Position numbers and translations under genes: made by a program
Part shown: one piece after another, positions 1-64,000 of the stretch
Numbering within the stretch: the first letter of the stretch is position 1
Layout: the number at the start of each line of letters is the position of its first letter
Origin: Tyzzerella sp.
GTDB lineage: Bacteria > Bacillota > Clostridia > Lachnospirales > Lachnospiraceae
Direction of reading: 5' to 3'
DNA length: 64,000 nt
Assembly: GCA_017410145.1 (NCBI GenBank)
Contig: JAFQRJ010000031.1
Span: 28,988 to 92,987, forward strand
The notes under the pieces: generated by a model
Databases searched by the model: none
What the model was told of the DNA's origin: nothing
What the model saw: the letters and a program-made list of their open reading frames with translations, nothing else

Positions 1-138
1 AATGCAAGAGTCTGGTTAGGGTTTGGAGACTTGCTTGACGAAATGAGGAAGCAGAAAAATATCTTTCAAAAAGTGAAAGAATTTGTCCTGAGACAGATAT
101 TAAAAAGAGAAATGGCGAAAAAAGGGGAAAATGCATAA
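1..138 (+). CDS. C-terminal fragment of an unidentified protein (5' end outside window)
   Basis: An open frame enters from the left edge and runs 45 codons to a TAA at 136-138. The visible tail is basic and helical (FGDLLDEMRKQKN, then FVLRQILKREMAKKG). I do not recognise the family from this short end. The stop lies inside the stem-loop at 121-166, so this gene ends at its own terminator and the regulator downstream is a separate unit. Confidence 0.6.
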   Translation, partial: NARVWLGFGDLLDEMRKQKNIFQKVKEFVLRQILKREMAKKGENA

Positions 139-166
139 AAAATGCTAAAATCCCCTTTATTTTTTT
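121..166 (+). terminator. Rho-independent terminator
   Basis: The 8-bp arms AAAGGGGA (121-128) and TCCCCTTT (151-158) are perfectly complementary and are followed by ATTTTTTT. The left arm overlaps the last codons of the upstream gene. A TATGAT at 182-187 just after it is a possible -10 for the next gene, but the matching -35 region is poor. Confidence 0.75.
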
Positions 167-216
167 GCGATTTTGCATTAATATGATAAAAGGTTATGAG
201 TTACGGAGGGATAAAG

Positions 217-1305
217 ATGATTTCGAATCAAATACTTCAAAGTACAATTGATGAATTGAAAAAAATTACCCAAATTGATTTACATGTTTTTGACATAGAT
301 GGCAAGGTGCTTGCAAGTACACAGGCAGACGCTGCGGTATATAATGCATTGGTGTCTGAGTTTGCAAAGGTGCCTGAAGAGCAGCAAGAAATCAAGGGAT
401 CCTATTTCTATAAGATATATGATGAATATCAATTGGAATACATATTAGTGGCATACGGCAAAGGCGCTGAGGCACAGACCATTGGAAACATTGCCGCTTT
501 TCAGATAAAAAGTCTTTCGACTGCTTATCAGGAGAGGTTTGATAAAGATAATTTCTTTAAAAATTTGCTGCTTGACAATTTGCTCTTGGTAGATATTTAC
601 AATCGTGCAAAAAAATTGCATGTTGACACGGAAGTAAGACGTGTTATCTTTATTATTGAGATGCCAAGTGACAAGGAAGCGAATGTTCTGGAGCAGGTGA
701 GAAATCTACTTGGCAGCAAGACAAAAGATTTTATCACAGCAGTGGATGAGAAAAATGTCATTATTGTGAAAGAAGTCCAATCGAATGCTGGTTACAAGGA
801 GCTGGATGCATATGCAAATGAGGTATTAGTCTTCCTGCAAGAAGAATGCAATGCAAGTTTTCATGTGGCATACGGAACCATTGTAAGCGACATCAAGGAA
901 GTTTCAAAGTCTTATAAAGAGGCGAAACTTGCCTTGGATGTGGGTAAGATTTTCTTTAGTGAAAAGAGCGTGGTTGCCTATAACACACTGGGAATTGGGC
1001 GTTTGATTTATCAACTTCCGGTACCTCTATGTAAGATGTTTATCCGTGAGATTTTTGAGGGAAAATCGCCGGATGATTTTGATGAGGAAACATTGACAAC
1101 AATATACAAATTTTTCGAGAACAGCTTAAATGTATCCGAGACATCCAGACAATTATATATACACAGAAATACGTTGGTGTACAGATTGGATAAAATTCAA
1201 AAAAGTACAGGGCTTGACCTTCGTGTATTTGAAGATGCAATCACATTCAAAATCGCACTAATGGTAGTGAGGTATATGAAATATATGGAGACAGTGGAGT
1301 ATTAA
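217..1305 (+). CDS. PucR/CdaR-type transcriptional regulator
   Basis: About 362 residues. The N-terminal part (IDLHVFDIDGKVLAST) resembles the sugar-diacid/PAS-like sensor region of CdaR-type regulators. The middle resembles the GGDEF-like region of the PucR family (VAYGTIVSDIKEVSKSYKEA). The C-terminus is the PucR helix-turn-helix (NVSETSRQLYIHRNTLVYRLDKI, broken here only for length: SETSRQLYIHRNTL). An in-frame ATG exists at 196, but GGAGGG at 205-210 points to the ATG at 217. The gene sits 17 bp before ftsE, so it could share transcripts with the cell-division pair. The effector is unknown. Confidence 0.8.
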   Translation: MISNQILQSTIDELKKITQIDLHVFDIDGKVLASTQADAAVYNALVSEFAKVPEEQQEIKGSYFYKIYDEYQLEYILVAYGKGAEAQTIGNIAAFQIKSLSTAYQERFDKDNFFKNLLLDNLLLVDIYNRAKKLHVDTEVRRVIFIIEMPSDKEANVLEQVRNLLGSKTKDFITAVDEKNVIIVKEVQSNAGYKELDAYANEVLVFLQEECNASFHVAYGTIVSDIKEVSKSYKEAKLALDVGKIFFSEKSVVAYNTLGIGRLIYQLPVPLCKMFIREIFEGKSPDDFDEETLTTIYKFFENSLNVSETSRQLYIHRNTLVYRLDKIQKSTGLDLRVFEDAITFKIALMVVRYMKYMETVEY

Positions 1306-1322
1306 TTATTAAGGAGGAGCGT

Positions 1323-2003
1323 ATGATAGAATTAAAAGAAGTTACAAAAGAGTACGCAAAGGGAATTGCCGCGCTAAACGGAGTGAGTTTAAAGATTGAG
1401 CAGGGCGAGTTTGTATTTATTGTAGGGGATAGTGGCTCAGGTAAATCTACATTGATTCGCTTGCTTTTAAAAGAGTTAGAACCAACATCAGGGAAAATCA
1501 CAGTTATGGGAAAAGACTTGGGCAAATTAAAACATAAGGCAATCCCATACTATCGTAGAAAGATGGGAGTTGTATTCCAGGATTTCCGTCTTCTGCAAGA
1601 TAGAAATGTATATGAGAATATTGCGTTTGCACTGCGTGTTACGGAGACACCAACGCGTGTGCTGAAGAAAAAAGTACCGGCCGCACTCTCATTGGTAGGC
1701 CTGGCTCAGAAGTATAAATCAAATCCAAAAGAATTATCCGGTGGGGAACAACAAAGGGTTGCGATTGCAAGAGCAATTGTAAATGAACCATCCATTCTTT
1801 TGTGCGATGAGCCAACAGGAAACCTTGATCCGGTAAACTCATGGGAAATCATGAAGCTTTTGGATGAGGCAAACCAGAGAGGCACAACAGTTGTCGTTGT
1901 TACCCATAACCATGAGATTGTTGAGGCAATGAAAAAACGTGTAATCACAATGCAGAAGGGGAACATTGTGAGTGATACGAAAAAGGCGGTGCGTAAATCA
2001 TGA
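1323..2003 (+). CDS. ftsE: Cell-division ABC transporter ATP-binding protein FtsE
   Basis: 226 residues, normal for FtsE. Walker A is GDSGSGKST (about 35-43), followed by the Q-loop region VVFQDFRLL, the signature LSGGEQQRV (about 138-146), Walker B LLCDEPT and the switch histidine in VVTHNHE. With FtsX it forms the membrane complex that couples the divisome or elongasome to peptidoglycan hydrolase activation. GGAGG lies just before the ATG. Its last four bases overlap ftsX, which indicates translational coupling. Confidence 0.96.
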   Translation: MIELKEVTKEYAKGIAALNGVSLKIEQGEFVFIVGDSGSGKSTLIRLLLKELEPTSGKITVMGKDLGKLKHKAIPYYRRKMGVVFQDFRLLQDRNVYENIAFALRVTETPTRVLKKKVPAALSLVGLAQKYKSNPKELSGGEQQRVAIARAIVNEPSILLCDEPTGNLDPVNSWEIMKLLDEANQRGTTVVVVTHNHEIVEAMKKRVITMQKGNIVSDTKKAVRKS

Positions 2004-2911
2004 GAATCAGTACAATTAGATATACGGTAAAACAAGGCCTTAGAAACATTGCAAGAAATAAAATGTTTTCGATTGCATCTGTTGCAACAATGGCTGCATG
2101 TATTTTCCTGTTTGGCGTGTTTTACTCTATAATAACCAATTTTCAATATTTGGTAGACAAGGCAGAAGAGAGTGTTGCAATTGTCGTTTTCCTTGATGAA
2201 GATATTACAAAGAAACAAAAGGAAAACATTGAGAAAAAACTCAGCAAAAGAGAAGAAGTATTAGAAGTGAAATATATTTCTGCAGATGAAGCGTGGGAAG
2301 AATTCCAAAAAGATTATTTTGGAGAAAACAGCGATGCAGCAGAGGGATTTGATGTTAATCCATTGGAACATTCAGATAACTTTGAAGTGTATATGAAATC
2401 TGTTGAAAAGCAGGCAGAGTTAGTTGAGTATGCAGAGGGCCTTGAAGGTGTGCGTAAGGTAAATAAATCCGAGCTTGTAGCAGATGCACTGACCAGTGTA
2501 AACATGTTAATTGCTTATGTGTCAGGTGCTATCATATTGATTTTGCTTGCAGTAGCTATTTTCTTAATTAACAATACGGTTAACATGGGTATTACCATCC
2601 GTAAGGAAGAGATTGCAATTATGAAATACATTGGTGCAAAGGATTCCTTTGTAAGGGCACCGTTTGTTTTAGAAGGTGTGATTATCGGTGTGGTAGGTGC
2701 AGCCATTCCGCTGGTATTGTTATACTTTGCCTATGAAAAGGCAATCAACTATATTTTGACGAAATTCACTATTTTCAGTACAATTTTGAATGTGGATTTC
2801 TTACCTGCATCAGAAGTATACAAAACATTACTTCCGGTGGGATTATTACTCGGAGTCGGAATCGGTTTTGTGGGAAGTTTCTTTACAATTAAGAAACATT
2901 TGAAAGCATAG
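2000..2911 (+). CDS. ftsX: Cell-division protein FtsX (permease-like)
   Basis: 303 residues. The layout is the FtsX one: a cytoplasmic N-terminus, a first membrane helix (about 24-47), an extracellular loop of about 120 residues (the site that contacts hydrolases or adaptors), then three membrane helices with the conserved stretch NMGITIRKEEIAIMKYIGA. The ATG overlaps the ftsE stop by 4 bp. The protein acts with FtsE in signalling to cell-wall hydrolases and is not thought to be a true transporter. The neighbouring protease gene is a frequent partner in Firmicutes. Confidence 0.95.
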   Translation: MRISTIRYTVKQGLRNIARNKMFSIASVATMAACIFLFGVFYSIITNFQYLVDKAEESVAIVVFLDEDITKKQKENIEKKLSKREEVLEVKYISADEAWEEFQKDYFGENSDAAEGFDVNPLEHSDNFEVYMKSVEKQAELVEYAEGLEGVRKVNKSELVADALTSVNMLIAYVSGAIILILLAVAIFLINNTVNMGITIRKEEIAIMKYIGAKDSFVRAPFVLEGVIIGVVGAAIPLVLLYFAYEKAINYILTKFTIFSTILNVDFLPASEVYKTLLPVGLLLGVGIGFVGSFFTIKKHLKA

Positions 2912-2925
2912 GAGTTATATTGATA

Positions 2926-4155
2926 ATGGAGCAGTTCGAACAAAAGGAACATATCAAACAAAAACAAAAGAACAACTTCTGGAAAGGGGCGCTTTGCGGC
3001 GCCCTTGCTATGTTGGTTATAAGTCTGATTGTTGGTGGTACAATTCTACTCTTTTCATTAATGAATTGGAGCTTGATTGGAAGTGACGATGACGGGCTGG
3101 TGACCAACAAAACATTACGCAAATTAGTCGCCATACAACAACTTATAGACAAGTATTATTTGTATCCGGATGAGGTAAATGAGCAGAATCTGCAGGACTA
3201 TCTCGTGAAAGGTTATGTAGGCGGCCTGCAGGAGCCATATTCGGTTTATTATGATGAGGCAGAAACAACTGCACTTTTTGAATCTACATCAGGAACATTT
3301 GGCGGAATCGGCGTTGCAATTATGCAAGATACAAGTAGTGGTCTTGTTACATTTACAAAAATATATAAAGATTGTCCGGGGGAAAAAGCAGGTTTCAAGG
3401 AAGGCGACATTGTATATAAGGTGAATGGTGCGGATGTTACAGGTCAGGACTTAGACACCATCGTTTCCCAGATTCGTGGTGAACTTGGCACAGAAGTTGA
3501 GATTACCGTAATCCGCGATGGGGAAGAATACACAGGTAAGGCCACAAGAGCATTAATTGAAAATGATACGGTTGAATACGAATTGAAAAAGGACGATGTA
3601 GGTTACATCCAAGTAACAGGTTTTGAAGATGTTACAACAAAACAGTTTGAAGAAGCGCTGGATGATTTGAACAGACAGGGAATGCGGGGATTGATTGTTG
3701 ATTTACGTAGTAATCCGGGTGGAAATTTGACAACCGTTGTCAAAATGGTAGATATGATTTTATCAGAAGGAACCATTGTTTCCATTAAAGATAAGAACGG
3801 AAAAGGTGAAGTTTACACTGCAAAGAAAGATAATAAATTGAATGTGCCGTTGGTAGTTCTGATTAACGGATATAGTGCAAGTGCTTCGGAGATTTTTGCA
3901 GGGGCTGTAAAAGACCATGAACTTGGAACCTTAGTTGGAACAACAACCTATGGCAAAGGAATTGTGCAAAATATTTTTGATTTACAAGATGGGACCTGTT
4001 TAAAACTTACAAGTTCTGAATATTTTACACCAAATGGAACGAATATTCATGGAGTAGGTGTGGCACCGGATGTGGAAATCGAGTATGAGTATGATGAAAA
4101 CAATCCGGAAAAGGATAATCAATTAGAGAAAGCAATAGAGGTGTTGAAACAATGA
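2926..4155 (+). CDS. C-terminal processing protease (S41 family, CtpA/CtpB type)
   Basis: About 409 residues: a basic N-terminus, one membrane helix, an extracytoplasmic PDZ domain (about 110-190) and an S41 peptidase domain. Catalytic Ser is about 319 in the SASASE motif. Lys344 and Gln348 in YGKGIVQ lie at the +25 and +29 spacing typical of Ctp enzymes. The protein is expected outside the membrane, cleaving substrates from their C-termini. A TTG at 2920 is in frame, but AGGAG at 2910-2914 fits the ATG at 2926 better. The last codons overlap the pyrC start, so protease and pyrimidine genes are co-transcribed. Confidence 0.92.
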   Translation: MEQFEQKEHIKQKQKNNFWKGALCGALAMLVISLIVGGTILLFSLMNWSLIGSDDDGLVTNKTLRKLVAIQQLIDKYYLYPDEVNEQNLQDYLVKGYVGGLQEPYSVYYDEAETTALFESTSGTFGGIGVAIMQDTSSGLVTFTKIYKDCPGEKAGFKEGDIVYKVNGADVTGQDLDTIVSQIRGELGTEVEITVIRDGEEYTGKATRALIENDTVEYELKKDDVGYIQVTGFEDVTTKQFEEALDDLNRQGMRGLIVDLRSNPGGNLTTVVKMVDMILSEGTIVSIKDKNGKGEVYTAKKDNKLNVPLVVLINGYSASASEIFAGAVKDHELGTLVGTTTYGKGIVQNIFDLQDGTCLKLTSSEYFTPNGTNIHGVGVAPDVEIEYEYDENNPEKDNQLEKAIEVLKQ

Positions 4156-5429
4156 AAACTCTTATTCAAAATGGTTACGTTTTGGACCCGGAGAGTAAGC
4201 GAGAGGGAAAGTATGATGTCTTGATTGAGGATGAAAAAATCATCAAGATGGCAGAGCAGATTACAGATGATGCAGACAAGGTATTGGATGCAAGCGGATG
4301 TTATGTGATGCCGGGATTTATTGACCTTCATGTGCATTTGCGTGACCCGGGGTTAGAATATAAGGAGACACTGGAAACCGGAGGAAAGGCAGCAGCAAGA
4401 GGTGGTGTTACTACTATCTGTGCCATGCCAAACACAAAGCCGGTTGTGGATAATGGTGAGAAGGTGCTGGATGTTCATAACAGAGCCAAAACCGATTCAC
4501 CGGTACATGTGATTCAGATTGGTGCAATCACCATCGGTCAGCAAGGACAGGAACTCGCAGATATTGAGGGGATGGCGAAAGCAGGCTGTCACGCAATTAG
4601 TGAAGATGGCAAATCTGTCATGAATGCATCCCTTTATAGACAAGCAATGAAGCTTGCGAAAGACAATGAAATATCCATCTTTGCACATTGTGAAGATATT
4701 ACCATGGTAGAAGGCGGAGTAATGCACGCCGACGAAAAGGCACAGGCACTTGGCCTCAAAGGAATTACAAATGCAGTGGAAGACGTGATTGTAGCGAGAG
4801 ACATTTTGCTTGCAAAAGAAACAGGTGTGAGATTGCATTTGTGTCACTGCTCTACGGAAGACAGTGTAAAATTAGTAGAAGCGGCTAAGAAGGAGGGACT
4901 CCCGGTCACAGCAGAGGTTTGCCCACATCATTTTGCCATGACGACAGATGATATCACAGAAGATGATGGGAACTTTAAGATGAATCCGCCACTTCGTGGA
5001 AAACGTGATGTAGAAGCCCTAAAAGCAGGACTGAAGGCTGATATTATGGATGTAATTGCAACAGACCATGCACCACATGCAGCAGAGGAAAAGAACTGCT
5101 CTATGACAAAGGCAGCATTCGGAATTGTGGGATTAGAAACAATGGCTTCTCTTACTTATACCGAATTGGTGGAGACAGGGGTTATAACCCCAATGCAGAT
5201 GGCGGAGAAAACAAGTTATAATCCGGCAAGGATTTTAGGTCTGGATGAAAAGGGTGCCATTGCAGAAGGTAAGATTGCAGATATTGTTGTGTTTGACCCA
5301 ACAGTAGAATACGTAATCGATAAGAATACATTTTACTCAAAAGGCAAGAACACACCGTTCCATGGACGGAAAGTAAAAGGTGAAATTCGTTACACATTAG
5401 TAGATGGTAACGTGGTATACGAAGGATAA
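4152..5429 (+). CDS. pyrC: Dihydroorotase
   Basis: 425 residues, the class I length. It closes N-carbamoyl-L-aspartate to dihydroorotate, step 3 of UMP synthesis. Metal-binding HVHLRDP lies at about 60-66, a further histidine in EVCPHH and the catalytic Asp in IATDHAPH. The GCHAISEDGKS segment is typical of the class I bacterial enzymes. The ATG overlaps the protease stop by 4 bp and pyrF follows after 22 bp. Confidence 0.96.
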   Translation: MKTLIQNGYVLDPESKREGKYDVLIEDEKIIKMAEQITDDADKVLDASGCYVMPGFIDLHVHLRDPGLEYKETLETGGKAAARGGVTTICAMPNTKPVVDNGEKVLDVHNRAKTDSPVHVIQIGAITIGQQGQELADIEGMAKAGCHAISEDGKSVMNASLYRQAMKLAKDNEISIFAHCEDITMVEGGVMHADEKAQALGLKGITNAVEDVIVARDILLAKETGVRLHLCHCSTEDSVKLVEAAKKEGLPVTAEVCPHHFAMTTDDITEDDGNFKMNPPLRGKRDVEALKAGLKADIMDVIATDHAPHAAEEKNCSMTKAAFGIVGLETMASLTYTELVETGVITPMQMAEKTSYNPARILGLDEKGAIAEGKIADIVVFDPTVEYVIDKNTFYSKGKNTPFHGRKVKGEIRYTLVDGNVVYEG

Positions 5430-5451
5430 TGATATTTGGAGGATATGAGAG

Positions 5452-6381
5452 ATGATTAACAAATTAGTAGCTAATATTAAGAAAACAAACGCACCTATCG
5501 TAGTAGGTTTGGATCCAATGTTAAATTACATTCCGGAACATGTGCAGAAAAAAGCATTTGCCGAGTTTGGTGAAACATTAGAGGGGGCAGCAGAGGCAAT
5601 CTGGCAATTTAATAAAGAAATCGTAGACAAAACATACGATTTGATTCCAGCTGTAAAACCACAAATCGCAATGTACGAGCAATTTGGTATTCCGGGTCTT
5701 GTAGCGTTCAAGAAGACGGTAGATTACTGCAAAGAAAAGGGCTTAGTAGTAATCGGTGATATCAAACGTGGTGATATCGGTTCTACATCAGCAGCTTATG
5801 CAGTAGGACATGTTGGCCGCGTACAAGTAGGAAGTAAGACATACGTACCATTTGATGAAGATTTCGTTACAGTGAACCCATACCTTGGTTCTGACGGTGT
5901 GGATCCATTTATTAAAGTTTGTAAAGAAGAAAACAAAGGTATCTTCGTATTGGTGAAGACATCGAATCCATCTAGTGGCGAATTCCAAGACCGCCTTATT
6001 GATGGTAAACCATTGTACGAAATCGTTGGTGAAAAGGTGGCTGAGTGGGGCGCTTCTCATATGGGAGACGATTATAGCTATGTGGGAGCAGTAGTTGGAG
6101 CAACTTATCCGGAAATGGGTAAAGTACTTCGCAAAGTAATGCCAAAGGCATATATCTTAGTTCCGGGCTATGGTGCACAAGGTGGTAAAGGAAAAGACTT
6201 AGTACACTTCTTCAATGAAGACGGACTTGGTGCAATTGTAAACTCTTCACGCGGAATTATTGCAGCTTACAAGCAAGAAGCTTATGCAAAATTTGGTGCA
6301 GAAAACTTTGGAGAAGCATCAAGAGCAGCGGTCGTAGACATGGTAGAAGATATTTGCGAAAGCCTTGAGCAGAGATTTTAA
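5452..6381 (+). CDS. pyrF: Orotidine 5'-phosphate decarboxylase (type 2)
   Basis: 309 residues, the longer type-2 PyrF found in clostridia and mycobacteria. It decarboxylates OMP to UMP. The catalytic D-x-K-x-x-D cluster is DIKRGDIGST (Lys about 105). The phosphate-binding end is NSSRGIIAAY. GGAGG precedes the ATG. It is the last gene before a hairpin terminator, so pyrK-pyrD downstream may be transcribed separately or by readthrough. Confidence 0.95.
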   Translation: MINKLVANIKKTNAPIVVGLDPMLNYIPEHVQKKAFAEFGETLEGAAEAIWQFNKEIVDKTYDLIPAVKPQIAMYEQFGIPGLVAFKKTVDYCKEKGLVVIGDIKRGDIGSTSAAYAVGHVGRVQVGSKTYVPFDEDFVTVNPYLGSDGVDPFIKVCKEENKGIFVLVKTSNPSSGEFQDRLIDGKPLYEIVGEKVAEWGASHMGDDYSYVGAVVGATYPEMGKVLRKVMPKAYILVPGYGAQGGKGKDLVHFFNEDGLGAIVNSSRGIIAAYKQEAYAKFGAENFGEASRAAVVDMVEDICESLEQRF

Positions 6382-6411
6382 TTGTTCGTATGATAATTTT
6401 TTGTGTGAAAA

Positions 6412-6458
6412 CTAACCGGAAATGCATATATTTCGGTTAGAAAAATGTAAATTTTTTT
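6412..6458 (+). terminator. Terminator-like hairpin after pyrF
   Basis: CTAACCGGAAAT at 6412 pairs with ATTTCGGTTAG ending at 6440 (one bulged base). A short A-rich gap and seven T at 6452-6458 follow. The remaining gap to pyrK (6459-6594) holds a small ACCC/GGGT hairpin and no obvious PyrR-binding loop. Confidence 0.6.
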
Positions 6459-6594
6459 GCTGACAAACAAAATGTTGTAAATAAAGGTGTTTTTACCCCG
6501 ATTTGGGTTAGATTTTTAATAATTTTTGAGATTATACACCAATTACGGTCAGGTCTCTGTTTGTTAGTAGTGAAAAAACAAGGAGAATAGGAAC

Positions 6595-7377
6595 ATGGCA
6601 GACAGAAAAAAAGAAACAGCGTTAGTGGTTTCCCAGGAACAAATCGCAGATAATATTTTCAGTATGTGGATTCAGACCGAAGCAGCTGCATCTGCAAAGC
6701 CGGGACAATTTATTTCCATGTATACAAATGATGGAACCAAATTGCTCCCTAGACCAATTAGTATCTGCGAGATAGATAAAGCAAATGGAAGACTGCGTGT
6801 GGTATACCGCGTAACAGGTGAAAAAACCGGTACAAAAGAATTTTCACAAATGAAAGCCGGAGATACCATTCCGGTTGTCGGACCACTTGGAAATGGATTT
6901 CCATTGGAAAAAGCGGAGGGAAAGAAAGCATTCCTTATGGGTGGAGGAATCGGTGTGCCACCAATCTTAGAGCTTGCAAAGCAATTAAATTGCGAGAAAC
7001 AGATTGTGGTTGGCTACCGTGATGAACACACATTTTTAAAAGAGCAGTTTGAAGCAAATGGTACACTTTACATCTCTACAGAGGATGGTAGTGTTGGAAC
7101 CAAAGGAAATGTGATGCACGCAATTGCGGAAAACAATCTGTCAGCAGATATTATTTATGCATGTGGTCCTACACCAATGCTTCGCGCAATTAAAAATCAT
7201 GCAGAAGAAAATGGAATTGAATGCTACATTTCCTTAGAGGAAAGAATGGCTTGCGGAATCGGTGCATGTTTGGCATGTACTTGCAAGAGCAAAGAAAAAG
7301 ACCATCACTCAAATGTAAATAACAAACGTATCTGCAAAGATGGTCCGGTATTCTTGTCTACGGAGGTGGAAATCTAA
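6595..7377 (+). CDS. pyrK: Dihydroorotate dehydrogenase electron-transfer subunit PyrK
   Basis: 260 residues, the usual PyrK length. It carries FAD and a [2Fe-2S] cluster and passes electrons from PyrD to NAD+. The FAD-binding region includes RPISICEID, and the NAD part has LMGGGIGVPP and YACGPTPML. The cluster cysteines are in ACGIGACLACTC plus RICKDGPVF. AAGGAG precedes the ATG. Its stop overlaps the pyrD start (TAATG), and the partner subunit follows directly. Confidence 0.95.
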   Translation: MADRKKETALVVSQEQIADNIFSMWIQTEAAASAKPGQFISMYTNDGTKLLPRPISICEIDKANGRLRVVYRVTGEKTGTKEFSQMKAGDTIPVVGPLGNGFPLEKAEGKKAFLMGGGIGVPPILELAKQLNCEKQIVVGYRDEHTFLKEQFEANGTLYISTEDGSVGTKGNVMHAIAENNLSADIIYACGPTPMLRAIKNHAEENGIECYISLEERMACGIGACLACTCKSKEKDHHSNVNNKRICKDGPVFLSTEVEI

Positions 7378-8279
7378 TGGATATGCGTGTGAATATAGCT
7401 GGTGTTGAATGGAAAAACCCAGTCACAGTTGCTTCTGGAACTTTTGGCTCAGGTGCAGAGTTTGCTGACTTTGTAGATCTGAATAAGCTTGGCGCAGTTA
7501 CAACAAAAGGAGTTGCAAATGTTCCTTGGGCGGGGAATCCAACACCAAGAGTGGTTGAAACTTATGGCGGAATGATGAATGCTATTGGTCTTCAAAATCC
7601 GGGGATTGATGTATTCTGTGAAAGAGATATCCCATTTTTAAAACAATATGATACCAAGATTATTGTAAATGTTTGTGGTCATGCACCGGAAGAATACTTT
7701 GCTGTTGTGGAACGACTTGCAAATGAACCAATTGATATGATGGAAATCAATATTTCCTGTCCAAACGTAAATGCAGGATTTTTAGCATTTGGACAAGACC
7801 CAAAACAAGTGGAAAAATTAACTTCCCAGATTAAGAAACTTGCAAAACAACCGGTGATTATGAAGTTGACACCGAATGTAACTGATATTACTGAGATTGC
7901 AAAGGCAGCAGAAGCAGGCGGTGCAGATGCAGTTTCCTTAATCAATACTTTGACTGGTATGAAAATTGATATCAATCGTAAAACTTTTGCAATTGCAAAT
8001 AAGACAGCCGGTGTATCAGGTCCTGCAATTCATCCAATTGCAGTTCGCATGGTATATCAGGTGGCTAACGCAGTTAGTATTCCAATCATTGGTATGGGCG
8101 GAATTGCATCAGCAGAAGATGCCATTGAATTGATTCTTGCAGGAGCAAGTGCGGTAGCTGTGGGAACCGCAAACTTCCACAATCCTGGAATTACGATGGA
8201 AATCGTGGATGGAATCGAAGAATATATGAAGAAAAACGGATTCAACTCAGTAAAAGAGATGGTTGGATTGGTGAAATAA
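7377..8279 (+). CDS. pyrD: Dihydroorotate dehydrogenase, NAD-dependent catalytic subunit (class 1B)
   Basis: 300 residues. The active-site Cys of class 1 enzymes is at about 128 in NISCPNVNAG, and the FMN/phosphate-binding end has GMGGIASAEDA and GASAVAVGTANF. It oxidises dihydroorotate to orotate, with PyrK handing electrons to NAD+. The start overlaps the pyrK stop by one base and GGAGG lies 10 bp upstream. A strong terminator follows. Confidence 0.95.
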   Translation: MDMRVNIAGVEWKNPVTVASGTFGSGAEFADFVDLNKLGAVTTKGVANVPWAGNPTPRVVETYGGMMNAIGLQNPGIDVFCERDIPFLKQYDTKIIVNVCGHAPEEYFAVVERLANEPIDMMEINISCPNVNAGFLAFGQDPKQVEKLTSQIKKLAKQPVIMKLTPNVTDITEIAKAAEAGGADAVSLINTLTGMKIDINRKTFAIANKTAGVSGPAIHPIAVRMVYQVANAVSIPIIGMGGIASAEDAIELILAGASAVAVGTANFHNPGITMEIVDGIEEYMKKNGFNSVKEMVGLVK

Positions 8280-8291
8280 GAAATTTATGTA

Positions 8292-8320
8292 TGCTCGGAC
8301 TTACTTGTCCGAGCATTTTT
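8292..8320 (+). terminator. Rho-independent terminator of pyrKD
   Basis: TGCTCGGAC (8292-8300) and GTCCGAGCA (8307-8315) form a 9-bp perfect stem with a 6-base loop, followed by TTTTT. It sits tail-to-tail with the reverse-strand gene ending at 8319, so it may also help end that transcript. Confidence 0.85.
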
Positions 8321-8531
8321 AAAACATTTTATCTCGACTTTCACCAAGACTATTTACGAAATTCTCCATGTCTGCACGGGTGTGCATCTGGCGGCTCTTT
8401 TCAACTGTTGCGTTTTTTTCGGCGTCACTCATATTTGCAAAAACTTCCATTGATTTTGCATTTGCCGCCAGAGACAACCCGAAACCAATAGGCATTTCGC
8501 CACCTTCACCGATATTCCATTTTTCATCCAT
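8319..8531 (-). CDS. Small conserved protein of unknown function
   Basis: About 70 residues: MPIGFGLSLAANAKSMEVF, then MSDAEKNATVEKSRQ, ending in NFVNSL. This resembles a short cytosolic protein common in clostridia (MPxGFG...LSxxEKxxV...NSL), and no function is known to me. A GTG at 8540 is in frame, but AGGAAG on the reverse strand is spaced for the ATG at 8531. It is single-gene and convergent with pyrD. Confidence 0.72.
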   Translation of the reverse strand: MDEKWNIGEGGEMPIGFGLSLAANAKSMEVFANMSDAEKNATVEKSRQMHTRADMENFVNSLGESRDKMF

Positions 8532-8685
8532 GTATGTCACCTTCCTGTTTGTAAAATATAATGTTAGTGTAATAAATTCGAGTGATTTTATGCGGAATTA
8601 CTCTGTGATTTTCCAAATAAAAAACCGAAGCACATGTTTATAAAAGATGCATACGATATATGGAACTCATTTTCTGAGGTGTTTT

Positions 8686-9120
8686 ATGTTTTTTAAGAAT
8701 CAAACAAAACCATATGCTGTTGCAAAAATTGCAGGTAATGCAAATTATCCGGACGTTAAGGGAAATGTTTCGTTTTACGATGTATATGGTGGTACTTTTG
8801 TGGTGGCAGACATTAGAAATCTGCCGGATAGTGATGGTTTCCATGGTTTTCATATTCATGATGGAAATAGTTGTATGCCAATGCAAGAGGGCGGGCATTA
8901 TAATCCGACGAATCAGCCACATCCGATGCATGCAGGAGATTTGCCTTCGATACTTGCAAGTGGTGGTATGGTGTTTAGCGCATTTTACACCAATCGCTTT
9001 TATCCGGAGGATATAGTAGGAAAAGTTGTTGTTATTCATGCCAACCCAGATGATTTTAAGTCGCAACCGTCAGGAAATCCGGGCCCAATTGTAGCGTGTG
9101 GAGAAATTAAAGGACAGTGA
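8686..9120 (+). CDS. Cu/Zn superoxide dismutase family protein, cytosolic
   Basis: 144 residues from the ATG at 8686, which has GAGGTG 5 bases before it (an in-frame ATG at 8647 lacks a good site). All metal ligands can be aligned: Cu His56, His58, His71 and His118; Zn His71, His79, His82 and Asp85. The disulphide pair would be Cys63 and Cys138. The conserved active-site arginine (Arg143 in the human enzyme) is replaced by Ile135 in GNPGPIVACG. There is no signal peptide, so the protein should stay in the cytoplasm, unlike most bacterial SodC. Dismutase activity is plausible but may be weakened. Confidence 0.85.
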   Translation: MFFKNQTKPYAVAKIAGNANYPDVKGNVSFYDVYGGTFVVADIRNLPDSDGFHGFHIHDGNSCMPMQEGGHYNPTNQPHPMHAGDLPSILASGGMVFSAFYTNRFYPEDIVGKVVVIHANPDDFKSQPSGNPGPIVACGEIKGQ

Positions 9121-9132
9121 TATGCTTCCATC

Positions 9133-9175
9133 ATAGCAACCAGTTGCATAGTAGTAAAAAGTGATTGGTTGCTAT
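9133..9175. repeat. Inverted repeat at the left edge of the defence island
   Basis: The 10-bp arms ATAGCAACCA (9133-9142) and TGGTTGCTAT (9166-9175) are perfect complements with a 23-base loop. No T-run follows, so it is a weak terminator candidate at best. It lies between sodC and the island promoter. Confidence 0.5.
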
Positions 9176-9192
9176 CAAATAGGTGAAAATAA

Positions 9193-9221
9193 TTGACTGT
9201 ACTAGTGAATTGTGTTATATT
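9193..9221 (+). promoter_or_regulatory. Sigma-A promoter for the defence island
   Basis: TTGACT (9193-9198), 17-bp spacer, TATATT (9216-9221), with TGTG just before the -10. It lies 55 bp upstream of the Fic start. No comparable promoter was noticed until the reverse gene at 20657, so it may drive the whole string through hsdR. Confidence 0.75.
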
Positions 9222-9275
9222 CAATTATATCAAAACTCGCAAAATGATTAAATTAAACACTGACAAGGGGGTAGT

Positions 9276-10274
9276 ATGAGAAAAATTTATTATGATGAAA
9301 AGTGGAAAAAACTACTTACACCTGAAATAGTTTCTTTGCTTACCACTATCCATGAGTTCAAAGGTGAACAGACCGTATTTGTTGAAAGATATGGAAATGA
9401 ATTAGAACAATTGGCTGAAGCAACACATATACAAAGCGTTGAGGCATTTAACAGTATTGAAGGAATTTATATATGTGATGAACGATTAAAGTTGATTGCA
9501 TTGGATAAGACAATGCCAAAGACACGAAAAGAATTTGAAATTGCAGGGTATAGAGATGTGTTAAATACAATTAATTATAATTATGAACACATACCAATAA
9601 AGTCTTCTATCATATTGAACTTACACAGAGATTTAAATAAATTTAATGTAGCTGGCATAGGTGGTAAATATAAAGAAAATGGTGACATGTTGGAAATGAT
9701 TAATGAACTATGTGATGATTATGATGAAATTACAAGAAATGAACTTGTTGATCCATTGCTGGTAATCCCTATGTTTATATTAGATTTTATGTGCATTCAT
9801 CCGTTCGGGGATGACAATGGGAGAATGAGTCGTTTGTTGACGTCACTGTTGTTATATCGAGCAGGCTATCTTGTTGGGAAGTATATCAGTGTAGAAAAAT
9901 TGATGGAAAATCTCAAAGACACCTATTATGAAGCAGTGCAAGCAAGTTCAAAACATTGGCATAAGGATGAAAATAATTATGAACCGTTTGTTAGATTCAT
10001 GTTGGGAATTATTTCTAATGCGTATTTGGAATTTTTTGCCAGAATACGCTTATCGATTATGAATGGTTTGTCGAAACCAGAACACGTGAGAGAAATTATT
10101 AAAGAAACGTTAGGCACAATTACAAAGACGGAAATTATGAAAAAATGTCCGAATATCAGTCAAATAACAATTCAACGAACATTGGCAGATTTGCTTGCCA
10201 AGGGTGAGATTGTAAAAATTGGCGGAGGAAGATATACAAAATACACATGGAATTGGTCGAGAGGGGACGAGTAA
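9276..10274 (+). CDS. Fic family protein with C-terminal winged helix
   Basis: 332 residues. The Fic core motif is HPFGDDNGRMSR from His175 (consensus HPFxxGNGRxxR, with Asp in place of the first Gly). Such enzymes transfer AMP or a related group to target hydroxyls. An SIEG segment (about 65-70) resembles the N-terminal inhibitory helix only loosely. The last 60 residues (EIMKKCPNISQITIQRTLADL) look like a winged helix-turn-helix. AAGGGGG precedes the ATG. The stop is directly followed by the hsdM ATG, tying it to the restriction system. Fic genes are frequent passengers in type I systems; whether it is regulator, toxin or defence effector is not known. Confidence 0.88.
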   Translation: MRKIYYDEKWKKLLTPEIVSLLTTIHEFKGEQTVFVERYGNELEQLAEATHIQSVEAFNSIEGIYICDERLKLIALDKTMPKTRKEFEIAGYRDVLNTINYNYEHIPIKSSIILNLHRDLNKFNVAGIGGKYKENGDMLEMINELCDDYDEITRNELVDPLLVIPMFILDFMCIHPFGDDNGRMSRLLTSLLLYRAGYLVGKYISVEKLMENLKDTYYEAVQASSKHWHKDENNYEPFVRFMLGIISNAYLEFFARIRLSIMNGLSKPEHVREIIKETLGTITKTEIMKKCPNISQITIQRTLADLLAKGEIVKIGGGRYTKYTWNWSRGDE

Positions 10275-11777
10275 ATGATTACAGGCGAATTGAAAAATAA
10301 AATAGATAGTATGTGGGATGTATTTGCAGCGGGAGGTTTGGTAAACCCATTAGATGTCATTGAACAAGTTACGTATTTGATGTTTATTCATGATTTAGAT
10401 GATGCCGATAATATCCGAGCAAAAGAAAGCGCAATGCTTGGACTCCCATACAAGAGTATCTTTGCTAATGAGGTGTCTATTGGGGATAGAACGATTGATG
10501 GAACACAGTTGAAATGGTCTGTATTTCATGATTTCCCAGCTGCTCGTATGTATACTGTAATGCAGGAGTGGGTGTTCCCATTTATTAAGAATCTACATGG
10601 AGATAGAAATAGTGCATATTCCAAATATATGGATGATGCTATCTTTAAGCTTCCCACACCGTTATTATTATCTAAAGTTGTGGATGCGTTAGATGAGATT
10701 TATGCGATTATGGCAGAGGTAAAGGATGTGGATATTAGAGGCGATGTCTATGAATATCTGTTATCAAAGATTTCGCAGTCTGGAAGAAACGGTCAATTTA
10801 GAACACCACGTCATATTATTCGCATGATGGTTGAACTTATGCAACCAAAACCGGATGATGTTATTTGTGACCCTGCTTGTGGTACATCTGGATTTCTTGT
10901 GACAGCAGGAGAATATTTGAAAGAGAAACATAAAGAAGAAATCTTCTTCAACAAACAGAAAAAAACCCACTATATGAATCATATGTTTTACGGTTTTGAT
11001 ATGGACAGAACCATGCTAAGAATTGGTGCAATGAACATGATGACACATGGCGTAGAAAGCCCGTTTATCGAATATCGTGATAGTTTATCTGACCAAAATC
11101 AAGACAAGGACAAGTATTCTTTAATACTTGCCAATCCACCATTTAAAGGTAGTTTAGATGTAGATACAGTATCGGCAGATTTGTTAAAAATGTGCAAAAC
11201 CAAAAAGACTGAGTTGTTATTCTTGGTTGCGTTTGTACGCATGTTGAAAGTGGGCGGAAGATGTGCGTGTATTGTCCCAGATGGCGTCTTATTTGGCTCG
11301 TCTGCAGCTCATAAAGCGATTCGTAAAGAATTGGTTGAAGGAAATCGCTTGGAAGCAGTGATTTCAATGCCTTCAGGCGTATTTAAACCATATGCGGGAG
11401 TATCGACGGGAATCTTGATTTTTACAAAAACAGGGCATGGTGGTACGGATAATGTCTGGTTCTATGATATGACTGCAGATGGACTTAGTTTGGATGATAA
11501 GAGAACACCAGTGGCAGAGAATGACATTGATGATATCATTGAGCGATTCCATAACTTAGACAAGGAGACGGAAAGAAAGAGAACGGACAAGTCTTTTTTT
11601 GTACCAAAGGAAGAAATCGTTGGAAATGAGTATGATTTATCAATTAACAAATATAAACAGGTGGAATATGTAGCGGTTGAATATCCACCAACAAGCGAGA
11701 TTTTGGCTAATATTAAGAAAATTGAATGTCAAATTAATAAAGAATTGGATGAATTGGGAAAATTATTAAACCTATAG
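10275..11777 (+). CDS. hsdM: Type I restriction-modification system, DNA methyltransferase subunit HsdM
   Basis: 500 residues. An N-terminal helical HsdM domain (MWDVFAAGGLVNP) precedes an N6-adenine methyltransferase domain with the SAM-binding DPACGTSGFL (about 197-206) and the catalytic NPPF (about 286). It methylates host DNA and with HsdS and HsdR forms the restriction complex. It begins at the base after the Fic stop, with GAGGGGA inside the fic end as its ribosome binding site. The specificity and nuclease genes are not adjacent but 1.7 and 5 kb further on. Confidence 0.95.
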   Translation: MITGELKNKIDSMWDVFAAGGLVNPLDVIEQVTYLMFIHDLDDADNIRAKESAMLGLPYKSIFANEVSIGDRTIDGTQLKWSVFHDFPAARMYTVMQEWVFPFIKNLHGDRNSAYSKYMDDAIFKLPTPLLLSKVVDALDEIYAIMAEVKDVDIRGDVYEYLLSKISQSGRNGQFRTPRHIIRMMVELMQPKPDDVICDPACGTSGFLVTAGEYLKEKHKEEIFFNKQKKTHYMNHMFYGFDMDRTMLRIGAMNMMTHGVESPFIEYRDSLSDQNQDKDKYSLILANPPFKGSLDVDTVSADLLKMCKTKKTELLFLVAFVRMLKVGGRCACIVPDGVLFGSSAAHKAIRKELVEGNRLEAVISMPSGVFKPYAGVSTGILIFTKTGHGGTDNVWFYDMTADGLSLDDKRTPVAENDIDDIIERFHNLDKETERKRTDKSFFVPKEEIVGNEYDLSINKYKQVEYVAVEYPPTSEILANIKKIECQINKELDELGKLLNL

Positions 11778-11786
11778 GAGAAAAAG

Positions 11787-12683
11787 ATGCTTAGAGTAAG
11801 TAGAAGAGGCGGCTTTTCAGATAGAAATGGGATTAGTCCGGAAAACACAGAAATTCAACTTCGAGATTTTGATAAACGAACTAGAGTGCAGTTTGCAAAT
11901 CTAATAGTTCAATTATATGGTACTATATATGGAGATGCGCACTATACGCATGATGACAAACAAGAACTATTTAAATATGTGTATGGGGAAGTTTATACAC
12001 AGACAATTGATGTTTCGCGTTATTATTCTGAGCAAACCTTTTTTAAGAATATAAACGAAACGCTTATGAATGATAATTATGACGCCGTCTTGACTTTAAT
12101 AGAAACATTTGCGCAATATTGGTACCAATATCTGGGAAAATATTCCACGTACTCAGAATATAGAAAGCAAAGAAATGAGTTGCACGATAGATTTAACCAT
12201 ATTTTTAAAAAGGAATATGTTGGGTACAGATTAATTAATGGAAAAATTTCTCCTATCAGTGATGAGATGGAAGTTACTTCCATTAAAAATGCATTGTGTA
12301 GCAAGTATGAGTCTGTGAGGGAACATATTGCTAAGGCAAACACACTTCTTGCTGATAGGGACAATCCAGATTATGAAAATTCGATTAAAGAAAGTATAAG
12401 TGCTGTGGAAGCGATTTGTGAGATATTTACTGAATTAAAAGGGAAGGAAGCCACACTTGGTAATATGTTAAAGAAATTGGAAAACAAAGGAGTGGTTATT
12501 CATGGCGGATTGAAGACTGCATTTAACGTTTTGTATGGATACACAAGTGATGCGAATGGGATTAGACATGCTGGTGATATAGGTGGGCCAGCATCAACAT
12601 TTGAGGAAGCAAAATTTATGCTAGTTTCTTGTAGTGCGTTTGTTAATTACTTAATTGGAGTATGGAGTGCTACCACTAAATAA
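11787..12683 (+). CDS. AbiJ-NTD4-like protein, putative abortive-infection component
   Basis: 298 residues. The N-terminus (FSDRNGISPENTEIQLRDFD, then RTRVQFANLIVQLY) matches the pattern I associate with the AbiJ N-terminal domain 4 family. The C-terminal half (SISAVEAICEIF ... NGIRHAGDIGGPASTFEEAKFMLVSCSAFVNYLIG) has the helical form of HEPN-type Abi C-terminal domains, with an IRHAG signature. Such proteins are often RNases in phage-defence loci. It lies 9 bp after hsdM with AGGAG. The family call is from pattern memory only. Confidence 0.68.
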   Translation: MLRVSRRGGFSDRNGISPENTEIQLRDFDKRTRVQFANLIVQLYGTIYGDAHYTHDDKQELFKYVYGEVYTQTIDVSRYYSEQTFFKNINETLMNDNYDAVLTLIETFAQYWYQYLGKYSTYSEYRKQRNELHDRFNHIFKKEYVGYRLINGKISPISDEMEVTSIKNALCSKYESVREHIAKANTLLADRDNPDYENSIKESISAVEAICEIFTELKGKEATLGNMLKKLENKGVVIHGGLKTAFNVLYGYTSDANGIRHAGDIGGPASTFEEAKFMLVSCSAFVNYLIGVWSATTK

Positions 12684-12729
12684 TGAAAAGAATAATGAGG
12701 GCTTTTGAGGATAGCAAGAGGAGAGAATA

Positions 12730-13419
12730 ATGGCATTTTCTAAAGAAATTCAAGAAGAAATTTATAATTACTGTAACAATCATTTGGCTGATGAAGAATG
12801 GTATGAGACAGAATTCTTCTTTATTAAAGATGAAGATTTAAGAAAACGACTTGTTGAAGAATTCAAAGCCATAAGATTTGCGTACAAATTGTATGAAGGA
12901 ATTGAAGCTAAAGGAGAAAATTTAATATTTGAAGTAAGAAATCAAATTTTGGCATATGCGACTATTTATGAAGCGGTAATTGAAGAAGTACTAAAGACCT
13001 ATTATTCTGATACGAAGGAGTACCATGACTTGATGTATTCATGTGTTCCAATTCCAATTTCAATTCCAACGAAACAAAGAGAAGAATTAGGAGAATTACT
13101 GGAACATGATGGAAAAGATATTTATACGTTTTACTATGGCGAAAAGAAGAAAGACGAACCCAAAGTGCGATTTGATGATAAATGTTTGACGGCAGAAAAG
13201 TTAGGTGTCATTCATAAGTTTTTGAATAAAAAGTCTGAGGAGATAGATCTTCCGCGTGAAATAATAGAGATTTATAATTATCGGAATGGAATTCACTTAA
13301 TTGCAGAACGAAGGAAGAAAATAACTTACGAATTAGATTTGAGTAAAAAAGCATACCGTCGAATGAGACCTTTTATAGATCAAATAAAAGACAGACTACA
13401 AGCAGACGGGAAAATATAA
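12730..13419 (+). CDS. Unknown all-helical protein in the defence island
   Basis: 229 residues, rich in charged residues, with no signal peptide or membrane helix. The C-terminal part (IYNYRNGIHLIAERRKKITYELD) contains R-N-x-x-H, near but not identical to the HEPN R-x4-6-H motif. A short helical repeat (EVRNQILAYATIYEAVIEEVL) lies in the middle. I do not recognise a family. AGGAG sits 8 bp before the ATG. Position between the AbiJ-like gene and hsdS suggests a role in defence or in guarding hsdS, but nothing in the sequence proves it. Confidence 0.65.
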   Translation: MAFSKEIQEEIYNYCNNHLADEEWYETEFFFIKDEDLRKRLVEEFKAIRFAYKLYEGIEAKGENLIFEVRNQILAYATIYEAVIEEVLKTYYSDTKEYHDLMYSCVPIPISIPTKQREELGELLEHDGKDIYTFYYGEKKKDEPKVRFDDKCLTAEKLGVIHKFLNKKSEEIDLPREIIEIYNYRNGIHLIAERRKKITYELDLSKKAYRRMRPFIDQIKDRLQADGKI

Positions 13420-13443
13420 ATTTAGATTTGTGGAGATGATGAG

Positions 13444-14619
13444 ATGACAAAATTAAGTTCCATATGTACATTATTTACAGATGGAGATTGGATTGAAAGC
13501 AAAGATCAATCAGATTCGGGTATTCGTTTAATACAAACAGGTAATATAGGAGAGGGCTGTTTTTTAGAAAAAGCAGGTAAAGAAAAATATGTATCTGAAG
13601 AAACTTTCGATAGATTGAAATGTGAGGAAGTTTTTCCAGGTGATATTTTAATTTCTAGACTTCCTGAACCAGTAGGAAGAGCTTGCATTGTTCCAGAGAA
13701 AACTGAAAGAATGATAACAGCGGTTGATTGTAGCATTTGCAGAGTTAATGAAAAGCTAATTGATAAAGAATACCTATGTTATTTTCTGCAGTCTAGAAGT
13801 TATTATCAGCAGCTTAATAACAATGTAGCAGGGACTACTCGAAAAAGGATAAGCAGAAAAAATCTTGGTGATGTAGAAATTGATATTCCTTCTTTTGAAA
13901 TCCAAAAACATGTGGTTGAAGCGTTGAACAAGATTACTACAATTATTCAAGGGCGTAAACAGGAATTGCAAGAATTTGATAATCTCATCAAATCCCGATT
14001 TGTGGAGATGTTTGGCGACTTGGTTTTGGGTGATAAGTTTTCAGATGTAAAACAAAAAATCGGTGATATTGCATATGTAACAAAATTAGCAGGATTTGAA
14101 TTCACAAAGTTTATTCAATACAAAGAGCGAGGCGATATTATAATGCTTCGTGGTTTAAATTGTAAAAAGGGGCATTTGGTATTGGATGATATTAAATGGA
14201 TAGACAGAGAAACATCTGACTTGCTACCACGATCAAAATTATATTATGGAGATATTTTGATGACATATGCAGGAACAATTGGCGATGTGGCAATGGTGGA
14301 TGAAGATGATAAGTATCATCTTGCACCTAATGTTGCAAAGATAACCCTGCAAGATAAAAAGATGTGCAATCCAGTATTTTTGATACATTTGTTTATGTAT
14401 TCGCATGATTATATAATGACCTTTGCATCGCAGGTGGCTCAAGCATCAATCAATATGGAAAAGATAAGAAGTTTTGAATACTATTTTCCGCCAGTTGTTC
14501 TTCAAAACGAGTTTGAACAATTTGTAACACAAGTCGACAAATTGAAATTTGAAGTACAGAAGTCATTAGATGAAACACAAACATTAATGGATTCGCTTAT
14601 GCAACAATACTTTGGATAA
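13444..14619 (+). CDS. hsdS: Type I restriction-modification system, specificity subunit HsdS
   Basis: 391 residues, with two target-recognition domains (about 1-150 and 205-360) each followed by a helical spacer. The first spacer includes IPSFEIQKHVVEALNKITTII and the second FPPVVLQNEFEQFVTQVDKL. The conserved join KSRFVEMFGDL lies between the halves. It sets the DNA sequence recognised by the HsdM/HsdR complex. GGAG is 8 bp before the ATG. No second hsdS fragment or recombinase is nearby, so switching by inversion is not indicated. Confidence 0.92.
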   Translation: MTKLSSICTLFTDGDWIESKDQSDSGIRLIQTGNIGEGCFLEKAGKEKYVSEETFDRLKCEEVFPGDILISRLPEPVGRACIVPEKTERMITAVDCSICRVNEKLIDKEYLCYFLQSRSYYQQLNNNVAGTTRKRISRKNLGDVEIDIPSFEIQKHVVEALNKITTIIQGRKQELQEFDNLIKSRFVEMFGDLVLGDKFSDVKQKIGDIAYVTKLAGFEFTKFIQYKERGDIIMLRGLNCKKGHLVLDDIKWIDRETSDLLPRSKLYYGDILMTYAGTIGDVAMVDEDDKYHLAPNVAKITLQDKKMCNPVFLIHLFMYSHDYIMTFASQVAQASINMEKIRSFEYYFPPVVLQNEFEQFVTQVDKLKFEVQKSLDETQTLMDSLMQQYFG

Positions 14620-14645
14620 GATTTTCATTTAAAATGGGGGATTAT

Positions 14646-15665
14646 ATGAAAAATGAAATTACAAAACAAATGGAGATCGTGTTATATCGTACAGAAGACG
14701 ATTCTGTAACGGTTAGTGCATTGATAAAAGATGAATCTATCTGGATTACACAAAAAGCTATGGCAGAGTTATTCGGCGTAGATAAATCAGGAATCAGTAG
14801 ACATTTAACACACATCTTTGAGTCGGGAGAATTAGAAGAATCCTTGGTTGTTGCAAAAATTGCAACACCCAATCCACATGGTAAAACAGAGGGGACGACA
14901 CAGTATATACCGACAAATTATTACAATCTTGATGCCATTATTTCTGTTGGCTATCGAGTAAACTCAATACAAGCAACACAATTTCGTATTTGGGCAACAA
15001 ACATTTTGAAAGAATATATGATTAAAGGGTTTGTTATGGATGATGAACGTTTAAAACTCGCCAAAACAACTTTTGGAAAAGATTATTTTCGTGAGTTGCT
15101 AGAAAGAGTTCGCTCTATCCGTGCAAGTGAGCGTAGAATATGGCAACAAATCACTGACATATTTGCAGAATGTAGCATTGATTATAGCAAGGATTCAGAA
15201 ATTACTCACCGATTTTACGCAACAGTGCAAAATAAATTTCATTTTGCAATTACAGGCAAAACAGCCGCTGAAATTGTGTACGACTTGGCAGACCATACAA
15301 AAGAACATATGGGTTTAACTACATGGAAAAATGCCCCAGATGGTCGTATTTTAAAATCAGATACAACAATTGCAAAGAACTATCTAAGTGAAAAGGAAAT
15401 TAAACAGCTAGAAAGAACAGTGACGGGATACTTTGATTACATTGAAGATTTGATTGAACGAGAAAATGCATTTACAATGCAGGAATTTTCAGAAAGTATA
15501 AACGCCTTTTTAGAGTTTAGGAAATATGAAATTTTAAAAGACAATGGGCGTGTTTCGCATAAGCGGGCACAAGAGAGGGCATATGCGGAATATGAAGTCT
15601 ATAACAAAACCCAGCCTATTGAGTCGGATTTTGATAGGGTAGTAAAAAGAATAACTCAATCATAA
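14646..15665 (+). CDS. RhuM-family protein (virulence RhuM)
   Basis: 339 residues. An N-terminal region (SIWITQKAMAELFGVDKSGISRHLTHI, here split: WITQKAMAELFGV) looks like a DNA-binding helix-turn-helix. A long RhuM domain follows (NLDAIISVGYRVNSIQATQF, RIWATNILKEYMIKGFVMDD). The family is widespread in restriction islands and is also known as rhuM in the Salmonella SPI-3 island; its biochemical role is unresolved. An ATG at 14634 is in frame, but GGGGG at 14636-14640 fits the ATG at 14646. It lies between hsdS and the AbiH gene. Confidence 0.85.
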   Translation: MKNEITKQMEIVLYRTEDDSVTVSALIKDESIWITQKAMAELFGVDKSGISRHLTHIFESGELEESLVVAKIATPNPHGKTEGTTQYIPTNYYNLDAIISVGYRVNSIQATQFRIWATNILKEYMIKGFVMDDERLKLAKTTFGKDYFRELLERVRSIRASERRIWQQITDIFAECSIDYSKDSEITHRFYATVQNKFHFAITGKTAAEIVYDLADHTKEHMGLTTWKNAPDGRILKSDTTIAKNYLSEKEIKQLERTVTGYFDYIEDLIERENAFTMQEFSESINAFLEFRKYEILKDNGRVSHKRAQERAYAEYEVYNKTQPIESDFDRVVKRITQS

Positions 15666-15708
15666 GAAGAAGTTCATTCATAAAGTACAACGAACGAAAG
15701 GATAAGAA

Positions 15709-16788
15709 ATGAATATAACGTTTTTAATTGGAAATGGATTTGATGTTGGAATAGGAATGAAATCAAGATTTAAGGATTTTTTTCCTATATATCAAGAAAA
15801 TTCCTGTAAGAAGGAAGAAAGAATTAGAAAGTTTTCTGATGTGATTGGTAGTGATTATGACACATGGGCGGATTTTGAATGCGCACTTGGTCAATATACT
15901 TTGAAGTTTAATAATGAGACAAAACAAGACTTTATTGCTCAAGTTAAGGACTTCGAAAATGACTTTATTGAGTATTTAAAACATAACGAAATGACACTGG
16001 TGTTTGATGACGAAGTTGGAGATTTGATGGTAAATGCATTAGTACAATTTTATGATTCGAAAAATTTAGCACCAGAATCCAGTGCGGCGATAAGAAAAGT
16101 TTATTCTACTCATGGTGCGGAAAACCACACATATAATTTTATAAACTTTAACTATACGTTTACATTAGAGAAATGCTTGAAGACAATCTCGGATGATGTT
16201 GTTCGTACAAGAAGAAGTGGGAATGTGGAAAAAGTAGACAAAATAGGGCAAGTTGTTCATGTACACGGGAATTGCGAATTATATCCAATAATAGGAGTGA
16301 ATGATAAGAGTCAAATTGCGAACAAGGAACTCGCAGAAGATGGAATGTTTTGTCGTTATATTGTCAAGCCGCTTTTAAATCAGTTTTTAAGACAAGGAAA
16401 TGATGCAAACACGACAAATATCATTAACCAAAGTACAATTATATGTGTATATGGTATGGCGTTGGGCGAGACAGATAAAAAATGGTGGAACTTATTAATA
16501 AAATGGTTGAATGGCAATAGCGAGAGACAACTAGTGGTGTATGAGTATGATAATAAATATACTACATCTACACAATTTGGATGGCTAGAGAAAGAGGATT
16601 TGATTATCAATAAGTTGGCACAATATAGTGGTGTTGGAAATGATATAGAAAAATTACGATCAAGAATACATATTGCTATTCACAAGAACATTTTTTCTAT
16701 GAGACTCTCGATGAGAAGTGATGAGGAAATGGATCAACTTTACAACGAAATAATAATGGACCAAATGATGAATGATGTATTGGGATAA
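15709..16788 (+). CDS. AbiH-family bacteriophage abortive-infection protein
   Basis: 359 residues. The N-terminus FLIGNGFDVGIGMKSRFKDFF is the typical opening of the AbiH family (GNGFD). Further family-like segments are FINFNYTFTLE, VVHVHGN and CVYGMALGETDKKWW. Lactococcal AbiH aborts phage infection by an unknown mechanism. It is cytosolic, preceded by AAAGGA, and 33 bp from hsdR. Placement inside a type I operon argues for joint expression with restriction. Confidence 0.85.
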   Translation: MNITFLIGNGFDVGIGMKSRFKDFFPIYQENSCKKEERIRKFSDVIGSDYDTWADFECALGQYTLKFNNETKQDFIAQVKDFENDFIEYLKHNEMTLVFDDEVGDLMVNALVQFYDSKNLAPESSAAIRKVYSTHGAENHTYNFINFNYTFTLEKCLKTISDDVVRTRRSGNVEKVDKIGQVVHVHGNCELYPIIGVNDKSQIANKELAEDGMFCRYIVKPLLNQFLRQGNDANTTNIINQSTIICVYGMALGETDKKWWNLLIKWLNGNSERQLVVYEYDNKYTTSTQFGWLEKEDLIINKLAQYSGVGNDIEKLRSRIHIAIHKNIFSMRLSMRSDEEMDQLYNEIIMDQMMNDVLG

Positions 16789-16821
16789 TGTCGAGTAAAT
16801 TATAATTAGGAGCGTTGTATC

Positions 16822-19800
16822 ATGACAAACTTTGATTATTTAAAGAACGAACCGAAATTTAATAGTTTTTCAGATGTGGCAATTGTAGCGGAGAAAATTC
16901 TAAGTATTGATATTGAGTCATGTGTCATTAACTGTCGTCGTGCAATGGAATTTGCGATTAAGTGGATGTATTCTGTGGACAAGTCATTAGAAATGCCATA
17001 TCAAGATACGTTAATCAGTTTGATGAGTACAGAAGATTTTCACAATTTGGTAGATGACAATCTGTGGAAACGAATAGACTTGATTCGCAAGATTGGAAAC
17101 AGAGCAGCACATAATGGCAAAAAGATAACTATGGATGAAGCATCTTTATGTTTACAGAATCTTTTTGTCTTTTTGGATTATGTTGCTTATTGTTATGCTG
17201 ATACATACGAGGAACGTAAATTTGATGAGAGTTTATTGAAAGAACAGAAAGAGTTTACTGTCTATCACAAGATATCTGATGAAGATGTCGATTTAAAAGC
17301 ACTTGTGGCTGAAAACAAAGCTTTAAAAGAAGAATTAACTGCAAGGCGTGAAGAACAGCAACAAACATATGTGTCGAAACCATTGGATTTGTCCGAGTAT
17401 AAAACAAGGAAGATTTATATTGATGCAATGCTTGCAGATGCAGGTTGGATTGAGGGAAAAGACTGGATTAATGAAGTGGAAATTACAGGAATGCCAAATA
17501 AGTCTGAAGTGGGCTATGCAGACTATGTATTGTATGATGATATGCATAAACCGTTGGCGGTTGTTGAAGCGAAGCGAACTTGTGTGGATGTTTCTAAGGG
17601 GAGACAACAGGCAAAATTGTATGCGGACTTATTAGAAAAGAAACATCATCGTAGACCGGTAGTATTTTTAACCAATGGTTTCGAAACTAGAATTGTTGAT
17701 AATCAGTATCCAGAAAGAAAATGTGCGGTTATCTATTCAAAGCGAGATTTGGAACAGTTGTTTAATCTCCAAACAATGCGTACAAGTCTCAAACATCCTT
17801 CTGTAGATAGAAATATTGCAGGACGTTATTATCAAGAAAGCGCAGTGAAAGCAGTATGCGATAGTTTTGATAAGAAAAACAGACGTAAGGTACTCATTGT
17901 TATGGCAACGGGAGCAGGCAAAACGAGAACTGTTATAGCGTTATGTAAGGTGCTTTTGGATGCAGGATGGGTGAAAAATATTTTGTTTCTTGCAGATAGA
18001 AATTCCCTTGTTACACAGGCAAAAAGAAGTTTTGTAAATCTTTTGCCGGATTTGTCATGTTCTAACTTGGTAGAGGAAAAAGATAATTACAATGCACATT
18101 GTATTTTTTCCACCTATCAAACAATGATGCATTGTATTGATTCTGTCAAAGACGAAAATCGGAAAAAACTATTTACATGTGGTCATTTTGATTTAGTAAT
18201 TTGCGATGAGGCGCATCGTTCCATTTACAATAAGTATAGGGATATTTTCAATTACTTTGATGCAATGTTAGTGGGGTTAACTGCAACTCCCAAAGATGAG
18301 ATTGATAAGAATACATATAGTATTTTTGAACTGGAAAATGGTGTGCCGACATATGGATATGAGCTGGCACAAGCAGTAGAAGATGGATATCTTGTGGATT
18401 ATATGTCAGTGGAGACTAGATTGAAATTTATAGAGCAAGGAATTGTGTACGATGAATTATCCGAAGAAGATAAAGAGGAGTATGAGGATACATTTGGTAC
18501 AGAAGATGGAGAGCTTCCGGAACGAATTAATTCTTCTGCGTTAAACACATGGATATTTAATGAGGATACTATAAAGCAAGTTCTCCATACGTTAATGACA
18601 GATGGGTTGAAGATTCATTATGGGGAGATGCTTGGTAAAACAGTCATCTTTGCAAAGAACCATAAACACGCAGAAAAGATTTTGGAAGTCTTTAATAAGG
18701 AGTATCCGCATTTGAACAAAAGCGGTCAACCGTTTGCAAAAGTCATTGACAATTATATGACCTACGCCCAGAGTGCAATTGATGAATTTTCTGATGCAAA
18801 GAAATTGCCACAGATTGCCATATCAGTTGATATGCTAGATACAGGTATTGATGTGCCGGAAGTTTTGAACTTAGTGTTCTTTAAAAAAGTGATGAGTAAG
18901 GCGAAGTTCTGGCAAATGATTGGTCGTGGTACTCGTCTTTGCCCTGGATTATTGGACGGGGATAATAAGGATAAATTTTATATATTTGACTTCTGCGGTA
19001 ATTTTGAATTTTTTAGAATGAACCAAGGGAAACCTACTGCTAACATGGTGGCATTGCAAGGGGCTATTTTCAATTTGGAATTTCAAATGGCATACAAGCT
19101 ACAAGATTTACAATATCAAGTGGAACGATTAATAGCTTATAGAACCAAATTAGTCGAGGAGATGACAGGGAAAGTAAAGGAACTGAATAGGGATAATTTT
19201 GCCGTTCGTCAGCATTTGAAATATGTAGATACATACTCAGTAGTAGAGAACTATCAAGCATTAACTTATGAAGACACGTTGACTGTACGAGAGGAATTGG
19301 CACCACTAATCTTGCCTAATGGAGATGAGGCTAGTGCAGTACGGTTTGATGCCCTTATGTATGGAATAGAATTGGCATATCTTGCTGGAAAGAAATATGG
19401 AAAAGCTAGAGGTGATTTGTATAAAAGGGTGAGTGGTATTGCAAGTGTTGCAAATATACCGGAAATACAGGTGCAAGCAGAGTTGATTAATAAGATTTTG
19501 CATACGGATTATCTGGATAAAGCAGGTATAGATGAATTTGAACATGTTCGAGAGAACTTAAGAAACTTGATGAAATATATACCTGCCATTACGCATAGAT
19601 ATGATACGAATTTTAATGATGAGATCCTATCTGTGGATTGGCGTGAATCAGAATTGGAAAACGATGAATTGAAAAATTACAAGGCTAAAGCAGAATACTA
19701 TGTGCGACAGCATCAGGACAATTTTGTTATTGCCAAGTTAAAAACCAATAAACCATTAACAGTAAGTGACATTTCGGTATTGGAAGACATTTTATGGAAC

Positions 19801-20130
19801 CAAGTGGGAAGTAAGTCGGATTATGAGGCAGAATATGGCGACAAGCCACTTGGTGAATTTGTGCGAGAAATTGTGGGACTTGATATGAATGCCGCAAAGG
19901 AGGCTTTTGCAGATTTCTTGAATAATACTAATATGGACAGTAGACAGATATATTTTGTCAATCAGATAATAGAGTATATTGTTCATAATGGTATGCTAAA
20001 AGATATGTCTGTACTTTTAGAATCTCCGTTTACAGATAAGGGAAGTGTTGCAGAAGTCTTTGCTGATATGACAGTTTGGAGGGGGATTCGAAAAGTTATT
20101 GAGAATATAAATAGTAATGCAGTAGCATAG
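16822..20130 (+). CDS. hsdR: Type I restriction-modification system, restriction/translocase subunit HsdR
   Basis: 1102 residues. Domains in order: an N-terminal DUF4145-like helical region (1-115); a PD-(D/E)XK nuclease with YADYVLYDD and VVEAKRT (about 230-260); a superfamily 2 motor with Walker A ATGAGKT (about 360-366), CDEAHRS (about 460), LTATPK and DTGIDVPE with the arginine finger in QMIGRGTR; and a C-terminal helical domain. It translocates and cuts DNA lacking the HsdM mark. TAGGAG precedes the ATG. It is the last gene of the island string, followed by a terminator. Confidence 0.95.
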   Translation: MTNFDYLKNEPKFNSFSDVAIVAEKILSIDIESCVINCRRAMEFAIKWMYSVDKSLEMPYQDTLISLMSTEDFHNLVDDNLWKRIDLIRKIGNRAAHNGKKITMDEASLCLQNLFVFLDYVAYCYADTYEERKFDESLLKEQKEFTVYHKISDEDVDLKALVAENKALKEELTARREEQQQTYVSKPLDLSEYKTRKIYIDAMLADAGWIEGKDWINEVEITGMPNKSEVGYADYVLYDDMHKPLAVVEAKRTCVDVSKGRQQAKLYADLLEKKHHRRPVVFLTNGFETRIVDNQYPERKCAVIYSKRDLEQLFNLQTMRTSLKHPSVDRNIAGRYYQESAVKAVCDSFDKKNRRKVLIVMATGAGKTRTVIALCKVLLDAGWVKNILFLADRNSLVTQAKRSFVNLLPDLSCSNLVEEKDNYNAHCIFSTYQTMMHCIDSVKDENRKKLFTCGHFDLVICDEAHRSIYNKYRDIFNYFDAMLVGLTATPKDEIDKNTYSIFELENGVPTYGYELAQAVEDGYLVDYMSVETRLKFIEQGIVYDELSEEDKEEYEDTFGTEDGELPERINSSALNTWIFNEDTIKQVLHTLMTDGLKIHYGEMLGKTVIFAKNHKHAEKILEVFNKEYPHLNKSGQPFAKVIDNYMTYAQSAIDEFSDAKKLPQIAISVDMLDTGIDVPEVLNLVFFKKVMSKAKFWQMIGRGTRLCPGLLDGDNKDKFYIFDFCGNFEFFRMNQGKPTANMVALQGAIFNLEFQMAYKLQDLQYQVERLIAYRTKLVEEMTGKVKELNRDNFAVRQHLKYVDTYSVVENYQALTYEDTLTVREELAPLILPNGDEASAVRFDALMYGIELAYLAGKKYGKARGDLYKRVSGIASVANIPEIQVQAELINKILHTDYLDKAGIDEFEHVRENLRNLMKYIPAITHRYDTNFNDEILSVDWRESELENDELKNYKAKAEYYVRQHQDNFVIAKLKTNKPLTVSDISVLEDILWNQVGSKSDYEAEYGDKPLGEFVREIVGLDMNAAKEAFADFLNNTNMDSRQIYFVNQIIEYIVHNGMLKDMSVLLESPFTDKGSVAEVFADMTVWRGIRKVIENINSNAVA

Positions 20131-20135
20131 TAACC

Positions 20136-20165
20136 AAAGGCGTGAGACAAAAACCTCACGCCTTT
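20136..20165. terminator. Bidirectional terminator after hsdR
   Basis: AAAGGCGTGAG (20136-20146) pairs with CTCACGCCTTTT (ending 20165) over a short A-rich loop. T- and A-runs on both sides make it usable by hsdR and by the convergent gene ending at 20196. Confidence 0.85.
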
Positions 20166-20195
20166 TCCATTTTTATATTTCTCAATATTTACATA

Positions 20196-20657
20196 TCAAA
20201 ATATATTGTGAACCCAAAGATAGACTAGTGAAATTACTACAAGAATTACACTTACAACAAGAAAAACATTTGACCAGAAGGAAGATTCATTTTTATTTCT
20301 CACATCCGAGCATTTATAGGAAATGTTTTTTCTGGAATATTTACGTAAGAGTGCAAGAGGGTCTGTTTGTTTCAGAATTCGATTACGGAAATCTTTCACC
20401 CAATTCACATCCACACTTGTGCAAAGTTTTTCATTAAAAGAACCTTCTGTGTGTGCTAAATGATTTCTAATATGCCGAAGACGTATTAAGTTGTTTAAAT
20501 CAGACCTCCAATTCGAAACTTGGCGGGCATCATTCCAATCCATATTTTTCATAGCATTGATATAGCTTGTGACACCAGGTTGCCCGTCATAAAGTTCGCT
20601 ACACAATTTATCAAGATGTTTATATTCTTCTAGAAAAATAAAATTCAAATTGTTCAT
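20196..20657 (-). CDS. HEPN-like protein with C-terminal membrane anchor
   Basis: 153 residues. A helical domain contains RNHLAH (about 67-72), an R-x4-H motif like the catalytic motif of HEPN ribonucleases. The last 25 residues (FWSNVFLVVSVILVVISLVY) form one membrane helix with a short end, so the domain should face the cytoplasm as a tail-anchored protein. A TTG at 20669 is in frame, but GGAGAG fits the ATG at 20657. It is convergent with hsdR and at the island edge. I cannot place it in a named family with confidence. Confidence 0.7.
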   Translation of the reverse strand: MNNLNFIFLEEYKHLDKLCSELYDGQPGVTSYINAMKNMDWNDARQVSNWRSDLNNLIRLRHIRNHLAHTEGSFNEKLCTSVDVNWVKDFRNRILKQTDPLALLRKYSRKNISYKCSDVRNKNESSFWSNVFLVVSVILVVISLVYLWVHNIF

Positions 20658-20753
20658 TTCTCTCTCCAAACAAATTCTTTTATATTTTAAATCATAGTTA
20701 GTGTATCATAAGATTTAGAAGCTTACAAATGAAAAAGTTTTATATAAAAACTA

Positions 20754-20782
20754 TTGACAAAAACGTCAGCATGTGTAAATAT
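20754..20782 (+). promoter_or_regulatory. Putative promoter for the 169-residue protein
   Basis: TTGACA (20754-20759) is a perfect -35. The -10 lies in the AT-rich stretch TAAATATATA (20775-20784), preceded by TGTG. The exact hexamer is uncertain because the best matches give spacers of 15 or 18-19 bp. Confidence 0.5.
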
Positions 20783-20835
20783 ATAAGCAGAGAATATTTA
20801 GCACGTGCGCAAGTACGGTTAAGGAGGAAATAAAA

Positions 20836-21345
20836 ATGGATACTATTCAAGAACTACAGAATTTTAGAACACAACTTATTCAAGAAATTAATGTTACATT
20901 TGACCATATGATTCAAATTCTTAGAACGGAAAATGTTCCTACAGGACAAGTGGCGGAAGTAAGAGAATATGAAAGCTTATACCCACTTACAGCAGCGACA
21001 GGAATTTTTAAAGGTAAGAAGCCAACTGGAGTGAGATTTCCAGATGGCACGCGTGAAGATGTACGGACATGGAAAAATGTTGTAAAGGTGATTTTAACTA
21101 GATGTAATAAAGTTATGTTAAATCACAAACGATTAGAGGATTTGTGTGGAAAAGTGTCTGGCAGAGCAAGAGTCTTCTTGGCTGAAAAGCCAGATGGAAT
21201 GCGGAGTTCTTTACAAATTGATGATAAAATATTTGTGGAGACACACTATGATACGGAAACACTTTTGAGAATATTAACAACACGTATTTTGGAACCAATA
21301 AATTATGATTATAGTGGAATTACTATTACCATAAGAAATGATTAA
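20836..21345 (+). CDS. Unknown protein at the right edge of the defence island
   Basis: 169 residues, cytosolic, with an N-terminal helix (about 1-45) and then a compact domain containing GKKPTGVRFPDGTREDVRTW and, further on, KNVVKVILTRC, CGKVSGRARVFLAEKPDGMR, IFVETHYDTETLL. The FPDGT-x-TWKxV and ETHYDT segments look conserved in style, but I do not recognise the family. It has its own promoter and AAGGAGG site and lies between two terminators, so it is monocistronic. Confidence 0.7.
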   Translation: MDTIQELQNFRTQLIQEINVTFDHMIQILRTENVPTGQVAEVREYESLYPLTAATGIFKGKKPTGVRFPDGTREDVRTWKNVVKVILTRCNKVMLNHKRLEDLCGKVSGRARVFLAEKPDGMRSSLQIDDKIFVETHYDTETLLRILTTRILEPINYDYSGITITIRND

Positions 21346-21380
21346 GTATGAATACAACGAGTAGGCAAGCGATAATAATA

Positions 21381-21404
21381 GAAGCACACTCAGTGGTGTG
21401 CTTC
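21381..21404. terminator. Hairpin between convergent genes
   Basis: GAAGCACAC / GTGTGCTTC, 9 to 10 bp stem with a short loop, lies between the 169-residue gene and the reverse-strand SDR gene. T content is modest on both sides. Confidence 0.6.
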
Positions 21405-21418
21405 TCGTCATTCATATT

Positions 21419-22177
21419 CTATTTCCCCTGCTGTTTGCACCAGATTCCCATTACCCATTTTACCGGTAACAGCTTCACCAGCAGCACCTGCATTCTAACA
21501 GGGAAGCCCATAATGGAAACAGATTTTCTCTTGCGTAAATCCCTCATGGCCTTATTCACTACCTGTTGGGAGGTGTAGAAACGGTCGTAATATTTGATGG
21601 TGTCATCTTGAACCGCACGGTTAAAGAATTCTGTTTTAATCCAGTGCGGTGCAATAGCCATTACGTGAATCTTACGTTTTTTCAGCTCCATTTCCAAAGC
21701 CCTTGAGAAATTCATCACATAAGCTTTGGATGAGCCGTACACATTAATATATGGCACCGGCTGCCAAGAAGAGTTGGAGGCCAGATTCAGTAGGTGGCTG
21801 CCAACCGGCATATATGGAAGACTGATGTGGGTAATAGCAGTTAAACCTTTTATGTTTAAATCAATGAGATTCAATTGCTTATCCAGATCCATCTGTGAAA
21901 AATCACCGAAAAGACCGAAACCAGCAGCATTTATCAGAACTTGAATGGATGGTTTTAATTCTTCTAACAAATTGCGATAAACTTCATAACTTTCCAAAAC
22001 AGCCAAATCCAATGCGATTGGGCGAATCTTGGCACGACAATCCTTTTGTAATTCTAATAGACGTTCTTCTCGTCTGGCAATCACCCAGATTTCATCTAAA
22101 GTAAATTCCTTATCAATGGCATAGACGAAATCTCGTCCCATGCCACTGGAAGCACCGGTAATTACAGCAATATTCAT
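21419..22177 (-). CDS. Short-chain dehydrogenase/reductase
   Basis: 252 residues. The Rossmann nucleotide-binding motif TGASSGMG is at about 7-14 and NAAGFG at about 87-92. The active site has Ser in NLASNSSW and Y-x3-K in YGSSKAYV. A later hydrophobic C-terminus (MGFPVRMQVLLVKLLPVKW) could associate with membrane or substrate. The substrate cannot be inferred. GGAGG precedes the ATG. It lies 15 bp after putP on the same strand and is probably co-transcribed. Confidence 0.88.
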   Translation of the reverse strand: MNIAVITGASSGMGRDFVYAIDKEFTLDEIWVIARREERLLELQKDCRAKIRPIALDLAVLESYEVYRNLLEELKPSIQVLINAAGFGLFGDFSQMDLDKQLNLIDLNIKGLTAITHISLPYMPVGSHLLNLASNSSWQPVPYINVYGSSKAYVMNFSRALEMELKKRKIHVMAIAPHWIKTEFFNRAVQDDTIKYYDRFYTSQQVVNKAMRDLRKRKSVSIMGFPVRMQVLLVKLLPVKWVMGIWCKQQGK

Positions 22178-22192
22178 AGTATTCCTCCGATT

Positions 22193-23716
22193 TTAAACAG
22201 ATTCAAATTCTTCTACAATATCTTTTGAAGGTGGAGCAGTCAATAAACTTACCACTACGATAGTAATACTTGAAAGAATAAATGCAGGAAGCAATTCGTA
22301 AATTCCCCAAATACCACCAATTGGTGCAATCAGGTAGTGCCATACAAATACCATCACACCACCAACAATCATTCCGGCTAAGGCACCGTTACGGTTGGTA
22401 CGTTTCCAGAATAATGCGAACAACATCAATGGTCCGAAACAAGCCCCGAAACCGGCCCATGAAAAGGATACAATATCAAATACGGAACTGTTTGGGTTCC
22501 ATGCAATGATAACACCTACTACAGAGATTAAAACGACAGTTATTCTTGCAGTACGCATGGATGCTTTTTCAGAAAGCTTTAATCCGAAGCAGTTCTTCAG
22601 CAAATCCTGAGACACGCTGGAAGAAGCAGCAAGAAGCTGCGAGTCTGAAGTTGACATTGTGCAGGCAAGGATACCGGCAAGGATAAGTCCTGCCATAATC
22701 AATGCGAGAACACCATTTTCACTCAACAACATTGCCGTTTTGATGATTAAAGTCTCAGCTTGAGATTTGCCTACAAGCACCTCAATAGCTCCAGCCTTTG
22801 ACATAGAGTAACCGATAATGCCGATAAAGATAGCAACAGCCATGGAAATCACAACCCATACCGTAGCAATTCTTCTGGAAATTTTCAATTTGTTTTCGTC
22901 TTCGATTCCCATGAAACGAAGCAAAATATGAGGCATACCAAAGTATCCAAGTCCCCATGCCAGTGTAGAAGCAATGGTTAATCCGTTGTATGCTGAAGAT
23001 GTACCGGTTACAGGATCATGAGTAGCAAACAAACTCATATAACCGTCCAAATTTTTGGCGTTATCAAGTACTGCATCCATACCGCCGGCAACATTCACAC
23101 CAAATACCACAACGATAATAAGTGCACCTGTCATAACAATGCTCTGAATAAGGTCTGTTGTACTTGCTGCAAGGTAACCACCTAATGCAGTATAAGCAAC
23201 AATAATGATTGCACTGACAATCATAGCTGGTGCGTATGGAATATCAAATAAAGTAGCAAATAATTTTCCGCATGCTGCAAATCCAGAAGCAGTATATGGC
23301 ACAAAGAATACCACAATGAAAATAGCAGAAATAGCTAAGATCAAGCGACTGTTGTCACGAAAACGATTCGAGAAAAATTCCGGAAGCGTAATAGAATTAT
23401 TTTTTGCAGTATAGCGACGAAGTCTTTTTGCTACAATCAGCCAGTTGAAATAAGTACCAATGGCTAGACCGATTGCGGTCCAACCAGCTTCAGCACAACC
23501 AGATAGGTAGGCAACACCAGGAAGTCCCATTAAGAGCCAGCTGCTCATATCGGAGGCTTCAGCACTCATGGCTGTTACGATAGGACCTAGTTTACGCCCT
23601 CCAAGATAGAAATCGCTAACGTCCTTGTTCTTGGCTGAAAAATATACACCAATTAAGACCATAGCAATAAGATAAATAACAATGACTGTTAAAAGTCCAA
23701 TGATAGTATTTGTCAT
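22193..23716 (-). CDS. putP: Sodium/proline symporter (SSS family, PutP type)
   Basis: About 507 residues with roughly 13 membrane helices. Typical SSS segments are DFYLGGRKLGPIVTAMSAEASDMSSW (only partly needed: FYLGGRKLGP and SAEASDMSSW), GGYLAASTTD and the SDSQLLAASS region of the sodium sites. It imports proline with Na+. The ATG at 23716 has AGGAGA before it; a longer open frame to 23806 has no such site. Transcription is divergent from pyrE. Confidence 0.92.
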   Translation of the reverse strand: MTNTIIGLLTVIVIYLIAMVLIGVYFSAKNKDVSDFYLGGRKLGPIVTAMSAEASDMSSWLLMGLPGVAYLSGCAEAGWTAIGLAIGTYFNWLIVAKRLRRYTAKNNSITLPEFFSNRFRDNSRLILAISAIFIVVFFVPYTASGFAACGKLFATLFDIPYAPAMIVSAIIIVAYTALGGYLAASTTDLIQSIVMTGALIIVVVFGVNVAGGMDAVLDNAKNLDGYMSLFATHDPVTGTSSAYNGLTIASTLAWGLGYFGMPHILLRFMGIEDENKLKISRRIATVWVVISMAVAIFIGIIGYSMSKAGAIEVLVGKSQAETLIIKTAMLLSENGVLALIMAGLILAGILACTMSTSDSQLLAASSSVSQDLLKNCFGLKLSEKASMRTARITVVLISVVGVIIAWNPNSSVFDIVSFSWAGFGACFGPLMLFALFWKRTNRNGALAGMIVGGVMVFVWHYLIAPIGGIWGIYELLPAFILSSITIVVVSLLTAPPSKDIVEEFESV

Positions 23717-23764
23717 TTTAGTCTCTCCTTTTGTGAAATATAATTTAATAATGTAATTCGCTAA

Positions 23765-23793
23765 AGTATACCATAAAATAGAGTAAAGTGCAA
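23765..23793 (-). promoter_or_regulatory. Promoter of putP
   Basis: On the reverse strand TTGCAC (23793-23788), 17-bp spacer and TATACT (23770-23765), with TGG before the -10. Its -35 directly abuts the pyrE -35. Confidence 0.7.
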
Positions 23794-23822
23794 TTGAAAT
23801 GAACATATTTTTATGATACTAT
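23794..23822 (+). promoter_or_regulatory. Promoter of pyrE
   Basis: TTGAAA (23794-23799), 17-bp spacer, TACTAT (23817-23822) with TGA just before it. The first bases of its -35 touch the putP -35 with no gap. Confidence 0.65.
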
Positions 23823-23862
23823 GATAAAAGGAAAAAACTTGAAAATTAAGGAGGATATAGAG

Positions 23863-24543
23863 ATGGAACAATATAAGCAAGAGTTTATAGACTTTATGGT
23901 AGAAAGTAAGGTGTTGAAGTTTGGAGATTTCACATTGAAGAGTGGTAGAAAGTCTCCTTTTTTCATGAATGCGGGTGGATATGTGACTGGTTCACAACTT
24001 ATGAAATTAGGCGAATATTATGCAAAAGCAATTCATAACACATATGGCGACGAATTCGATGTGTTGTTTGGACCTGCATATAAAGGAATACCGATTGCAG
24101 TTGTTACAGCCATTGCATATAGCAATTTATTTGGCAAAGAGGTTCGTTATTGTTCAGATCGTAAAGAAGAAAAAGACCATGGGGCAGACAAGGGAAGTTT
24201 CCTTGGAAGTAAACTGCAGGATGGTGACAGAGTGATTATGATTGAAGATGTTACAACATCCGGTAAATCGATGGAAGAGACAGTGCCAAAAGTAAAAGGT
24301 GCTGCAGATGTGGAGATTGTTGGACTTATGGTTTCCTTGAATCGTATGGAAGTGGGAAAAGGCGGCGAAAAGAGTGCTTTAGATGAAGTAAAAGATTTGT
24401 ACGGTTTCCCGACAGCAGCAATCGTATCTATGGCAGAAGTTGTAGAACACTTATACAACAAAGAGTGCAATGGGGAAATTATTATTGATAATACATTGAA
24501 AGCGGCAATTGATGCATACTATGAACAGTATGGTGTTAAATAG
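23863..24543 (+). CDS. pyrE: Orotate phosphoribosyltransferase
   Basis: 226 residues. It joins orotate and PRPP to give OMP, the step between PyrD and PyrF. The PRPP-binding motif is VIMIEDVTTSGKSM, the mobile loop RKEEKDHGADKGSFLG, and the fold starts with LKSGRKSPFFMN. An ATG at 23821 is in frame, but AAGGAGG at 23848-23854 fits the ATG at 23863. It is 15 kb away from the other pyr genes. Confidence 0.95.
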   Translation: MEQYKQEFIDFMVESKVLKFGDFTLKSGRKSPFFMNAGGYVTGSQLMKLGEYYAKAIHNTYGDEFDVLFGPAYKGIPIAVVTAIAYSNLFGKEVRYCSDRKEEKDHGADKGSFLGSKLQDGDRVIMIEDVTTSGKSMEETVPKVKGAADVEIVGLMVSLNRMEVGKGGEKSALDEVKDLYGFPTAAIVSMAEVVEHLYNKECNGEIIIDNTLKAAIDAYYEQYGVK

Positions 24544-24559
24544 TAGGAGAAGAACGTAA

Positions 24560-24991
24560 GTGAAAAAGAAAATAATATTTGGATTGTATATTTTCTTTTT
24601 GTTGTATTTTTTGATTTTTTCTGAAATATACGGAAGAAGTGGAGTTATGCAGGATTACCATTATAATATCACTCCATTTCAAGAAATAGAGCGTTTCTGG
24701 AAATACCGTGAACAATTGGGATTGATGTCATACATCAACTTGTTTGGGAATGTACTGATATTTGCTCCCTTTGGTTTTATTGAGCCTCTGGCGAGTAAGA
24801 AAAGGAGTTTTTGGGCAACGCTTGTTGATGGATGTCTGCTAAGTCTATCAGTTGAAATCTTTCAGTTCATAACAAAAGTTGGACGTTTTGATGTGGATGA
24901 TTTGTTACTCAATACAAGTGGTGTGGCAATAGGATACATCTGTTTTCTTATATGGAATGCGATAAGGAGAAAATATGGCACGAAGGGATAA
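24560..24991 (+). CDS. VanZ-like membrane protein
   Basis: 143 residues with about four membrane helices. The pattern LFGNVLIFAPFGFIEPL and, later, EIFQFITKVGRFDVDDLLLNTSG is the VanZ-like signature (E-x-x-Q and D-x-x-D-x-x-x-N). Roles proposed for the family include low-level glycopeptide tolerance and lipid or envelope handling. The start is GTG with AGGAG about 12 bp upstream. It follows pyrE by 16 bp and overlaps the next gene by 17 bp. Confidence 0.85.
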   Translation: MKKKIIFGLYIFFLLYFLIFSEIYGRSGVMQDYHYNITPFQEIERFWKYREQLGLMSYINLFGNVLIFAPFGFIEPLASKKRSFWATLVDGCLLSLSVEIFQFITKVGRFDVDDLLLNTSGVAIGYICFLIWNAIRRKYGTKG

Positions 24992-25316
24992 AGAGCGGAA
25001 TAGAAAAAGACGTAAATATGGTCAGGCTAAATTAAAGCACGCAAAGAGGGGAATCATATCTTGTATACTTTCAGCAACCGTTTTTCTTGTTATGATTGGG
25101 TTGCTTGTGAAAGCTTATACAAGCAGAGGAACAGCGGCACCGATTATCGGCGGTCTTGGCTTAAGTGCAGTGATTCTTGCAGGGATAAGTTTGTATATGG
25201 GAGTTCGTGGGTTTAAAGAACGTGAAAAAAACTATCTGACATGTAAGATTGGAACCATATGCAGTGCATTTTTTATTTTTGGATTTATAATAATTTTTTG
25301 TAGAGGTTTGTTTTAA
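24975..25316 (+). CDS. Small membrane protein, DUF6142-like
   Basis: 113 residues: a very basic N-terminus (RRDKERNRKRRKYG), then three membrane helices at about 27-47, 57-75 and 92-110. This form matches what I recall as DUF6142, with no known function. It overlaps the VanZ-like gene, and its stop overlaps the aminopeptidase ATG, so the three are translated as a unit. Confidence 0.7.
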   Translation: MARRDKERNRKRRKYGQAKLKHAKRGIISCILSATVFLVMIGLLVKAYTSRGTAAPIIGGLGLSAVILAGISLYMGVRGFKEREKNYLTCKIGTICSAFFIFGFIIIFCRGLF

Positions 25317-27355
25317 TGAATGAAAGATATGAACTTGCAATAGAACGCATTCGTTCCATTGTAAATGAGAATACAGTAGGTCAGAAATATCGCGATTATT
25401 TTCAGACTGTGGCAAGGTTTATTTTGGAGGTAGATGCAGTTAAAAAACGGTTGGAGAATAAGCAGAATGAAGAATGTACATTTGAAGACCTGAAAAGTGA
25501 AAATTATAATCTTTATAAAGACATATTGAGTCAGAACTACGAAGGAAGTTATGCAAATCCCACCTATGCCGTTGTAAAAATAGGTGAGGAGTATGGGCGG
25601 ATTCTTAGTTTTCTATATACGGAGATACGAAGTGAAATTCCATATGTATATGAAAAGCGTTTGGAATATCTGACCATTTGTAATGAATTATTTATTGAAG
25701 TTTACAATTGTTTCGAAGCAGAGGAAGAACCGGACATAGCAGAACTTAAAAGTATTATCTATTGGTACGCAAGTGATTACTGCGACGTGTTTTTAACGGA
25801 CCGAATAGAAGAACAGGTGAACTCAAACTGCACATTTGCCACAGATATTGTGATGAATAGCAATCTCAATGACCTGAGTTATTTATATTATTATGGTGAG
25901 TTTGTTTCTGAAAATGAAATCGGAACTGCCAAACACTTAAATTCCCTTCCGCAAGAAGTGATTGACCGTATGGCAGAGGTTTATACGGAAGGTTATCGGA
26001 AGGGCTTTGAAATTGCAGGCATTGATTTATCAAAAAAATTAGTGGTTAACGTACGTTACCAATTGGGCTTCGAACGGGTGATTCGAAGGGCAATTGAAAA
26101 TTTTGCTAAAATGGGACTTCGTCCAAGTATTTATCGTGCGGCTGTGAATGTGGTCACAAAAAAGCAACAGCACAAGATTGGTTATTGTGGCGGCAATCCA
26201 AACAAGCAGTATGATTACGATCATCGTGACGATCAGGCATTGTTCTTGGATAAGAAATTTATAGAGCGCAAATTGGATGTCATGAAGAATGCATATGAGC
26301 AGTATAAAGATTGGGCGGCAGGCTTTGCCGGTCCGGCTGTGATGGAAGTGTTCGGAGAGGAACCATTTTCACCGGTTCAAAAATCAGAAGCCATTCGCTT
26401 GAGTGACAAGCAGCAGCAATTATCTGTCTTGTATGATAACAAGTCCGGACAATTGACTAATCAATATATCAAAGGCGATGAACGTAGTTTTACCATTATT
26501 GCCTATCCACTTCCGGAGATTGGCGAGCAGTATACGGAGATTTTTGATGAGATTATCCGTATTAATACTTTGGATGCGAATTTGTATGAAAAGGTGCAAC
26601 AGACCATCATAGATGTTCTTGACCAAGGGGAATATGTACATGTAGTTGGCAAGGGTGAAAATGAGACGGATTTAAAAATTCAGTTATATAGATTACAGGA
26701 ACCTGAAAAAGAGACCATTTTTGAAAACTGTGTGGCTGATGTCAACATTCCGGTTGGGGAGGTGTTTACTTCACCGGTGCTGGAGGGTACAGACGGGGTT
26801 CTCAATGTAAGCAAAGTATATTTGAATGAACTGCAGTATCGTGATTTAAAGCTTACTTTTAAAGATGGAAGAATAACGGATTATAATTGTAGCAACTTTG
26901 AGGATGCAGAAGAAGGAAAGAAATTTATCAAAGATAACGTGCTTTATAACCATGATACACTTCCAATGGGAGAGTTTGCGATTGGAACCAACACCACGGC
27001 TTATGTGGTGGCAAGAAAGTATCAGATAGAGGATAAGTTCCCGATTCTGATTGCAGAAAAGACAGGTCCACATTTTGCGATTGGAGATACTTGCTATAGC
27101 TGGAGTGAAGAGAATCGTGTTTATAACCAAAATGGAAAAGAGATTGTTGCAAAGGATAATTCGGTATCTATTTTGAGAAAAGAGGATGTTTCAAAGGCGT
27201 ACTTCAACTGCCACACGGATATTACCATCCCATATGATGAGTTGGGAGAAATTAGTGTTGTTAAGGCAGATGGAACGAGGATACCAATCCTGTTGGATGG
27301 AAGATTTGTATTAACAGGTACAGAGGTTTTAAATCAGGCACTTGACGAAATGTAG
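25316..27355 (+). CDS. M29-type (AmpS-like) metalloaminopeptidase with long N-terminal extension
   Basis: 679 residues, against about 410 in classical M29 enzymes. The C-terminal half carries candidate metal ligands in the right order: Glu482 (PVGEVFTSP), Glu553 (MGEFAIGTN), His586 (GPHFAIG) and His633-x-Asp635 (NCHTDITIP). It should remove N-terminal residues from peptides in the cytoplasm. The first 220 residues are helical, acidic and unassigned. Translation is coupled to the preceding small membrane gene. The family call is from motif order, not from a search. Confidence 0.78.
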   Translation: MNERYELAIERIRSIVNENTVGQKYRDYFQTVARFILEVDAVKKRLENKQNEECTFEDLKSENYNLYKDILSQNYEGSYANPTYAVVKIGEEYGRILSFLYTEIRSEIPYVYEKRLEYLTICNELFIEVYNCFEAEEEPDIAELKSIIYWYASDYCDVFLTDRIEEQVNSNCTFATDIVMNSNLNDLSYLYYYGEFVSENEIGTAKHLNSLPQEVIDRMAEVYTEGYRKGFEIAGIDLSKKLVVNVRYQLGFERVIRRAIENFAKMGLRPSIYRAAVNVVTKKQQHKIGYCGGNPNKQYDYDHRDDQALFLDKKFIERKLDVMKNAYEQYKDWAAGFAGPAVMEVFGEEPFSPVQKSEAIRLSDKQQQLSVLYDNKSGQLTNQYIKGDERSFTIIAYPLPEIGEQYTEIFDEIIRINTLDANLYEKVQQTIIDVLDQGEYVHVVGKGENETDLKIQLYRLQEPEKETIFENCVADVNIPVGEVFTSPVLEGTDGVLNVSKVYLNELQYRDLKLTFKDGRITDYNCSNFEDAEEGKKFIKDNVLYNHDTLPMGEFAIGTNTTAYVVARKYQIEDKFPILIAEKTGPHFAIGDTCYSWSEENRVYNQNGKEIVAKDNSVSILRKEDVSKAYFNCHTDITIPYDELGEISVVKADGTRIPILLDGRFVLTGTEVLNQALDEM

Positions 27356-27403
27356 TAATAAGCATTTATTAATATTTATAAGGATATATAACGTGGATAA
27401 CGG

Positions 27404-27432
27404 TTGACATTCAATGCCTGCGTTAGTAAAAT
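27404..27432 (+). promoter_or_regulatory. Sigma-A promoter of the purEMND operon
   Basis: TTGACA (27404-27409), 17-bp spacer, TAAAAT (27427-27432): close to consensus. Start of transcription is expected near 27439. Confidence 0.8.
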
Positions 27433-27435
27433 ATC

Positions 27436-27471
27436 TTATAAGTGAACTTGTATTTATTTTCATTACTTATA
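27436..27471 (+). repeat. Stem in the purE leader built from CTTATAAG-type repeats
   Basis: TTATAAGT (27436-27443) pairs with ACTTATAA (27464-27471). A third copy, TTATAAGGATAT, lies upstream of the promoter at 27377-27388 and matches ATATCTTATAA at 27431-27441. The three copies bracket the promoter and could be operator sites. Confidence 0.5.
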
Positions 27472-27490
27472 AAACAAAAGGAGAAAGAAG

Positions 27491-28003
27491 ATGCCAAAAG
27501 TAGGAATCGTAATGGGAAGTGACTCAGACCTTAAGGTTATGAGTAAAGCAGCAGACATGCTGGAGAAATTTGGTATTGAGTATGAGATGACAATTATTTC
27601 AGCTCACCGTATGCCAGATGTATTTTTCAATTATGCGAAATCAGCAGAAGAGAAAGACTACAAAGTAATTATCGCAGGAGCAGGAATGGCAGCACACCTT
27701 CCGGGTATGTGCGCAGCATTGTTCCCAATGCCGGTTATCGGAGTTCCGATATCGGGAAAGAATTTGGATGGTATGGATGCAGTATATTCCATTTTGCAGA
27801 TGCCACCTGGAATCCCTGTTGCAACAGTTGCAATTGATGGTGGAGCAAATGCAGGTATCTTGGCAGCAAAGATTCTAGCTACATCGAATCCAGAGATTTT
27901 GGATAAGCTGAAAGCATATTCTGTAGAAATGAAAGAAACAGTTCAAGGAAAAGCAGATAAGTTAGCTGAACTTGGATATAAGGAATACGTAAAACAAATG
28001 TAA
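27491..28003 (+). CDS. purE: N5-carboxyaminoimidazole ribonucleotide mutase (class I PurE)
   Basis: 170 residues. Motifs are GIVMGSDSDLKVM at the N-terminus, SAHRMPD and GAGMAAHLPGM, the substrate-binding and catalytic segments of class I PurE. The longer class I form converts N5-CAIR to CAIR. No purK lies in the window. AAGGAG precedes the ATG; it is the first gene of a four-gene purine operon. Confidence 0.94.
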   Translation: MPKVGIVMGSDSDLKVMSKAADMLEKFGIEYEMTIISAHRMPDVFFNYAKSAEEKDYKVIIAGAGMAAHLPGMCAALFPMPVIGVPISGKNLDGMDAVYSILQMPPGIPVATVAIDGGANAGILAAKILATSNPEILDKLKAYSVEMKETVQGKADKLAELGYKEYVKQM

Positions 28004-28024
28004 GACACAATGGAGGATAAAAAG

Positions 28025-29050
28025 ATGGATTATAAGAACGCGGGCGTAGATATTGAAGCTGGTTACAAATCAGTAGAACTTATGAAAAAACATGTTCAGG
28101 CAACAATGAGACCGGAAGTACTCACAAACATCGGCGGATTTTCAGGTGCCTTTTCTATGGAGAAATTTAAAGACATGGAAAAGCCGACTCTTGTTTCCGG
28201 AACAGATGGTGTTGGAACAAAATTAAAATTAGCATTTATCATGGACAAACACGATACAATCGGTATCGACTGTGTGGCAATGTGTGTAAATGACATCGCA
28301 TGTGCAGGGGGAGAACCTTTATTCTTCTTAGACTACATTGCATGTGGTAAAAATGAACCGGAAAAAATTGCAACAATCGTTAGTGGTGTTGCAGACGGAT
28401 GTATCCAATCAGGTGCAGCTTTAATCGGTGGTGAAACAGCAGAAATGCCAGGATTCTATCCGGTTGACGAATACGACCTTGCAGGTTTTGCTGTTGGTGT
28501 CGTAGATGAAAAAGATTTAATTACAGGGAAAGATTTAAAAGCGGGAGATGTGCTTATCGGTATGGCATCTTCAGGCGTACATAGCAATGGTTTTTCACTG
28601 GTTCGTAAAGTGTTCAATATGAGTGAAGAATCTCTTAAGAGAGAATATGATTCTTTGGGATGTACATTGGGTGAAGCATTACTTGCTCCAACAAAAATTT
28701 ATGTAAAAGCATTGCGTACGATTAAAGAATCTGGTATTAAGATTAAAGCATGTAGCCATATTACAGGTGGCGGATTCTATGAAAACATTCCACGTATGTT
28801 AAAAGAAGGTACACATGCTGTTGTTAAAAAAGACAGTTACCCAATCCCACCAATCTTCAAAATGTTAGCAGTAGATGGTGACATCGAAGAACAAATGATG
28901 TACAACACATTTAACATGGGACTTGGTATGATTGTTGCAGTTGATGAAAAAGATGTAGAAGCTACCCTTGCAGCAATCAAAGAAGCTGGAGAAGACGGAT
29001 ATGTAGTTGGTCATATTGAGTCAGGTGACAAAGGAGTTACTTTATGCTAA
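28025..29050 (+). CDS. purM: Phosphoribosylformylglycinamidine cyclo-ligase
   Basis: About 341 residues. It closes FGAM to AIR using ATP. Family segments: [11 protein letters not shown] at the start, [10 protein letters not shown] (ATP-binding), [11 protein letters not shown] and [13 protein letters not shown]. An ATG at 28010 is in frame, but GGAGG at 28013-28017 is placed for the ATG at 28025. The end overlaps purN by 7 bp. Confidence 0.95.
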
Positions 29051-29667
29051 GAGTTGTTGTATTGGTTTCCGGTGGAGGAACAAATTTACAAGCAATTATC
29101 GATGCAGTAGATAATGGAGAGATAACGAATACAGAGATTGTCGGCGTTATCAGTAATAATAAAAATGCGTATGCATTAGAAAGAGCAAAGGCGAAGGGAA
29201 TCCCTAACCAATGCATTTCTCCAAAAGATTATGAGACAAGAGCCGAATTCAACGATGCATTGTTGCATGCAGTTGACGAGATGAAAGCCGATTTGCTTGT
29301 GCTTGCCGGTTTCCTTGTAGTTATTCCGGAGAAGATGATTGAACAATATAGAAATCGCATCATCAATATCCATCCATCTCTGATTCCGTCATTCTGTGGG
29401 ACGGGATTCTATGGCTTGAAGGTACATGAAGCGGCTTTGGAAAAAGGCGTGAAAGTGGTAGGAGCAACCGTTCATTTTGTGGACGAAGGAACTGATACAG
29501 GCGCAATTATTTTACAGAAAGCAGTTGCTGTAGAAAAAGGGGATACCCCAGAGTTGTTACAACGCAGAGTCATGGAACAGGCAGAGTGGAAGATTTTGCC
29601 GAAGGCAATTGATTTGATTGCAAATGACAAACTGGAAATGATTGACGGAAAAGTGTGGATAAAATAG
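29044..29667 (+). CDS. purN: Phosphoribosylglycinamide formyltransferase
   Basis: 207 residues. It transfers formyl from 10-formyl-THF to GAR. It opens with [13 protein letters not shown], and the catalytic part has [11 protein letters not shown], with the [17 protein letters not shown] segment. The start overlaps purM by 7 bp, and purD follows after 11 bp. Confidence 0.95.
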
Positions 29668-29678
29668 GAGAATTTCAG

Positions 29679-30950
29679 ATGAAAGTATTAATCGTAGGAA
29701 GTGGCGGAAGAGAACATGCAATTGCATGGAAAGTAGCCCAAAGCGAGAAAGTAGATAAGATTTACTGCGCACCGGGAAATGCGGGCTGTGCAGAATATGC
29801 AGAATGTGTTGCAATCGGTGCAATGGAATTTGACAAGTTAGTTTCGTTTGCAAAGGAAAAAGAAATTGACCTTACGGTAATCGGTATGGATGACCCGTTG
29901 GTTGGCGGAGTAGTGGATGCCTTTGAAGAAGCGGGACTTCGTGTGTTTGGACCACGCAAAAATGCAGCGATTTTGGAAGGCTCAAAAGCATTTTCCAAAG
30001 ACTTGATGAAAAAATACAATATTCCAACAGCGGCGTATGAGAATTTTGACAATGCAGAAGAGGCACTTCGCTACTTGGAGACAGCAAAATTCCCAATCGT
30101 GTTAAAGGCTGACGGTCTTGCGCTTGGAAAAGGTGTATTAATCTGTAATACATTAGAAGAAGCACAAGAAGGCGTTCGTTCGATTATGTTGGATAAGCAA
30201 TTCGGTACCGCTGGAAATCGTATGGTTATCGAAGAGTTTATGACGGGACGTGAAGTTTCTGTGTTATCTTTTGTGGATGGGAACACAATTAAAACGATGA
30301 CCTCTGCACAAGACCACAAACGTGCAAAGGATGGAGACCAAGGACTTAACACAGGTGGTATGGGTACATTTTCACCAAGCCCATTCTACACAGAAGAAGT
30401 TGACGAGTTCTGTAAGAAATATATTTATCAGCCAACTGTTGATGCAATGAAGGCAGAAGGCAGAGGATTTAAAGGAATTATTTTCTTTGGATTGATGCTG
30501 ACACCAGATGGTCCACGTGTATTGGAATACAATGCTCGTTTCGGTGATCCGGAAACACAGGTAGTGTTGCCACGTATGAAGAGTGACATTGTAGAAGTGT
30601 TTGAGGCTTGTATCGATGGAACATTAGACAAAGTAGAATTGGAATTTGAAGATAATGCAGCAGTATGCGTTGTACTTGCATCAGACGGATATCCATTGAG
30701 CTATGAAAAAGGATTCCCAATCGAAGGCTTGGATGAATTCCAAAAACACGAAGGATATTATTGCTTCCATGCAGGAACCAAGTTTGACGGTGATGCTATC
30801 GTGACAAACGGTGGACGTGTACTTGGAGTTACTGCTAAGGGAAAAGACTTAAAAGAAGCAAGAGCAAATGCTTATGCTGCAACAGAGTGGGTAAATTTTG
30901 CAAACAAATATAAGAGAAATGACATCGGAAAAGCAATTGATGAAGCTTAG
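29679..30950 (+). CDS. purD: Phosphoribosylamine-glycine ligase
   Basis: About 423 residues. It makes GAR from phosphoribosylamine, glycine and ATP. ATP-grasp features: GSGGREHAIAW at the start, KADGLALGKGV, QDHKRAKDGDQGLNTGGMG and EYNARFGDPETQ. An in-frame upstream start (29655) overlaps purN, but AGGAG at about 29666 sets the ATG at 29679. It ends the operon before a strong hairpin. Confidence 0.95.
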   Translation: MKVLIVGSGGREHAIAWKVAQSEKVDKIYCAPGNAGCAEYAECVAIGAMEFDKLVSFAKEKEIDLTVIGMDDPLVGGVVDAFEEAGLRVFGPRKNAAILEGSKAFSKDLMKKYNIPTAAYENFDNAEEALRYLETAKFPIVLKADGLALGKGVLICNTLEEAQEGVRSIMLDKQFGTAGNRMVIEEFMTGREVSVLSFVDGNTIKTMTSAQDHKRAKDGDQGLNTGGMGTFSPSPFYTEEVDEFCKKYIYQPTVDAMKAEGRGFKGIIFFGLMLTPDGPRVLEYNARFGDPETQVVLPRMKSDIVEVFEACIDGTLDKVELEFEDNAAVCVVLASDGYPLSYEKGFPIEGLDEFQKHEGYYCFHAGTKFDGDAIVTNGGRVLGVTAKGKDLKEARANAYAATEWVNFANKYKRNDIGKAIDEA

Positions 30951-30962
30951 AAGATAATGTGA

Positions 30963-30990
30963 GGGCTCTACGACTTACGTCGTGGGGCCT
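30963..30990 (+). terminator. Terminator of the purine operon
   Basis: GGCTCTACGAC (30964-30974) pairs with GTCGTGGGGCC (30979-30989) over a 4-base loop (two G-T pairs), followed by TGTTTTA. The stem sequence is strikingly close to the terminal repeat of the adjacent mobile element. Confidence 0.75.
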
Positions 30991-30998
30991 GTTTTAAT

Positions 30999-31459
30999 GG
31001 CTCTACAACAAATGTTGGGGTTAGAGTTTCTTAGATGCCCATTTCACAAAAAGTCACTTATAAAAAGCATGTTTGAACAGACCGTGTTCTGAGCGATATT
31101 ATGTTCTCGCCAACCAGGTGAAAGATTCTAGAAAGTCTAAGAAACTGCGTTCAGAAATGTGATTACGATAGCGCGTCAAAAACTCGCAAACTCAGACAAT
31201 TTGCCGCGCTATCGCATTTTCTGAACTGCAGTTTCAAGACTTTCTAAAGAATCTTTCAATGTTATCTCATACATAATATCGTTCAGAACAATGGGCTGTG
31301 AGTTTGCTTTTTATATGTGTAATAGGTTCTGTGAAATGGGCATCTTAGAAACTCTTGTTTTTTGAAAACTTGCTTCGCAAGAAAAAGATGTAGCAAACAC
31401 TACATCCTTCAATGTCTATCGTACGCATCGCCTCATATCCCAACATTTGTTGTAGAGCC
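30999..31459. mobile_element. Non-autonomous palindromic element (ISL3-type MITE candidate)
   Basis: 461 bp with no open frame. The ends are 21-bp perfect inverted repeats starting GGCTCTACAACAAATG (30999-31019 and 31439-31459). Both are flanked by the 8-bp direct repeat GTTTTAAT (30991-30998 and 31460-31467), the mark of transposition with an 8-bp target duplication. The interior is also palindromic: the left arm 31021-31175 matches the reverse complement of 31205-31355 with many small gaps, and the centre lies between GATAGCGCG (31167-31175) and CGCGCTATC (31205-31213). The right arm has about 80 extra bases (31357-31437) with two small hairpins. An 8-bp duplication and GGCTCT ends fit the ISL3 family. 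This element fills the gene-free stretch 30951-31594. Confidence 0.8.
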
Positions 31460-31508
31460 GTTTTAATTTCAAAGTCCATTCGGTTGAAGCATCAGAGAGA
31501 AAATTCAC

Positions 31509-31537
31509 TTGCTGAAATAACGTATATATGATATAAT
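31509..31537 (+). promoter_or_regulatory. Promoter of the HTH-AAA-nuclease gene
   Basis: TTGCTG (31509-31514), 17-bp spacer, TATAAT (31532-31537), with TGA immediately before the -10. Confidence 0.7.
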
Positions 31538-31594
31538 ACAGAAAAACTAAATGAAGTAAATTTATGGTATCAACATTGTGGGGAGATGGTTAGT

Positions 31595-33550
31595 ATGGAT
31601 TATGTAGTTATAACAGATGATATGACATTTACAATTGAAGCAATTGCAAAGATGACGAATGACGATATTATTGACCGTTTGGTTGCGTATCGGAACCTGT
31701 TGCATAAGACAAGTCAGGATATTGCAGATGCCATAGGAATTTCGGTTACAGAAGTTGAACGTATGGAGAGCAAGCAGGAGATAACACCGATTCCTATGTT
31801 GAAGCAGTATGCGGATAGTTTGGGGATGGAGCTGCGATTTGAGACAAGTGCTGACAAGAGAATTACCAAAAGAAGACCATTGCCTATTGGTGTCACAGAT
31901 TTTCGTACATTGTCTTCAAAATTTAGTTATGTTGATAAAACTTTACTTATCAAAGAAATTTTAGAACAGGAAACGACTGTGACATTATTCACCCGCCCAC
32001 GACGTTTTGGGAAAACATCAAACATGGATATGCTTCGAGTGTTTTTTGAGAAAACGGAAGATGATACATCTGTATATTTTAAGGATAAAAAAATTTGGAG
32101 ATGTGGAGAGGATTATAGAAAACATCAAGGACAATACCCAGTTATTTTTCTTACATTTAAGGATGTAAAATATGCAACATGGGAGGATAACATTAACTGT
32201 TTGAAATTCATTCTTGCAACAGAGTTTAATAGACATCAGGAATTGTTCGAAAGTGATAAATGTGACAAGTTTGAAAAACGATATTATAAGAAAGTAGCAT
32301 ATGGGGAGGCAACGGAGATAGAATTAGCGCAAGCGTTGTTGTTCTTGTCGCGTATGCTTGCAAAGCATCATGGAAAGAAGGCATTTATTATGATTGACGA
32401 GTATGATACGCCCATACAGCAAGGGCATATGCGTGGATATTATGACCAGGCAGTTACATTTATGCGTAATTTCCTGTCGATAGGCTTAAAGGATAATCAT
32501 TATCTCGCATATGGATTTTTGACTGGTATTCTTCGTGTTGCCAAGGAAAGTATTTTTAGTAGCTTGAATAATGTAAAAGTAAATTCTGTATTGGATGATC
32601 AATACAGTGAATTTTTTGGCTTTACTCCTGAAGAGGTGCAACAGCTGGTGGTGTACTATGGTGTTCCGGAAAAGTATGAGGAAATATGTGAATGGTATGA
32701 TGGTTATCGATTTGGTCAAACAGATATTTTTAATCCTTGGTCGGTAATTGGATACTTAGATAATCAATGTAAACCACAGGCATATTGGGTGTCGACTGCG
32801 AAAAATGATGTGATAGGAGAGATTCTGACTAAGGTGTCAAATGAGACTAGAAAAGAATTGCACATGTTATTGCAAGGACAATCCGTATGTACACAGGTGG
32901 ACACGAGTGTGATTTATCCAGAACTTCAAGATGATTCCGCATCGGTGTATAGTTTTCTACTGGTATCTGGATATTTAAAAGTTGTAAAAAAACATTTAAT
33001 AAACGGGGAATACATATGTGAAGTGGCGATTCCAAACATAGAACTTTTTTCTGTTTTTAGAAAAGAAATCCTCAGTAAGATGAAACATGTGATCCCACCA
33101 TCTACGGTTATGAAGATTCATGAGGCATTATATAAAAATGATGCAGAGGGTCTACAAAGGGAACTTCATAAGTTGTTATTGCAAACAGTAAGTTATAACG
33201 ATGCTGCAAGCGAAAATTTTTATCATGGCTTTGTACTCGGACTTTGTGCAATGCTGGATAACCGTTATTATGTGACCTCAAATAGAGAGTCCGGCGAAGG
33301 GAGATTTGATATCGGGCTTATGCCACGACAGCTAGAACTACCAGGCATCTTAATGGAGTTGAAGTCTGCAAAGAGTATGACAGAAGAGTTGAAAGAATTA
33401 GCGCAAAAAGCCCTTGAGCAGATTGAAAGTAAAAAATATGATGAGGATATGAAAATGCAGGGAGTTCATGAAATATATAAGTATGGAGTGGCGTTTTGTG
33501 GAAAAGACGTGGAAGTTGTAACAAAAATAGGAACGGCGGGCTGTGTGTGA
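31595..33550 (+). CDS. HTH / AAA-ATPase-like / PD-(D/E)XK nuclease-like protein
   Basis: About 651 residues. An N-terminal XRE-like helix-turn-helix (TSQDIADAIGISVTEVERME, about 35-55) is followed by the AAA-ATPase-like domain (PF09820 type), opening RRPLPIGVTDFRTL and with Walker A-like RPRRFGKTSN and Walker B-like AFIMIDEYDTP. The end is the PD-(D/E)XK_9-type nuclease-like domain with RFDIGLMP and ILMELKSAK. This family is abundant in gut Bacteroidetes and Lachnospiraceae and its role is unknown. The ATG at 31586 sits on the GGGGAG site itself, so the ATG at 31595 is preferred. It is monocistronic. Confidence 0.85.
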   Translation: MDYVVITDDMTFTIEAIAKMTNDDIIDRLVAYRNLLHKTSQDIADAIGISVTEVERMESKQEITPIPMLKQYADSLGMELRFETSADKRITKRRPLPIGVTDFRTLSSKFSYVDKTLLIKEILEQETTVTLFTRPRRFGKTSNMDMLRVFFEKTEDDTSVYFKDKKIWRCGEDYRKHQGQYPVIFLTFKDVKYATWEDNINCLKFILATEFNRHQELFESDKCDKFEKRYYKKVAYGEATEIELAQALLFLSRMLAKHHGKKAFIMIDEYDTPIQQGHMRGYYDQAVTFMRNFLSIGLKDNHYLAYGFLTGILRVAKESIFSSLNNVKVNSVLDDQYSEFFGFTPEEVQQLVVYYGVPEKYEEICEWYDGYRFGQTDIFNPWSVIGYLDNQCKPQAYWVSTAKNDVIGEILTKVSNETRKELHMLLQGQSVCTQVDTSVIYPELQDDSASVYSFLLVSGYLKVVKKHLINGEYICEVAIPNIELFSVFRKEILSKMKHVIPPSTVMKIHEALYKNDAEGLQRELHKLLLQTVSYNDAASENFYHGFVLGLCAMLDNRYYVTSNRESGEGRFDIGLMPRQLELPGILMELKSAKSMTEELKELAQKALEQIESKKYDEDMKMQGVHEIYKYGVAFCGKDVEVVTKIGTAGCV

Positions 33551-33570
33551 TAGAGAATTAAATTAATAAA

Positions 33571-33610
33571 AGGATGTGATTCGGGTTAGATAAATCACAT
33601 CCTTTTTTTT
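33571..33610. terminator. Strong bidirectional terminator
   Basis: AGGATGTGATT (33571-33581) pairs with AATCACATCCT (33593-33603), followed by nine T. The reverse strand also ends in a T-run, so it can serve the convergent araC-type gene. Confidence 0.9.
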
Positions 33611-33664
33611 TGTGCATCAAGCATGGAAATATGTTCCAGACTTTAGAGTACCCAAACAATGCTA

Positions 33665-34510
33665 TTATATTACATGTCTTTTAGAAAATTCCTTTGGGGA
33701 AACCCCGAATTTCTTTTTGAACTCTGCAGCAAAATGACTTGGAGAGGAGATGCCAACCTTGTTTGCTACATCAATAATTGTCATTTTATAATCTTTCAGT
33801 AGAAGGGAAGCATATTCCATTCGTTTATCATTACGATATTGTACAATTGTTTGCCCTGTTTCGCTTTCAAATTGCTTGATTAAGGTAGCAGGACTGAGAG
33901 GAAACATTTGATATATAGCTACCAAAGGTTCGTCTAGGAACAAATAATTATCAAAATAGGTACGCAGAGTGAAGGCGTGTTTATTTTTTGTGGAAGTCTC
34001 AGAAAATATATCTCCCTTAAAAAACATGAAATAGATGAGATTATGTATATAATTTTGGAATTCCATCTCGTGGCGAAATGAAGTACGACTTCCAATCATT
34101 TCATGAGCCTCGTAGAGTAAAAAGGAGGCAACATTTGGTGATAACATTGTTTCTTTGTATTTAGTTGTCAGGATGTCCATGCGCTCAGGGAAAAACTTCT
34201 CCAAGGTCTCTCTTAAGTAATCTTCTTTAAAAAAGAACGTGAAATGATTACTGTCAGGAATACAAGGAGTTAGAGAGTGAACGGTGTTTGTTCCTAAATA
34301 AATCAAAGTATTCTTTTGGAAATGTCGCGTTGTTCCTTCAAAAGCATGGAGCCACTCTCCAGAAGTTATCAGCGAGAACTCGGCAAAACCGTCATGAATG
34401 TGGGTTGGTGCATCGACATTCGTAAAAAGAAATCCAACTTCGTTTTCCAGTGAAGGTGCATGGAATTCAATGGTGTGATGAATAATATTCTTTTTGGTGC
34501 TCAATGTCAT
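33665..34510 (-). CDS. AraC-family transcriptional regulator of the glycan locus
   Basis: About 281 residues. A cupin-like sensing domain lies at the N-terminus (THIHDGFAEFSLITSGEW). Two helix-turn-helix motifs are at the C-terminus: LVAIYQMFPLSPATLIKQFE, then IIDVANKVGISSPSHFAAEF and the closing KKFGVSPKEF. An upstream frame to 34564 lacks a ribosome site, while AAGGAA fits the ATG at 34510. It is transcribed away from the glycan operon across a shared control region and is the likely sugar-responsive regulator of that operon. Confidence 0.9.
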   Translation of the reverse strand: MTLSTKKNIIHHTIEFHAPSLENEVGFLFTNVDAPTHIHDGFAEFSLITSGEWLHAFEGTTRHFQKNTLIYLGTNTVHSLTPCIPDSNHFTFFFKEDYLRETLEKFFPERMDILTTKYKETMLSPNVASFLLYEAHEMIGSRTSFRHEMEFQNYIHNLIYFMFFKGDIFSETSTKNKHAFTLRTYFDNYLFLDEPLVAIYQMFPLSPATLIKQFESETGQTIVQYRNDKRMEYASLLLKDYKMTIIDVANKVGISSPSHFAAEFKKKFGVSPKEFSKRHVI

Positions 34511-34535
34511 CAATTCCTTTCGTCTAATTGCACAA

Positions 34536-34564
34536 ATTATACCACTTTTTTTGCACATAAACAA
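34536..34564 (-). promoter_or_regulatory. Promoter of the AraC-type regulator
   Basis: Reverse strand: TTGTTT (34564-34559), 17-bp spacer, TATAAT (34541-34536). The -35 is next to one half of the inverted repeat at 34566-34576. Confidence 0.7.
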
Positions 34565-34565
34565 G

Positions 34566-34620
34566 AAAATGAACGAGTGTTTTTTAAAAAATATATAATT
34601 TAAAAAAAATCGTTCATTTT
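34566..34620. promoter_or_regulatory. Inverted-repeat operator between regulator and glycan operon
   Basis: AAAATGAACGA (34566-34576) and TCGTTCATTTT (34610-34620) are 11-bp perfect arms, 44 bp centre to centre (about four helical turns), with a very AT-rich interior. Each arm would place a bound protein beside one of the two divergent promoters, as expected for an AraC-type dimer. Confidence 0.6.
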
Positions 34621-34656
34621 TCTAAAAAAACAATAGATATTGGTAGTACAGAAAAA

Positions 34657-34662
34657 TATAAT
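34657..34662 (+). promoter_or_regulatory. Candidate -10 box of the glycan operon
   Basis: A perfect TATAAT with only TAGATA at the -35 position (34634-34639). The weak -35 suggests need for an activator. The leader before AAGGAGG (34671-34677) would be very short. Confidence 0.4.
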
Positions 34663-34686
34663 TATATTAAAAGGAGGAATGCATAT

Positions 34687-36183
34687 ATGAAAAGGAGGAT
34701 TAGTTTCTTAATTATGTTAACGACAATAGTTTCTATGATGGGCTGTGGTTCAGCAGGAAAAGAACCCAATATCAAAGTTACGGAAGGTACTCCGACTTAT
34801 GAAGACAATGCTCATATCGAACGTGGTGCATATTGTATGCCGGCGAAAGAGGACTATTTATACCCAGATTCGATAAATGGAGCTAGGGATGAATCCAGAG
34901 TTGGCTGGGCGAGCAATATCAATGAGCAAGAGTTTCGGGATTACAAGGATGCAGGATTCACCTTCATGTTAACGGAGTATAACGGAGACTGGGAAGAAAA
35001 CGAAAAATTCAGCGAAAGCAATCTATATACGACCATGGAGTTGGCTGAAAAGGTTGGCATACCAGTGATTGTACATACAGGACCGCTAGAACGTTATACA
35101 GCAACAGATGATTTTAGAATTTCAGATGAAAACAAAGCGTATTTACAGAAGATGGTTTCCACTCTTTCTACTTACCAAATGTTCCGTGGGTTCTCGTTTA
35201 AAGATGAACCAAAAGCAGAATTTGCTCCGACATTCAAAGCATACAAAGAGTACTTACTTACTTTGAAACCAGATGCCATGTTCTTTGGTAGCTTTCATCC
35301 AATTTATGGTAGTGCTCATGTAAGTTTTTCATCAAACAATCAAAATGCGGTTGAAGAGTACTCAAAATATATAGACACATATTTGGAAAATATGAATTCA
35401 TTTACCTATGACTATTATCCGCTTCGTGTAGATGGTTCTCGAAAAGTCAATTTCATCATGGATAGTTTCTATGAAAATTTAGAATTGGTTGCAACCAAGG
35501 CTAAGAATCATGGAAATGCAAAGATTGGTTTGACCATACAAAGCAGTAGCTACGGCCAACCAGGTATGCAGGATTCGTCTTCTCATGCCAGAACGATTTC
35601 TACAAAGGAAGATATCGGCTTCCAGATGTATAGCGCATTGGCTTACGGTGTGAAGGAATTTGGTTACTTTACATACTGGCTACATTGGGGAACTACAGAC
35701 CCAACGGCAGAGACCTTCTACGATGCAATGGTAATGCCGCCAGAAACAAACGGTGGTCCTGGTGTGAAAACAGATGCTTACTATGCAGTACAGGCAATGA
35801 ATCAGGAACTTGAAAAGTTTGACCATGTGATGCTGAACTTCAATTGGCAAGGTACAATGGCAGTTGCGCCAGAAGGCAAGACAAAGAGCATGGTACTCGG
35901 CAAAATCAGTGATTATAAAAATGAACGTGTGAAAGAAGTTTCTGTTTCTGAGGAAACCATTATCGGCTGCTTGAAAGACGGAGAAGGTTACGACGGATAC
36001 ATGATTGTAAATGCAACGGAGCCAAGTGAAGGGAAGAGTGATAAAGTGACAATTTCCTTCTACAAAGCAACAAAAGCAATTGCATATATACACGGAGAGG
36101 AACAGACAATCACATTAGAAAACGGCAGTTACACATTTGAAATTGGTGCCGGAGAAGGTGTGTTTGTAATTCCAATCGTGTAG
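34687..36183 (+). CDS. Lipoprotein with putative TIM-barrel glycosidase-like domain
   Basis: 498 residues. A lipoprotein signal peptide ends in MMGC (Cys about 20), so it is anchored outside the membrane. The rest is homologous to the last 410 residues of the 1441-residue protein downstream. Shared segments are DYKDAGFTF, FRGFSFKDEP, SFHPIYG, FTYDYYPLR, IGFQMYSALAYG, YFTYWLHW, IIGCLKDGEGYDG and a closing VFVIP. The DEP after a hydrophobic strand resembles the acid/base position of clan GH-A enzymes. I cannot assign a CAZy family; activity is inferred. AAGGAGG precedes the ATG. First gene of the operon. Confidence 0.75.
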   Translation: MKRRISFLIMLTTIVSMMGCGSAGKEPNIKVTEGTPTYEDNAHIERGAYCMPAKEDYLYPDSINGARDESRVGWASNINEQEFRDYKDAGFTFMLTEYNGDWEENEKFSESNLYTTMELAEKVGIPVIVHTGPLERYTATDDFRISDENKAYLQKMVSTLSTYQMFRGFSFKDEPKAEFAPTFKAYKEYLLTLKPDAMFFGSFHPIYGSAHVSFSSNNQNAVEEYSKYIDTYLENMNSFTYDYYPLRVDGSRKVNFIMDSFYENLELVATKAKNHGNAKIGLTIQSSSYGQPGMQDSSSHARTISTKEDIGFQMYSALAYGVKEFGYFTYWLHWGTTDPTAETFYDAMVMPPETNGGPGVKTDAYYAVQAMNQELEKFDHVMLNFNWQGTMAVAPEGKTKSMVLGKISDYKNERVKEVSVSEETIIGCLKDGEGYDGYMIVNATEPSEGKSDKVTISFYKATKAIAYIHGEEQTITLENGSYTFEIGAGEGVFVIPIV

Positions 36184-36219
36184 AACAAAAAAATACTATT
36201 AAAAAGGAGGAAAAAAGTA

Positions 36220-37821
36220 ATGAAAGTTTTTAAGAAAGTGATGGCGATTTTACTTACGGTAAGTACAGTTTTCGGACTTGTTGCTTGTGGTGGTGGCAAG
36301 GAAGGCGCAGCTGAACTTACAGGCGAAAGCATTAGTGTAGTTGTTCAGACAAACGGTCTCGGTACAGATTGGATTGAAGACGTTGCAGAACAATACACAT
36401 ACGAAACGGGTATTGAGGTAAATGTTCAGTTTGATGCGCTTTTGAACTCTAACCTGTTTACAATTCTTTCCACAGATGTTATGGAGTGCGCAGATGTCTA
36501 TTTTGGACAGACCGGTGACTGGGCAGATTGGCTTAAGAACGATCTTATCGTAGATATTACCGATATCTATACGGATTCCTCAGACGGGAAATCCTTAGCG
36601 GAAAGATGTCTTGTTCAGGACTACTATGTTGAGAATACGGATGGTAGTAAAAGATATGGCATGCTTCCACTTTCTATGGGACCAATCGGAATGGCCTATA
36701 ACAAAGAAATGATGGATTATCTTTGCCACGACGTACTTGGCTGGGAAGAAGGACACGATTATCCGACTACTACGGCAGAACTCACACAGGTTACCGAAGC
36801 TCTTGAAACTACAGTGAAGAATGGTTCAAACAAAGAATTGTTTAGCTATTCATCAGCAGGTGAAACATTAGACGTGAAAGCATGGGCTTGGTCAGGAAGT
36901 ATCGGTACGCTGGAATTCTTATTCAAACCTTGGATGCAGCAATATTGGGGCAAAGAGAAAATGAACGAATTCTTTGCACAACAGTCTAACCCGGATATGT
37001 TTAATGACGAAGCATTCTATGTATGTTATCAAAAAATCATGGATTTGTTGGAGTTAACAGAAGGTAAAGATGGCACTGTTTCTTCTGCAAGTTCTATTCC
37101 GAACTGCTTGTCCTATAACCATACAGAATCACAGACACAATTCTTATTAGGACGTGCGTTACTTGTTCCGGCAGGAAGTTGGTTATATTCAGAGTCTACT
37201 GACCTTATGGAAAACTTAGATGCATGGGGCTTCATGCCAGTTCCGACTATGACAGATGCGGAAGGAAAAGCTCTCAGTGCAGAAGGTGTTACCGTACCGA
37301 CAGATGAAAATGGTAATTATGTTCCATATTTAGGTATTAATTCACAAGACTTTATGTTCATTCCAAAACGTAGTGCAAAACAAGATATGGCAAAAGATTT
37401 CCTAAAATATATGTTCTCAGAAGATGCTTTGGCAACCATTGAGGAAAATATTCAGGCACCGATATGTTTTGAATGCAATGATGAAAACATTGAACTGAAT
37501 AATTGGGCAAAACAAGTACAAGGATATGTTGATAGTGCGGTGAAAGCAGATGCGCTTTGTACTACATATTCTACAAATCCGATGTTTGGTGTAGGTGCAT
37601 TAAACTTTGTATCAGATACATTACCATATGCAAAGTTATCACAAGGCGGATATGGTAGCATTAACAAATATTATGATTCAAAGACTTTGAAAGAAATCGC
37701 ATCTCCAGAAGCTGCAACAGGCATTGCGATTACAGAAAATGTTTATAAATATGTTCAATGGAACTACAATTATAAGCTTTCTCATTGGCAAGAATACAAA
37801 CAAAGATTAGGAATTTTATAA
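36220..37821 (+). CDS. ABC transporter sugar-binding lipoprotein
   Basis: 533 residues. The signal peptide has a lipobox ending in VACGGG (Cys about 23). The body has the layout of family 1 extracellular solute-binding proteins (GIEVNVQFDALLNSNL, YGMLPLSMGPIGMAYNKEMMD, FIPKRSAKQDMAKDFLKYMF). It captures an oligosaccharide for the two permeases that follow. AAGGAGG precedes the ATG, and the next gene starts 1 base after the stop. Confidence 0.9.
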   Translation: MKVFKKVMAILLTVSTVFGLVACGGGKEGAAELTGESISVVVQTNGLGTDWIEDVAEQYTYETGIEVNVQFDALLNSNLFTILSTDVMECADVYFGQTGDWADWLKNDLIVDITDIYTDSSDGKSLAERCLVQDYYVENTDGSKRYGMLPLSMGPIGMAYNKEMMDYLCHDVLGWEEGHDYPTTTAELTQVTEALETTVKNGSNKELFSYSSAGETLDVKAWAWSGSIGTLEFLFKPWMQQYWGKEKMNEFFAQQSNPDMFNDEAFYVCYQKIMDLLELTEGKDGTVSSASSIPNCLSYNHTESQTQFLLGRALLVPAGSWLYSESTDLMENLDAWGFMPVPTMTDAEGKALSAEGVTVPTDENGNYVPYLGINSQDFMFIPKRSAKQDMAKDFLKYMFSEDALATIEENIQAPICFECNDENIELNNWAKQVQGYVDSAVKADALCTTYSTNPMFGVGALNFVSDTLPYAKLSQGGYGSINKYYDSKTLKEIASPEAATGIAITENVYKYVQWNYNYKLSHWQEYKQRLGIL

Positions 37822-37822
37822 T

Positions 37823-38755
37823 ATGTTAGAGAAGAAAAAATCAAAAGGAATTAAAGGAGTTATACGCAGACGGAGAATATTTATTTTCGTCATGCTTGCG
37901 TGGCCAGTCCTACGTTTATTGTTGGAATGGTATCTGAATTTTGACATTATATGGATGGCTTTCCGTGACTACACAATTGATATTATTAACGGTGATTTTG
38001 TTGGGCTCGATAATTTTAAAGGTATTTTTAATTTGTTCGACCCTTCCAGAAACACCATGCCGGAATACTATGCCTTACTTCACTGTGCGCAACTGATGCT
38101 TCTAGTTATATTCGTGAATGCACCGATATCACTTGCGTTTGCGTATTTGCTCTATTTGAAAGTTAAAGGCTATAAAGTATTGAGATACGCACTTTACATA
38201 CCGGTTATTACATCCGCGGTTGTATTGGTACTTGCATATCGTCAGGTATTCCAACCGGATGGTCCGATTAACTATTTATACAATATGCTCGGATGGGAGT
38301 GGCCGAGTGGAGGATTTTTCTCGGCGGAAAATGCATGGGGTAGCATTATCGTGTTCAGTATCTGGACAGGATTTTCTACAAACATTATCTATTTTCTGTC
38401 TTGTATGCGACGTGTACCTGATAGTTACGTCGAAGCAGCGAAAATAGATGGCGCAAGCGAACCAAAAATATTCTTTTCCATTATACTTCCGCTTGCCTCA
38501 CCTACGATATGCACGATGATTTCTTTGGGAATCGCAGGTGTGTTTAGCTGGGCATTACCATCTTTATTATTCGTACCGCAAAATAGCGGTGGTTATAACG
38601 TTGGTACGATGGGACTATCTATCTTGAACTTCACAACCGGCAGACACTACGGTCTTGCAGCAGCATATGGTATTTTGGTAACTTTAGTGGCTTGTCCGAT
38701 TATGATTGGAATTCGTAAGCTTTCTCACAAGTTAGAGGAAGCTGTGGAATATTAG
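37823..38755 (+). CDS. ABC sugar transporter permease (MalF/UgpA type)
   Basis: 310 residues, six predicted membrane helices. The conserved permease loop facing the ATPase is YVEAAKIDGASEPKIFFSIILP (EAA motif EAAKIDGA). It starts one base after the binding-protein stop, so it is translationally coupled. It pairs with the next permease. No ATPase gene is in the locus, so a shared MsmX-like ATPase is likely used. Confidence 0.92.
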   Translation: MLEKKKSKGIKGVIRRRRIFIFVMLAWPVLRLLLEWYLNFDIIWMAFRDYTIDIINGDFVGLDNFKGIFNLFDPSRNTMPEYYALLHCAQLMLLVIFVNAPISLAFAYLLYLKVKGYKVLRYALYIPVITSAVVLVLAYRQVFQPDGPINYLYNMLGWEWPSGGFFSAENAWGSIIVFSIWTGFSTNIIYFLSCMRRVPDSYVEAAKIDGASEPKIFFSIILPLASPTICTMISLGIAGVFSWALPSLLFVPQNSGGYNVGTMGLSILNFTTGRHYGLAAAYGILVTLVACPIMIGIRKLSHKLEEAVEY

Positions 38756-38773
38756 AAAGGGAGGAGAGATGTT

Positions 38774-39637
38774 ATGGAAACGAAATTGACTCCCGGCGGC
38801 ATTGTTTGGAAAATTTTTAAAATTATCATTTATAGTTTGATGGTATTTTTCTCCATTACTTTTGTCGGAATCTTTGTATGGGTACTTATTAACTCATTTA
38901 AGACAGCTCCGGACTTTATGCAGAATGCATTAGGATTGCCGGAAATTAAATGGGATTATCAAAACTATTTTGACATATTCAAGTTTGAATATAAGAACAA
39001 CAATCTGTTTCAGATGCTTGGCAACACCTTGATTATGATTGCGATTAATGTCATTTGTACTATCTCATTCCCTGTCATGGCAGGATATGTTTTCGGTCGA
39101 ATGGAATTCAAAGGTCGCGCGAAATTCGAAGCATTTCTCTACGTTTTGATGACAATTCCGGTTATCGGTGGGGCAAGTGCCCAATTGAAATTCTTGAGTG
39201 CTTTGCATTTGTATGACAGTTATTTAGGCATCTTTATCTTAAGTTCAGGTGCCTTCGGTAGTGGGATGCTCATTCTCACCTCGCTTTTCAGAGGTCTTCC
39301 ATCTGCTTATGCAGAGGCTGCTTATATGGATGGTGCGGGAGAATTTACCGTATTCTTCAAGATATACTATCCACAAGCAATTCCATTACTTTCTATCAAT
39401 GTAATCACTTCCATTATTGCTGTTTGGAACGATTACATGACGGCATATATTTTCTTGCCGACACATCCGACGATTGCACTTGGATTACAACAACTTCAGC
39501 GTACCGCTGACGTGCATGGTTCGGATTATCCATTGATGTTTGCAGGGATTATCTTAACAATGCTTCCTGTATTCATCGTATTCAGCTTTATTGCAAAGAA
39601 TATCTTCAATAGTAAAGATATCGGGGCATTAAAATAA
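38774..39637 (+). CDS. ABC sugar transporter permease (MalG/UgpE type)
   Basis: 287 residues with six predicted helices. The EAA loop is AYAEAAYMDGAGEFTVFFKI, and an end of the MalG type follows (NIFNSKDIGALK). GGGAGGAG precedes the ATG. It forms the membrane channel with the preceding permease. Confidence 0.92.
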   Translation: METKLTPGGIVWKIFKIIIYSLMVFFSITFVGIFVWVLINSFKTAPDFMQNALGLPEIKWDYQNYFDIFKFEYKNNNLFQMLGNTLIMIAINVICTISFPVMAGYVFGRMEFKGRAKFEAFLYVLMTIPVIGGASAQLKFLSALHLYDSYLGIFILSSGAFGSGMLILTSLFRGLPSAYAEAAYMDGAGEFTVFFKIYYPQAIPLLSINVITSIIAVWNDYMTAYIFLPTHPTIALGLQQLQRTADVHGSDYPLMFAGIILTMLPVFIVFSFIAKNIFNSKDIGALK

Positions 39638-39657
39638 AGGAAAGGAGAATGAAAAAA

Positions 39658-42600
39658 ATGAAAGTGAAAATGAAAAGAGTGTTAGCGTTATTTCTGAGTT
39701 TATTGCTTGTGTTTGCCACGTTTGGAGATTTGGCGAAGGTAAAAGCGGAGACAGGGTATCAGGATATAACGCTGACGGGGCTTCATGGGAATACATCAAG
39801 TGATGCAACCCAGGTAACGTTATGGATAACCTTTAGTGGAGGTACATGGAGTGACTGGGTTGACTGGAATATGACTTGGGAACCATTTGTTTATGAGGTT
39901 AACGGGGTGAAAAAGAATGTTAGTATAGTTCAGTCAGCAGGCCCAAACTTGTTATATGTGACGATTCCTAGCAGCGAAATTCCAACAGGCGTGGGTACTA
40001 AAATTACGATCAAGGCCGGAAATTATGCTGCGGCAAGTGGAACAACCATGGGAATGAACGTATTGAGTGACTTTACAGTGGTGTTGACAGGTGATAAACC
40101 GGTAGTGGCTAGCAAGTATGATGTTGTTGAAGTAGGAAGTGCAGCAGTTGTACATGGAGCGAGTGATCAGATAATTTTTTCATTGACAAAGAAAGATGGA
40201 ACACCATTTACCTTTGGATATCATACAGCAGAAGCATGGAATAAACATTTTCTTACGCCTGTAAATAAAGATGGTAATAGATGTGCTAACAGCAGTGAAT
40301 GGAATGCACTTAACAGTGGTGTATTCCAGAATGGCAGTGCAATTAACTACTGGCCAAATGGCGGATTTAACTTCCAGGAAATAAATACTGGTGTGTTTTA
40401 TATAGGTGGTTTGAGTGCTACAGAAGGAACGGTAGTAACGATTAAAGGTGCATTTGCATTGTCGGACGGAGGCAGTTGGGATTTATTAGGTGATAAGCAC
40501 TTCATCTTTGAAGAATTTAGTTTTACGTATACTAATGGTACTTGGGTGTTTTCTAGACCATATCAGGATGTGACATTGACAGGTCTTCATGGGAATACAT
40601 CAAGTGATGCAAACCAGGTAACATTATGGATAACCTTTAGTGGAGGTACATGGAGTGACTGGGTTGACTGGAATATGACTTGGGAACCGTTTATTTATGA
40701 GGTTAACGGGGTGAAAAAGAATGTCAGTATAGTTCAGTCAGCAGGTGCAAACTTGTTATATGTGACGATTCCTAGCAGCGAAATTCCGACAGGCGTGGGT
40801 ACTAAAATTACGATCAAGGCCGGAAATTATGCTGCGAAAAGCGGAACAACCATGGGAATGAGTGTATTGAGTGATTTTACAGTGGTGTTGACAGGTGATA
40901 AACCGGTTGTGGCTAGCAAGTATGATGTTGTTGAAGTAGGAAGTGCAACAGTTGTACATGGAGCGAGTGATCAGATAATTTTTTCATTGACAAAGAAAGA
41001 TAGAACACCATTTACCTTTGGATATCATACAGCAGAAGTATGGAATAAACATTTTCTTACACCTGTAAACAAAGATGGAAATAGAGCTGAAAGAGCTGAG
41101 TGGGCTACGCTTAACAGTGGTGTATTCCAGAATGGCAGTGCAATTAACTACTGGCCAGATGGCGGATTTAATTTCCAGGAAATAAATACTGGTGTGTTTT
41201 ATATAGGTGGTTTGAGTGCTACAGAAGGAACGGTAGTAACGATTAAAGGTGCATTTGCATTGTCGGAAGGAAACAGTTGGGATTTATTAGGTGATAAGCA
41301 CTTCATCTTTGAAGAATTTAGTTTTACGTATACTAATGGTACTTGGGTATCGTCCTTGCCTCCGGCAGAACCAGACCATACAGAAGGCACAGGAACACCA
41401 GTATTATCAGAAACAGAAGAATACGGTAGTGCAAAAGGCTTCTACTTCACATCAGAGGATGGAGTGCCTTATGCAACAGATTGGTCTATGGAATACACAG
41501 CAGTAGATGATGGTGAAAGTGGTGTATTTGTAAACTATGATCCTACCGATACTCCAATCAACTTAAAAAAGGTGAATACAAACTTATGGTATGTTTGCAT
41601 TGAAGAAGCAGGTGTTACTCTTCAAGCAAATGATGTAATAACTATTTACGGCACTTTTACGAATGAAGCAGGTGATACAGTTACTTTTGATGAAGTATCT
41701 TTCCACTTTAATGGAAGACGCTTTGGAGAAGGAGAAGAATTTGCTGCAACAGACTTTACAATCACAGGACTTGCTTATAGTGACATTGTGTATGATACAG
41801 CAAATAGTCGTTGGAATATGTACTTTACATTAAGTACCAATATTCCGGGCGATTTGGATGCTACCTATTTCCCATATATGGCTTATGAAATTGACGGAAC
41901 AGAATACACAACACATTGGTTTAAATCTTCTTCTGCACATACGGTTAACGAAGAAGCAATTTATAACCTTTATGTTCCGATTACACAATTACCACAGTCA
42001 CTGGATAAAGAATACGTCATTACTCTAAAAGCAGGTGCATCACAGGGACGTGTAGCAGGAACGAATGAGGCCCGCACAGATGGTATTAATTTAACCGCGG
42101 ACTATCAATTTACAGTAGGTGGAGACTATGAAGCATCTGCTCCGACGATTAACTATACAATGGAAAATGGCGGAAATGCAAATGGTATTTATTTGTCTTC
42201 TCAAGATACATTCCCAACCATCGGATGGGATTATAGTCTGACAAAAGCCGGAGCGGAGGATGGTATCTACATTTACAATGCTTCAACCGAAGAGTTTGAA
42301 GCTACGGATGTATATATTAAGAAATACGAAGCTAACAAATATTATGTGTGTCTTTCAGATTTTGGAAAGGCTGCTTCCGAAGGCACAATCGTAATGCTAA
42401 GAGGTGCATTTACGACAGCAAAATTAAACACTGTAACCTTTAAAACAGCAAAATATATTTATACAAATGGAAAGTGGGAGGTATATTCCACAACAGTAGT
42501 AGTTGAATCTACAGGTGTTGACGGAGATGCAATGGGTGATAGTAACTTAAATAGTGCGGATCTCATTCGTATCAAGAGATACCTTAAAGGATTAGAAGAT

Positions 42601-43983
42601 GAAATTGGTGTTGTTGATGCCGATTTGAATGGAACAGGTAACATTGATGAGAAGGATACTGTTCTGGAAAGAAAACTGTTAATTGGTCTAATTGATGAAA
42701 ATGGTGCACATATCAAAGGTGCTCCTACTTACACCAATACAGAAGATGAAATGAGACTTGCAGCTTATGTAAGCCCGACAAAAGATGGTTTTGCAGACTA
42801 TAAAGCAGCAGGATTTACCACACTTATTTCAGAACATGTAGCAGTTTATGGTACAGAGGGATTTGCAGATTATATGAACGCAGCTACAGAACAAGGTCTG
42901 GACGTTTTGGTGCAATCAGGTAATATGCAGGGTATGTTTGATGGAACAGTTCCTTTTGACCAAAGCTTTTTGACACATATGTATGATGAATTATCTCAGT
43001 ATGAGAGCTTCCGTGGAATGTACATGGGTGATGAGCCGGTAATTTCACAATTGGGAAATTACACGGATGTGGCAAATGTGTTAAAAACATTGGATAAGGA
43101 TATGGATTTATATACTTCTTGTCATCCGCTTTACGTACCAGATGAATCATATTTATCAACAGATACAAATTTAGATTTATATGAAAAATATACAAACTAT
43201 GCAAAAGCATATGGGGATGTGTTCAATGAATTTTCATACGACTTCTATCCGTTTAGATATACATATTCTGGTATAGGCAGTTGGAAGTGGAGTGAAGACC
43301 GCTACATGCGTTCTGATTGGTTTAACAACTTGACGATAGCAGCAACGACTGCAAGAGGTTTGTATGATACTAGTATTACGGTACAGTCATATGCAGAAGA
43401 TTTGAATGCGAAGGACCACTATCGCGATGTAACAGAGGCCGACATTTCTTTCCAAGTATATTCTGCTCTCGCTTATGGTATGAAGTCTATTAACTACTTT
43501 ACATACGGTGAACATTGGGATTCAGGTGTGGGAACGACCAATTGTATGATTTACAACGGGGAAAAGACTTCGATTTATACTGCAGTACGTGATGTAAACC
43601 AAGAGATAAAAGCATTAGACCATATGTTACTTAACTATACATGGCAGGGAACTATCGGTATGAAAGGTGAGAATGAAGACGGTTTATTTAATTATGCTGA
43701 TTACTACAACTATACATCAAAACGTATTGCGACCTCTACTGCAACAAATGATGCAATCATTGGATGCTTGAGAGATGTAGACGGTTACGACGGATTTATG
43801 TTGGTTAATGCGACAGACCCATATGATAACAAAACAACAGAGGTTTCTGTAACATTTAACAGTGCAGATCGTGCGAAGGTATTTATTGACGGTGTAGAAC
43901 AAGATGTTGAATTAACAAATGGCACTTACAGTGTATTATTAGCACCAGGACAGGGAGTTTTTGTAATTCCATATATGGAGTAA
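39658..43983 (+). CDS. Secreted multi-module glycan protein with dockerin-like and glycosidase-like domains
   Basis: About 1441 residues. A signal peptide (cleavage near VKAET) is followed by two nearly identical 268-residue repeats, then several related beta-rich modules of about 100-120 residues (pattern YYVCLSD, then TIVMLRGAF, then FIYTNGKW-like). Next come a dockerin-like pair (GDSNLNSADLIRIKRYL and DLNGTGNIDEKDTVLERKL, about 958-1020) and a C-terminal domain (about 1030-1441) homologous to the 498-residue lipoprotein, with FRGMYMGDEP and YFTYGEHW. No sortase signal is seen. ATG at 39649 is too near AAGGAG; the ATG at 39658 fits. Likely a cell-surface or secreted glycan-binding hydrolase. 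Confidence 0.8.
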   Translation: MKVKMKRVLALFLSLLLVFATFGDLAKVKAETGYQDITLTGLHGNTSSDATQVTLWITFSGGTWSDWVDWNMTWEPFVYEVNGVKKNVSIVQSAGPNLLYVTIPSSEIPTGVGTKITIKAGNYAAASGTTMGMNVLSDFTVVLTGDKPVVASKYDVVEVGSAAVVHGASDQIIFSLTKKDGTPFTFGYHTAEAWNKHFLTPVNKDGNRCANSSEWNALNSGVFQNGSAINYWPNGGFNFQEINTGVFYIGGLSATEGTVVTIKGAFALSDGGSWDLLGDKHFIFEEFSFTYTNGTWVFSRPYQDVTLTGLHGNTSSDANQVTLWITFSGGTWSDWVDWNMTWEPFIYEVNGVKKNVSIVQSAGANLLYVTIPSSEIPTGVGTKITIKAGNYAAKSGTTMGMSVLSDFTVVLTGDKPVVASKYDVVEVGSATVVHGASDQIIFSLTKKDRTPFTFGYHTAEVWNKHFLTPVNKDGNRAERAEWATLNSGVFQNGSAINYWPDGGFNFQEINTGVFYIGGLSATEGTVVTIKGAFALSEGNSWDLLGDKHFIFEEFSFTYTNGTWVSSLPPAEPDHTEGTGTPVLSETEEYGSAKGFYFTSEDGVPYATDWSMEYTAVDDGESGVFVNYDPTDTPINLKKVNTNLWYVCIEEAGVTLQANDVITIYGTFTNEAGDTVTFDEVSFHFNGRRFGEGEEFAATDFTITGLAYSDIVYDTANSRWNMYFTLSTNIPGDLDATYFPYMAYEIDGTEYTTHWFKSSSAHTVNEEAIYNLYVPITQLPQSLDKEYVITLKAGASQGRVAGTNEARTDGINLTADYQFTVGGDYEASAPTINYTMENGGNANGIYLSSQDTFPTIGWDYSLTKAGAEDGIYIYNASTEEFEATDVYIKKYEANKYYVCLSDFGKAASEGTIVMLRGAFTTAKLNTVTFKTAKYIYTNGKWEVYSTTVVVESTGVDGDAMGDSNLNSADLIRIKRYLKGLEDEIGVVDADLNGTGNIDEKDTVLERKLLIGLIDENGAHIKGAPTYTNTEDEMRLAAYVSPTKDGFADYKAAGFTTLISEHVAVYGTEGFADYMNAATEQGLDVLVQSGNMQGMFDGTVPFDQSFLTHMYDELSQYESFRGMYMGDEPVISQLGNYTDVANVLKTLDKDMDLYTSCHPLYVPDESYLSTDTNLDLYEKYTNYAKAYGDVFNEFSYDFYPFRYTYSGIGSWKWSEDRYMRSDWFNNLTIAATTARGLYDTSITVQSYAEDLNAKDHYRDVTEADISFQVYSALAYGMKSINYFTYGEHWDSGVGTTNCMIYNGEKTSIYTAVRDVNQEIKALDHMLLNYTWQGTIGMKGENEDGLFNYADYYNYTSKRIATSTATNDAIIGCLRDVDGYDGFMLVNATDPYDNKTTEVSVTFNSADRAKVFIDGVEQDVELTNGTYSVLLAPGQGVFVIPYME
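39757..41361 (+). repeat. Two 0.8-kb tandem coding repeats
   Basis: Unit 1 is 39757-40560 (268 codons) and unit 2 is 40561-41361 (267 codons), in frame and very similar at the DNA level over long stretches. The variation is concentrated near the segment before EWNALNSG / EWATLNSG, where unit 2 is one codon shorter. This indicates a recent internal duplication or gene conversion. Confidence 0.9.
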
Positions 43984-44003
43984 AGATTTGATAGGTGGTT
44001 AAC

Positions 44004-47000
44004 ATGAGAAAAAGAATTATTTCATTATTAATGGCATTTATTATGGTGTGCAGTTGTTGCTTTGTTGCAACAACTACACAGGCAGATGCTGCTGGAGAGA
44101 GTACTCTGACACTAGAAGCGACTTCTTGTACGGCTAATAAGTTGGTTTTTACCGGTACAGATTCGCTCGGTAACAGTGTACAAAAGTTTAGCGCCTCTGC
44201 AGAAGATGAAGGGGTTTTTATCAATTCTACCAAAAATGGTGAACTTTACTTTAAAAAAACCAAAGGGAATTGGAATTTAGAATTATCTAGCGATGCTACG
44301 GAAGATACCGTGGTAACCGTAAAAGGTACCTTCGCTAGTACGAAGAATTCAGTTACCTTTGCTCCAATTACCGTGAAATACAATGGTAGTACATGGACGG
44401 TTATTGAAAATCCAACGGAAGGGCCTGCTACAGTTACCCTTACCGGTACGGATGGATGGAGCACTTGTGTAGAAGGCGACAAATGGGTGTTGTATTTAAC
44501 AACAAGCGGTTATTCAAGCACCGATTGGTCTAAAAAATATGTAGGATTTACCTATGAAATTAACGGTGTAACAGGAACGACTTCACAGGTTTCGTCTTGT
44601 GAAAACAACAGATTATATTGCACGATTCCAACCAGTTCTGTTCCGACAACAGATGGAACAACATTTACTATTAAGGCTGGAACTTATGCTGCTGAGGCGG
44701 GCACAGGTGAGGCGCTAAACATAGCAGCAGATTTTCAAGTTACAGCTTCAGAAAGCCGTTTGATACATACGACAGTAATCGAAGCAGAAGCTGTGGAAGC
44801 ATTTAACCATAGCGCATCGTCTTTCTATTTTTCTTTGAAAGATGCAAGTGGAAACGCAATTACAACAGGATATGAATCTTGGAACAACTTCCTTTCACCA
44901 TCATGGTGTGATGGAACTAGAATTACGCAAGATGCTGTTGCTAATCAATGGTCAACCGTTTACAGTGGTGTATTTATAGATGGTCAGCCGATGGATTATT
45001 GGGGGGCGCACTTTAAAAATACAGATCTTGGCGTATTCTATATTGATGGCTTAAGTGCAACGAATGGCACAAAGGTTACAATTAAAGGATACTTTGCTTC
45101 GTCAAAGCAGGATGGTTGGACAATTGTTGGAAATTATTTCTTAAAAGAATTAGAATTTGTTTATGATGGTTCCGCTTGGAATTATGTTGAAAAAGTTGAA
45201 ACTACAGATGTTACCTTAACAGGTACAGATGGATGGAGTACTTGCGTAGAAGGTGACCATTGGGTGTTATATATGACAACAAGCGGTTACTCCAGCACGG
45301 ATTGGACTAAAAAGTATGCAGAATTCACTTATGAAATTAACGGTGTAACAGGAACGACTTCGCAGGTTTCTTCTGCAGAAAATAACAAGTTATACTGTAC
45401 AATTCCTACCAGCTCAGTTCCGACAGCAGATGGAACAACATTTACTATTAAGGCTGGAACCTACGCTGCAGAGGAAGGTACGAGTGAAACCCTAAACATT
45501 GTAGAGGATTTCCAGATTGTTGCTTCAGAAAGTCGTTTGGTTCATGCAACAGTGATTAAACCAACTACAGTGGAAGCATTTAACGGAAACGCAAATTCCT
45601 TCTATTTCTCTTTGAAAGATGCAAGTGGAAATGTGATTACAACAGGCTATGAAACTTGGGATAACTTCCTTTCACCTTCTTGGTGTGATGGAACGAGAAT
45701 CACTCAGGATAGTGATCCGACCCAATGGTCTAAGGTCTACAGTGGTGTGTTTGTGGATGGAAATCCAATCGATTATTGGGGTGCTCATTTTAAAAATACA
45801 GACCCTGGAATATTCTACATCGATGGCTTGAATGCAGTTGCAGGTACAAAAGTTACTGTTAAAGGTCATTTTGTATCGTCAAAGCAGGATGGTTGGGCAA
45901 TTGTTGGAAACTTCTATTTACCAGAAATGAGCTTTACCTATGATGGCTCGGTTTGGAACTTTGATGGTGGTGAAACAACAAATCCAGAACACACTGGAAC
46001 ACCTGTATTTGAAAGTAGCCAAAGTGATGGCTTCTACTTTACAGCTGGAGAAACAGGATTCCCTTATGATGCAGCAAATTGGACAGTTGTAGCAGTAGCC
46101 GAAGATGAAAATAGCGGTATCTTCTTATCTCAGGATGAAGGTGCAACTTACAATAAACTCAATGTAAATCTCCAGAAGGTAGGAGCAGACAGATGGTTTG
46201 CCTATATGGCAGGCGACACAAGTGTTACGTTAAAAGTGGACGATATCGTACTTTTAAAAGGCACATTTGTGTACGAGAACCACAAGATTACTTTCACAGA
46301 AGCTAAGCTTGTTTGGGATGGCTCACAATACAAAGCGTACGTTGAATACCAAAATCATACAGGAACACCAGTGTTCGAAAGCAGTCAAGCAGATGGTTTC
46401 TACTTTACAGCAGGAGAAACAGCATTTCCATATGATGCGGCAAATTGGACTGTTTTCGCAGTGGCAGCAGATGAAAATAGTGGTATATTCCTATCCCAAG
46501 ATGGCGGAACAACTTACAATAAACTCAATGTAAATCTCCAGAAGGTAGGAGAGGATAGATGGTTCGCTTATATGGCAGGTGACACAAGTGTTACGTTAAA
46601 AGCGGGCGATGACGTACTTTTAAAAGGTGCATTTGTGCACGAAAACCACAAGATTACTTTTGCGGAAGCAAAGTTTATCTGGGATGGTATTGTCTGGGGT
46701 GAAGAAGTAGAAGTAGATGAAGCAAATATCGTATTTACACTCGACAGAAATATGTCAAATGGCGGTAACGCAAACGGTATTTATCTGATTGCAACAGACA
46801 GCGTTCCTTATGACTTGGGTTGGGGCACGAATACAAACGCTTGTGCGGGTGCAGACAACGGTGTGTTCTTAAATGGCGTTAAAACAGAAGTGTTCTTAAA
46901 GAAGTATGAGAGTAACAAGTATTATGTATGTTTAAGTGATGTACAGGTGGTGCCACAAGAAGGCGACACAGTGACCGTAAAGGGTGCGTTTAAAACAAAT

Positions 47001-49577
47001 GGTTATGTTTCTTCTTATAAGGAATATACACTTACCTTTAAAGACGGTAGGTGGCTAGATGCTTCAGACATGGAACAAGTTCCTGTAAAAGAGAGCAATG
47101 TGAAACTTACCTTGGATAAGGAAACATTTGGCTGGATGGCAGGTTCTGAAGCAGGTATCTATCTGTTCACAGATGATAACTTTGCAGTAGATGCCAACTG
47201 GAGAACACCAATTTATGGGGTTGCATATGATGACAACAGCGGTATCTTCTTCAATGGAAAGAAAGTACCTGCTTATTTGAAAAAACACGCAGATGGTATG
47301 ATTTATCTGGATATTGCTGCAGCCGATATTTTTGCAAAGGACGGAGATAAGGTTACTATTAAAGGAATCTTTGCTTTGGACGGATATGGTGTTTCTTATT
47401 TGGAACAGACCTTCTACTATAATGGTCAAAGCTGGGGGACAACATATACGGAGCCGATAGCAAAGACAACAACGAAACTCAGCCCTATTGGTATCAAGAA
47501 GGCTTCTAGCTTCAATCCTGAACGTAAGGCATGGGATGTATATGTACAGGTTGATGGTGCGATACCGGGCGGACATGATTACGAATACAAGACACTTGTT
47601 TATGAAGTGAATGGAAAATCCTATGAAACTAGTGTATATCGTGTAGATGATAGTCTTGTGTTCTTCGTGCCGGAAACAATTGTACCGAAAGATGCGAAGG
47701 ATGGAACTGCGATTACACTGAAAGCAGGCACTGCATCAGATAATTACGGTATCTATGACATCGTGTTAACAAAAGACGCTACAGCTTATGTATATCGCAA
47801 AGCGATATCCGGCATCAAACCTACAGAGAATACACCATATTTGGATATTACAATACCAGGTCTTATCAGAACTTGGGCATTTAATAAAGATATCAAAGAA
47901 TGGCAATTGTACTTTATAGTGGAAGAAGAATTTGACGTAGAAGATGGCACAAAATACTATGATTTGCCTGTCAAATTAAATGGAAAATCATATGAGGAAA
48001 TCAATGTGTTCCGTTCAGGAGAATGTTTATACATCTCCATACCGGAAAGCGTATTACCAAGTAATGCAAAATCTGCAACCTTGACTATAGGTAAAGGGGC
48101 AAAGGCAGTAGCAAATGCAGGATGGAATGGTATTCGCCTCAATAATGAAGTAACAGCTTATTTGTTTGACGGTGTATGGAACAATATTGAATTTAAAGAA
48201 GCAGAAGTAACAGACTTGACAATTAAGCATATGAATTTCTGTAGCTATAACGCAGATGTGAAGCGTTGGGATATTTATGTGAATGTTGATAAAGAGATTC
48301 CGGGAACTGCTTGGTTTGAATATTTTGATGGTTTAACTGCATATTTAAATGGCAAAGAATATACAACTTATGCAAACAAAGCAGAAGCAGAAAATAATCG
48401 TTTGCTTTATATTTCTTTATCTGAAGATGTGTTTGGCAAGTTTAAAGACGGAGATATTCTCTACATTCCGGGAAATGTGACTTGGAGTTGTGGTGGTTAT
48501 AAGATTAATAATACGCGTGATTTCTATCTGCAATATGTAAACGGTACATGGTTTGAGTATTACGAATCAGATGTGAAAGCACCGGAAGCGCTGACTTCTA
48601 TCTGGGAGAAATTTAGAATTGATGGTTATATTCCTGTACAGGAGGAAAAGGGCATCATGTTTTCAAATGTTGCACCTACCAATGTAATGAAATCGGTAGA
48701 GGACATGAAGGATGTGACATTCACGTTTGAAACAACAAAGATGATGGCTATGAACGAGGAACTTTCGACAAACAGTTTCGTACTCCGAGGACAGCCTTTG
48801 AGCGAGGAAATGGATATCAGTGAAACTGCCCTTTATGGTTATAATATTTCCTTTAGTTATATCGAACTTACGGAAGCAAATACGCCAAACAATCCGGAAC
48901 TTTGGGGTACCCATAGTCAGGAAATCGAAGTTTGGAAAAATGGTATTAACTACAATCTTTTAGATCAGTACCGTATGACATACAACTGGCAAAAGACGAA
49001 CCACCCATTCTTTGAATATAATGAGACATACAAATACACGGTATCAATTTACAACGTAACAGAAGATATTTGTGTAATCGAAGTGTATTGTAACGATGAA
49101 TTAGTAATGCGTGTGGTAGACCATGCTTCTGATGATCCGATGGATCCTGCACGCAACGCAGGTGAATTCCAGATATATGCTGCTTGTCCACAATATTTCA
49201 ATGCCACTCCAGTGGAATTAGATACGTTGGAAGTAAGTGCAAGTGAATGTTATATTGGCGAACAAGTTCGTGTATCTGCAACCTATCCGGCAGTTTTAGA
49301 AGGTTCTGAATATACGGTAGACAGTGAAAATGCAACGCTGAAAGATGGTGTATTTACAGCAACGAAACCAGGAACATATACAGTGAGCGGTAAGTTTAAT
49401 GGCAAGGATAAGGGAACTGTTCAGATTAAGGTAACAGAGAAGCTACAAGAAGATGTTGCAGTAGAAGACACATCAACCTTCCCAATCATACCGGTAGCAA
49501 TTACCGGCGGTTCGGTATTGATTATAGGAGCTATACTTCTTGTACTATTCTTAAAAAAGAAGAAAAAGAATAGCTAA
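44004..49577 (+). CDS. Giant membrane-anchored surface protein with repeated beta modules
   Basis: About 1857 residues. After a signal peptide (QADAAGES) there are about ten related beta modules, among them two 259-residue repeats (about 145-660) and two 122-residue repeats (about 664-908). Then comes a lectin-like jelly-roll candidate (about 1530-1730) and an Ig-like domain with EYTVDSENATLKDGVFTATK. The end is one membrane helix (VAITGGSVLIIGAILLVLFL) and KKKKKNS, with no LPxTG, so it stays in the membrane. AGGTGG sets the ATG at 44004; a GTG at 43995 lies on the site. No catalytic domain is recognised. Probable role: glycan capture at the surface for the co-encoded transporter. Confidence 0.78.
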   Translation: MRKRIISLLMAFIMVCSCCFVATTTQADAAGESTLTLEATSCTANKLVFTGTDSLGNSVQKFSASAEDEGVFINSTKNGELYFKKTKGNWNLELSSDATEDTVVTVKGTFASTKNSVTFAPITVKYNGSTWTVIENPTEGPATVTLTGTDGWSTCVEGDKWVLYLTTSGYSSTDWSKKYVGFTYEINGVTGTTSQVSSCENNRLYCTIPTSSVPTTDGTTFTIKAGTYAAEAGTGEALNIAADFQVTASESRLIHTTVIEAEAVEAFNHSASSFYFSLKDASGNAITTGYESWNNFLSPSWCDGTRITQDAVANQWSTVYSGVFIDGQPMDYWGAHFKNTDLGVFYIDGLSATNGTKVTIKGYFASSKQDGWTIVGNYFLKELEFVYDGSAWNYVEKVETTDVTLTGTDGWSTCVEGDHWVLYMTTSGYSSTDWTKKYAEFTYEINGVTGTTSQVSSAENNKLYCTIPTSSVPTADGTTFTIKAGTYAAEEGTSETLNIVEDFQIVASESRLVHATVIKPTTVEAFNGNANSFYFSLKDASGNVITTGYETWDNFLSPSWCDGTRITQDSDPTQWSKVYSGVFVDGNPIDYWGAHFKNTDPGIFYIDGLNAVAGTKVTVKGHFVSSKQDGWAIVGNFYLPEMSFTYDGSVWNFDGGETTNPEHTGTPVFESSQSDGFYFTAGETGFPYDAANWTVVAVAEDENSGIFLSQDEGATYNKLNVNLQKVGADRWFAYMAGDTSVTLKVDDIVLLKGTFVYENHKITFTEAKLVWDGSQYKAYVEYQNHTGTPVFESSQADGFYFTAGETAFPYDAANWTVFAVAADENSGIFLSQDGGTTYNKLNVNLQKVGEDRWFAYMAGDTSVTLKAGDDVLLKGAFVHENHKITFAEAKFIWDGIVWGEEVEVDEANIVFTLDRNMSNGGNANGIYLIATDSVPYDLGWGTNTNACAGADNGVFLNGVKTEVFLKKYESNKYYVCLSDVQVVPQEGDTVTVKGAFKTNGYVSSYKEYTLTFKDGRWLDASDMEQVPVKESNVKLTLDKETFGWMAGSEAGIYLFTDDNFAVDANWRTPIYGVAYDDNSGIFFNGKKVPAYLKKHADGMIYLDIAAADIFAKDGDKVTIKGIFALDGYGVSYLEQTFYYNGQSWGTTYTEPIAKTTTKLSPIGIKKASSFNPERKAWDVYVQVDGAIPGGHDYEYKTLVYEVNGKSYETSVYRVDDSLVFFVPETIVPKDAKDGTAITLKAGTASDNYGIYDIVLTKDATAYVYRKAISGIKPTENTPYLDITIPGLIRTWAFNKDIKEWQLYFIVEEEFDVEDGTKYYDLPVKLNGKSYEEINVFRSGECLYISIPESVLPSNAKSATLTIGKGAKAVANAGWNGIRLNNEVTAYLFDGVWNNIEFKEAEVTDLTIKHMNFCSYNADVKRWDIYVNVDKEIPGTAWFEYFDGLTAYLNGKEYTTYANKAEAENNRLLYISLSEDVFGKFKDGDILYIPGNVTWSCGGYKINNTRDFYLQYVNGTWFEYYESDVKAPEALTSIWEKFRIDGYIPVQEEKGIMFSNVAPTNVMKSVEDMKDVTFTFETTKMMAMNEELSTNSFVLRGQPLSEEMDISETALYGYNISFSYIELTEANTPNNPELWGTHSQEIEVWKNGINYNLLDQYRMTYNWQKTNHPFFEYNETYKYTVSIYNVTEDICVIEVYCNDELVMRVVDHASDDPMDPARNAGEFQIYAACPQYFNATPVELDTLEVSASECYIGEQVRVSATYPAVLEGSEYTVDSENATLKDGVFTATKPGTYTVSGKFNGKDKGTVQIKVTEKLQEDVAVEDTSTFPIIPVAITGGSVLIIGAILLVLFLKKKKKNS
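44433..45986 (+). repeat. Two 777-bp tandem coding repeats
   Basis: Units start at VTLTGTDGWSTCVEGD: 44433-45209 and 45210 to about 45986. They are similar throughout at protein level but more diverged at DNA level than the repeats of the preceding gene. Confidence 0.85.
45990..46721 (+). repeat. Two 366-bp tandem coding repeats
   Basis: Units start at HTGTPVFESSQ: 45990-46355 and about 46356-46721 (122 codons each). They encode the smaller beta module seen in diverged form elsewhere in both giant proteins. Confidence 0.85.
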
Positions 49578-49594
49578 CGAAAAGGGGAAAACAC

Positions 49595-52030
49595 ATGAAA
49601 AAACTTCACCTTGTATGCAATGCTCATTTGGATCCTGTTTGGCAATGGAATTGGGATGAAGGCGCAGCAGCTGCACTGGCAACATTTTACAGTGCAGTGC
49701 GCCTTGCTGAAAAATATGATTATATCTTTTGTCACAATGAGGTTATCCTTTATGAGTATATAGAACGATTTGATCCGGCTCTATTTGAAGAAATAGCAAG
49801 GCTGGTCAAAGTGGGAAAATGGCATATCATGGGCGGTTGGTACGATCAACCGGATTGCCTTGTGCCGTCCGGTGAGTCGTTCATACGCCAAATCAGTTTA
49901 GGCAAAGAATACTTTACTGAAAAATTTAACACATATCCAAAAACCGGGATCAACTTTGATGCTTTCGGCCATACAAAAGGATTAGTGCAAATTCTCAAAA
50001 AATGCGGTTTCGAATCCTATTTGTTCTGCAGACCACTTCCTTGGTTTACTTGGCTTAAGGAGCTTCCACATGGACCATTTTGGTGGAAAGGATATGATGG
50101 CAGCAAAATAAAAGCACTTCGCCAGGAAGATTTGGACATCTATTGTAGTCAGCCTGGACAAGCGAAGGACGACATTATTCGAAAAGCAAAGGTTTACGAA
50201 AATGACAAAGAGGATGACGTGATTATCCTTTGGGGTGTTGGAAATCATGGTGGCATCAATTCAGAGAAAGACTTAAATGATATCATCAGTCTTACAGACG
50301 AAAAGAAGGGGACTTGGGAGATTATACATTCCACCCCGGATGCGTATTTTGAAGCCATTACACCGACACAGGATTTTTCAGAAGAGATTATTGCATTTAT
50401 AAAATCGTACTCTTCGGTAAATGCAATTAAGCAGGTGCATGACCGACTTGAAAATGCGATATACCGTGCAGAGCGTTTTCTCTCAATGTTGGGAATCGCC
50501 GGTATATATGAGTATAACCGAGAAGTATTTAAAAATGCAGAGAGAACCCTTTGTCAAATCGAATTTCACGATGTGCTTTCGGGCACATCCATAAAGACAG
50601 GTACCGATTCGTCTATTGAAAAGGCACTGGCAGCGATTCAACAGGTAAATGGCGAATTTTACAATGGCTATTTCCGATTTAGTGGTATGCTACCAAAGGC
50701 AAAGGATGGAGATGATTGTTTTGTAGTACTTAATCCACATCCATATGAAATAACTACAGTAGTTGAAACGGAACTGTTTGAACCAAAACCGGGTAGTTAT
50801 GTTTTAAACATGTATGACTCTAATGGTAAAACGGTGGATTCTCAAGTGATATTAGAGGAATCTATTATAAACTTTTCACGCAGAAAACGCTTGATTTACA
50901 GATACACATATCCGGCTATGTCGGTTACACAATTCGGCATTCATACCGAAACTGTTGAAAAAGAACCGCTACGTTACGCCGGTGATGCATCTGCAGATGA
51001 CATTCTTCTAAAAGATGAGTTTAAACAAGTGAAAATCAGTAGAAGTACCGGTTTGATAGAAAGCTATATTCAAGATGGCATAGAGTATGCTTCTGATGGT
51101 TTGTTCCATCCGATTGTTTTTGACGATAATGAGGACCCATGGGGTTGGAGAATGAACAAACTAGGTAGCAATCACCGACCAATGAGTTTGGATAAGACAG
51201 GAAATGGCTTGTTTGAAGGCTTAAAGGGCGTAACTATTTTAGAGGATGGGCCTGTACTTACTCAAGTAGAAACATTGTTTAGTCAAGATGAATCACATGT
51301 AGTTGTAAACTATAAGTTTTACCATAATCTTCCTTATATGGACGTTAGTGCTCATGTGATTTGGAATGGAAAAGGTAAGGGCTTAAAGATAAAAATGCCG
51401 CTTAATGGGAAACAAGGATTTTTCACGCAGGCGGCTTATGGAACAGAGTACAACCAAAATGATGGTGATGAAAAACCAGGCAACCGTTTCGTGGGTGTCG
51501 AAAACGACGAAAAAGCATTTGTTATTTATAATCGCAGTGGTATTCATTCTTACTCGAAAGAGGGAAAGAATTTGTATCTAACGCTGTTAAATGGCTCTGC
51601 ATACTGTGCACATCCAACGGATGAAGGGGTTCCGCTTATAGTAGACGATACACGTTACACCCCATTTATTGAAATAGGAACTCATGACTTTGAATTTCGT
51701 ATGGGTGTAAATAAGGTGTGCGAGTGTGAAAAAAATGCGCAAGAATTTAATCAACCGCTTTACAGTGTGCTGACATTCCCGCATGGAAATGGCGATGCAC
51801 CGAAAGAGTTGATTACCGTTTCTAATGAAAACGTTGTGATTACTGCATTTAAACGCAGAAAAAATGGTACTTATCTTGTGAGATTACATAATAATTACAA
51901 GTTGAGTACAAAGGCAACCATTACAATAAATGGTGTTTCAAAGGAAATAAACTTCAAAAAATATGAATTTAAAACCTTTATTTATAATGGTAAAACGATA
52001 CGTGAATCGAAGGATGCAGCGATTTGGTAA
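49595..52030 (+). CDS. Glycoside hydrolase family 38 alpha-mannosidase
   Basis: 811 residues with no signal peptide, so cytosolic. GH38 features: the zinc site in CNAHLDPVWQW at the N-terminus, HIMGGWYDQPDCLVPSGE, and the nucleophile Asp122 in NFDAFGH. A large beta-sandwich makes up the rest. It removes alpha-linked mannose from imported oligosaccharides. AAAGGGG precedes the ATG, and the gene is 17 bp after the giant surface protein. Confidence 0.92.
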   Translation: MKKLHLVCNAHLDPVWQWNWDEGAAAALATFYSAVRLAEKYDYIFCHNEVILYEYIERFDPALFEEIARLVKVGKWHIMGGWYDQPDCLVPSGESFIRQISLGKEYFTEKFNTYPKTGINFDAFGHTKGLVQILKKCGFESYLFCRPLPWFTWLKELPHGPFWWKGYDGSKIKALRQEDLDIYCSQPGQAKDDIIRKAKVYENDKEDDVIILWGVGNHGGINSEKDLNDIISLTDEKKGTWEIIHSTPDAYFEAITPTQDFSEEIIAFIKSYSSVNAIKQVHDRLENAIYRAERFLSMLGIAGIYEYNREVFKNAERTLCQIEFHDVLSGTSIKTGTDSSIEKALAAIQQVNGEFYNGYFRFSGMLPKAKDGDDCFVVLNPHPYEITTVVETELFEPKPGSYVLNMYDSNGKTVDSQVILEESIINFSRRKRLIYRYTYPAMSVTQFGIHTETVEKEPLRYAGDASADDILLKDEFKQVKISRSTGLIESYIQDGIEYASDGLFHPIVFDDNEDPWGWRMNKLGSNHRPMSLDKTGNGLFEGLKGVTILEDGPVLTQVETLFSQDESHVVVNYKFYHNLPYMDVSAHVIWNGKGKGLKIKMPLNGKQGFFTQAAYGTEYNQNDGDEKPGNRFVGVENDEKAFVIYNRSGIHSYSKEGKNLYLTLLNGSAYCAHPTDEGVPLIVDDTRYTPFIEIGTHDFEFRMGVNKVCECEKNAQEFNQPLYSVLTFPHGNGDAPKELITVSNENVVITAFKRRKNGTYLVRLHNNYKLSTKATITINGVSKEINFKKYEFKTFIYNGKTIRESKDAAIW

Positions 52031-52068
52031 CAGGTTTTGCAATGTGAACTCGAAAGGAGGAATAACGA

Positions 52069-52197
52069 GTGAGATATGAAGAACCAGAAATGGAAATTAT
52101 AGAATTTGGAAATGTGGGAACTACAATTATCGACGCTTCAAATACGGGCAATGGTGGGGAAACCCCAAATCCAGACGTTGATTTAGGTTTTAATTAA
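52069..52197 (+). CDS. Short 42-residue peptide of unknown function
   Basis: A GTG start with a near-perfect AAAGGAGG 8 bp upstream opens a 42-codon frame: an N-terminal part MRYEEPEMEIIEFGNVG, then TTIIDASNTGNGG and a tail ETPNPDVDLGFN. It lies 38 bp after the mannosidase and 27 bp before the next gene, so it is embedded in the operon. The YxxPxMxxxxxG opening is reminiscent of leader regions of some peptide precursors (for example lasso peptides), but no maturation enzymes are visible. It has no Cys and no signal peptide. Confidence 0.65.
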   Translation: MRYEEPEMEIIEFGNVGTTIIDASNTGNGGETPNPDVDLGFN

Positions 52198-52224
52198 TTT
52201 TTGTATGGGAAGGAGGAAAATGTA

Positions 52225-53343
52225 ATGAAAAAGCATATATTAAATATATTGAAAACAGTAACTATATCGGTAGTTGCGCTTGCTATTGTTGCAGTAGGAA
52301 CTTTGAGTTCAACGATTGGTACATCTGCAGCAGAAGTGGTTGGAACGGAAACAAGTGGCGTGATTTACGTACAATACTCTAACTTAGACCCAAATGATTA
52401 TTGGGGAGTGAAAACACCGGAATACACAGGGGTTGACAGCAATGATGTCGGATACTTCTTCGGTGGATGGTACACAAAAAATGATAATACATACACACCG
52501 GTTGAAACCAAAGACGGATTAACTGGGACCGTTGTTGCCAAATTTGTTCCGGCACAGACCATGAGTGTAAAATGTCAAAACTGGGCAGGAACAACTGCAT
52601 CGTCAGATGATGTTGTTATCAGAGTTATTTCAGCGACAGATAACACGAATTATAGCCAATTTGGTTTCCAAGTATCGAAAATTGTGGATGGCGTAGAAGC
52701 AAAACTTTCCACAGTTGAAACAGACACGGTATACAAAAAATTCAATTATTATGAAAGTCAAGAAGATGCAGAACCAGATACTTATGTACCTTCACAATTG
52801 TTTGGAGATGCAGCTTCACGTTTTACAACATGTACAGTAGGAAAGATTCCTACAGAACATCATGGAACAATCATTTGTATCAAGCCATTCTGGGATACAT
52901 TGGATGGCGTAAGAGTATATGGACTTAGTAAATTTGCACATGTGGAAGATGGTTATCTTTACTATGTGAATGTACCAGTAAACCTTAATATTCTGAATAA
53001 AGATAATCCGGCAGCAGCAGGAAGATTGAATTTAAAATCCGTGGATGGTCTTAAATTCCTTGGCGTAGAAGAAGGTATTGAATACGGAAAAGTGTTTGAT
53101 GAAATGGAATTCAATGTGCTTGCCGATGGTACAATTCGATGCATAGGTGATACAAGTGACCTGACAAACAGAGATGAAATGGATATTTTCGTCAATCTGA
53201 GATTTGAAAGAAAAGCTGAAGATAAGAGCAGTGATGCACCAATAGCAGATGATTTTTATAAATTTACGGTTGATCAAGAAGACTTCTGTGATGCAAGTGA
53301 AAATCTGTTTGACGGCGAAAACGTTTGGAGCATAATATATTAA
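52225..53343 (+). CDS. Secreted protein with an InlB-type B-repeat-like segment
   Basis: About 372 residues from the ATG at 52225, which follows AAGGAGG (an in-frame ATG at 52201 does not). A signal peptide ends near SAAEVV. The segment VGYFFGGWYTKNDNTYTPV with KFVPAQ resembles a Listeria-Bacteroides (Flg_new) repeat. The rest is beta-rich and unassigned; the end is ENVWSIIY. It has no anchor and no catalytic motif. It sits between the 42-residue peptide and a small acidic membrane protein with a similar C-terminus. Confidence 0.7.
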   Translation: MKKHILNILKTVTISVVALAIVAVGTLSSTIGTSAAEVVGTETSGVIYVQYSNLDPNDYWGVKTPEYTGVDSNDVGYFFGGWYTKNDNTYTPVETKDGLTGTVVAKFVPAQTMSVKCQNWAGTTASSDDVVIRVISATDNTNYSQFGFQVSKIVDGVEAKLSTVETDTVYKKFNYYESQEDAEPDTYVPSQLFGDAASRFTTCTVGKIPTEHHGTIICIKPFWDTLDGVRVYGLSKFAHVEDGYLYYVNVPVNLNILNKDNPAAAGRLNLKSVDGLKFLGVEEGIEYGKVFDEMEFNVLADGTIRCIGDTSDLTNRDEMDIFVNLRFERKAEDKSSDAPIADDFYKFTVDQEDFCDASENLFDGENVWSIIY

Positions 53344-53359
53344 ATTATACTAGATAAAT

Positions 53360-53396
53360 CGAAAAGAAAGGTTGGATTTTCCTTCCTTTCTTTTCG
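53360..53396 (+). other. Stable intra-operon hairpin
   Basis: CGAAAAGAAAGG (53360-53371) and CCTTTCTTTTCG (53385-53396) form a 12-bp perfect stem with a 13-base loop and no T-run. It lies in the 91-bp gap between two glycan-locus genes and could protect or process the mRNA, or weakly attenuate it. Confidence 0.6.
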
Positions 53397-53434
53397 TGGT
53401 GATATGGAACATATATAAAGGAGCATGAAAAAGT

Positions 53435-53833
53435 ATGAAAAGGAAATATATCATTGCTATTATTATCGGTGTATTACTTCTGGTGGGACTCATACTTGTT
53501 TTCACTTTGGGTAAAGACAATGGGGAAACGAATAAGGACAATACAGATAATGATGTGATTGTACATGAAAGCGATGACAACACTGTGGAAGAGAAGGCAG
53601 AAGGTGGTTTGAAAGAATCAGATTCTGAGGATGGTCCTGTTTTAGATGAGGATACTATGATTGATTTCAACGGTGGTGACAAGCCTAGTGACGACAAACC
53701 AAGTGATAGCGCAGGGAATGGTGATGGCGGAAATAATGAAGGAGAAGAACCGTCAGAGGGTGAAGAACCGTCAGAAGGTGAAGAAGAGGATGAGGACTCC
53801 AAAGACACAGGCGCTTGGGGCATATTTTATTAA
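53435..53833 (+). CDS. Small acidic membrane-anchored protein
   Basis: 132 residues. A basic start and one membrane helix (IIAIIIGVLLLVGLILVF, about 5-25) precede an outward low-complexity tail rich in Glu, Asp, Ser and Gly, with a repeated PSEGEE unit. It ends in DTGAWGIFY, close to the WSIIY end of the gene before. I recognise no family. Ribosome site AAAGGAG precedes the ATG. The long charged stalk suggests display of the C-terminus beyond the membrane. Confidence 0.65.
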   Translation: MKRKYIIAIIIGVLLLVGLILVFTLGKDNGETNKDNTDNDVIVHESDDNTVEEKAEGGLKESDSEDGPVLDEDTMIDFNGGDKPSDDKPSDSAGNGDGGNNEGEEPSEGEEPSEGEEEDEDSKDTGAWGIFY

Positions 53834-53876
53834 GGAAACAATACTTTGGAATTTGTAATACGAAGGAGAATAGATT

Positions 53877-55982
53877 ATGTTGATTACAGAACTTCAAAGT
53901 GGTGGCTTACATTTTGTTCTTGACAAAGATGATGCAGGACGTGCAAGGTTAATCCATTTTTCTACAAAGCCATTTGATAGCGAAAACTACAAAATGGAGA
54001 ATTACAGTTCGTTTCATTCGCTTTTGGAACTACATATGCTTGGACATGACACCAATGACCACCATGCTTCGAGACATACAATGACAAGTCCGGCGTGGGA
54101 ATTGTGCTACGAGTCGCATGAAGTTATAAAGGAAGAAAAAGGACAACTTTTAAAAGTGTTTTTATCAAACGGAAAAACGAAAGTATGCATGAACTACCGT
54201 TTTTATGATAATGCGTCAGTTGTTCGCTCCTTTGTAGAGATTACAAATATTTCTTCGGAAGAGCAGACGATTGATTACATATCTTCTTTTAAGTTTGCAG
54301 GTTTGGCGCTTAAAAATGAACAGTGGGATAAAGAGACTTACATTTCTATTCCACATAGTGGTTGTCACGGAGAATTACAATGGAGACGAAACAGTGTCTA
54401 CCAGATGGGACTGACAAAATATAATTTGGGTTGTACGAAAAAGTTGTCGTGGAGTCAGACTGGCACATGGTCCAGCTCAGAGCAGGCACCAACAGGTGTG
54501 TATGAAAATCCGGCAGACAACGAAGCATTCTGCTGGCAGATTGAGAACAACGGCTCTTGGTACTGTGAAATGGGACATGCAGAGCCAAATGAAGGTCTAT
54601 ATATTCAACTTTGTGGACCGGACTATGAACATAACCATTTTTTAAAGACATTGAAAAATGGGGAAACGTTTGTGTCAGTTCCGGTTGCATTTGGTGTAGC
54701 AGCTGGTGGGTATGACGAAGTCATTGGTGAGATGACCAAATATCGCCGAAATATTCGAAGAAAGAATGAAGATAATGAACAGTTACCGGTCATTTTCAAT
54801 GATTATATGAACTGCTTATTTGCGGATCCAACAACGGAAAAAGAACTTCCGCTTATTGATGCGGCGGCAGAGGCTGGCGCAGAGTATTTTGTCATTGATG
54901 CTGGATGGTTTTCTGAATTGGAAGGTGGCGATGGTACATGGTGGTCGTCGATCGGTGTGTGGAAGGAGTCGACCTGGAGATTTCCAAATGGTCTGATTGA
55001 GGTGATTGATTATATTCGAAGCAAGGGTATGAAGCCGGGGCTTTGGATTGAGATCGAGGGCGTTGGACCGGATAGTGAAATAGGGAAGACGATGCCGGAT
55101 GACTGGTTTTTCCAGATAAATGAAAAACGCACGTTGGAACACTATCGCTGGCAGTTGGATTTTCGTAATCCGGAAGTGCGTAAGTTTGCAGATGATACAC
55201 TAGAAGAAGTGGTGAATAAGTACGACCTTAAGTATTTGAAAGTCGACTATAATATCAATGCGGGGTTAGGAACAGATTGGAATGCGGAGAGTTCTGGAAG
55301 TGGTCTTCTTGGACATTGCCGTGCATATTTGGAATGGCTGGATGCATTTTTAGAAAGACATCCGGATGTTGTGATTGAAAACTGTGCATCTGGTGGACAA
55401 CGTATGGATTATGCAATGTTGTCAAGACTGAGTATTCAATCTACCAGCGACCAGACGCATTATGAGTTATATCCATCTATCTCTGCAATGGCAGGTAGTG
55501 TGGTTGCGCCAGAGCAGGCTGCAGTGTGGTCCTATCCGAATTATGAGGCGGACGAAGAAGAGGCCGTATTTAATATGGTGAATGCAATGCTTGGACGTGT
55601 TCATCAGAGTGGATTCTTAAATCAACTTCCAAAAGCTAACTATGAACGTGTGAAAGAAGGAATCGCATGTTATAAGTCTATCCGACAGGATATCAAAATG
55701 GCGCTACCAAGGTTTCCACTTGGTATTGTTAGCTTTGATGCGCCATGGGCGGCAGCAGCGTTAGATTGTGGTACTCACTGGTATTTATCAGTGTGGAGAA
55801 AAGATGGTGAAAATGCAACACAGGAAATTCCAATTGTCGTACCAGAGGGAAAGAGTGTAGAGGTAGAGTGTATTTATCCGGAAGGATTGCCTGTGGAATA
55901 TGAATATAATAAAGAAAAAAAAGTGCTATGCGTGACTTTAAAAGAAAAATTTAGAGCAAGAGTGTTCAAAGTCAAATTTTAG
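53877..55982 (+). CDS. Glycoside hydrolase family 36 alpha-galactosidase
   Basis: 701 residues with no signal peptide, so cytosolic. An N-terminal beta-sandwich is followed by a barrel. The nucleophile is Asp457 in LKVDYN, the acid/base Asp525 in SDQTHYEL, and the substrate loop is VIENCASGGQRMD. Other GH36 segments: FVIDAGWF, GMKPGLWIEIEGVG. It releases alpha-linked galactose from imported oligosaccharides. AAGGAG precedes the ATG. Confidence 0.92.
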   Translation: MLITELQSGGLHFVLDKDDAGRARLIHFSTKPFDSENYKMENYSSFHSLLELHMLGHDTNDHHASRHTMTSPAWELCYESHEVIKEEKGQLLKVFLSNGKTKVCMNYRFYDNASVVRSFVEITNISSEEQTIDYISSFKFAGLALKNEQWDKETYISIPHSGCHGELQWRRNSVYQMGLTKYNLGCTKKLSWSQTGTWSSSEQAPTGVYENPADNEAFCWQIENNGSWYCEMGHAEPNEGLYIQLCGPDYEHNHFLKTLKNGETFVSVPVAFGVAAGGYDEVIGEMTKYRRNIRRKNEDNEQLPVIFNDYMNCLFADPTTEKELPLIDAAAEAGAEYFVIDAGWFSELEGGDGTWWSSIGVWKESTWRFPNGLIEVIDYIRSKGMKPGLWIEIEGVGPDSEIGKTMPDDWFFQINEKRTLEHYRWQLDFRNPEVRKFADDTLEEVVNKYDLKYLKVDYNINAGLGTDWNAESSGSGLLGHCRAYLEWLDAFLERHPDVVIENCASGGQRMDYAMLSRLSIQSTSDQTHYELYPSISAMAGSVVAPEQAAVWSYPNYEADEEEAVFNMVNAMLGRVHQSGFLNQLPKANYERVKEGIACYKSIRQDIKMALPRFPLGIVSFDAPWAAAALDCGTHWYLSVWRKDGENATQEIPIVVPEGKSVEVECIYPEGLPVEYEYNKEKKVLCVTLKEKFRARVFKVKF

Positions 55983-56012
55983 TTGTATTTGCCCGCGTGT
56001 TTGTAGTATGAT
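55983..56012 (+). promoter_or_regulatory. Possible internal promoter before the rhamnosidase
   Basis: TTGTAT (55983-55988), 18-bp spacer, TATGAT (56007-56012). Directly downstream is an inverted repeat, TGGTA-N6-TACCA (56016-56031), that could be an operator. Confidence 0.45.
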
Positions 56013-56084
56013 GAGTGGTATGAAAGTACCATACTGCCGGTGGTTAAGACATGTTTTGGGATGATGCAGAGGAAGGAAAAATTT

Positions 56085-57677
56085 ATGCTAGAATATTGGA
56101 AAGACGAAGATTATATAATTGAGAAGAAAAAAGTGATGCCTGTTTCCATAAGGGCTTTCGACAAAATCGATTGCGTGGAAGAGCTTATGAAAGAAAAATC
56201 GGTGTGTGTTTCGTTTTCGAATGACTATGTTGCGAAATTTACGGAAAAGGGCGCATATCTTGTTTTAGATTACGGGAAAGAACTATGTGGCGGTATTCGT
56301 ATTATAACAAGATTGACGCAAGGAGAAACGAAGTTTCGGATTACCTTTGGAGAATCCCTTTCGGAATGTTATTCTTCCATAGGAGAGAAGAATGCAACAA
56401 ATGACCACTCGCCACGTGATTTTGTGGCAGACATTTCAAATATGTCTGATTTGACATTAGGGCAGACTGGATTTCGATTTGTACGAATTGAACTTTTAAC
56501 AAAAGATGTTGTTTGGGTGAAAAATATTTTTGCTGTTAGCACATTGCCTGTTTTCGAAAAAGAAGGTTATATTAAAACCAGTGATGAAGAACTGAACAAA
56601 ATTATTGATACGGCAGCCTATACATTAAAACTGAATTTCCAAAATGGTTATATTTGGGACGGTATTAAGCGTGACAGATTGGTTTGGTGTGGGGATTTGC
56701 ATCAGGAGATTGTGAACTCAGTTTATTTGTACGGCGCAAATAAAAACGTAACCAATTCACTTTCCTTCTTGCGTTCAGAGACTCCGGCAGATACATGGAT
56801 GAATAATATTCCATCCTATTCTGCATGGTGGGTAATCAATTTGTGTGATTACTGTAAAATGACCGGAGATACTACATATTTTGAAAATAACAAAGATTAT
56901 GCGGAAGCCATCATGAAGAATTTTGATGCAAGCATCTTAGATGATGGAACGATTTATTTCCAATTATCGGCAGGTCAGATGGACTTTTTCTTGGACTGGC
57001 CAACGTGCGGTAAGAGTGATGCTGTAATTGGCACGGCAGCGATTATTATGGTTGCGGCAAAAAGTTACTTACAAATGGAAGATAACGAAAATTGCCGTGC
57101 AATTATACAAAAATTAAAACCGTATCTTGACAAACCGTGTGAGTTTAAACAGATACGTGCATTCCAAATTCTTGCAGGAAGAAATGTAGACGGAGATGCT
57201 CTGTTTTTGGAAAAAGGCGGAGCTGATGGTTTCTCTACATTTATGGCGTACTATATTCTAACTGCAGATGCAATGGCAGGTGGAAAAAATATGCTTTCTA
57301 TCTTAAAGGAATATTTTGGTGCTATGTTATCTCGTGGCGCAACATCCTTCTGGGAAGATTTCCATATGGATTGGTTGGAAGGCAGCGGACGTATTGATGA
57401 AATTCCGAAAGAAGGACAGAAAGATATTCATGGAGATTACGGTGCATTTTGCTACGAAGGATTCCGTCATTCACTGTGTCACGGTTGGGCTTCCGGAGTA
57501 CTTTCATTTATTGTGGAATATATGCTTGGGTTGAAATTGGTTGATGGTGGTGCATCATACGAGATTACTCCGCATATGATGGGTGTCGAAGAATTGGAAG
57601 CTAAGATTCCGGTGAAAGACGGATGGTTGTCTGTTAAGATAACAGATGGAAAAGTAGAAAGTAAGATTGAGAAATAG
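56085..57677 (+). CDS. Alpha-L-rhamnosidase-like protein (GH78-type six-hairpin fold)
   Basis: About 530 residues from the ATG at 56085, which has GGAAGG upstream (frame open from 56040). An N-terminal beta part (KGAYLVLDYGKELCGGIRI) is followed by an (alpha/alpha)6 barrel with the GH78-type WDGIKRDRLVWCGD. The C-terminal sandwich has the typical YEITPHM ending. It is shorter than multi-domain GH78 enzymes, lacks a signal peptide and should be cytosolic. Expected to cleave terminal alpha-L-rhamnose. Last gene of the glycan locus. Confidence 0.85.
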   Translation: MLEYWKDEDYIIEKKKVMPVSIRAFDKIDCVEELMKEKSVCVSFSNDYVAKFTEKGAYLVLDYGKELCGGIRIITRLTQGETKFRITFGESLSECYSSIGEKNATNDHSPRDFVADISNMSDLTLGQTGFRFVRIELLTKDVVWVKNIFAVSTLPVFEKEGYIKTSDEELNKIIDTAAYTLKLNFQNGYIWDGIKRDRLVWCGDLHQEIVNSVYLYGANKNVTNSLSFLRSETPADTWMNNIPSYSAWWVINLCDYCKMTGDTTYFENNKDYAEAIMKNFDASILDDGTIYFQLSAGQMDFFLDWPTCGKSDAVIGTAAIIMVAAKSYLQMEDNENCRAIIQKLKPYLDKPCEFKQIRAFQILAGRNVDGDALFLEKGGADGFSTFMAYYILTADAMAGGKNMLSILKEYFGAMLSRGATSFWEDFHMDWLEGSGRIDEIPKEGQKDIHGDYGAFCYEGFRHSLCHGWASGVLSFIVEYMLGLKLVDGGASYEITPHMMGVEELEAKIPVKDGWLSVKITDGKVESKIEK

Positions 57678-57716
57678 AAGATAAGAATGCAAAAAGAATT
57701 ACATAGTGAATGTGTG

Positions 57717-57746
57717 GGGCACAATTCGGTTGAATTGTGCCCTTTT
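57717..57746 (+). terminator. Terminator of the glycan locus
   Basis: GGGCACAATTC (57717-57727) pairs with GAATTGTGCCC (57731-57741) over a short loop, followed by TTTT. Confidence 0.88.
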
Positions 57747-57840
57747 GTGATGGGAATGTCGAAAAATGTCGGAATTTTGTGAAGAAATTATTAAAAAACG
57801 CAGGAATTTTGTGATAGACTATATCCAGAGGTGAAATGAA

Positions 57841-59181
57841 ATGGAATTATTAAAACGAAAAATAGACAATGATTTGGTTCAATGGAAACAAAATCCTGAC
57901 AGACTTCCCTTAATTGTGAAAGGCGCAAGGCAAATTGGAAAGACAGAATCGATTCGTGCCTTTGCCAAAAAATATTACAAACAAATCATTGAAATAAATT
58001 TTGTTTTGCAGAAGCAATTTAAAGATATTTTTGACGATGGTTTTGAGGTGGATACTATCTTGAAAAATATTTCTTTAAAAAAACCGTAATGGCAGTTTGT
58101 TGCAGGAGAAACCTTGATATTCTTCGATGAGCTTCAGGCATGTATTAATTGTGCAACCAGTTTAAAATCTTTTAAACTAGATGGAAGATTTGACGTGATT
58201 TGTTCCGGCTCATTAATGGGGATTAATTATAACGAGATAGAATCCAATAGTGTTGGATATAAAGAAGATTACGAAATGCATTCTATGGATTTTGAAGAGT
58301 TCTTATGGGCAAAGGGATACAGTGAAGGACATATATGCAATTTGTTACAGCATATGTTTACTGTCACACCATTATCAAATGTAGAATTGGAAGTAATGTT
58401 TGAGAATTTCCGTGAGTTTATGGTGTTGGGAGGAATGCCGGCAATAGTTAACTCTTTTGTGAAAAACAAGAATTACAGTGGAACGTTAAAGTTGCAGAAG
58501 CAGATACTTCTGGATTATGAAGAAGATATTACAAAATATGCAGGTGGTCTTGATAAAGGGAAGATTCTGAATATATATAGGAAGATTCCAGTTTTCTTAG
58601 GACAGGATAATAAGAAATTTCAAATTTCCAAGGTGGAACATGGCGCGCGGAATCGAGAGTATGTAGGAGTTGTAGATTGGTTAGATAATGCAGGTATTAT
58701 AAATGTGTGCCATTGCATGGAGCAACCGGAACTTCCGCTCAAAGGGAATTATAATCCCGATAATTATAAAATTTATTACAGAGATACAGGATTATTGATT
58801 GGGGCTTTAGATCAAGAAGCCCAAGAGGATTTGCGTTACAATAAGAATTTTAATATTTATAAAGGAGCAATTTATGAAAATGTAGTTGCAGATATGCTTG
58901 TTAAGCAGGGATACTCGCTATTTTTTTATAAAAACGAGAAGGGGACATTAGAGATGGATTTCTTTGTTAGGGACACCAATTCACTGATACCAGTAGAAGT
59001 AAAGGCGATAGATGGTTCCACAGTGTCGTTGAATCGTTTAATAGATAATGAAAAATATGCAGATGTAAAATATGGAATAAAGTTAGGATATAAAAATATA
59101 GGATTTAATGGAAAGTTTTATACCTTCCCATATTTTTTAACATTTTTGTTAAAGCGTTTCTTAAATATGCGACATCAGTAA
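57841..59181 (+). pseudogene. AAA ATPase with DUF4143-type C-terminus, broken by an in-frame stop
   Basis: The reading frame runs 57841-59181 with one TAA at 58087-58089 (codon 83). Before it: Walker A-like VKGARQIGKTES (about 27-38). After it the frame continues WQFVAGETLIFFDELQ, the Walker B region. The C-terminal DUF4143-type domain ends with EMDFFVRDTNSLIPVEVKA, a nuclease-like pattern. Both halves are in the same frame and join naturally, so this is a single nonsense mutation and not two genes. A TTG at 58114 could restart translation but would lack Walker A. Two direct repeats GGAATTTTGTGA (57771, 57803) lie upstream. Confidence 0.85.
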
Positions 59182-59194
59182 TGGCGTAATGTTT

Positions 59195-59224
59195 AAGCTC
59201 TACCTAAAACTGGTGGAGCTTTTT
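59195..59224 (+). terminator. Terminator after the broken ATPase gene
   Basis: AAGCTCTACC (59195 onward) pairs with GGTGGAGCTT (one G-T pair), followed by TTT. Confidence 0.8.
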
Positions 59225-59243
59225 GCTATATTGCATTTTCAAA

Positions 59244-59284
59244 TGGACAAAACTGTGCGACGTGTTATAATATCCTTATAACAC
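59244..59284 (+). promoter_or_regulatory. Promoter and palindromic operator of gntR-clpC-radA
   Basis: TGGACA (59244-59249), 16-bp spacer, TATAAT (59266-59271) with TGT before it. A perfect inverted repeat GTGTTATAA-TATCC-TTATAACAC (59262-59284) covers the -10 and the likely start site. This is the expected place for an autoregulating GntR/YtrA repressor. Confidence 0.75.
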
Positions 59285-59302
59285 AAGAAAAAGGTGAAAG
59301 AT

Positions 59303-59671
59303 ATGTTAATTAAAATCGATTTTAACAGTAGCGAAGCAATCTACATGCAAGTGCGTAATCAGATTATTCTGGGGATTGCTACATCTAGAATACGAGAAGG
59401 AGATTCCTTGCCATCTGTTCGTCAACTGGCAGAAGAAATCGGAATTAACATGCATACAGTAAATAAGGCGTATGCAGTACTCCGAGAAGAGGGGATTATA
59501 CATTTAGATAGAAGACGCGGTGCAGTGATTGCAATCGATATGGATCGTTTGCAGGCACTTGAGGATATGAAACGTCAATTATCAGTGGTTCTCGCAAAAG
59601 GAAGATGTAAGAATATTACGAAAGAAGACGTTTACGCATTAGTAAACGAAATATTTGATGAGTATTGTTAA
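59303..59671 (+). CDS. GntR-family regulator, YtrA type
   Basis: About 122 residues. A winged helix-turn-helix (SLPSVRQLAEEIGINMHTVNKAYAVL region, about 30-60) is followed by the short YtrA-type C-terminal helices with no ligand domain. A GTG at 59294 is part of the AAGGTG site, so the ATG at 59303 is preferred. It starts 18 bases after the palindromic operator and runs directly into clpC, taking the place usually held by ctsR. Confidence 0.9.
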   Translation: MLIKIDFNSSEAIYMQVRNQIILGIATSRIREGDSLPSVRQLAEEIGINMHTVNKAYAVLREEGIIHLDRRRGAVIAIDMDRLQALEDMKRQLSVVLAKGRCKNITKEDVYALVNEIFDEYC

Positions 59672-59689
59672 GTGGGAGGTCATGGATTT

Positions 59690-62110
59690 ATGCAGAAAGA
59701 TTATACAGCACAGGCCGAAAAAGTATTAGCAACTACCAAAAGTCTGGCTAGAAAATGGGGACATCCGTATGTGGGAACGGAACATTTGCTTTTGGCATTG
59801 CGTAAAGAATTTACAGGAGTTGCAGGGCAAGTACTTGCAATGCATCATGTAGATGAAGAAAAGATAAAGAAGATTATAGAAGAACTAGGTGCGCCGTTCC
59901 AGAAAGAAAAGCATAAGAAAATGGAGTACAGTCCAAGATTAGAATTTCTTTTAGAGAATGCACATGTAGAGGCAGACAGACAGAATTCGGAGAAAATAGG
60001 CACGGAACATTTATTACTTGCAATGATAAAGGATGCAGACAGCGTAGCAACGCGTATTCTTGTGACTTTGAACGTGGACTTGGCAAAGATTCAAGACGAT
60101 ATTTTACATGTAGTCGGTATTAATCCTAAAGATTATGAAGAGGGATTGGAAGGCGGACGTGTGCAAGGAGGGATGCTGGAACAGTTTAGTACGGATTTAA
60201 CCGCACAAGCTGCCGAAGGAAAGTTGGACCCGGTAGTAGGACGAGAAGCAGAGATTGAGAGACTCATGCAAGTGCTCAGCCGAAGAACAAAGAATAACCC
60301 GTGTATGATTGGAGAACCAGGTGTCGGTAAAACAGCAATCATTGAAGGATTAGCTAGTAGAATTGCGGAAGGCATCGTTCCGGAAGGAATGCGTGGAAAA
60401 CGTATTTTAACATTGGATTTGTCCGGCATGGTGGCAGGCACCAAATATCGTGGTGAATTTGAAGACCGTATGAAGAAACTTTTGCGGGAAGTGAAAGCGG
60501 ATAAAAATGTTATCCTTTTTTTGGATGAGATTCACACTATTATCGGTGCGGGAGGGGCAGAAGGTGCCCTTGATGCTGCAAATATTTTAAAACCATCTAT
60601 GGCCCGTGGGGACATTCAACTGATTGGCGCAACCACCATTAACGAATATCGAAAACACATTGAAAAGGATGCAGCGTTAGAACGTAGATTTCAACCAATT
60701 ATGGTAGAGGAACCGGATGTGGATTTGTGCAAAAGAATCTTAGAAGGTTTACAAGCTAAATTTGAGGAGCATCATCACGTATCTATTACAGATGAAGCAC
60801 TTTTAGCAGCGATTCAATTATCGGAACGATATATCAACGACAGACATTTGCCGGATAAGGCGATTGATGTATTGGATGAAGCCTGCTCTAAAGTAAGTCT
60901 TCGCGGCTTTAAGGTTCCGGAGAACTTGGAGAAAATGGAACAAACTCTTCAAGAAATTCTTATCAATAAGGAAGCAGAAATTAAAGCAGGTAATTTCGCC
61001 GAGGCATCTCTTATTCAAAAAGAGCAAGAGGAACTTGGGAAGAGAATAGAAAGTACCAAGAAGCGTTTCCGTAGAGCGCAGGAAAAAAGACAGTTGGAAG
61101 TAAGAGAAGAAGATATTGCATTGGTGGTATCTTCTTGGACAAAGATTCCAGTGCAGAAGTTGACAGAGACGGAGGGTGCTCGCTTAAGAAAATTAGAACA
61201 GACATTGCACAAGCGTGTGATTGGGCAAGAGGAGGCCGTGACAGCGGTGGCAAAGGCAATCAAACGTGGGCGTGTTGGAATCAAAAGTCCAAATCGTCCA
61301 GTTGGATCTTTCCTATTTCTTGGTCCTACCGGTGTTGGAAAAACGGAGCTTGCAAAGACCTTGGCAGAAGCTTTGTTTGGAAAAGAAGATGCGATGATTC
61401 GTGTGGACATGTCCGAATATATGGAAAAGCACAGCGTTTCCAAAATGATTGGTTCACCTCCGGGATATGTGGGGCATGATGATGGCGGACAATTAAGTGA
61501 AAAAGTGCGTAGGAATCCGTACGCAGTGGTTCTGTTTGATGAAATCGAAAAAGCACACCCTGATGTGTTTAATATTCTGCTTCAGGTGTTAGATGATGGT
61601 CACATTACTGATTCACAAGGAAGAAAAGTAGATTTTAGAAACACCGTTATTATTATGACTTCCAATGCAGGAGCTAAGGCTATTGTAGAACCGAAAAAGT
61701 TGGGATTTGGTGCGAAGGAAGATGCGGCAGAGGATTACAAAAGGATGAAAGCCAATGTGATGGAAGAAGTGAAACGCCTATTCCGACCGGAATTTTTGAA
61801 TCGTATTGACGAAACCATAGTATTCCATGCATTGAGCGAAGAACACATGAAGAAGATTGTGGGACTTATGTGCAATGAATTAATAGAACGTGTAAAGAAT
61901 CAGCTTGGAATGCAACTGACGATTCGCGATTCTGTAAAAAAATATATTGTAGAGAAGGGCACTGATAAAAAATATGGAGCAAGACCTCTACGACGTGCAC
62001 TCCAAAATGAGTTGGAGGACAAACTTGCAGAAGCAATCTTAGACGGAGATGTAAAGTCAGGAGATGAAGTCATTGTTCATATGAGTAATAAGGAAGTGAA
62101 ATTCAATTAG
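59690..62110 (+). CDS. clpC: ATP-dependent Clp protease ATP-binding subunit ClpC
   Basis: About 806 residues. Two N-terminal Clp repeats (1-145), AAA1 with GEPGVGKT (about 208-215), a middle region with a UVR motif (EIKAGNFAEASLIQKEQEEL) and AAA2 with GPTGVGKTE (about 545). It unfolds proteins for ClpP. A frame from 59672 exists, but GGGAGG at 59674-59679 sets the ATG at 59690. No mcsA, mcsB or ctsR accompany it; a GntR regulator does. Confidence 0.95.
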   Translation: MQKDYTAQAEKVLATTKSLARKWGHPYVGTEHLLLALRKEFTGVAGQVLAMHHVDEEKIKKIIEELGAPFQKEKHKKMEYSPRLEFLLENAHVEADRQNSEKIGTEHLLLAMIKDADSVATRILVTLNVDLAKIQDDILHVVGINPKDYEEGLEGGRVQGGMLEQFSTDLTAQAAEGKLDPVVGREAEIERLMQVLSRRTKNNPCMIGEPGVGKTAIIEGLASRIAEGIVPEGMRGKRILTLDLSGMVAGTKYRGEFEDRMKKLLREVKADKNVILFLDEIHTIIGAGGAEGALDAANILKPSMARGDIQLIGATTINEYRKHIEKDAALERRFQPIMVEEPDVDLCKRILEGLQAKFEEHHHVSITDEALLAAIQLSERYINDRHLPDKAIDVLDEACSKVSLRGFKVPENLEKMEQTLQEILINKEAEIKAGNFAEASLIQKEQEELGKRIESTKKRFRRAQEKRQLEVREEDIALVVSSWTKIPVQKLTETEGARLRKLEQTLHKRVIGQEEAVTAVAKAIKRGRVGIKSPNRPVGSFLFLGPTGVGKTELAKTLAEALFGKEDAMIRVDMSEYMEKHSVSKMIGSPPGYVGHDDGGQLSEKVRRNPYAVVLFDEIEKAHPDVFNILLQVLDDGHITDSQGRKVDFRNTVIIMTSNAGAKAIVEPKKLGFGAKEDAAEDYKRMKANVMEEVKRLFRPEFLNRIDETIVFHALSEEHMKKIVGLMCNELIERVKNQLGMQLTIRDSVKKYIVEKGTDKKYGARPLRRALQNELEDKLAEAILDGDVKSGDEVIVHMSNKEVKFN

Positions 62111-62159
62111 GAAATGCATTTTCTTAATATAGAAAATACGAAGAAAGTAGGAGAAGCAG

Positions 62160-63515
62160 ATGGCAAAAGGAAAGAAAAGTATATTTTTTTGCCAGAATTG
62201 TGGGCATGAGGAAAATAAATGGCTAGGGCAATGTCCCATGTGTAAGGAATGGAATACGTTTGTGGAAGAAAGTATTTCCACTTCAAAAAACAGTACAGCT
62301 AAAATGGTGAAAAATGCGGAAGTAGTAGCACTGAAGAATATAGAAACTGACTCTGAGGAAAGAATTCATACACAGATCAAAGAACTAGACCGGGTGTTGG
62401 GTGGCGGAATTGTTCCTGGCTCCCTTGTGTTAGTAGGAGGGGACCCAGGGATTGGGAAGTCTACTTTATTACTACAAGTGTGCCGGAAATTGTGTGAAAG
62501 TAAAAAGCAGGTGCTCTATATATCAGGGGAGGAATCATTGAAGCAAATCAAGTTGCGTGCGAATCGAATGGGAGATTTCAAAGAAGATTTGTACTTGCTT
62601 TGTGAAACCAATCTGGAAGTGATTCGTAATATAATAGAAACGCGAAAACCGAATATGGTTGTGATTGATTCCATTCAGACGATGTATAGTGAAGAAGTTT
62701 CTTCCGCACCGGGCAGTGTGTCACAGGTACGTGAATCAACCAATGTATTTATGCAGCTGGCAAAAGGACTTGGTATTTCTATATTTATAGTAGGGCATGT
62801 AACAAAGGAAGGGACTGTGGCAGGTCCGAGAGTGTTGGAACACATGGTAGATACAGTGTTATATTTTGAAGGTGACAGACATGCTTCCTATCGTATATTA
62901 AGAGGCGTTAAGAATCGATTCGGTTCCACAAATGAAATCGGTGTATTTGAAATGCGCCAGAATGGTTTGGTCGAAGTGGAGAACCCATCGGAGTTTATGT
63001 TGAACGGGAAACCAGAGCACGCCTCTGGCTCAGTTGTCGCATGTTCTATAGAAGGAACACGTCCGATTCTAATCGAGATACAAGCCCTCGTGTGCAATAG
63101 TAATTTCGGAATGCCGAGGAGAACTGCGGCCGGTACAGATTATAACCGTGTAAATCTTCTCATGGCAGTTCTAGAAAAGAGACTGGGATTACACCTTTCG
63201 AATTATGACGCATATGTTAATATTGCCGGCGGTGTAAAAATGAATGAGCCTGCAATAGACCTAGGTATTGTGATGGCGATTGTCTCCAGTTATAAAAATC
63301 ATCCGATTGACGAAAAGACCATAGTATTTGGTGAAGTCGGACTTAGCGGGGAAGTAAGAGCAGTCAGCATGCCGGAACAACGTGTTGCGGAAGCAAAAAA
63401 ATTAGGATTTAAAGTCTGTATTCTTCCGGAAGTATCAAAAGATATGGTGAAAGGTATTGAAGGAATTAAGATTGTAGGCGTGAAACATATAGGGGATGCG
63501 ATACAGTTGATTTGA
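62160..63515 (+). CDS. radA: DNA repair protein RadA
   Basis: 451 residues, normal length. A zinc finger CQNCG...CPMC (about 11-30), Walker A GDPGIGKST (about 95-103), the RadA signature KNRFGST (about 250) and a Lon-like C-terminal domain. It is a RecA-like helicase that moves branches in recombination. AGGAG precedes the ATG. It is 49 bp after clpC, the usual Firmicute order. Confidence 0.95.
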   Translation: MAKGKKSIFFCQNCGHEENKWLGQCPMCKEWNTFVEESISTSKNSTAKMVKNAEVVALKNIETDSEERIHTQIKELDRVLGGGIVPGSLVLVGGDPGIGKSTLLLQVCRKLCESKKQVLYISGEESLKQIKLRANRMGDFKEDLYLLCETNLEVIRNIIETRKPNMVVIDSIQTMYSEEVSSAPGSVSQVRESTNVFMQLAKGLGISIFIVGHVTKEGTVAGPRVLEHMVDTVLYFEGDRHASYRILRGVKNRFGSTNEIGVFEMRQNGLVEVENPSEFMLNGKPEHASGSVVACSIEGTRPILIEIQALVCNSNFGMPRRTAAGTDYNRVNLLMAVLEKRLGLHLSNYDAYVNIAGGVKMNEPAIDLGIVMAIVSSYKNHPIDEKTIVFGEVGLSGEVRAVSMPEQRVAEAKKLGFKVCILPEVSKDMVKGIEGIKIVGVKHIGDAIQLI

Positions 63516-63545
63516 CATTTGTAGAAAATGTACAAAAATGTAAAC

Positions 63546-63575
63546 GAAGGACGGATTTTTTCGTCCTTCATTTTT
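63546..63575 (+). terminator. Terminator after radA
   Basis: GAAGGACG (63546-63553) and CGTCCTTC (63562-63569) form an 8-bp perfect stem, followed by ATTTTT. Confidence 0.9.
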
Positions 63576-63625
63576 GAAAAAGTTTTTATTGAAGAGTGAT
63601 AGGTATAGATGGAATTTGTTGAATG

Positions 63626-63760
63626 TACTGCCTAAACTTTTCGGGACGTTAGGCATGGAATAGAATTCATGGATTATATGCCTAAGACCTTAGGCACAGA
63701 GTAAATAATAGATATGCCACAGTACAAATTGGTTGATTTATATATAAATTTTAGGCAGTA
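63626..63760. repeat. Clustered TGCCTAA/TTAGGCA boxes upstream of the rRNA promoter
   Basis: TACTGCCTAAA (63626-63636); TTAGGCA (63649-63655); the near-perfect palindrome TGCCTAAG-AC-CTTAGGCA (63679-63696); and TTTAGGCAGTA (63750-63760), the exact reverse complement of the first. There is no gene from 63516 to 64000. Confidence 0.75.
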
Positions 63761-63871
63761 ACAGATGAAGATTTTTCTATTGACTAATGGTTAAGATTAT
63801 TTTGGTAAGGATTTAGCAAAAAAAACACATGTGCCCAACAGTAAAAAAAATAAAAAAAATTAAAAAAGTTG

Positions 63872-63901
63872 TTGACAAAGGCTTGGTTGGTGTGATATTC
63901 T
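63872..63901 (+). promoter_or_regulatory. Strong rRNA-type promoter
   Basis: TTGACA (63872-63877), then TGTGATATTCT, with a -10 of TATTCT (63896-63901, 18-bp spacer) or GATATT (16-bp spacer). A long A-rich tract at about 63831-63868 resembles an UP element. Confidence 0.75.
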
Positions 63902-64000
63902 AACTAGGCTGTCGCAAGAGAGCAAAGAGAACATTGATAATTAAACAATAGATGACAATAAACGAATTCCTGAAAATTTCTAAGAGAAAAATTCAAGAAC
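63902..64000 (+). other. rRNA operon leader; 16S gene expected just past the window
   Basis: The leader contains GAGAACATTGATAATTAAAC, a type of sequence often seen before 16S genes in clostridia. The 16S gene itself is not in view. Confidence 0.6.

What the first reader, a model, noticed from the sequence alone, without database searches (positions are those of the whole stretch)
9193..20165. Composite defence operon: type I R-M split by Fic, AbiJ-like, unknown, RhuM and AbiH genes
One strong promoter is followed by eight same-strand genes with gaps of 0-46 bp and one terminator. hsdM, hsdS and hsdR are separated by accessory genes, three of them with abortive-infection or toxin-like features. 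The arrangement suggests a layered system in which restriction and cell suicide are co-expressed, perhaps with the Abi proteins triggered when restriction fails. The 229-residue member is unassigned.
Basis: partly seen in the sequence, partly recalled or inferred. Interest (0 to 1): 0.72.

Follow-up and report, generated by a model that had tools for sequence, protein, structure and literature searches.

The report
Mobile restriction operon carrying swappable genes
This is a DNA-cutting antivirus operon, probably of a gut bacterium, in which other likely antiviral genes are slotted between the core genes and differ from species to species, and whose first gene, a Fic protein, probably acts as the operon's own switch through a DNA site just in front of it.

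Summary
In detail: eight same-strand genes (gaps 0-46 bp), Fic-hsdM-AbiJ_NTD4-U229-hsdS-RhuM-AbiH-hsdR, ending in a terminator-like hairpin. The cargo is not a conserved layered unit: among 60 complete operons with related hsdM (window included), 54 carry extra genes between M, S and R (129 ORFs, 76 clusters), two carry none, and no other has the window's set. Conserved is the backbone Fic-hsdM-hsdS-hsdR (Fic before hsdM in 72 of 87 loci). New here: a 32/33-bp palindrome (AAYTnnnTCA-N12/13-TGAnnnARTT) at the Fic promoter in 53 of 67 loci with Fic and none of 15 without. It also precedes three Fic genes not followed by hsdM (60-73% identity), though not 15 more distant ones (48-59%), and occurs once in the window's incomplete assembly, at 9223-9254. 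Best reading: a mobile type I R-M backbone with two cargo slots, autoregulated by a Fic-winged-helix protein, as shown for CccR elsewhere. Such embedded operons are known (C. jejuni rlo/mlo, TgvAB, RptR-DarTG2); a Fic controller of one was not found in my literature searches.

The parts
9193..9221 (+). promoter-like site TTGACT-17-TATATT with TG before the second hexamer
   Evidence: 10 of 12; such sites are not enriched over shuffles
9223..9254 (.). predicted Fic operator, inverted repeat AATTATATCA-12 nt-TGATTAAATT, just downstream of the -10 hexamer
   Evidence: only full match in 64 kb; only match in the 1.89-Mb, 68% complete assembly; same motif at Fic promoters of relatives
9276..10274 (+). 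Fic protein with probable C-terminal winged helix, 332 aa; signature motif reads HPFGDDNGRMSR; 22 alignment columns common to relatives are missing after residue 139
10275..11777 (+). hsdM, type I methyltransferase, NPPF at residue 287
11787..12683 (+). cargo 1 (M-S slot): AbiJ_NTD4-domain protein, PADLOC PDC-S32, 298 aa
   Evidence: 55% relative in L108
12730..13419 (+). cargo 2 (M-S slot): U229, unassigned family with an invariant RNxxH near the C-terminus
13444..14619 (+). hsdS, specificity subunit, two Methylase_S stretches
14634..15665 (+). cargo 3 (S-R slot): RhuM family, PADLOC PDC-S05
   Evidence: 83% relative next to hsdR in L063
15709..16788 (+). cargo 4 (S-R slot): AbiH family, GNGFD at residue 8
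   Evidence: absent between RhuM and hsdR in L063
16822..20130 (+). hsdR, type I restriction subunit, N-terminal DUF4145, GAGKT 364, DEAH 462
20136..20165 (+). terminator-like hairpin, 11 pairs, T-rich tail
8280..23820 (.). segment holding the operon and its neighbours, lying between two genes (pyrD and pyrE, named by eye) that are 56 bp apart in a same-genus genome (G580)

Best explanation
A horizontally mobile type I R-M operon with a conserved backbone Fic-hsdM-hsdS-hsdR and two insertion slots (M-S and S-R) that collect exchangeable, probably independently acting defence genes; here AbiJ_NTD4, U229, RhuM and AbiH. Shown by sequence: the backbone, the slots, the turnover of cargo, and a conserved palindrome that goes with this Fic family. 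Inferred: mobility; that Fic binds the palindrome as a dimer through its winged helix and represses its own promoter and so the whole operon; that the nucleotide or AMPylation state of Fic may set its DNA affinity. In the window the catalytic motif is degenerate while winged helix and operator remain, so Fic here is probably a regulator without AMPylation activity.
For: Families and gaps. Backbone: Fic within two ORFs upstream of hsdM in 72 of 87 nonredundant loci, the gap being -4 to 12 nt in 53 of 72; HsdM 74-91% and HsdR 65-86% identical to the window's in the 59 other complete operons. Slots: of 60 complete operons 54 hold cargo of at least 100 aa other than recombinase; M-S 31, first S to R 50, both 27; 76 clusters. 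Pfam of 40 cargo representatives includes TIR, SieB, Abi_alpha, YhcG nuclease and Schlafen AlbA_2 domains. Operator: at least one half-site in 60 of 67 loci with Fic (mean 2.60; 0.08 in mononucleotide shuffles), full pattern in 53 of 67, but 0 of 15 without Fic and 4 of 691 other genes; 63 of 64 sites are 32 or 33 bp long; 43 of 53 loci have a -35-like pattern within 12 nt against 8.8% of random 14-mers. Three Fic genes not followed by hsdM carry it (L157, L158, L170). In 13 genomes 19 sites against 3 for the reversed pattern, 14 of the 19 at Fic genes. Half-site base 7 agrees with Fic residue 297 in 57 of 63 loci (z 14.7 against at most 7.0 for 206 HsdM residues). Precedent: CccR, a Fic-HTH protein, represses its own promoter through inverted AGATAATCAT repeats (PMC9755527, passages including the abstract).
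Against: No binding or transcript data. The half-site pattern was drawn from the loci in which it was first counted; of the Fic promoters, only those of G134, G137, G028, G047, G004, G189, G044 and G203:C22 and the distant Fic genes lie outside that set, and of the four hsdM-linked ones among them only two (G134, G047) have the full site. Fifteen of 18 readable Fic genes without an hsd hit lack any half-site; these are 48-59% identical to the query, one point below L170 (60%), so relatedness alone does not separate them cleanly. 7 of 67 operon loci with Fic have no half-site. Five of 19 genomic sites are not at a Fic gene found (G580 was not searched for Fic). The covariation is partly phylogenetic: on a tree of Fic residues 1-255 only two branches change both characters, and half-site positions 3 and 6 do not exceed the HsdM control; a sister-pair test did not single out the helix. 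In the window the wHTH Pfam match is below cut-off (21.4 against 27 bits) and only one operator is present. Loci without Fic may have lost promoter and operator together for other reasons.
Confidence: 0.68

Rival explanations
1. Layered guardian system: the cargo proteins (AbiJ-like, RhuM, AbiH, U229) are held silent by the R-M complex and released when a phage blocks restriction, like PrrC with EcoPrrI.
For: Same strand and short gaps; Doc/Fic and RhuM genes in R-M loci were proposed as multilevel defence (PMC3710099 passages); PrrC precedent (PMC12707154 passages).
Against: Cargo is swapped or absent while HsdM (74-91%) and HsdR (65-86%) stay similar, which is hard to square with dedicated contacts; no PrrC-like domain among the Pfam matches of the window proteins. 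TgvAB inside a type I R-M operon protects without HsdR restriction activity (PMC11411939 passages).
Confidence: 0.13
2. Casual cluster: an R-M operon at a recombination hotspot, with accessory genes caught by chance, no shared regulation, and Fic being just another toxin or defence gene (SoFic-like).
For: Strong cargo turnover; promoter-like sites no commoner than chance; PADLOC SoFic match 2.5e-23; Sofic is a defence toxin (PMC12249575 abstract).
Against: Fic position is conserved (72 of 87) and goes with a fixed-length palindrome; NCBIfam SoFic equivalog far below cut-off (40.2 against 550 bits); in the window all cargo lies on the operon strand with short gaps.
Confidence: 0.12
3. Fic is a toxin kept in check within the operon, an addiction module that stabilises the mobile R-M operon; the operator is ordinary toxin-antitoxin style autoregulation.
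For: The Fic signature HxFx(D/E)GNGRxxR fits 65 of 68 copies and the inhibitory helix is kept in 66 of 68; the window and L121 deviate in both, as if loss of toxicity relaxed the need for inhibition.
Against: Compatible with regulation rather than opposed to it; the window Fic deviates in the catalytic motif yet operon and operator persist; 15 of 87 operons do without Fic; the motif correlation rests on two loci, and L122 deviates in the signature alone.
Confidence: 0.07

Closest known systems
Campylobacter jejuni hsd loci with rlo (R-linked) and mlo (M-linked) ORFs, Miller 2005 as described in PMC5183652
   Different: Other lineage; no Fic-operator controller is mentioned in the passages read; orthology of cargo not tested
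RptR-DarTG2 type I R-M island of enteropathogenic E. coli (PMC12255303)
   Same: Promoter-proximal first gene represses its own promoter; defence genes sit between hsdS and hsdR
   Different: RptR is a 9-kDa single-domain protein binding TAGCTA; here a Fic-wHTH protein and a 32/33-bp palindrome; no TAGCTA at 9061-9275
CccR, Fic-HTH autorepressor (PMC9755527)
   Same: Fic domain plus C-terminal HTH, inverted-repeat operator near -35 and -10 with half-site ending AATCAT
   Different: CccR is a secreted type VI effector with a 46-nt site (N26 spacer); the word 'restriction' does not occur in the paper's main text
SoFic defence protein (PADLOC SoFic; PMC12249575)
   Same: Fic domain plus a C-terminal domain that is needed for activity and differs in position between apo and ATP-bound forms
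   Different: NCBIfam equivalog cut-off not reached; the window Fic lacks the catalytic consensus
TgvAB inside the VPI-2 type I R-M operon (PMC11411939) and the PDC-S candidates of PADLOC (Payne 2024 preprint seen only as a citation; that the PDC-S models stem from it is recalled)
   Same: Defence genes embedded in a type I R-M operon; the window's AbiJ-like and RhuM proteins match PDC-S32 and PDC-S05
   Different: Cargo identities, lineage and the Fic-operator module

Membership tests
Type I restriction-modification system | HsdM with N6-methyltransferase domain and NPPF | tested here: met
Type I restriction-modification system | HsdS with two target-recognition domains | tested here: met
   Methylase_S in two stretches
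Type I restriction-modification system | HsdR with HSDR_N nuclease, SF2 helicase (GAGKT, DEAH) and C-terminal domain | tested here: met
Type I restriction-modification system | restriction and methylation activity | not testable with these tools
   needs methylome or plasmid transfer
R-M operon with embedded cargo (rlo/mlo kind) | variable ORFs between M and S and between S and R | tested here: met
Fic-wHTH autorepressor (CccR kind) | palindromic operator at the Fic promoter | tested here: met
Fic-wHTH autorepressor (CccR kind) | C-terminal winged-helix domain | tested here: inconclusive
   DIP2311-like_C 21.4 bits against cut-off 27; solved chain 8uqu aligns through window residue 323
Fic-wHTH autorepressor (CccR kind) | binds and represses its promoter | not testable with these tools
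   needs EMSA and reporter
AMPylating Fic enzyme (SoFic kind) | HxFx(D/E)GNGRxxR | tested here: not met
   window HPFGDDNGRMSR; 65 of 68 copies (window counted) fit
SoFic equivalog (NF046030) | score above curated cut-off | tested here: not met
   40.2 against 550 bits
RptR-controlled R-M island | TAGCTA repeats in the promoter | tested here: not met
   none in 9061-9275
PrrC-type guardian of a type I R-M system | ABC-ATPase/HEPN anticodon nuclease encoded in the operon | tested here: not met
   no such family among the Pfam matches of the eight proteins
HEPN ribonuclease (for U229) | Rx4-6H motif | tested here: not met
   RNxxH (Rx3H) in 8 of 8 aligned sequences; no Rx4-6H in the window protein
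HEPN ribonuclease (C-terminus of the AbiJ_NTD4 protein) | Rx4-6H motif in the C-terminal domain | tested here: not met
   only match at residue 126, not conserved in L108; C-terminal GIRHA instead
AbiH | PF14253 above cut-off | tested here: met
   111.2 against 30.9 bits; no PADLOC match
RhuM | PF13310 above cut-off | tested here: met
   344.7 against 33.7 bits

The most novel reading that the evidence does not exclude
A Fic-winged-helix protein is a portable, infection-responsive controller: it represses the promoter of a type I R-M cassette bay through a 32/33-bp operator whose half-sites co-evolve with its recognition helix, and a change of nucleotide or AMPylation state during infection releases it, switching on restriction and whatever cargo the bay holds.
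Probability: 0.3. Interest if true: 0.75.

Novelty: new variant of a known kind. Interest (0 to 1): 0.52.

Why it matters
It turns a one-off gene list into a rule: an R-M backbone found in many gut anaerobes holds two cargo slots, so its M-S and S-R gaps are places to look for new defence genes (76 cargo clusters; 18 of 40 scanned representatives had no Pfam match). It also gives a concrete, quickly testable DNA target for a Fic protein in a phage-defence operon, bearing on the question of how such islands are regulated before and during infection, which the RptR paper leaves open (PMC12255303 discussion).

Tried and rejected
Layered unit as a conserved module: rejected by neighbourhoods. U229 as HEPN ribonuclease: attractive (invariant RNxxH and a Q-x3-Y-x2-I-x-E helix) but the spacing fails Rx4-6H and no Pfam family supports it. 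U229 in other places: 11 plasmid records, no phage record, no viral contig with the single sequence and two with a four-member alignment, 2 of 299 family genomes and 2 of 398 phylum genomes, the own one counted each time, 4 of 392 order genomes of which L143 and L145 looked unrelated on reading and L144 was not read. A sister-pair test of operator covariation was uninformative; the mutual-information result stands for half-site base 7 and only marginally for base 5. An inverted repeat at 9133-9142 / 9166-9175 was not pursued. The pyrD-pyrE comparison does not give the operon's own boundaries, since the segment holds other genes too.

Many are metagenome bins, so record titles may mislead. Dropped from counts: L036 and L116 (duplicates), L118 (hsdM not recognised), 28 loci without a complete M..S..R including L119. 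Shuffles kept single-base composition only. In one search I examined the 30 loci that one search returned, not all its matches.
Full report
What is there. The window carries eight same-strand ORFs from 9276 to 20130: Fic (332 aa), HsdM (500), an AbiJ_NTD4-domain protein (298), an unassigned 229-aa protein (U229), HsdS (391), RhuM (343), AbiH (359) and HsdR (1102). Gaps are 0, 9, 46, 24, 14, 43 and 33 bp. Family assignments come from Pfam, PADLOC and NCBIfam. HsdM has NPPF; HsdR has GAGKT and DEAH. A promoter-like site lies at 9193-9221 and a terminator-like hairpin at 20136-20165, although neither class of site is commoner than in shuffles.

Where it sits. In a same-genus genome (G580) two genes that I read by eye as pyrD and pyrE are 56 bp apart (L190). 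In the window 15,541 bp lie between their relatives (8280-23820), including the operon and some other genes. A second same-genus genome (G123) has a different 6.2-kb content there (L191). Neither genome has a relative of the gene at the right end, 22193-23806 (which has no positive control). The host is probably a Lachnospiraceae member: the same-family genome G203 has a contig of the same length and hsdM position as Acetitomaculum ruminis DSM 5522 (L035 and L093), a genus of Lachnospiraceae.

Are the accessory genes conserved? No. A search of 299 family genomes found hsdM relatives (E at most 1e-60) in 32, the own one counted, and a scan of genome contigs gave the best 80 of at least 504 loci, at 74-91% identity. 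By their titles these are mostly Lachnospiraceae, Oscillospiraceae and other Clostridia, with a few named Anaerovibrio, Phascolarctobacterium, Sharpea, Fibrobacteraceae or Spirochaetia; many are metagenome bins. After removing duplicates, 60 loci including the window hold a recognisable M..S..R on one strand. In 54 of 60 at least one ORF of 100 aa or more other than a recombinase lies between M and R: 31 in the M-S gap, 50 between the first S and R, 27 in both. The 129 such ORFs fall into 76 clusters, 51 of them singletons. Two loci, L092 (M, S and R overlapping by 4 nt) and L135, have no other ORF of that size; four more have only a recombinase. In the complete operons RhuM recurs in L063 (83%), L129, L131 and L136 (45-50%), the AbiJ-like gene in L108 (55%), AbiH in L033 (28%) and U229 in none; two incomplete loci, L097 and L121, also have a RhuM relative. 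Against L063, DNA matches cover most of Fic and hsdM, the end of hsdS, RhuM and hsdR (69-78%) and are absent from the AbiJ-U229 block and from AbiH, as expected for gene-by-gene insertion. Forty cargo representatives (of 76 listed; one of them the recombinase) were scanned with Pfam: 22 of 40 had a match at E at most 0.001, two of these only below the curated cut-off. Matches include CAP12/Pycsar TIR, TIR_2, SieB, Abi_alpha, YhcG nuclease, Schlafen AlbA_2, DUF559, NucS_C, Bro-N and KAP, but also families without an obvious defence role such as Peptidase_S26 and HAD.

Two hsdS genes. 21 of 60 operons have two hsdS genes and all 21 also carry a recombinase of one cluster (23 of 60 have it), whose representative is a tyrosine recombinase (PF00589). 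The window has neither. This resembles phase-variable type I loci in other bacteria (recalled, and abstracts seen in the listing).

What is conserved is Fic. Fic lies within two ORFs upstream of hsdM in 72 of 87 nonredundant loci where an upstream gene could be seen; in 53 of 72 the gap is -4 to 12 nt. Its signature HxFx(D/E)GNGRxxR fits 65 of 68 full-length copies; the window (HPFGDDNGRMSR), L121 and L122 deviate. The window and L121 are also the only two with an altered inhibitory helix (motif names from PMC3667792 and recall). The window Fic lacks 22 alignment columns present in over 80% of the copies. Fic proteins that deviate from the consensus are considered to have other activities (PMC3667792, passages).

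The operator. Upstream of Fic a palindrome recurs, half-site AA(T/C)T..(A/G)TCA. Within -200 to +30 of the Fic start, 60 of 67 loci have at least one half-site (mean 2.60; 0.08 in single-base shuffles) and 53 of 67 the full inverted pair; of 15 loci without Fic, one has a half-site upstream of hsdM and none the full pair; of 691 other genes in the same loci, four have the full pair. Although the pattern allowed spacers of 4-16, 63 of 64 sites are 32 or 33 bp long, and in 43 of 53 loci a -35-like pattern lies within 12 nt of a site (8.8% of random 14-mers). In the window the site is 9223-9254, starting two bases after the end of the -10 hexamer (9221), the only full match in 64 kb.

Does the operator belong to Fic or to hsd? 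Of 30 Fic loci returned by a family search, 11 are followed by hsdM: 8 of these have the full palindrome, L159, L165 and L168 do not. Nineteen show no hsd hit. L177 ends at the contig edge and cannot be judged (it has the palindrome). Of the other 18, three carry it: L157 (73%), L158 (72%) and L170 (60%), each followed by an unrelated gene; 15, at 48-59%, have not even a half-site. So the palindrome can go with this Fic without hsd, but more distant Fic genes lack it or use another sequence. A scan of 13 genomes with the fixed-length pattern gave 19 sites against 3 for the reversed control; by position 14 of 19 lie at a Fic gene. Seven of these 14 (G134, G004, G189, G203:C22) are at promoters that were not in the set from which I drew the motif. 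The window's 68% complete assembly has exactly one site, at this operon; G123, without a Fic match, has none. Five sites lie elsewhere; G580, with one of them, was not searched for Fic. Of the two others that I read, one lies 144 nt downstream of an S-adenosylmethionine synthetase-like ORF and one upstream of a small HTH-like ORF (named by eye).

Recognition helix. In 63 loci, half-site base 7 and Fic residue 297 agree in 57 (T with G, other residues with another base). Its z-score was 16.3 and 14.7, the highest of 205 variable Fic positions; the best of 206 HsdM positions reached 7.0. Base 5 with residue 300 is only marginally above the HsdM control (9.7 against 8.4), and bases 3 and 6 are not above it. 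On a tree of Fic residues 1-255 the two characters change 6 and 10 times but only twice on the same branch, so part of the signal is shared ancestry. The sister-pair test did not single out the helix.

How it most likely works. Shown by sequence: backbone, cargo slots and a Fic-linked palindrome. Inferred: Fic dimers bind it via the C-terminal winged helix and repress the operon. This follows CccR, where a Fic-HTH protein represses its own promoter by binding inverted AGATAATCAT repeats (PMC9755527, passages including the abstract); that half-site shares the ATCA core with many of ours. Inferred further: nucleotide binding may change DNA affinity, since the C-terminal domain of Sofic moves on ATP binding (PMC12249575, abstract and section 2.4) and DNA binding changes the activity of another Fic-wHTH enzyme, which however may bind DNA without sequence preference (PMC10628234, passages including the abstract). 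The cargo most likely acts independently, as TgvAB does inside a V. cholerae type I operon (PMC11411939, passages).

U229. It has plasmid relatives at 26-44% identity in Vibrio, Sinorhizobium, Priestia, Arthrobacter, Lactiplantibacillus and Planktothrix (11 records; the Planktothrix one lies in a protein annotated with pentapeptide repeats), a relative in G756, one in G005 near an integrase-like ORF and two in viral contigs, one beside an integrase-like ORF (integrases named by eye). In the plasmid regions read with annotation no R-M gene is listed, but those tables are incomplete and many products hypothetical; the Sinorhizobium region has no annotation. Invariant residues in the eight-member alignment include an RNxxH motif. 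It is a rare, apparently mobile, stand-alone family of unknown activity; a HEPN nuclease is suggested but fails the motif spacing.

Comparison and novelty. Embedded cargo in type I loci is known: rlo/mlo genes of C. jejuni (PMC5183652, passages), TgvAB, DarTG2 with the repressor RptR (PMC12255303, abstract, discussion and passages), PrrC (PMC12707154, passages), and a published proposal of layered R-M, HEPN, Doc and RhuM defence (PMC3710099, passages). The listings showed no paper on a Fic-wHTH regulator of a type I R-M operon; subscription journals and preprints are mostly not covered. I therefore call it a new variant of a known kind.

Noticed in passing
window 8280-23820 versus L190 and L191: The junction between two genes that read as pyrD and pyrE is an insertion site: 56 bp in G580, 6.2 kb of other genes in G123, 15.5 kb in the window.
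   Followed up: partly
L063, L071, L105, L117 and others, between the two hsdS genes: All 21 of 60 operons with two hsdS genes carry a recombinase of one cluster (PF00589 in its representative), suggesting switchable DNA specificity in this R-M family.
   Followed up: partly
L151 4920-6662: A U229-like stretch is the N-terminal part of a protein annotated with pentapeptide repeats in a Planktothrix plasmid.
   Followed up: no
G086:C7:124713-124745 (L207) and G203:C18:42869-42900 (L192): Operator-like sites with perfectly inverted half-sites away from the Fic genes found, one upstream of a small HTH-like ORF, one downstream of an S-adenosylmethionine synthetase-like ORF (names by eye).
   Followed up: partly
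window 16888-17160: HsdR carries an N-terminal DUF4145 (a HEPN-superfamily domain according to PMC3710099) in which the motif region reads GNRAAH, without Rx4-6H.
   Followed up: no
window 9133-9142 and 9166-9175: Exact 10-bp inverted repeat ATAGCAACCA / TGGTTGCTAT upstream of the promoter-like site.
   Followed up: no
window 8647-9120: 157-aa ORF that looks by eye like a Cu/Zn superoxide dismutase (recalled motif, not scanned).
   Followed up: no
window 20196-20669, minus strand: DUF6548 protein with a weak HEPN_Swt1 match (E 0.29), just beyond the operon terminator on the other strand.
   Followed up: no
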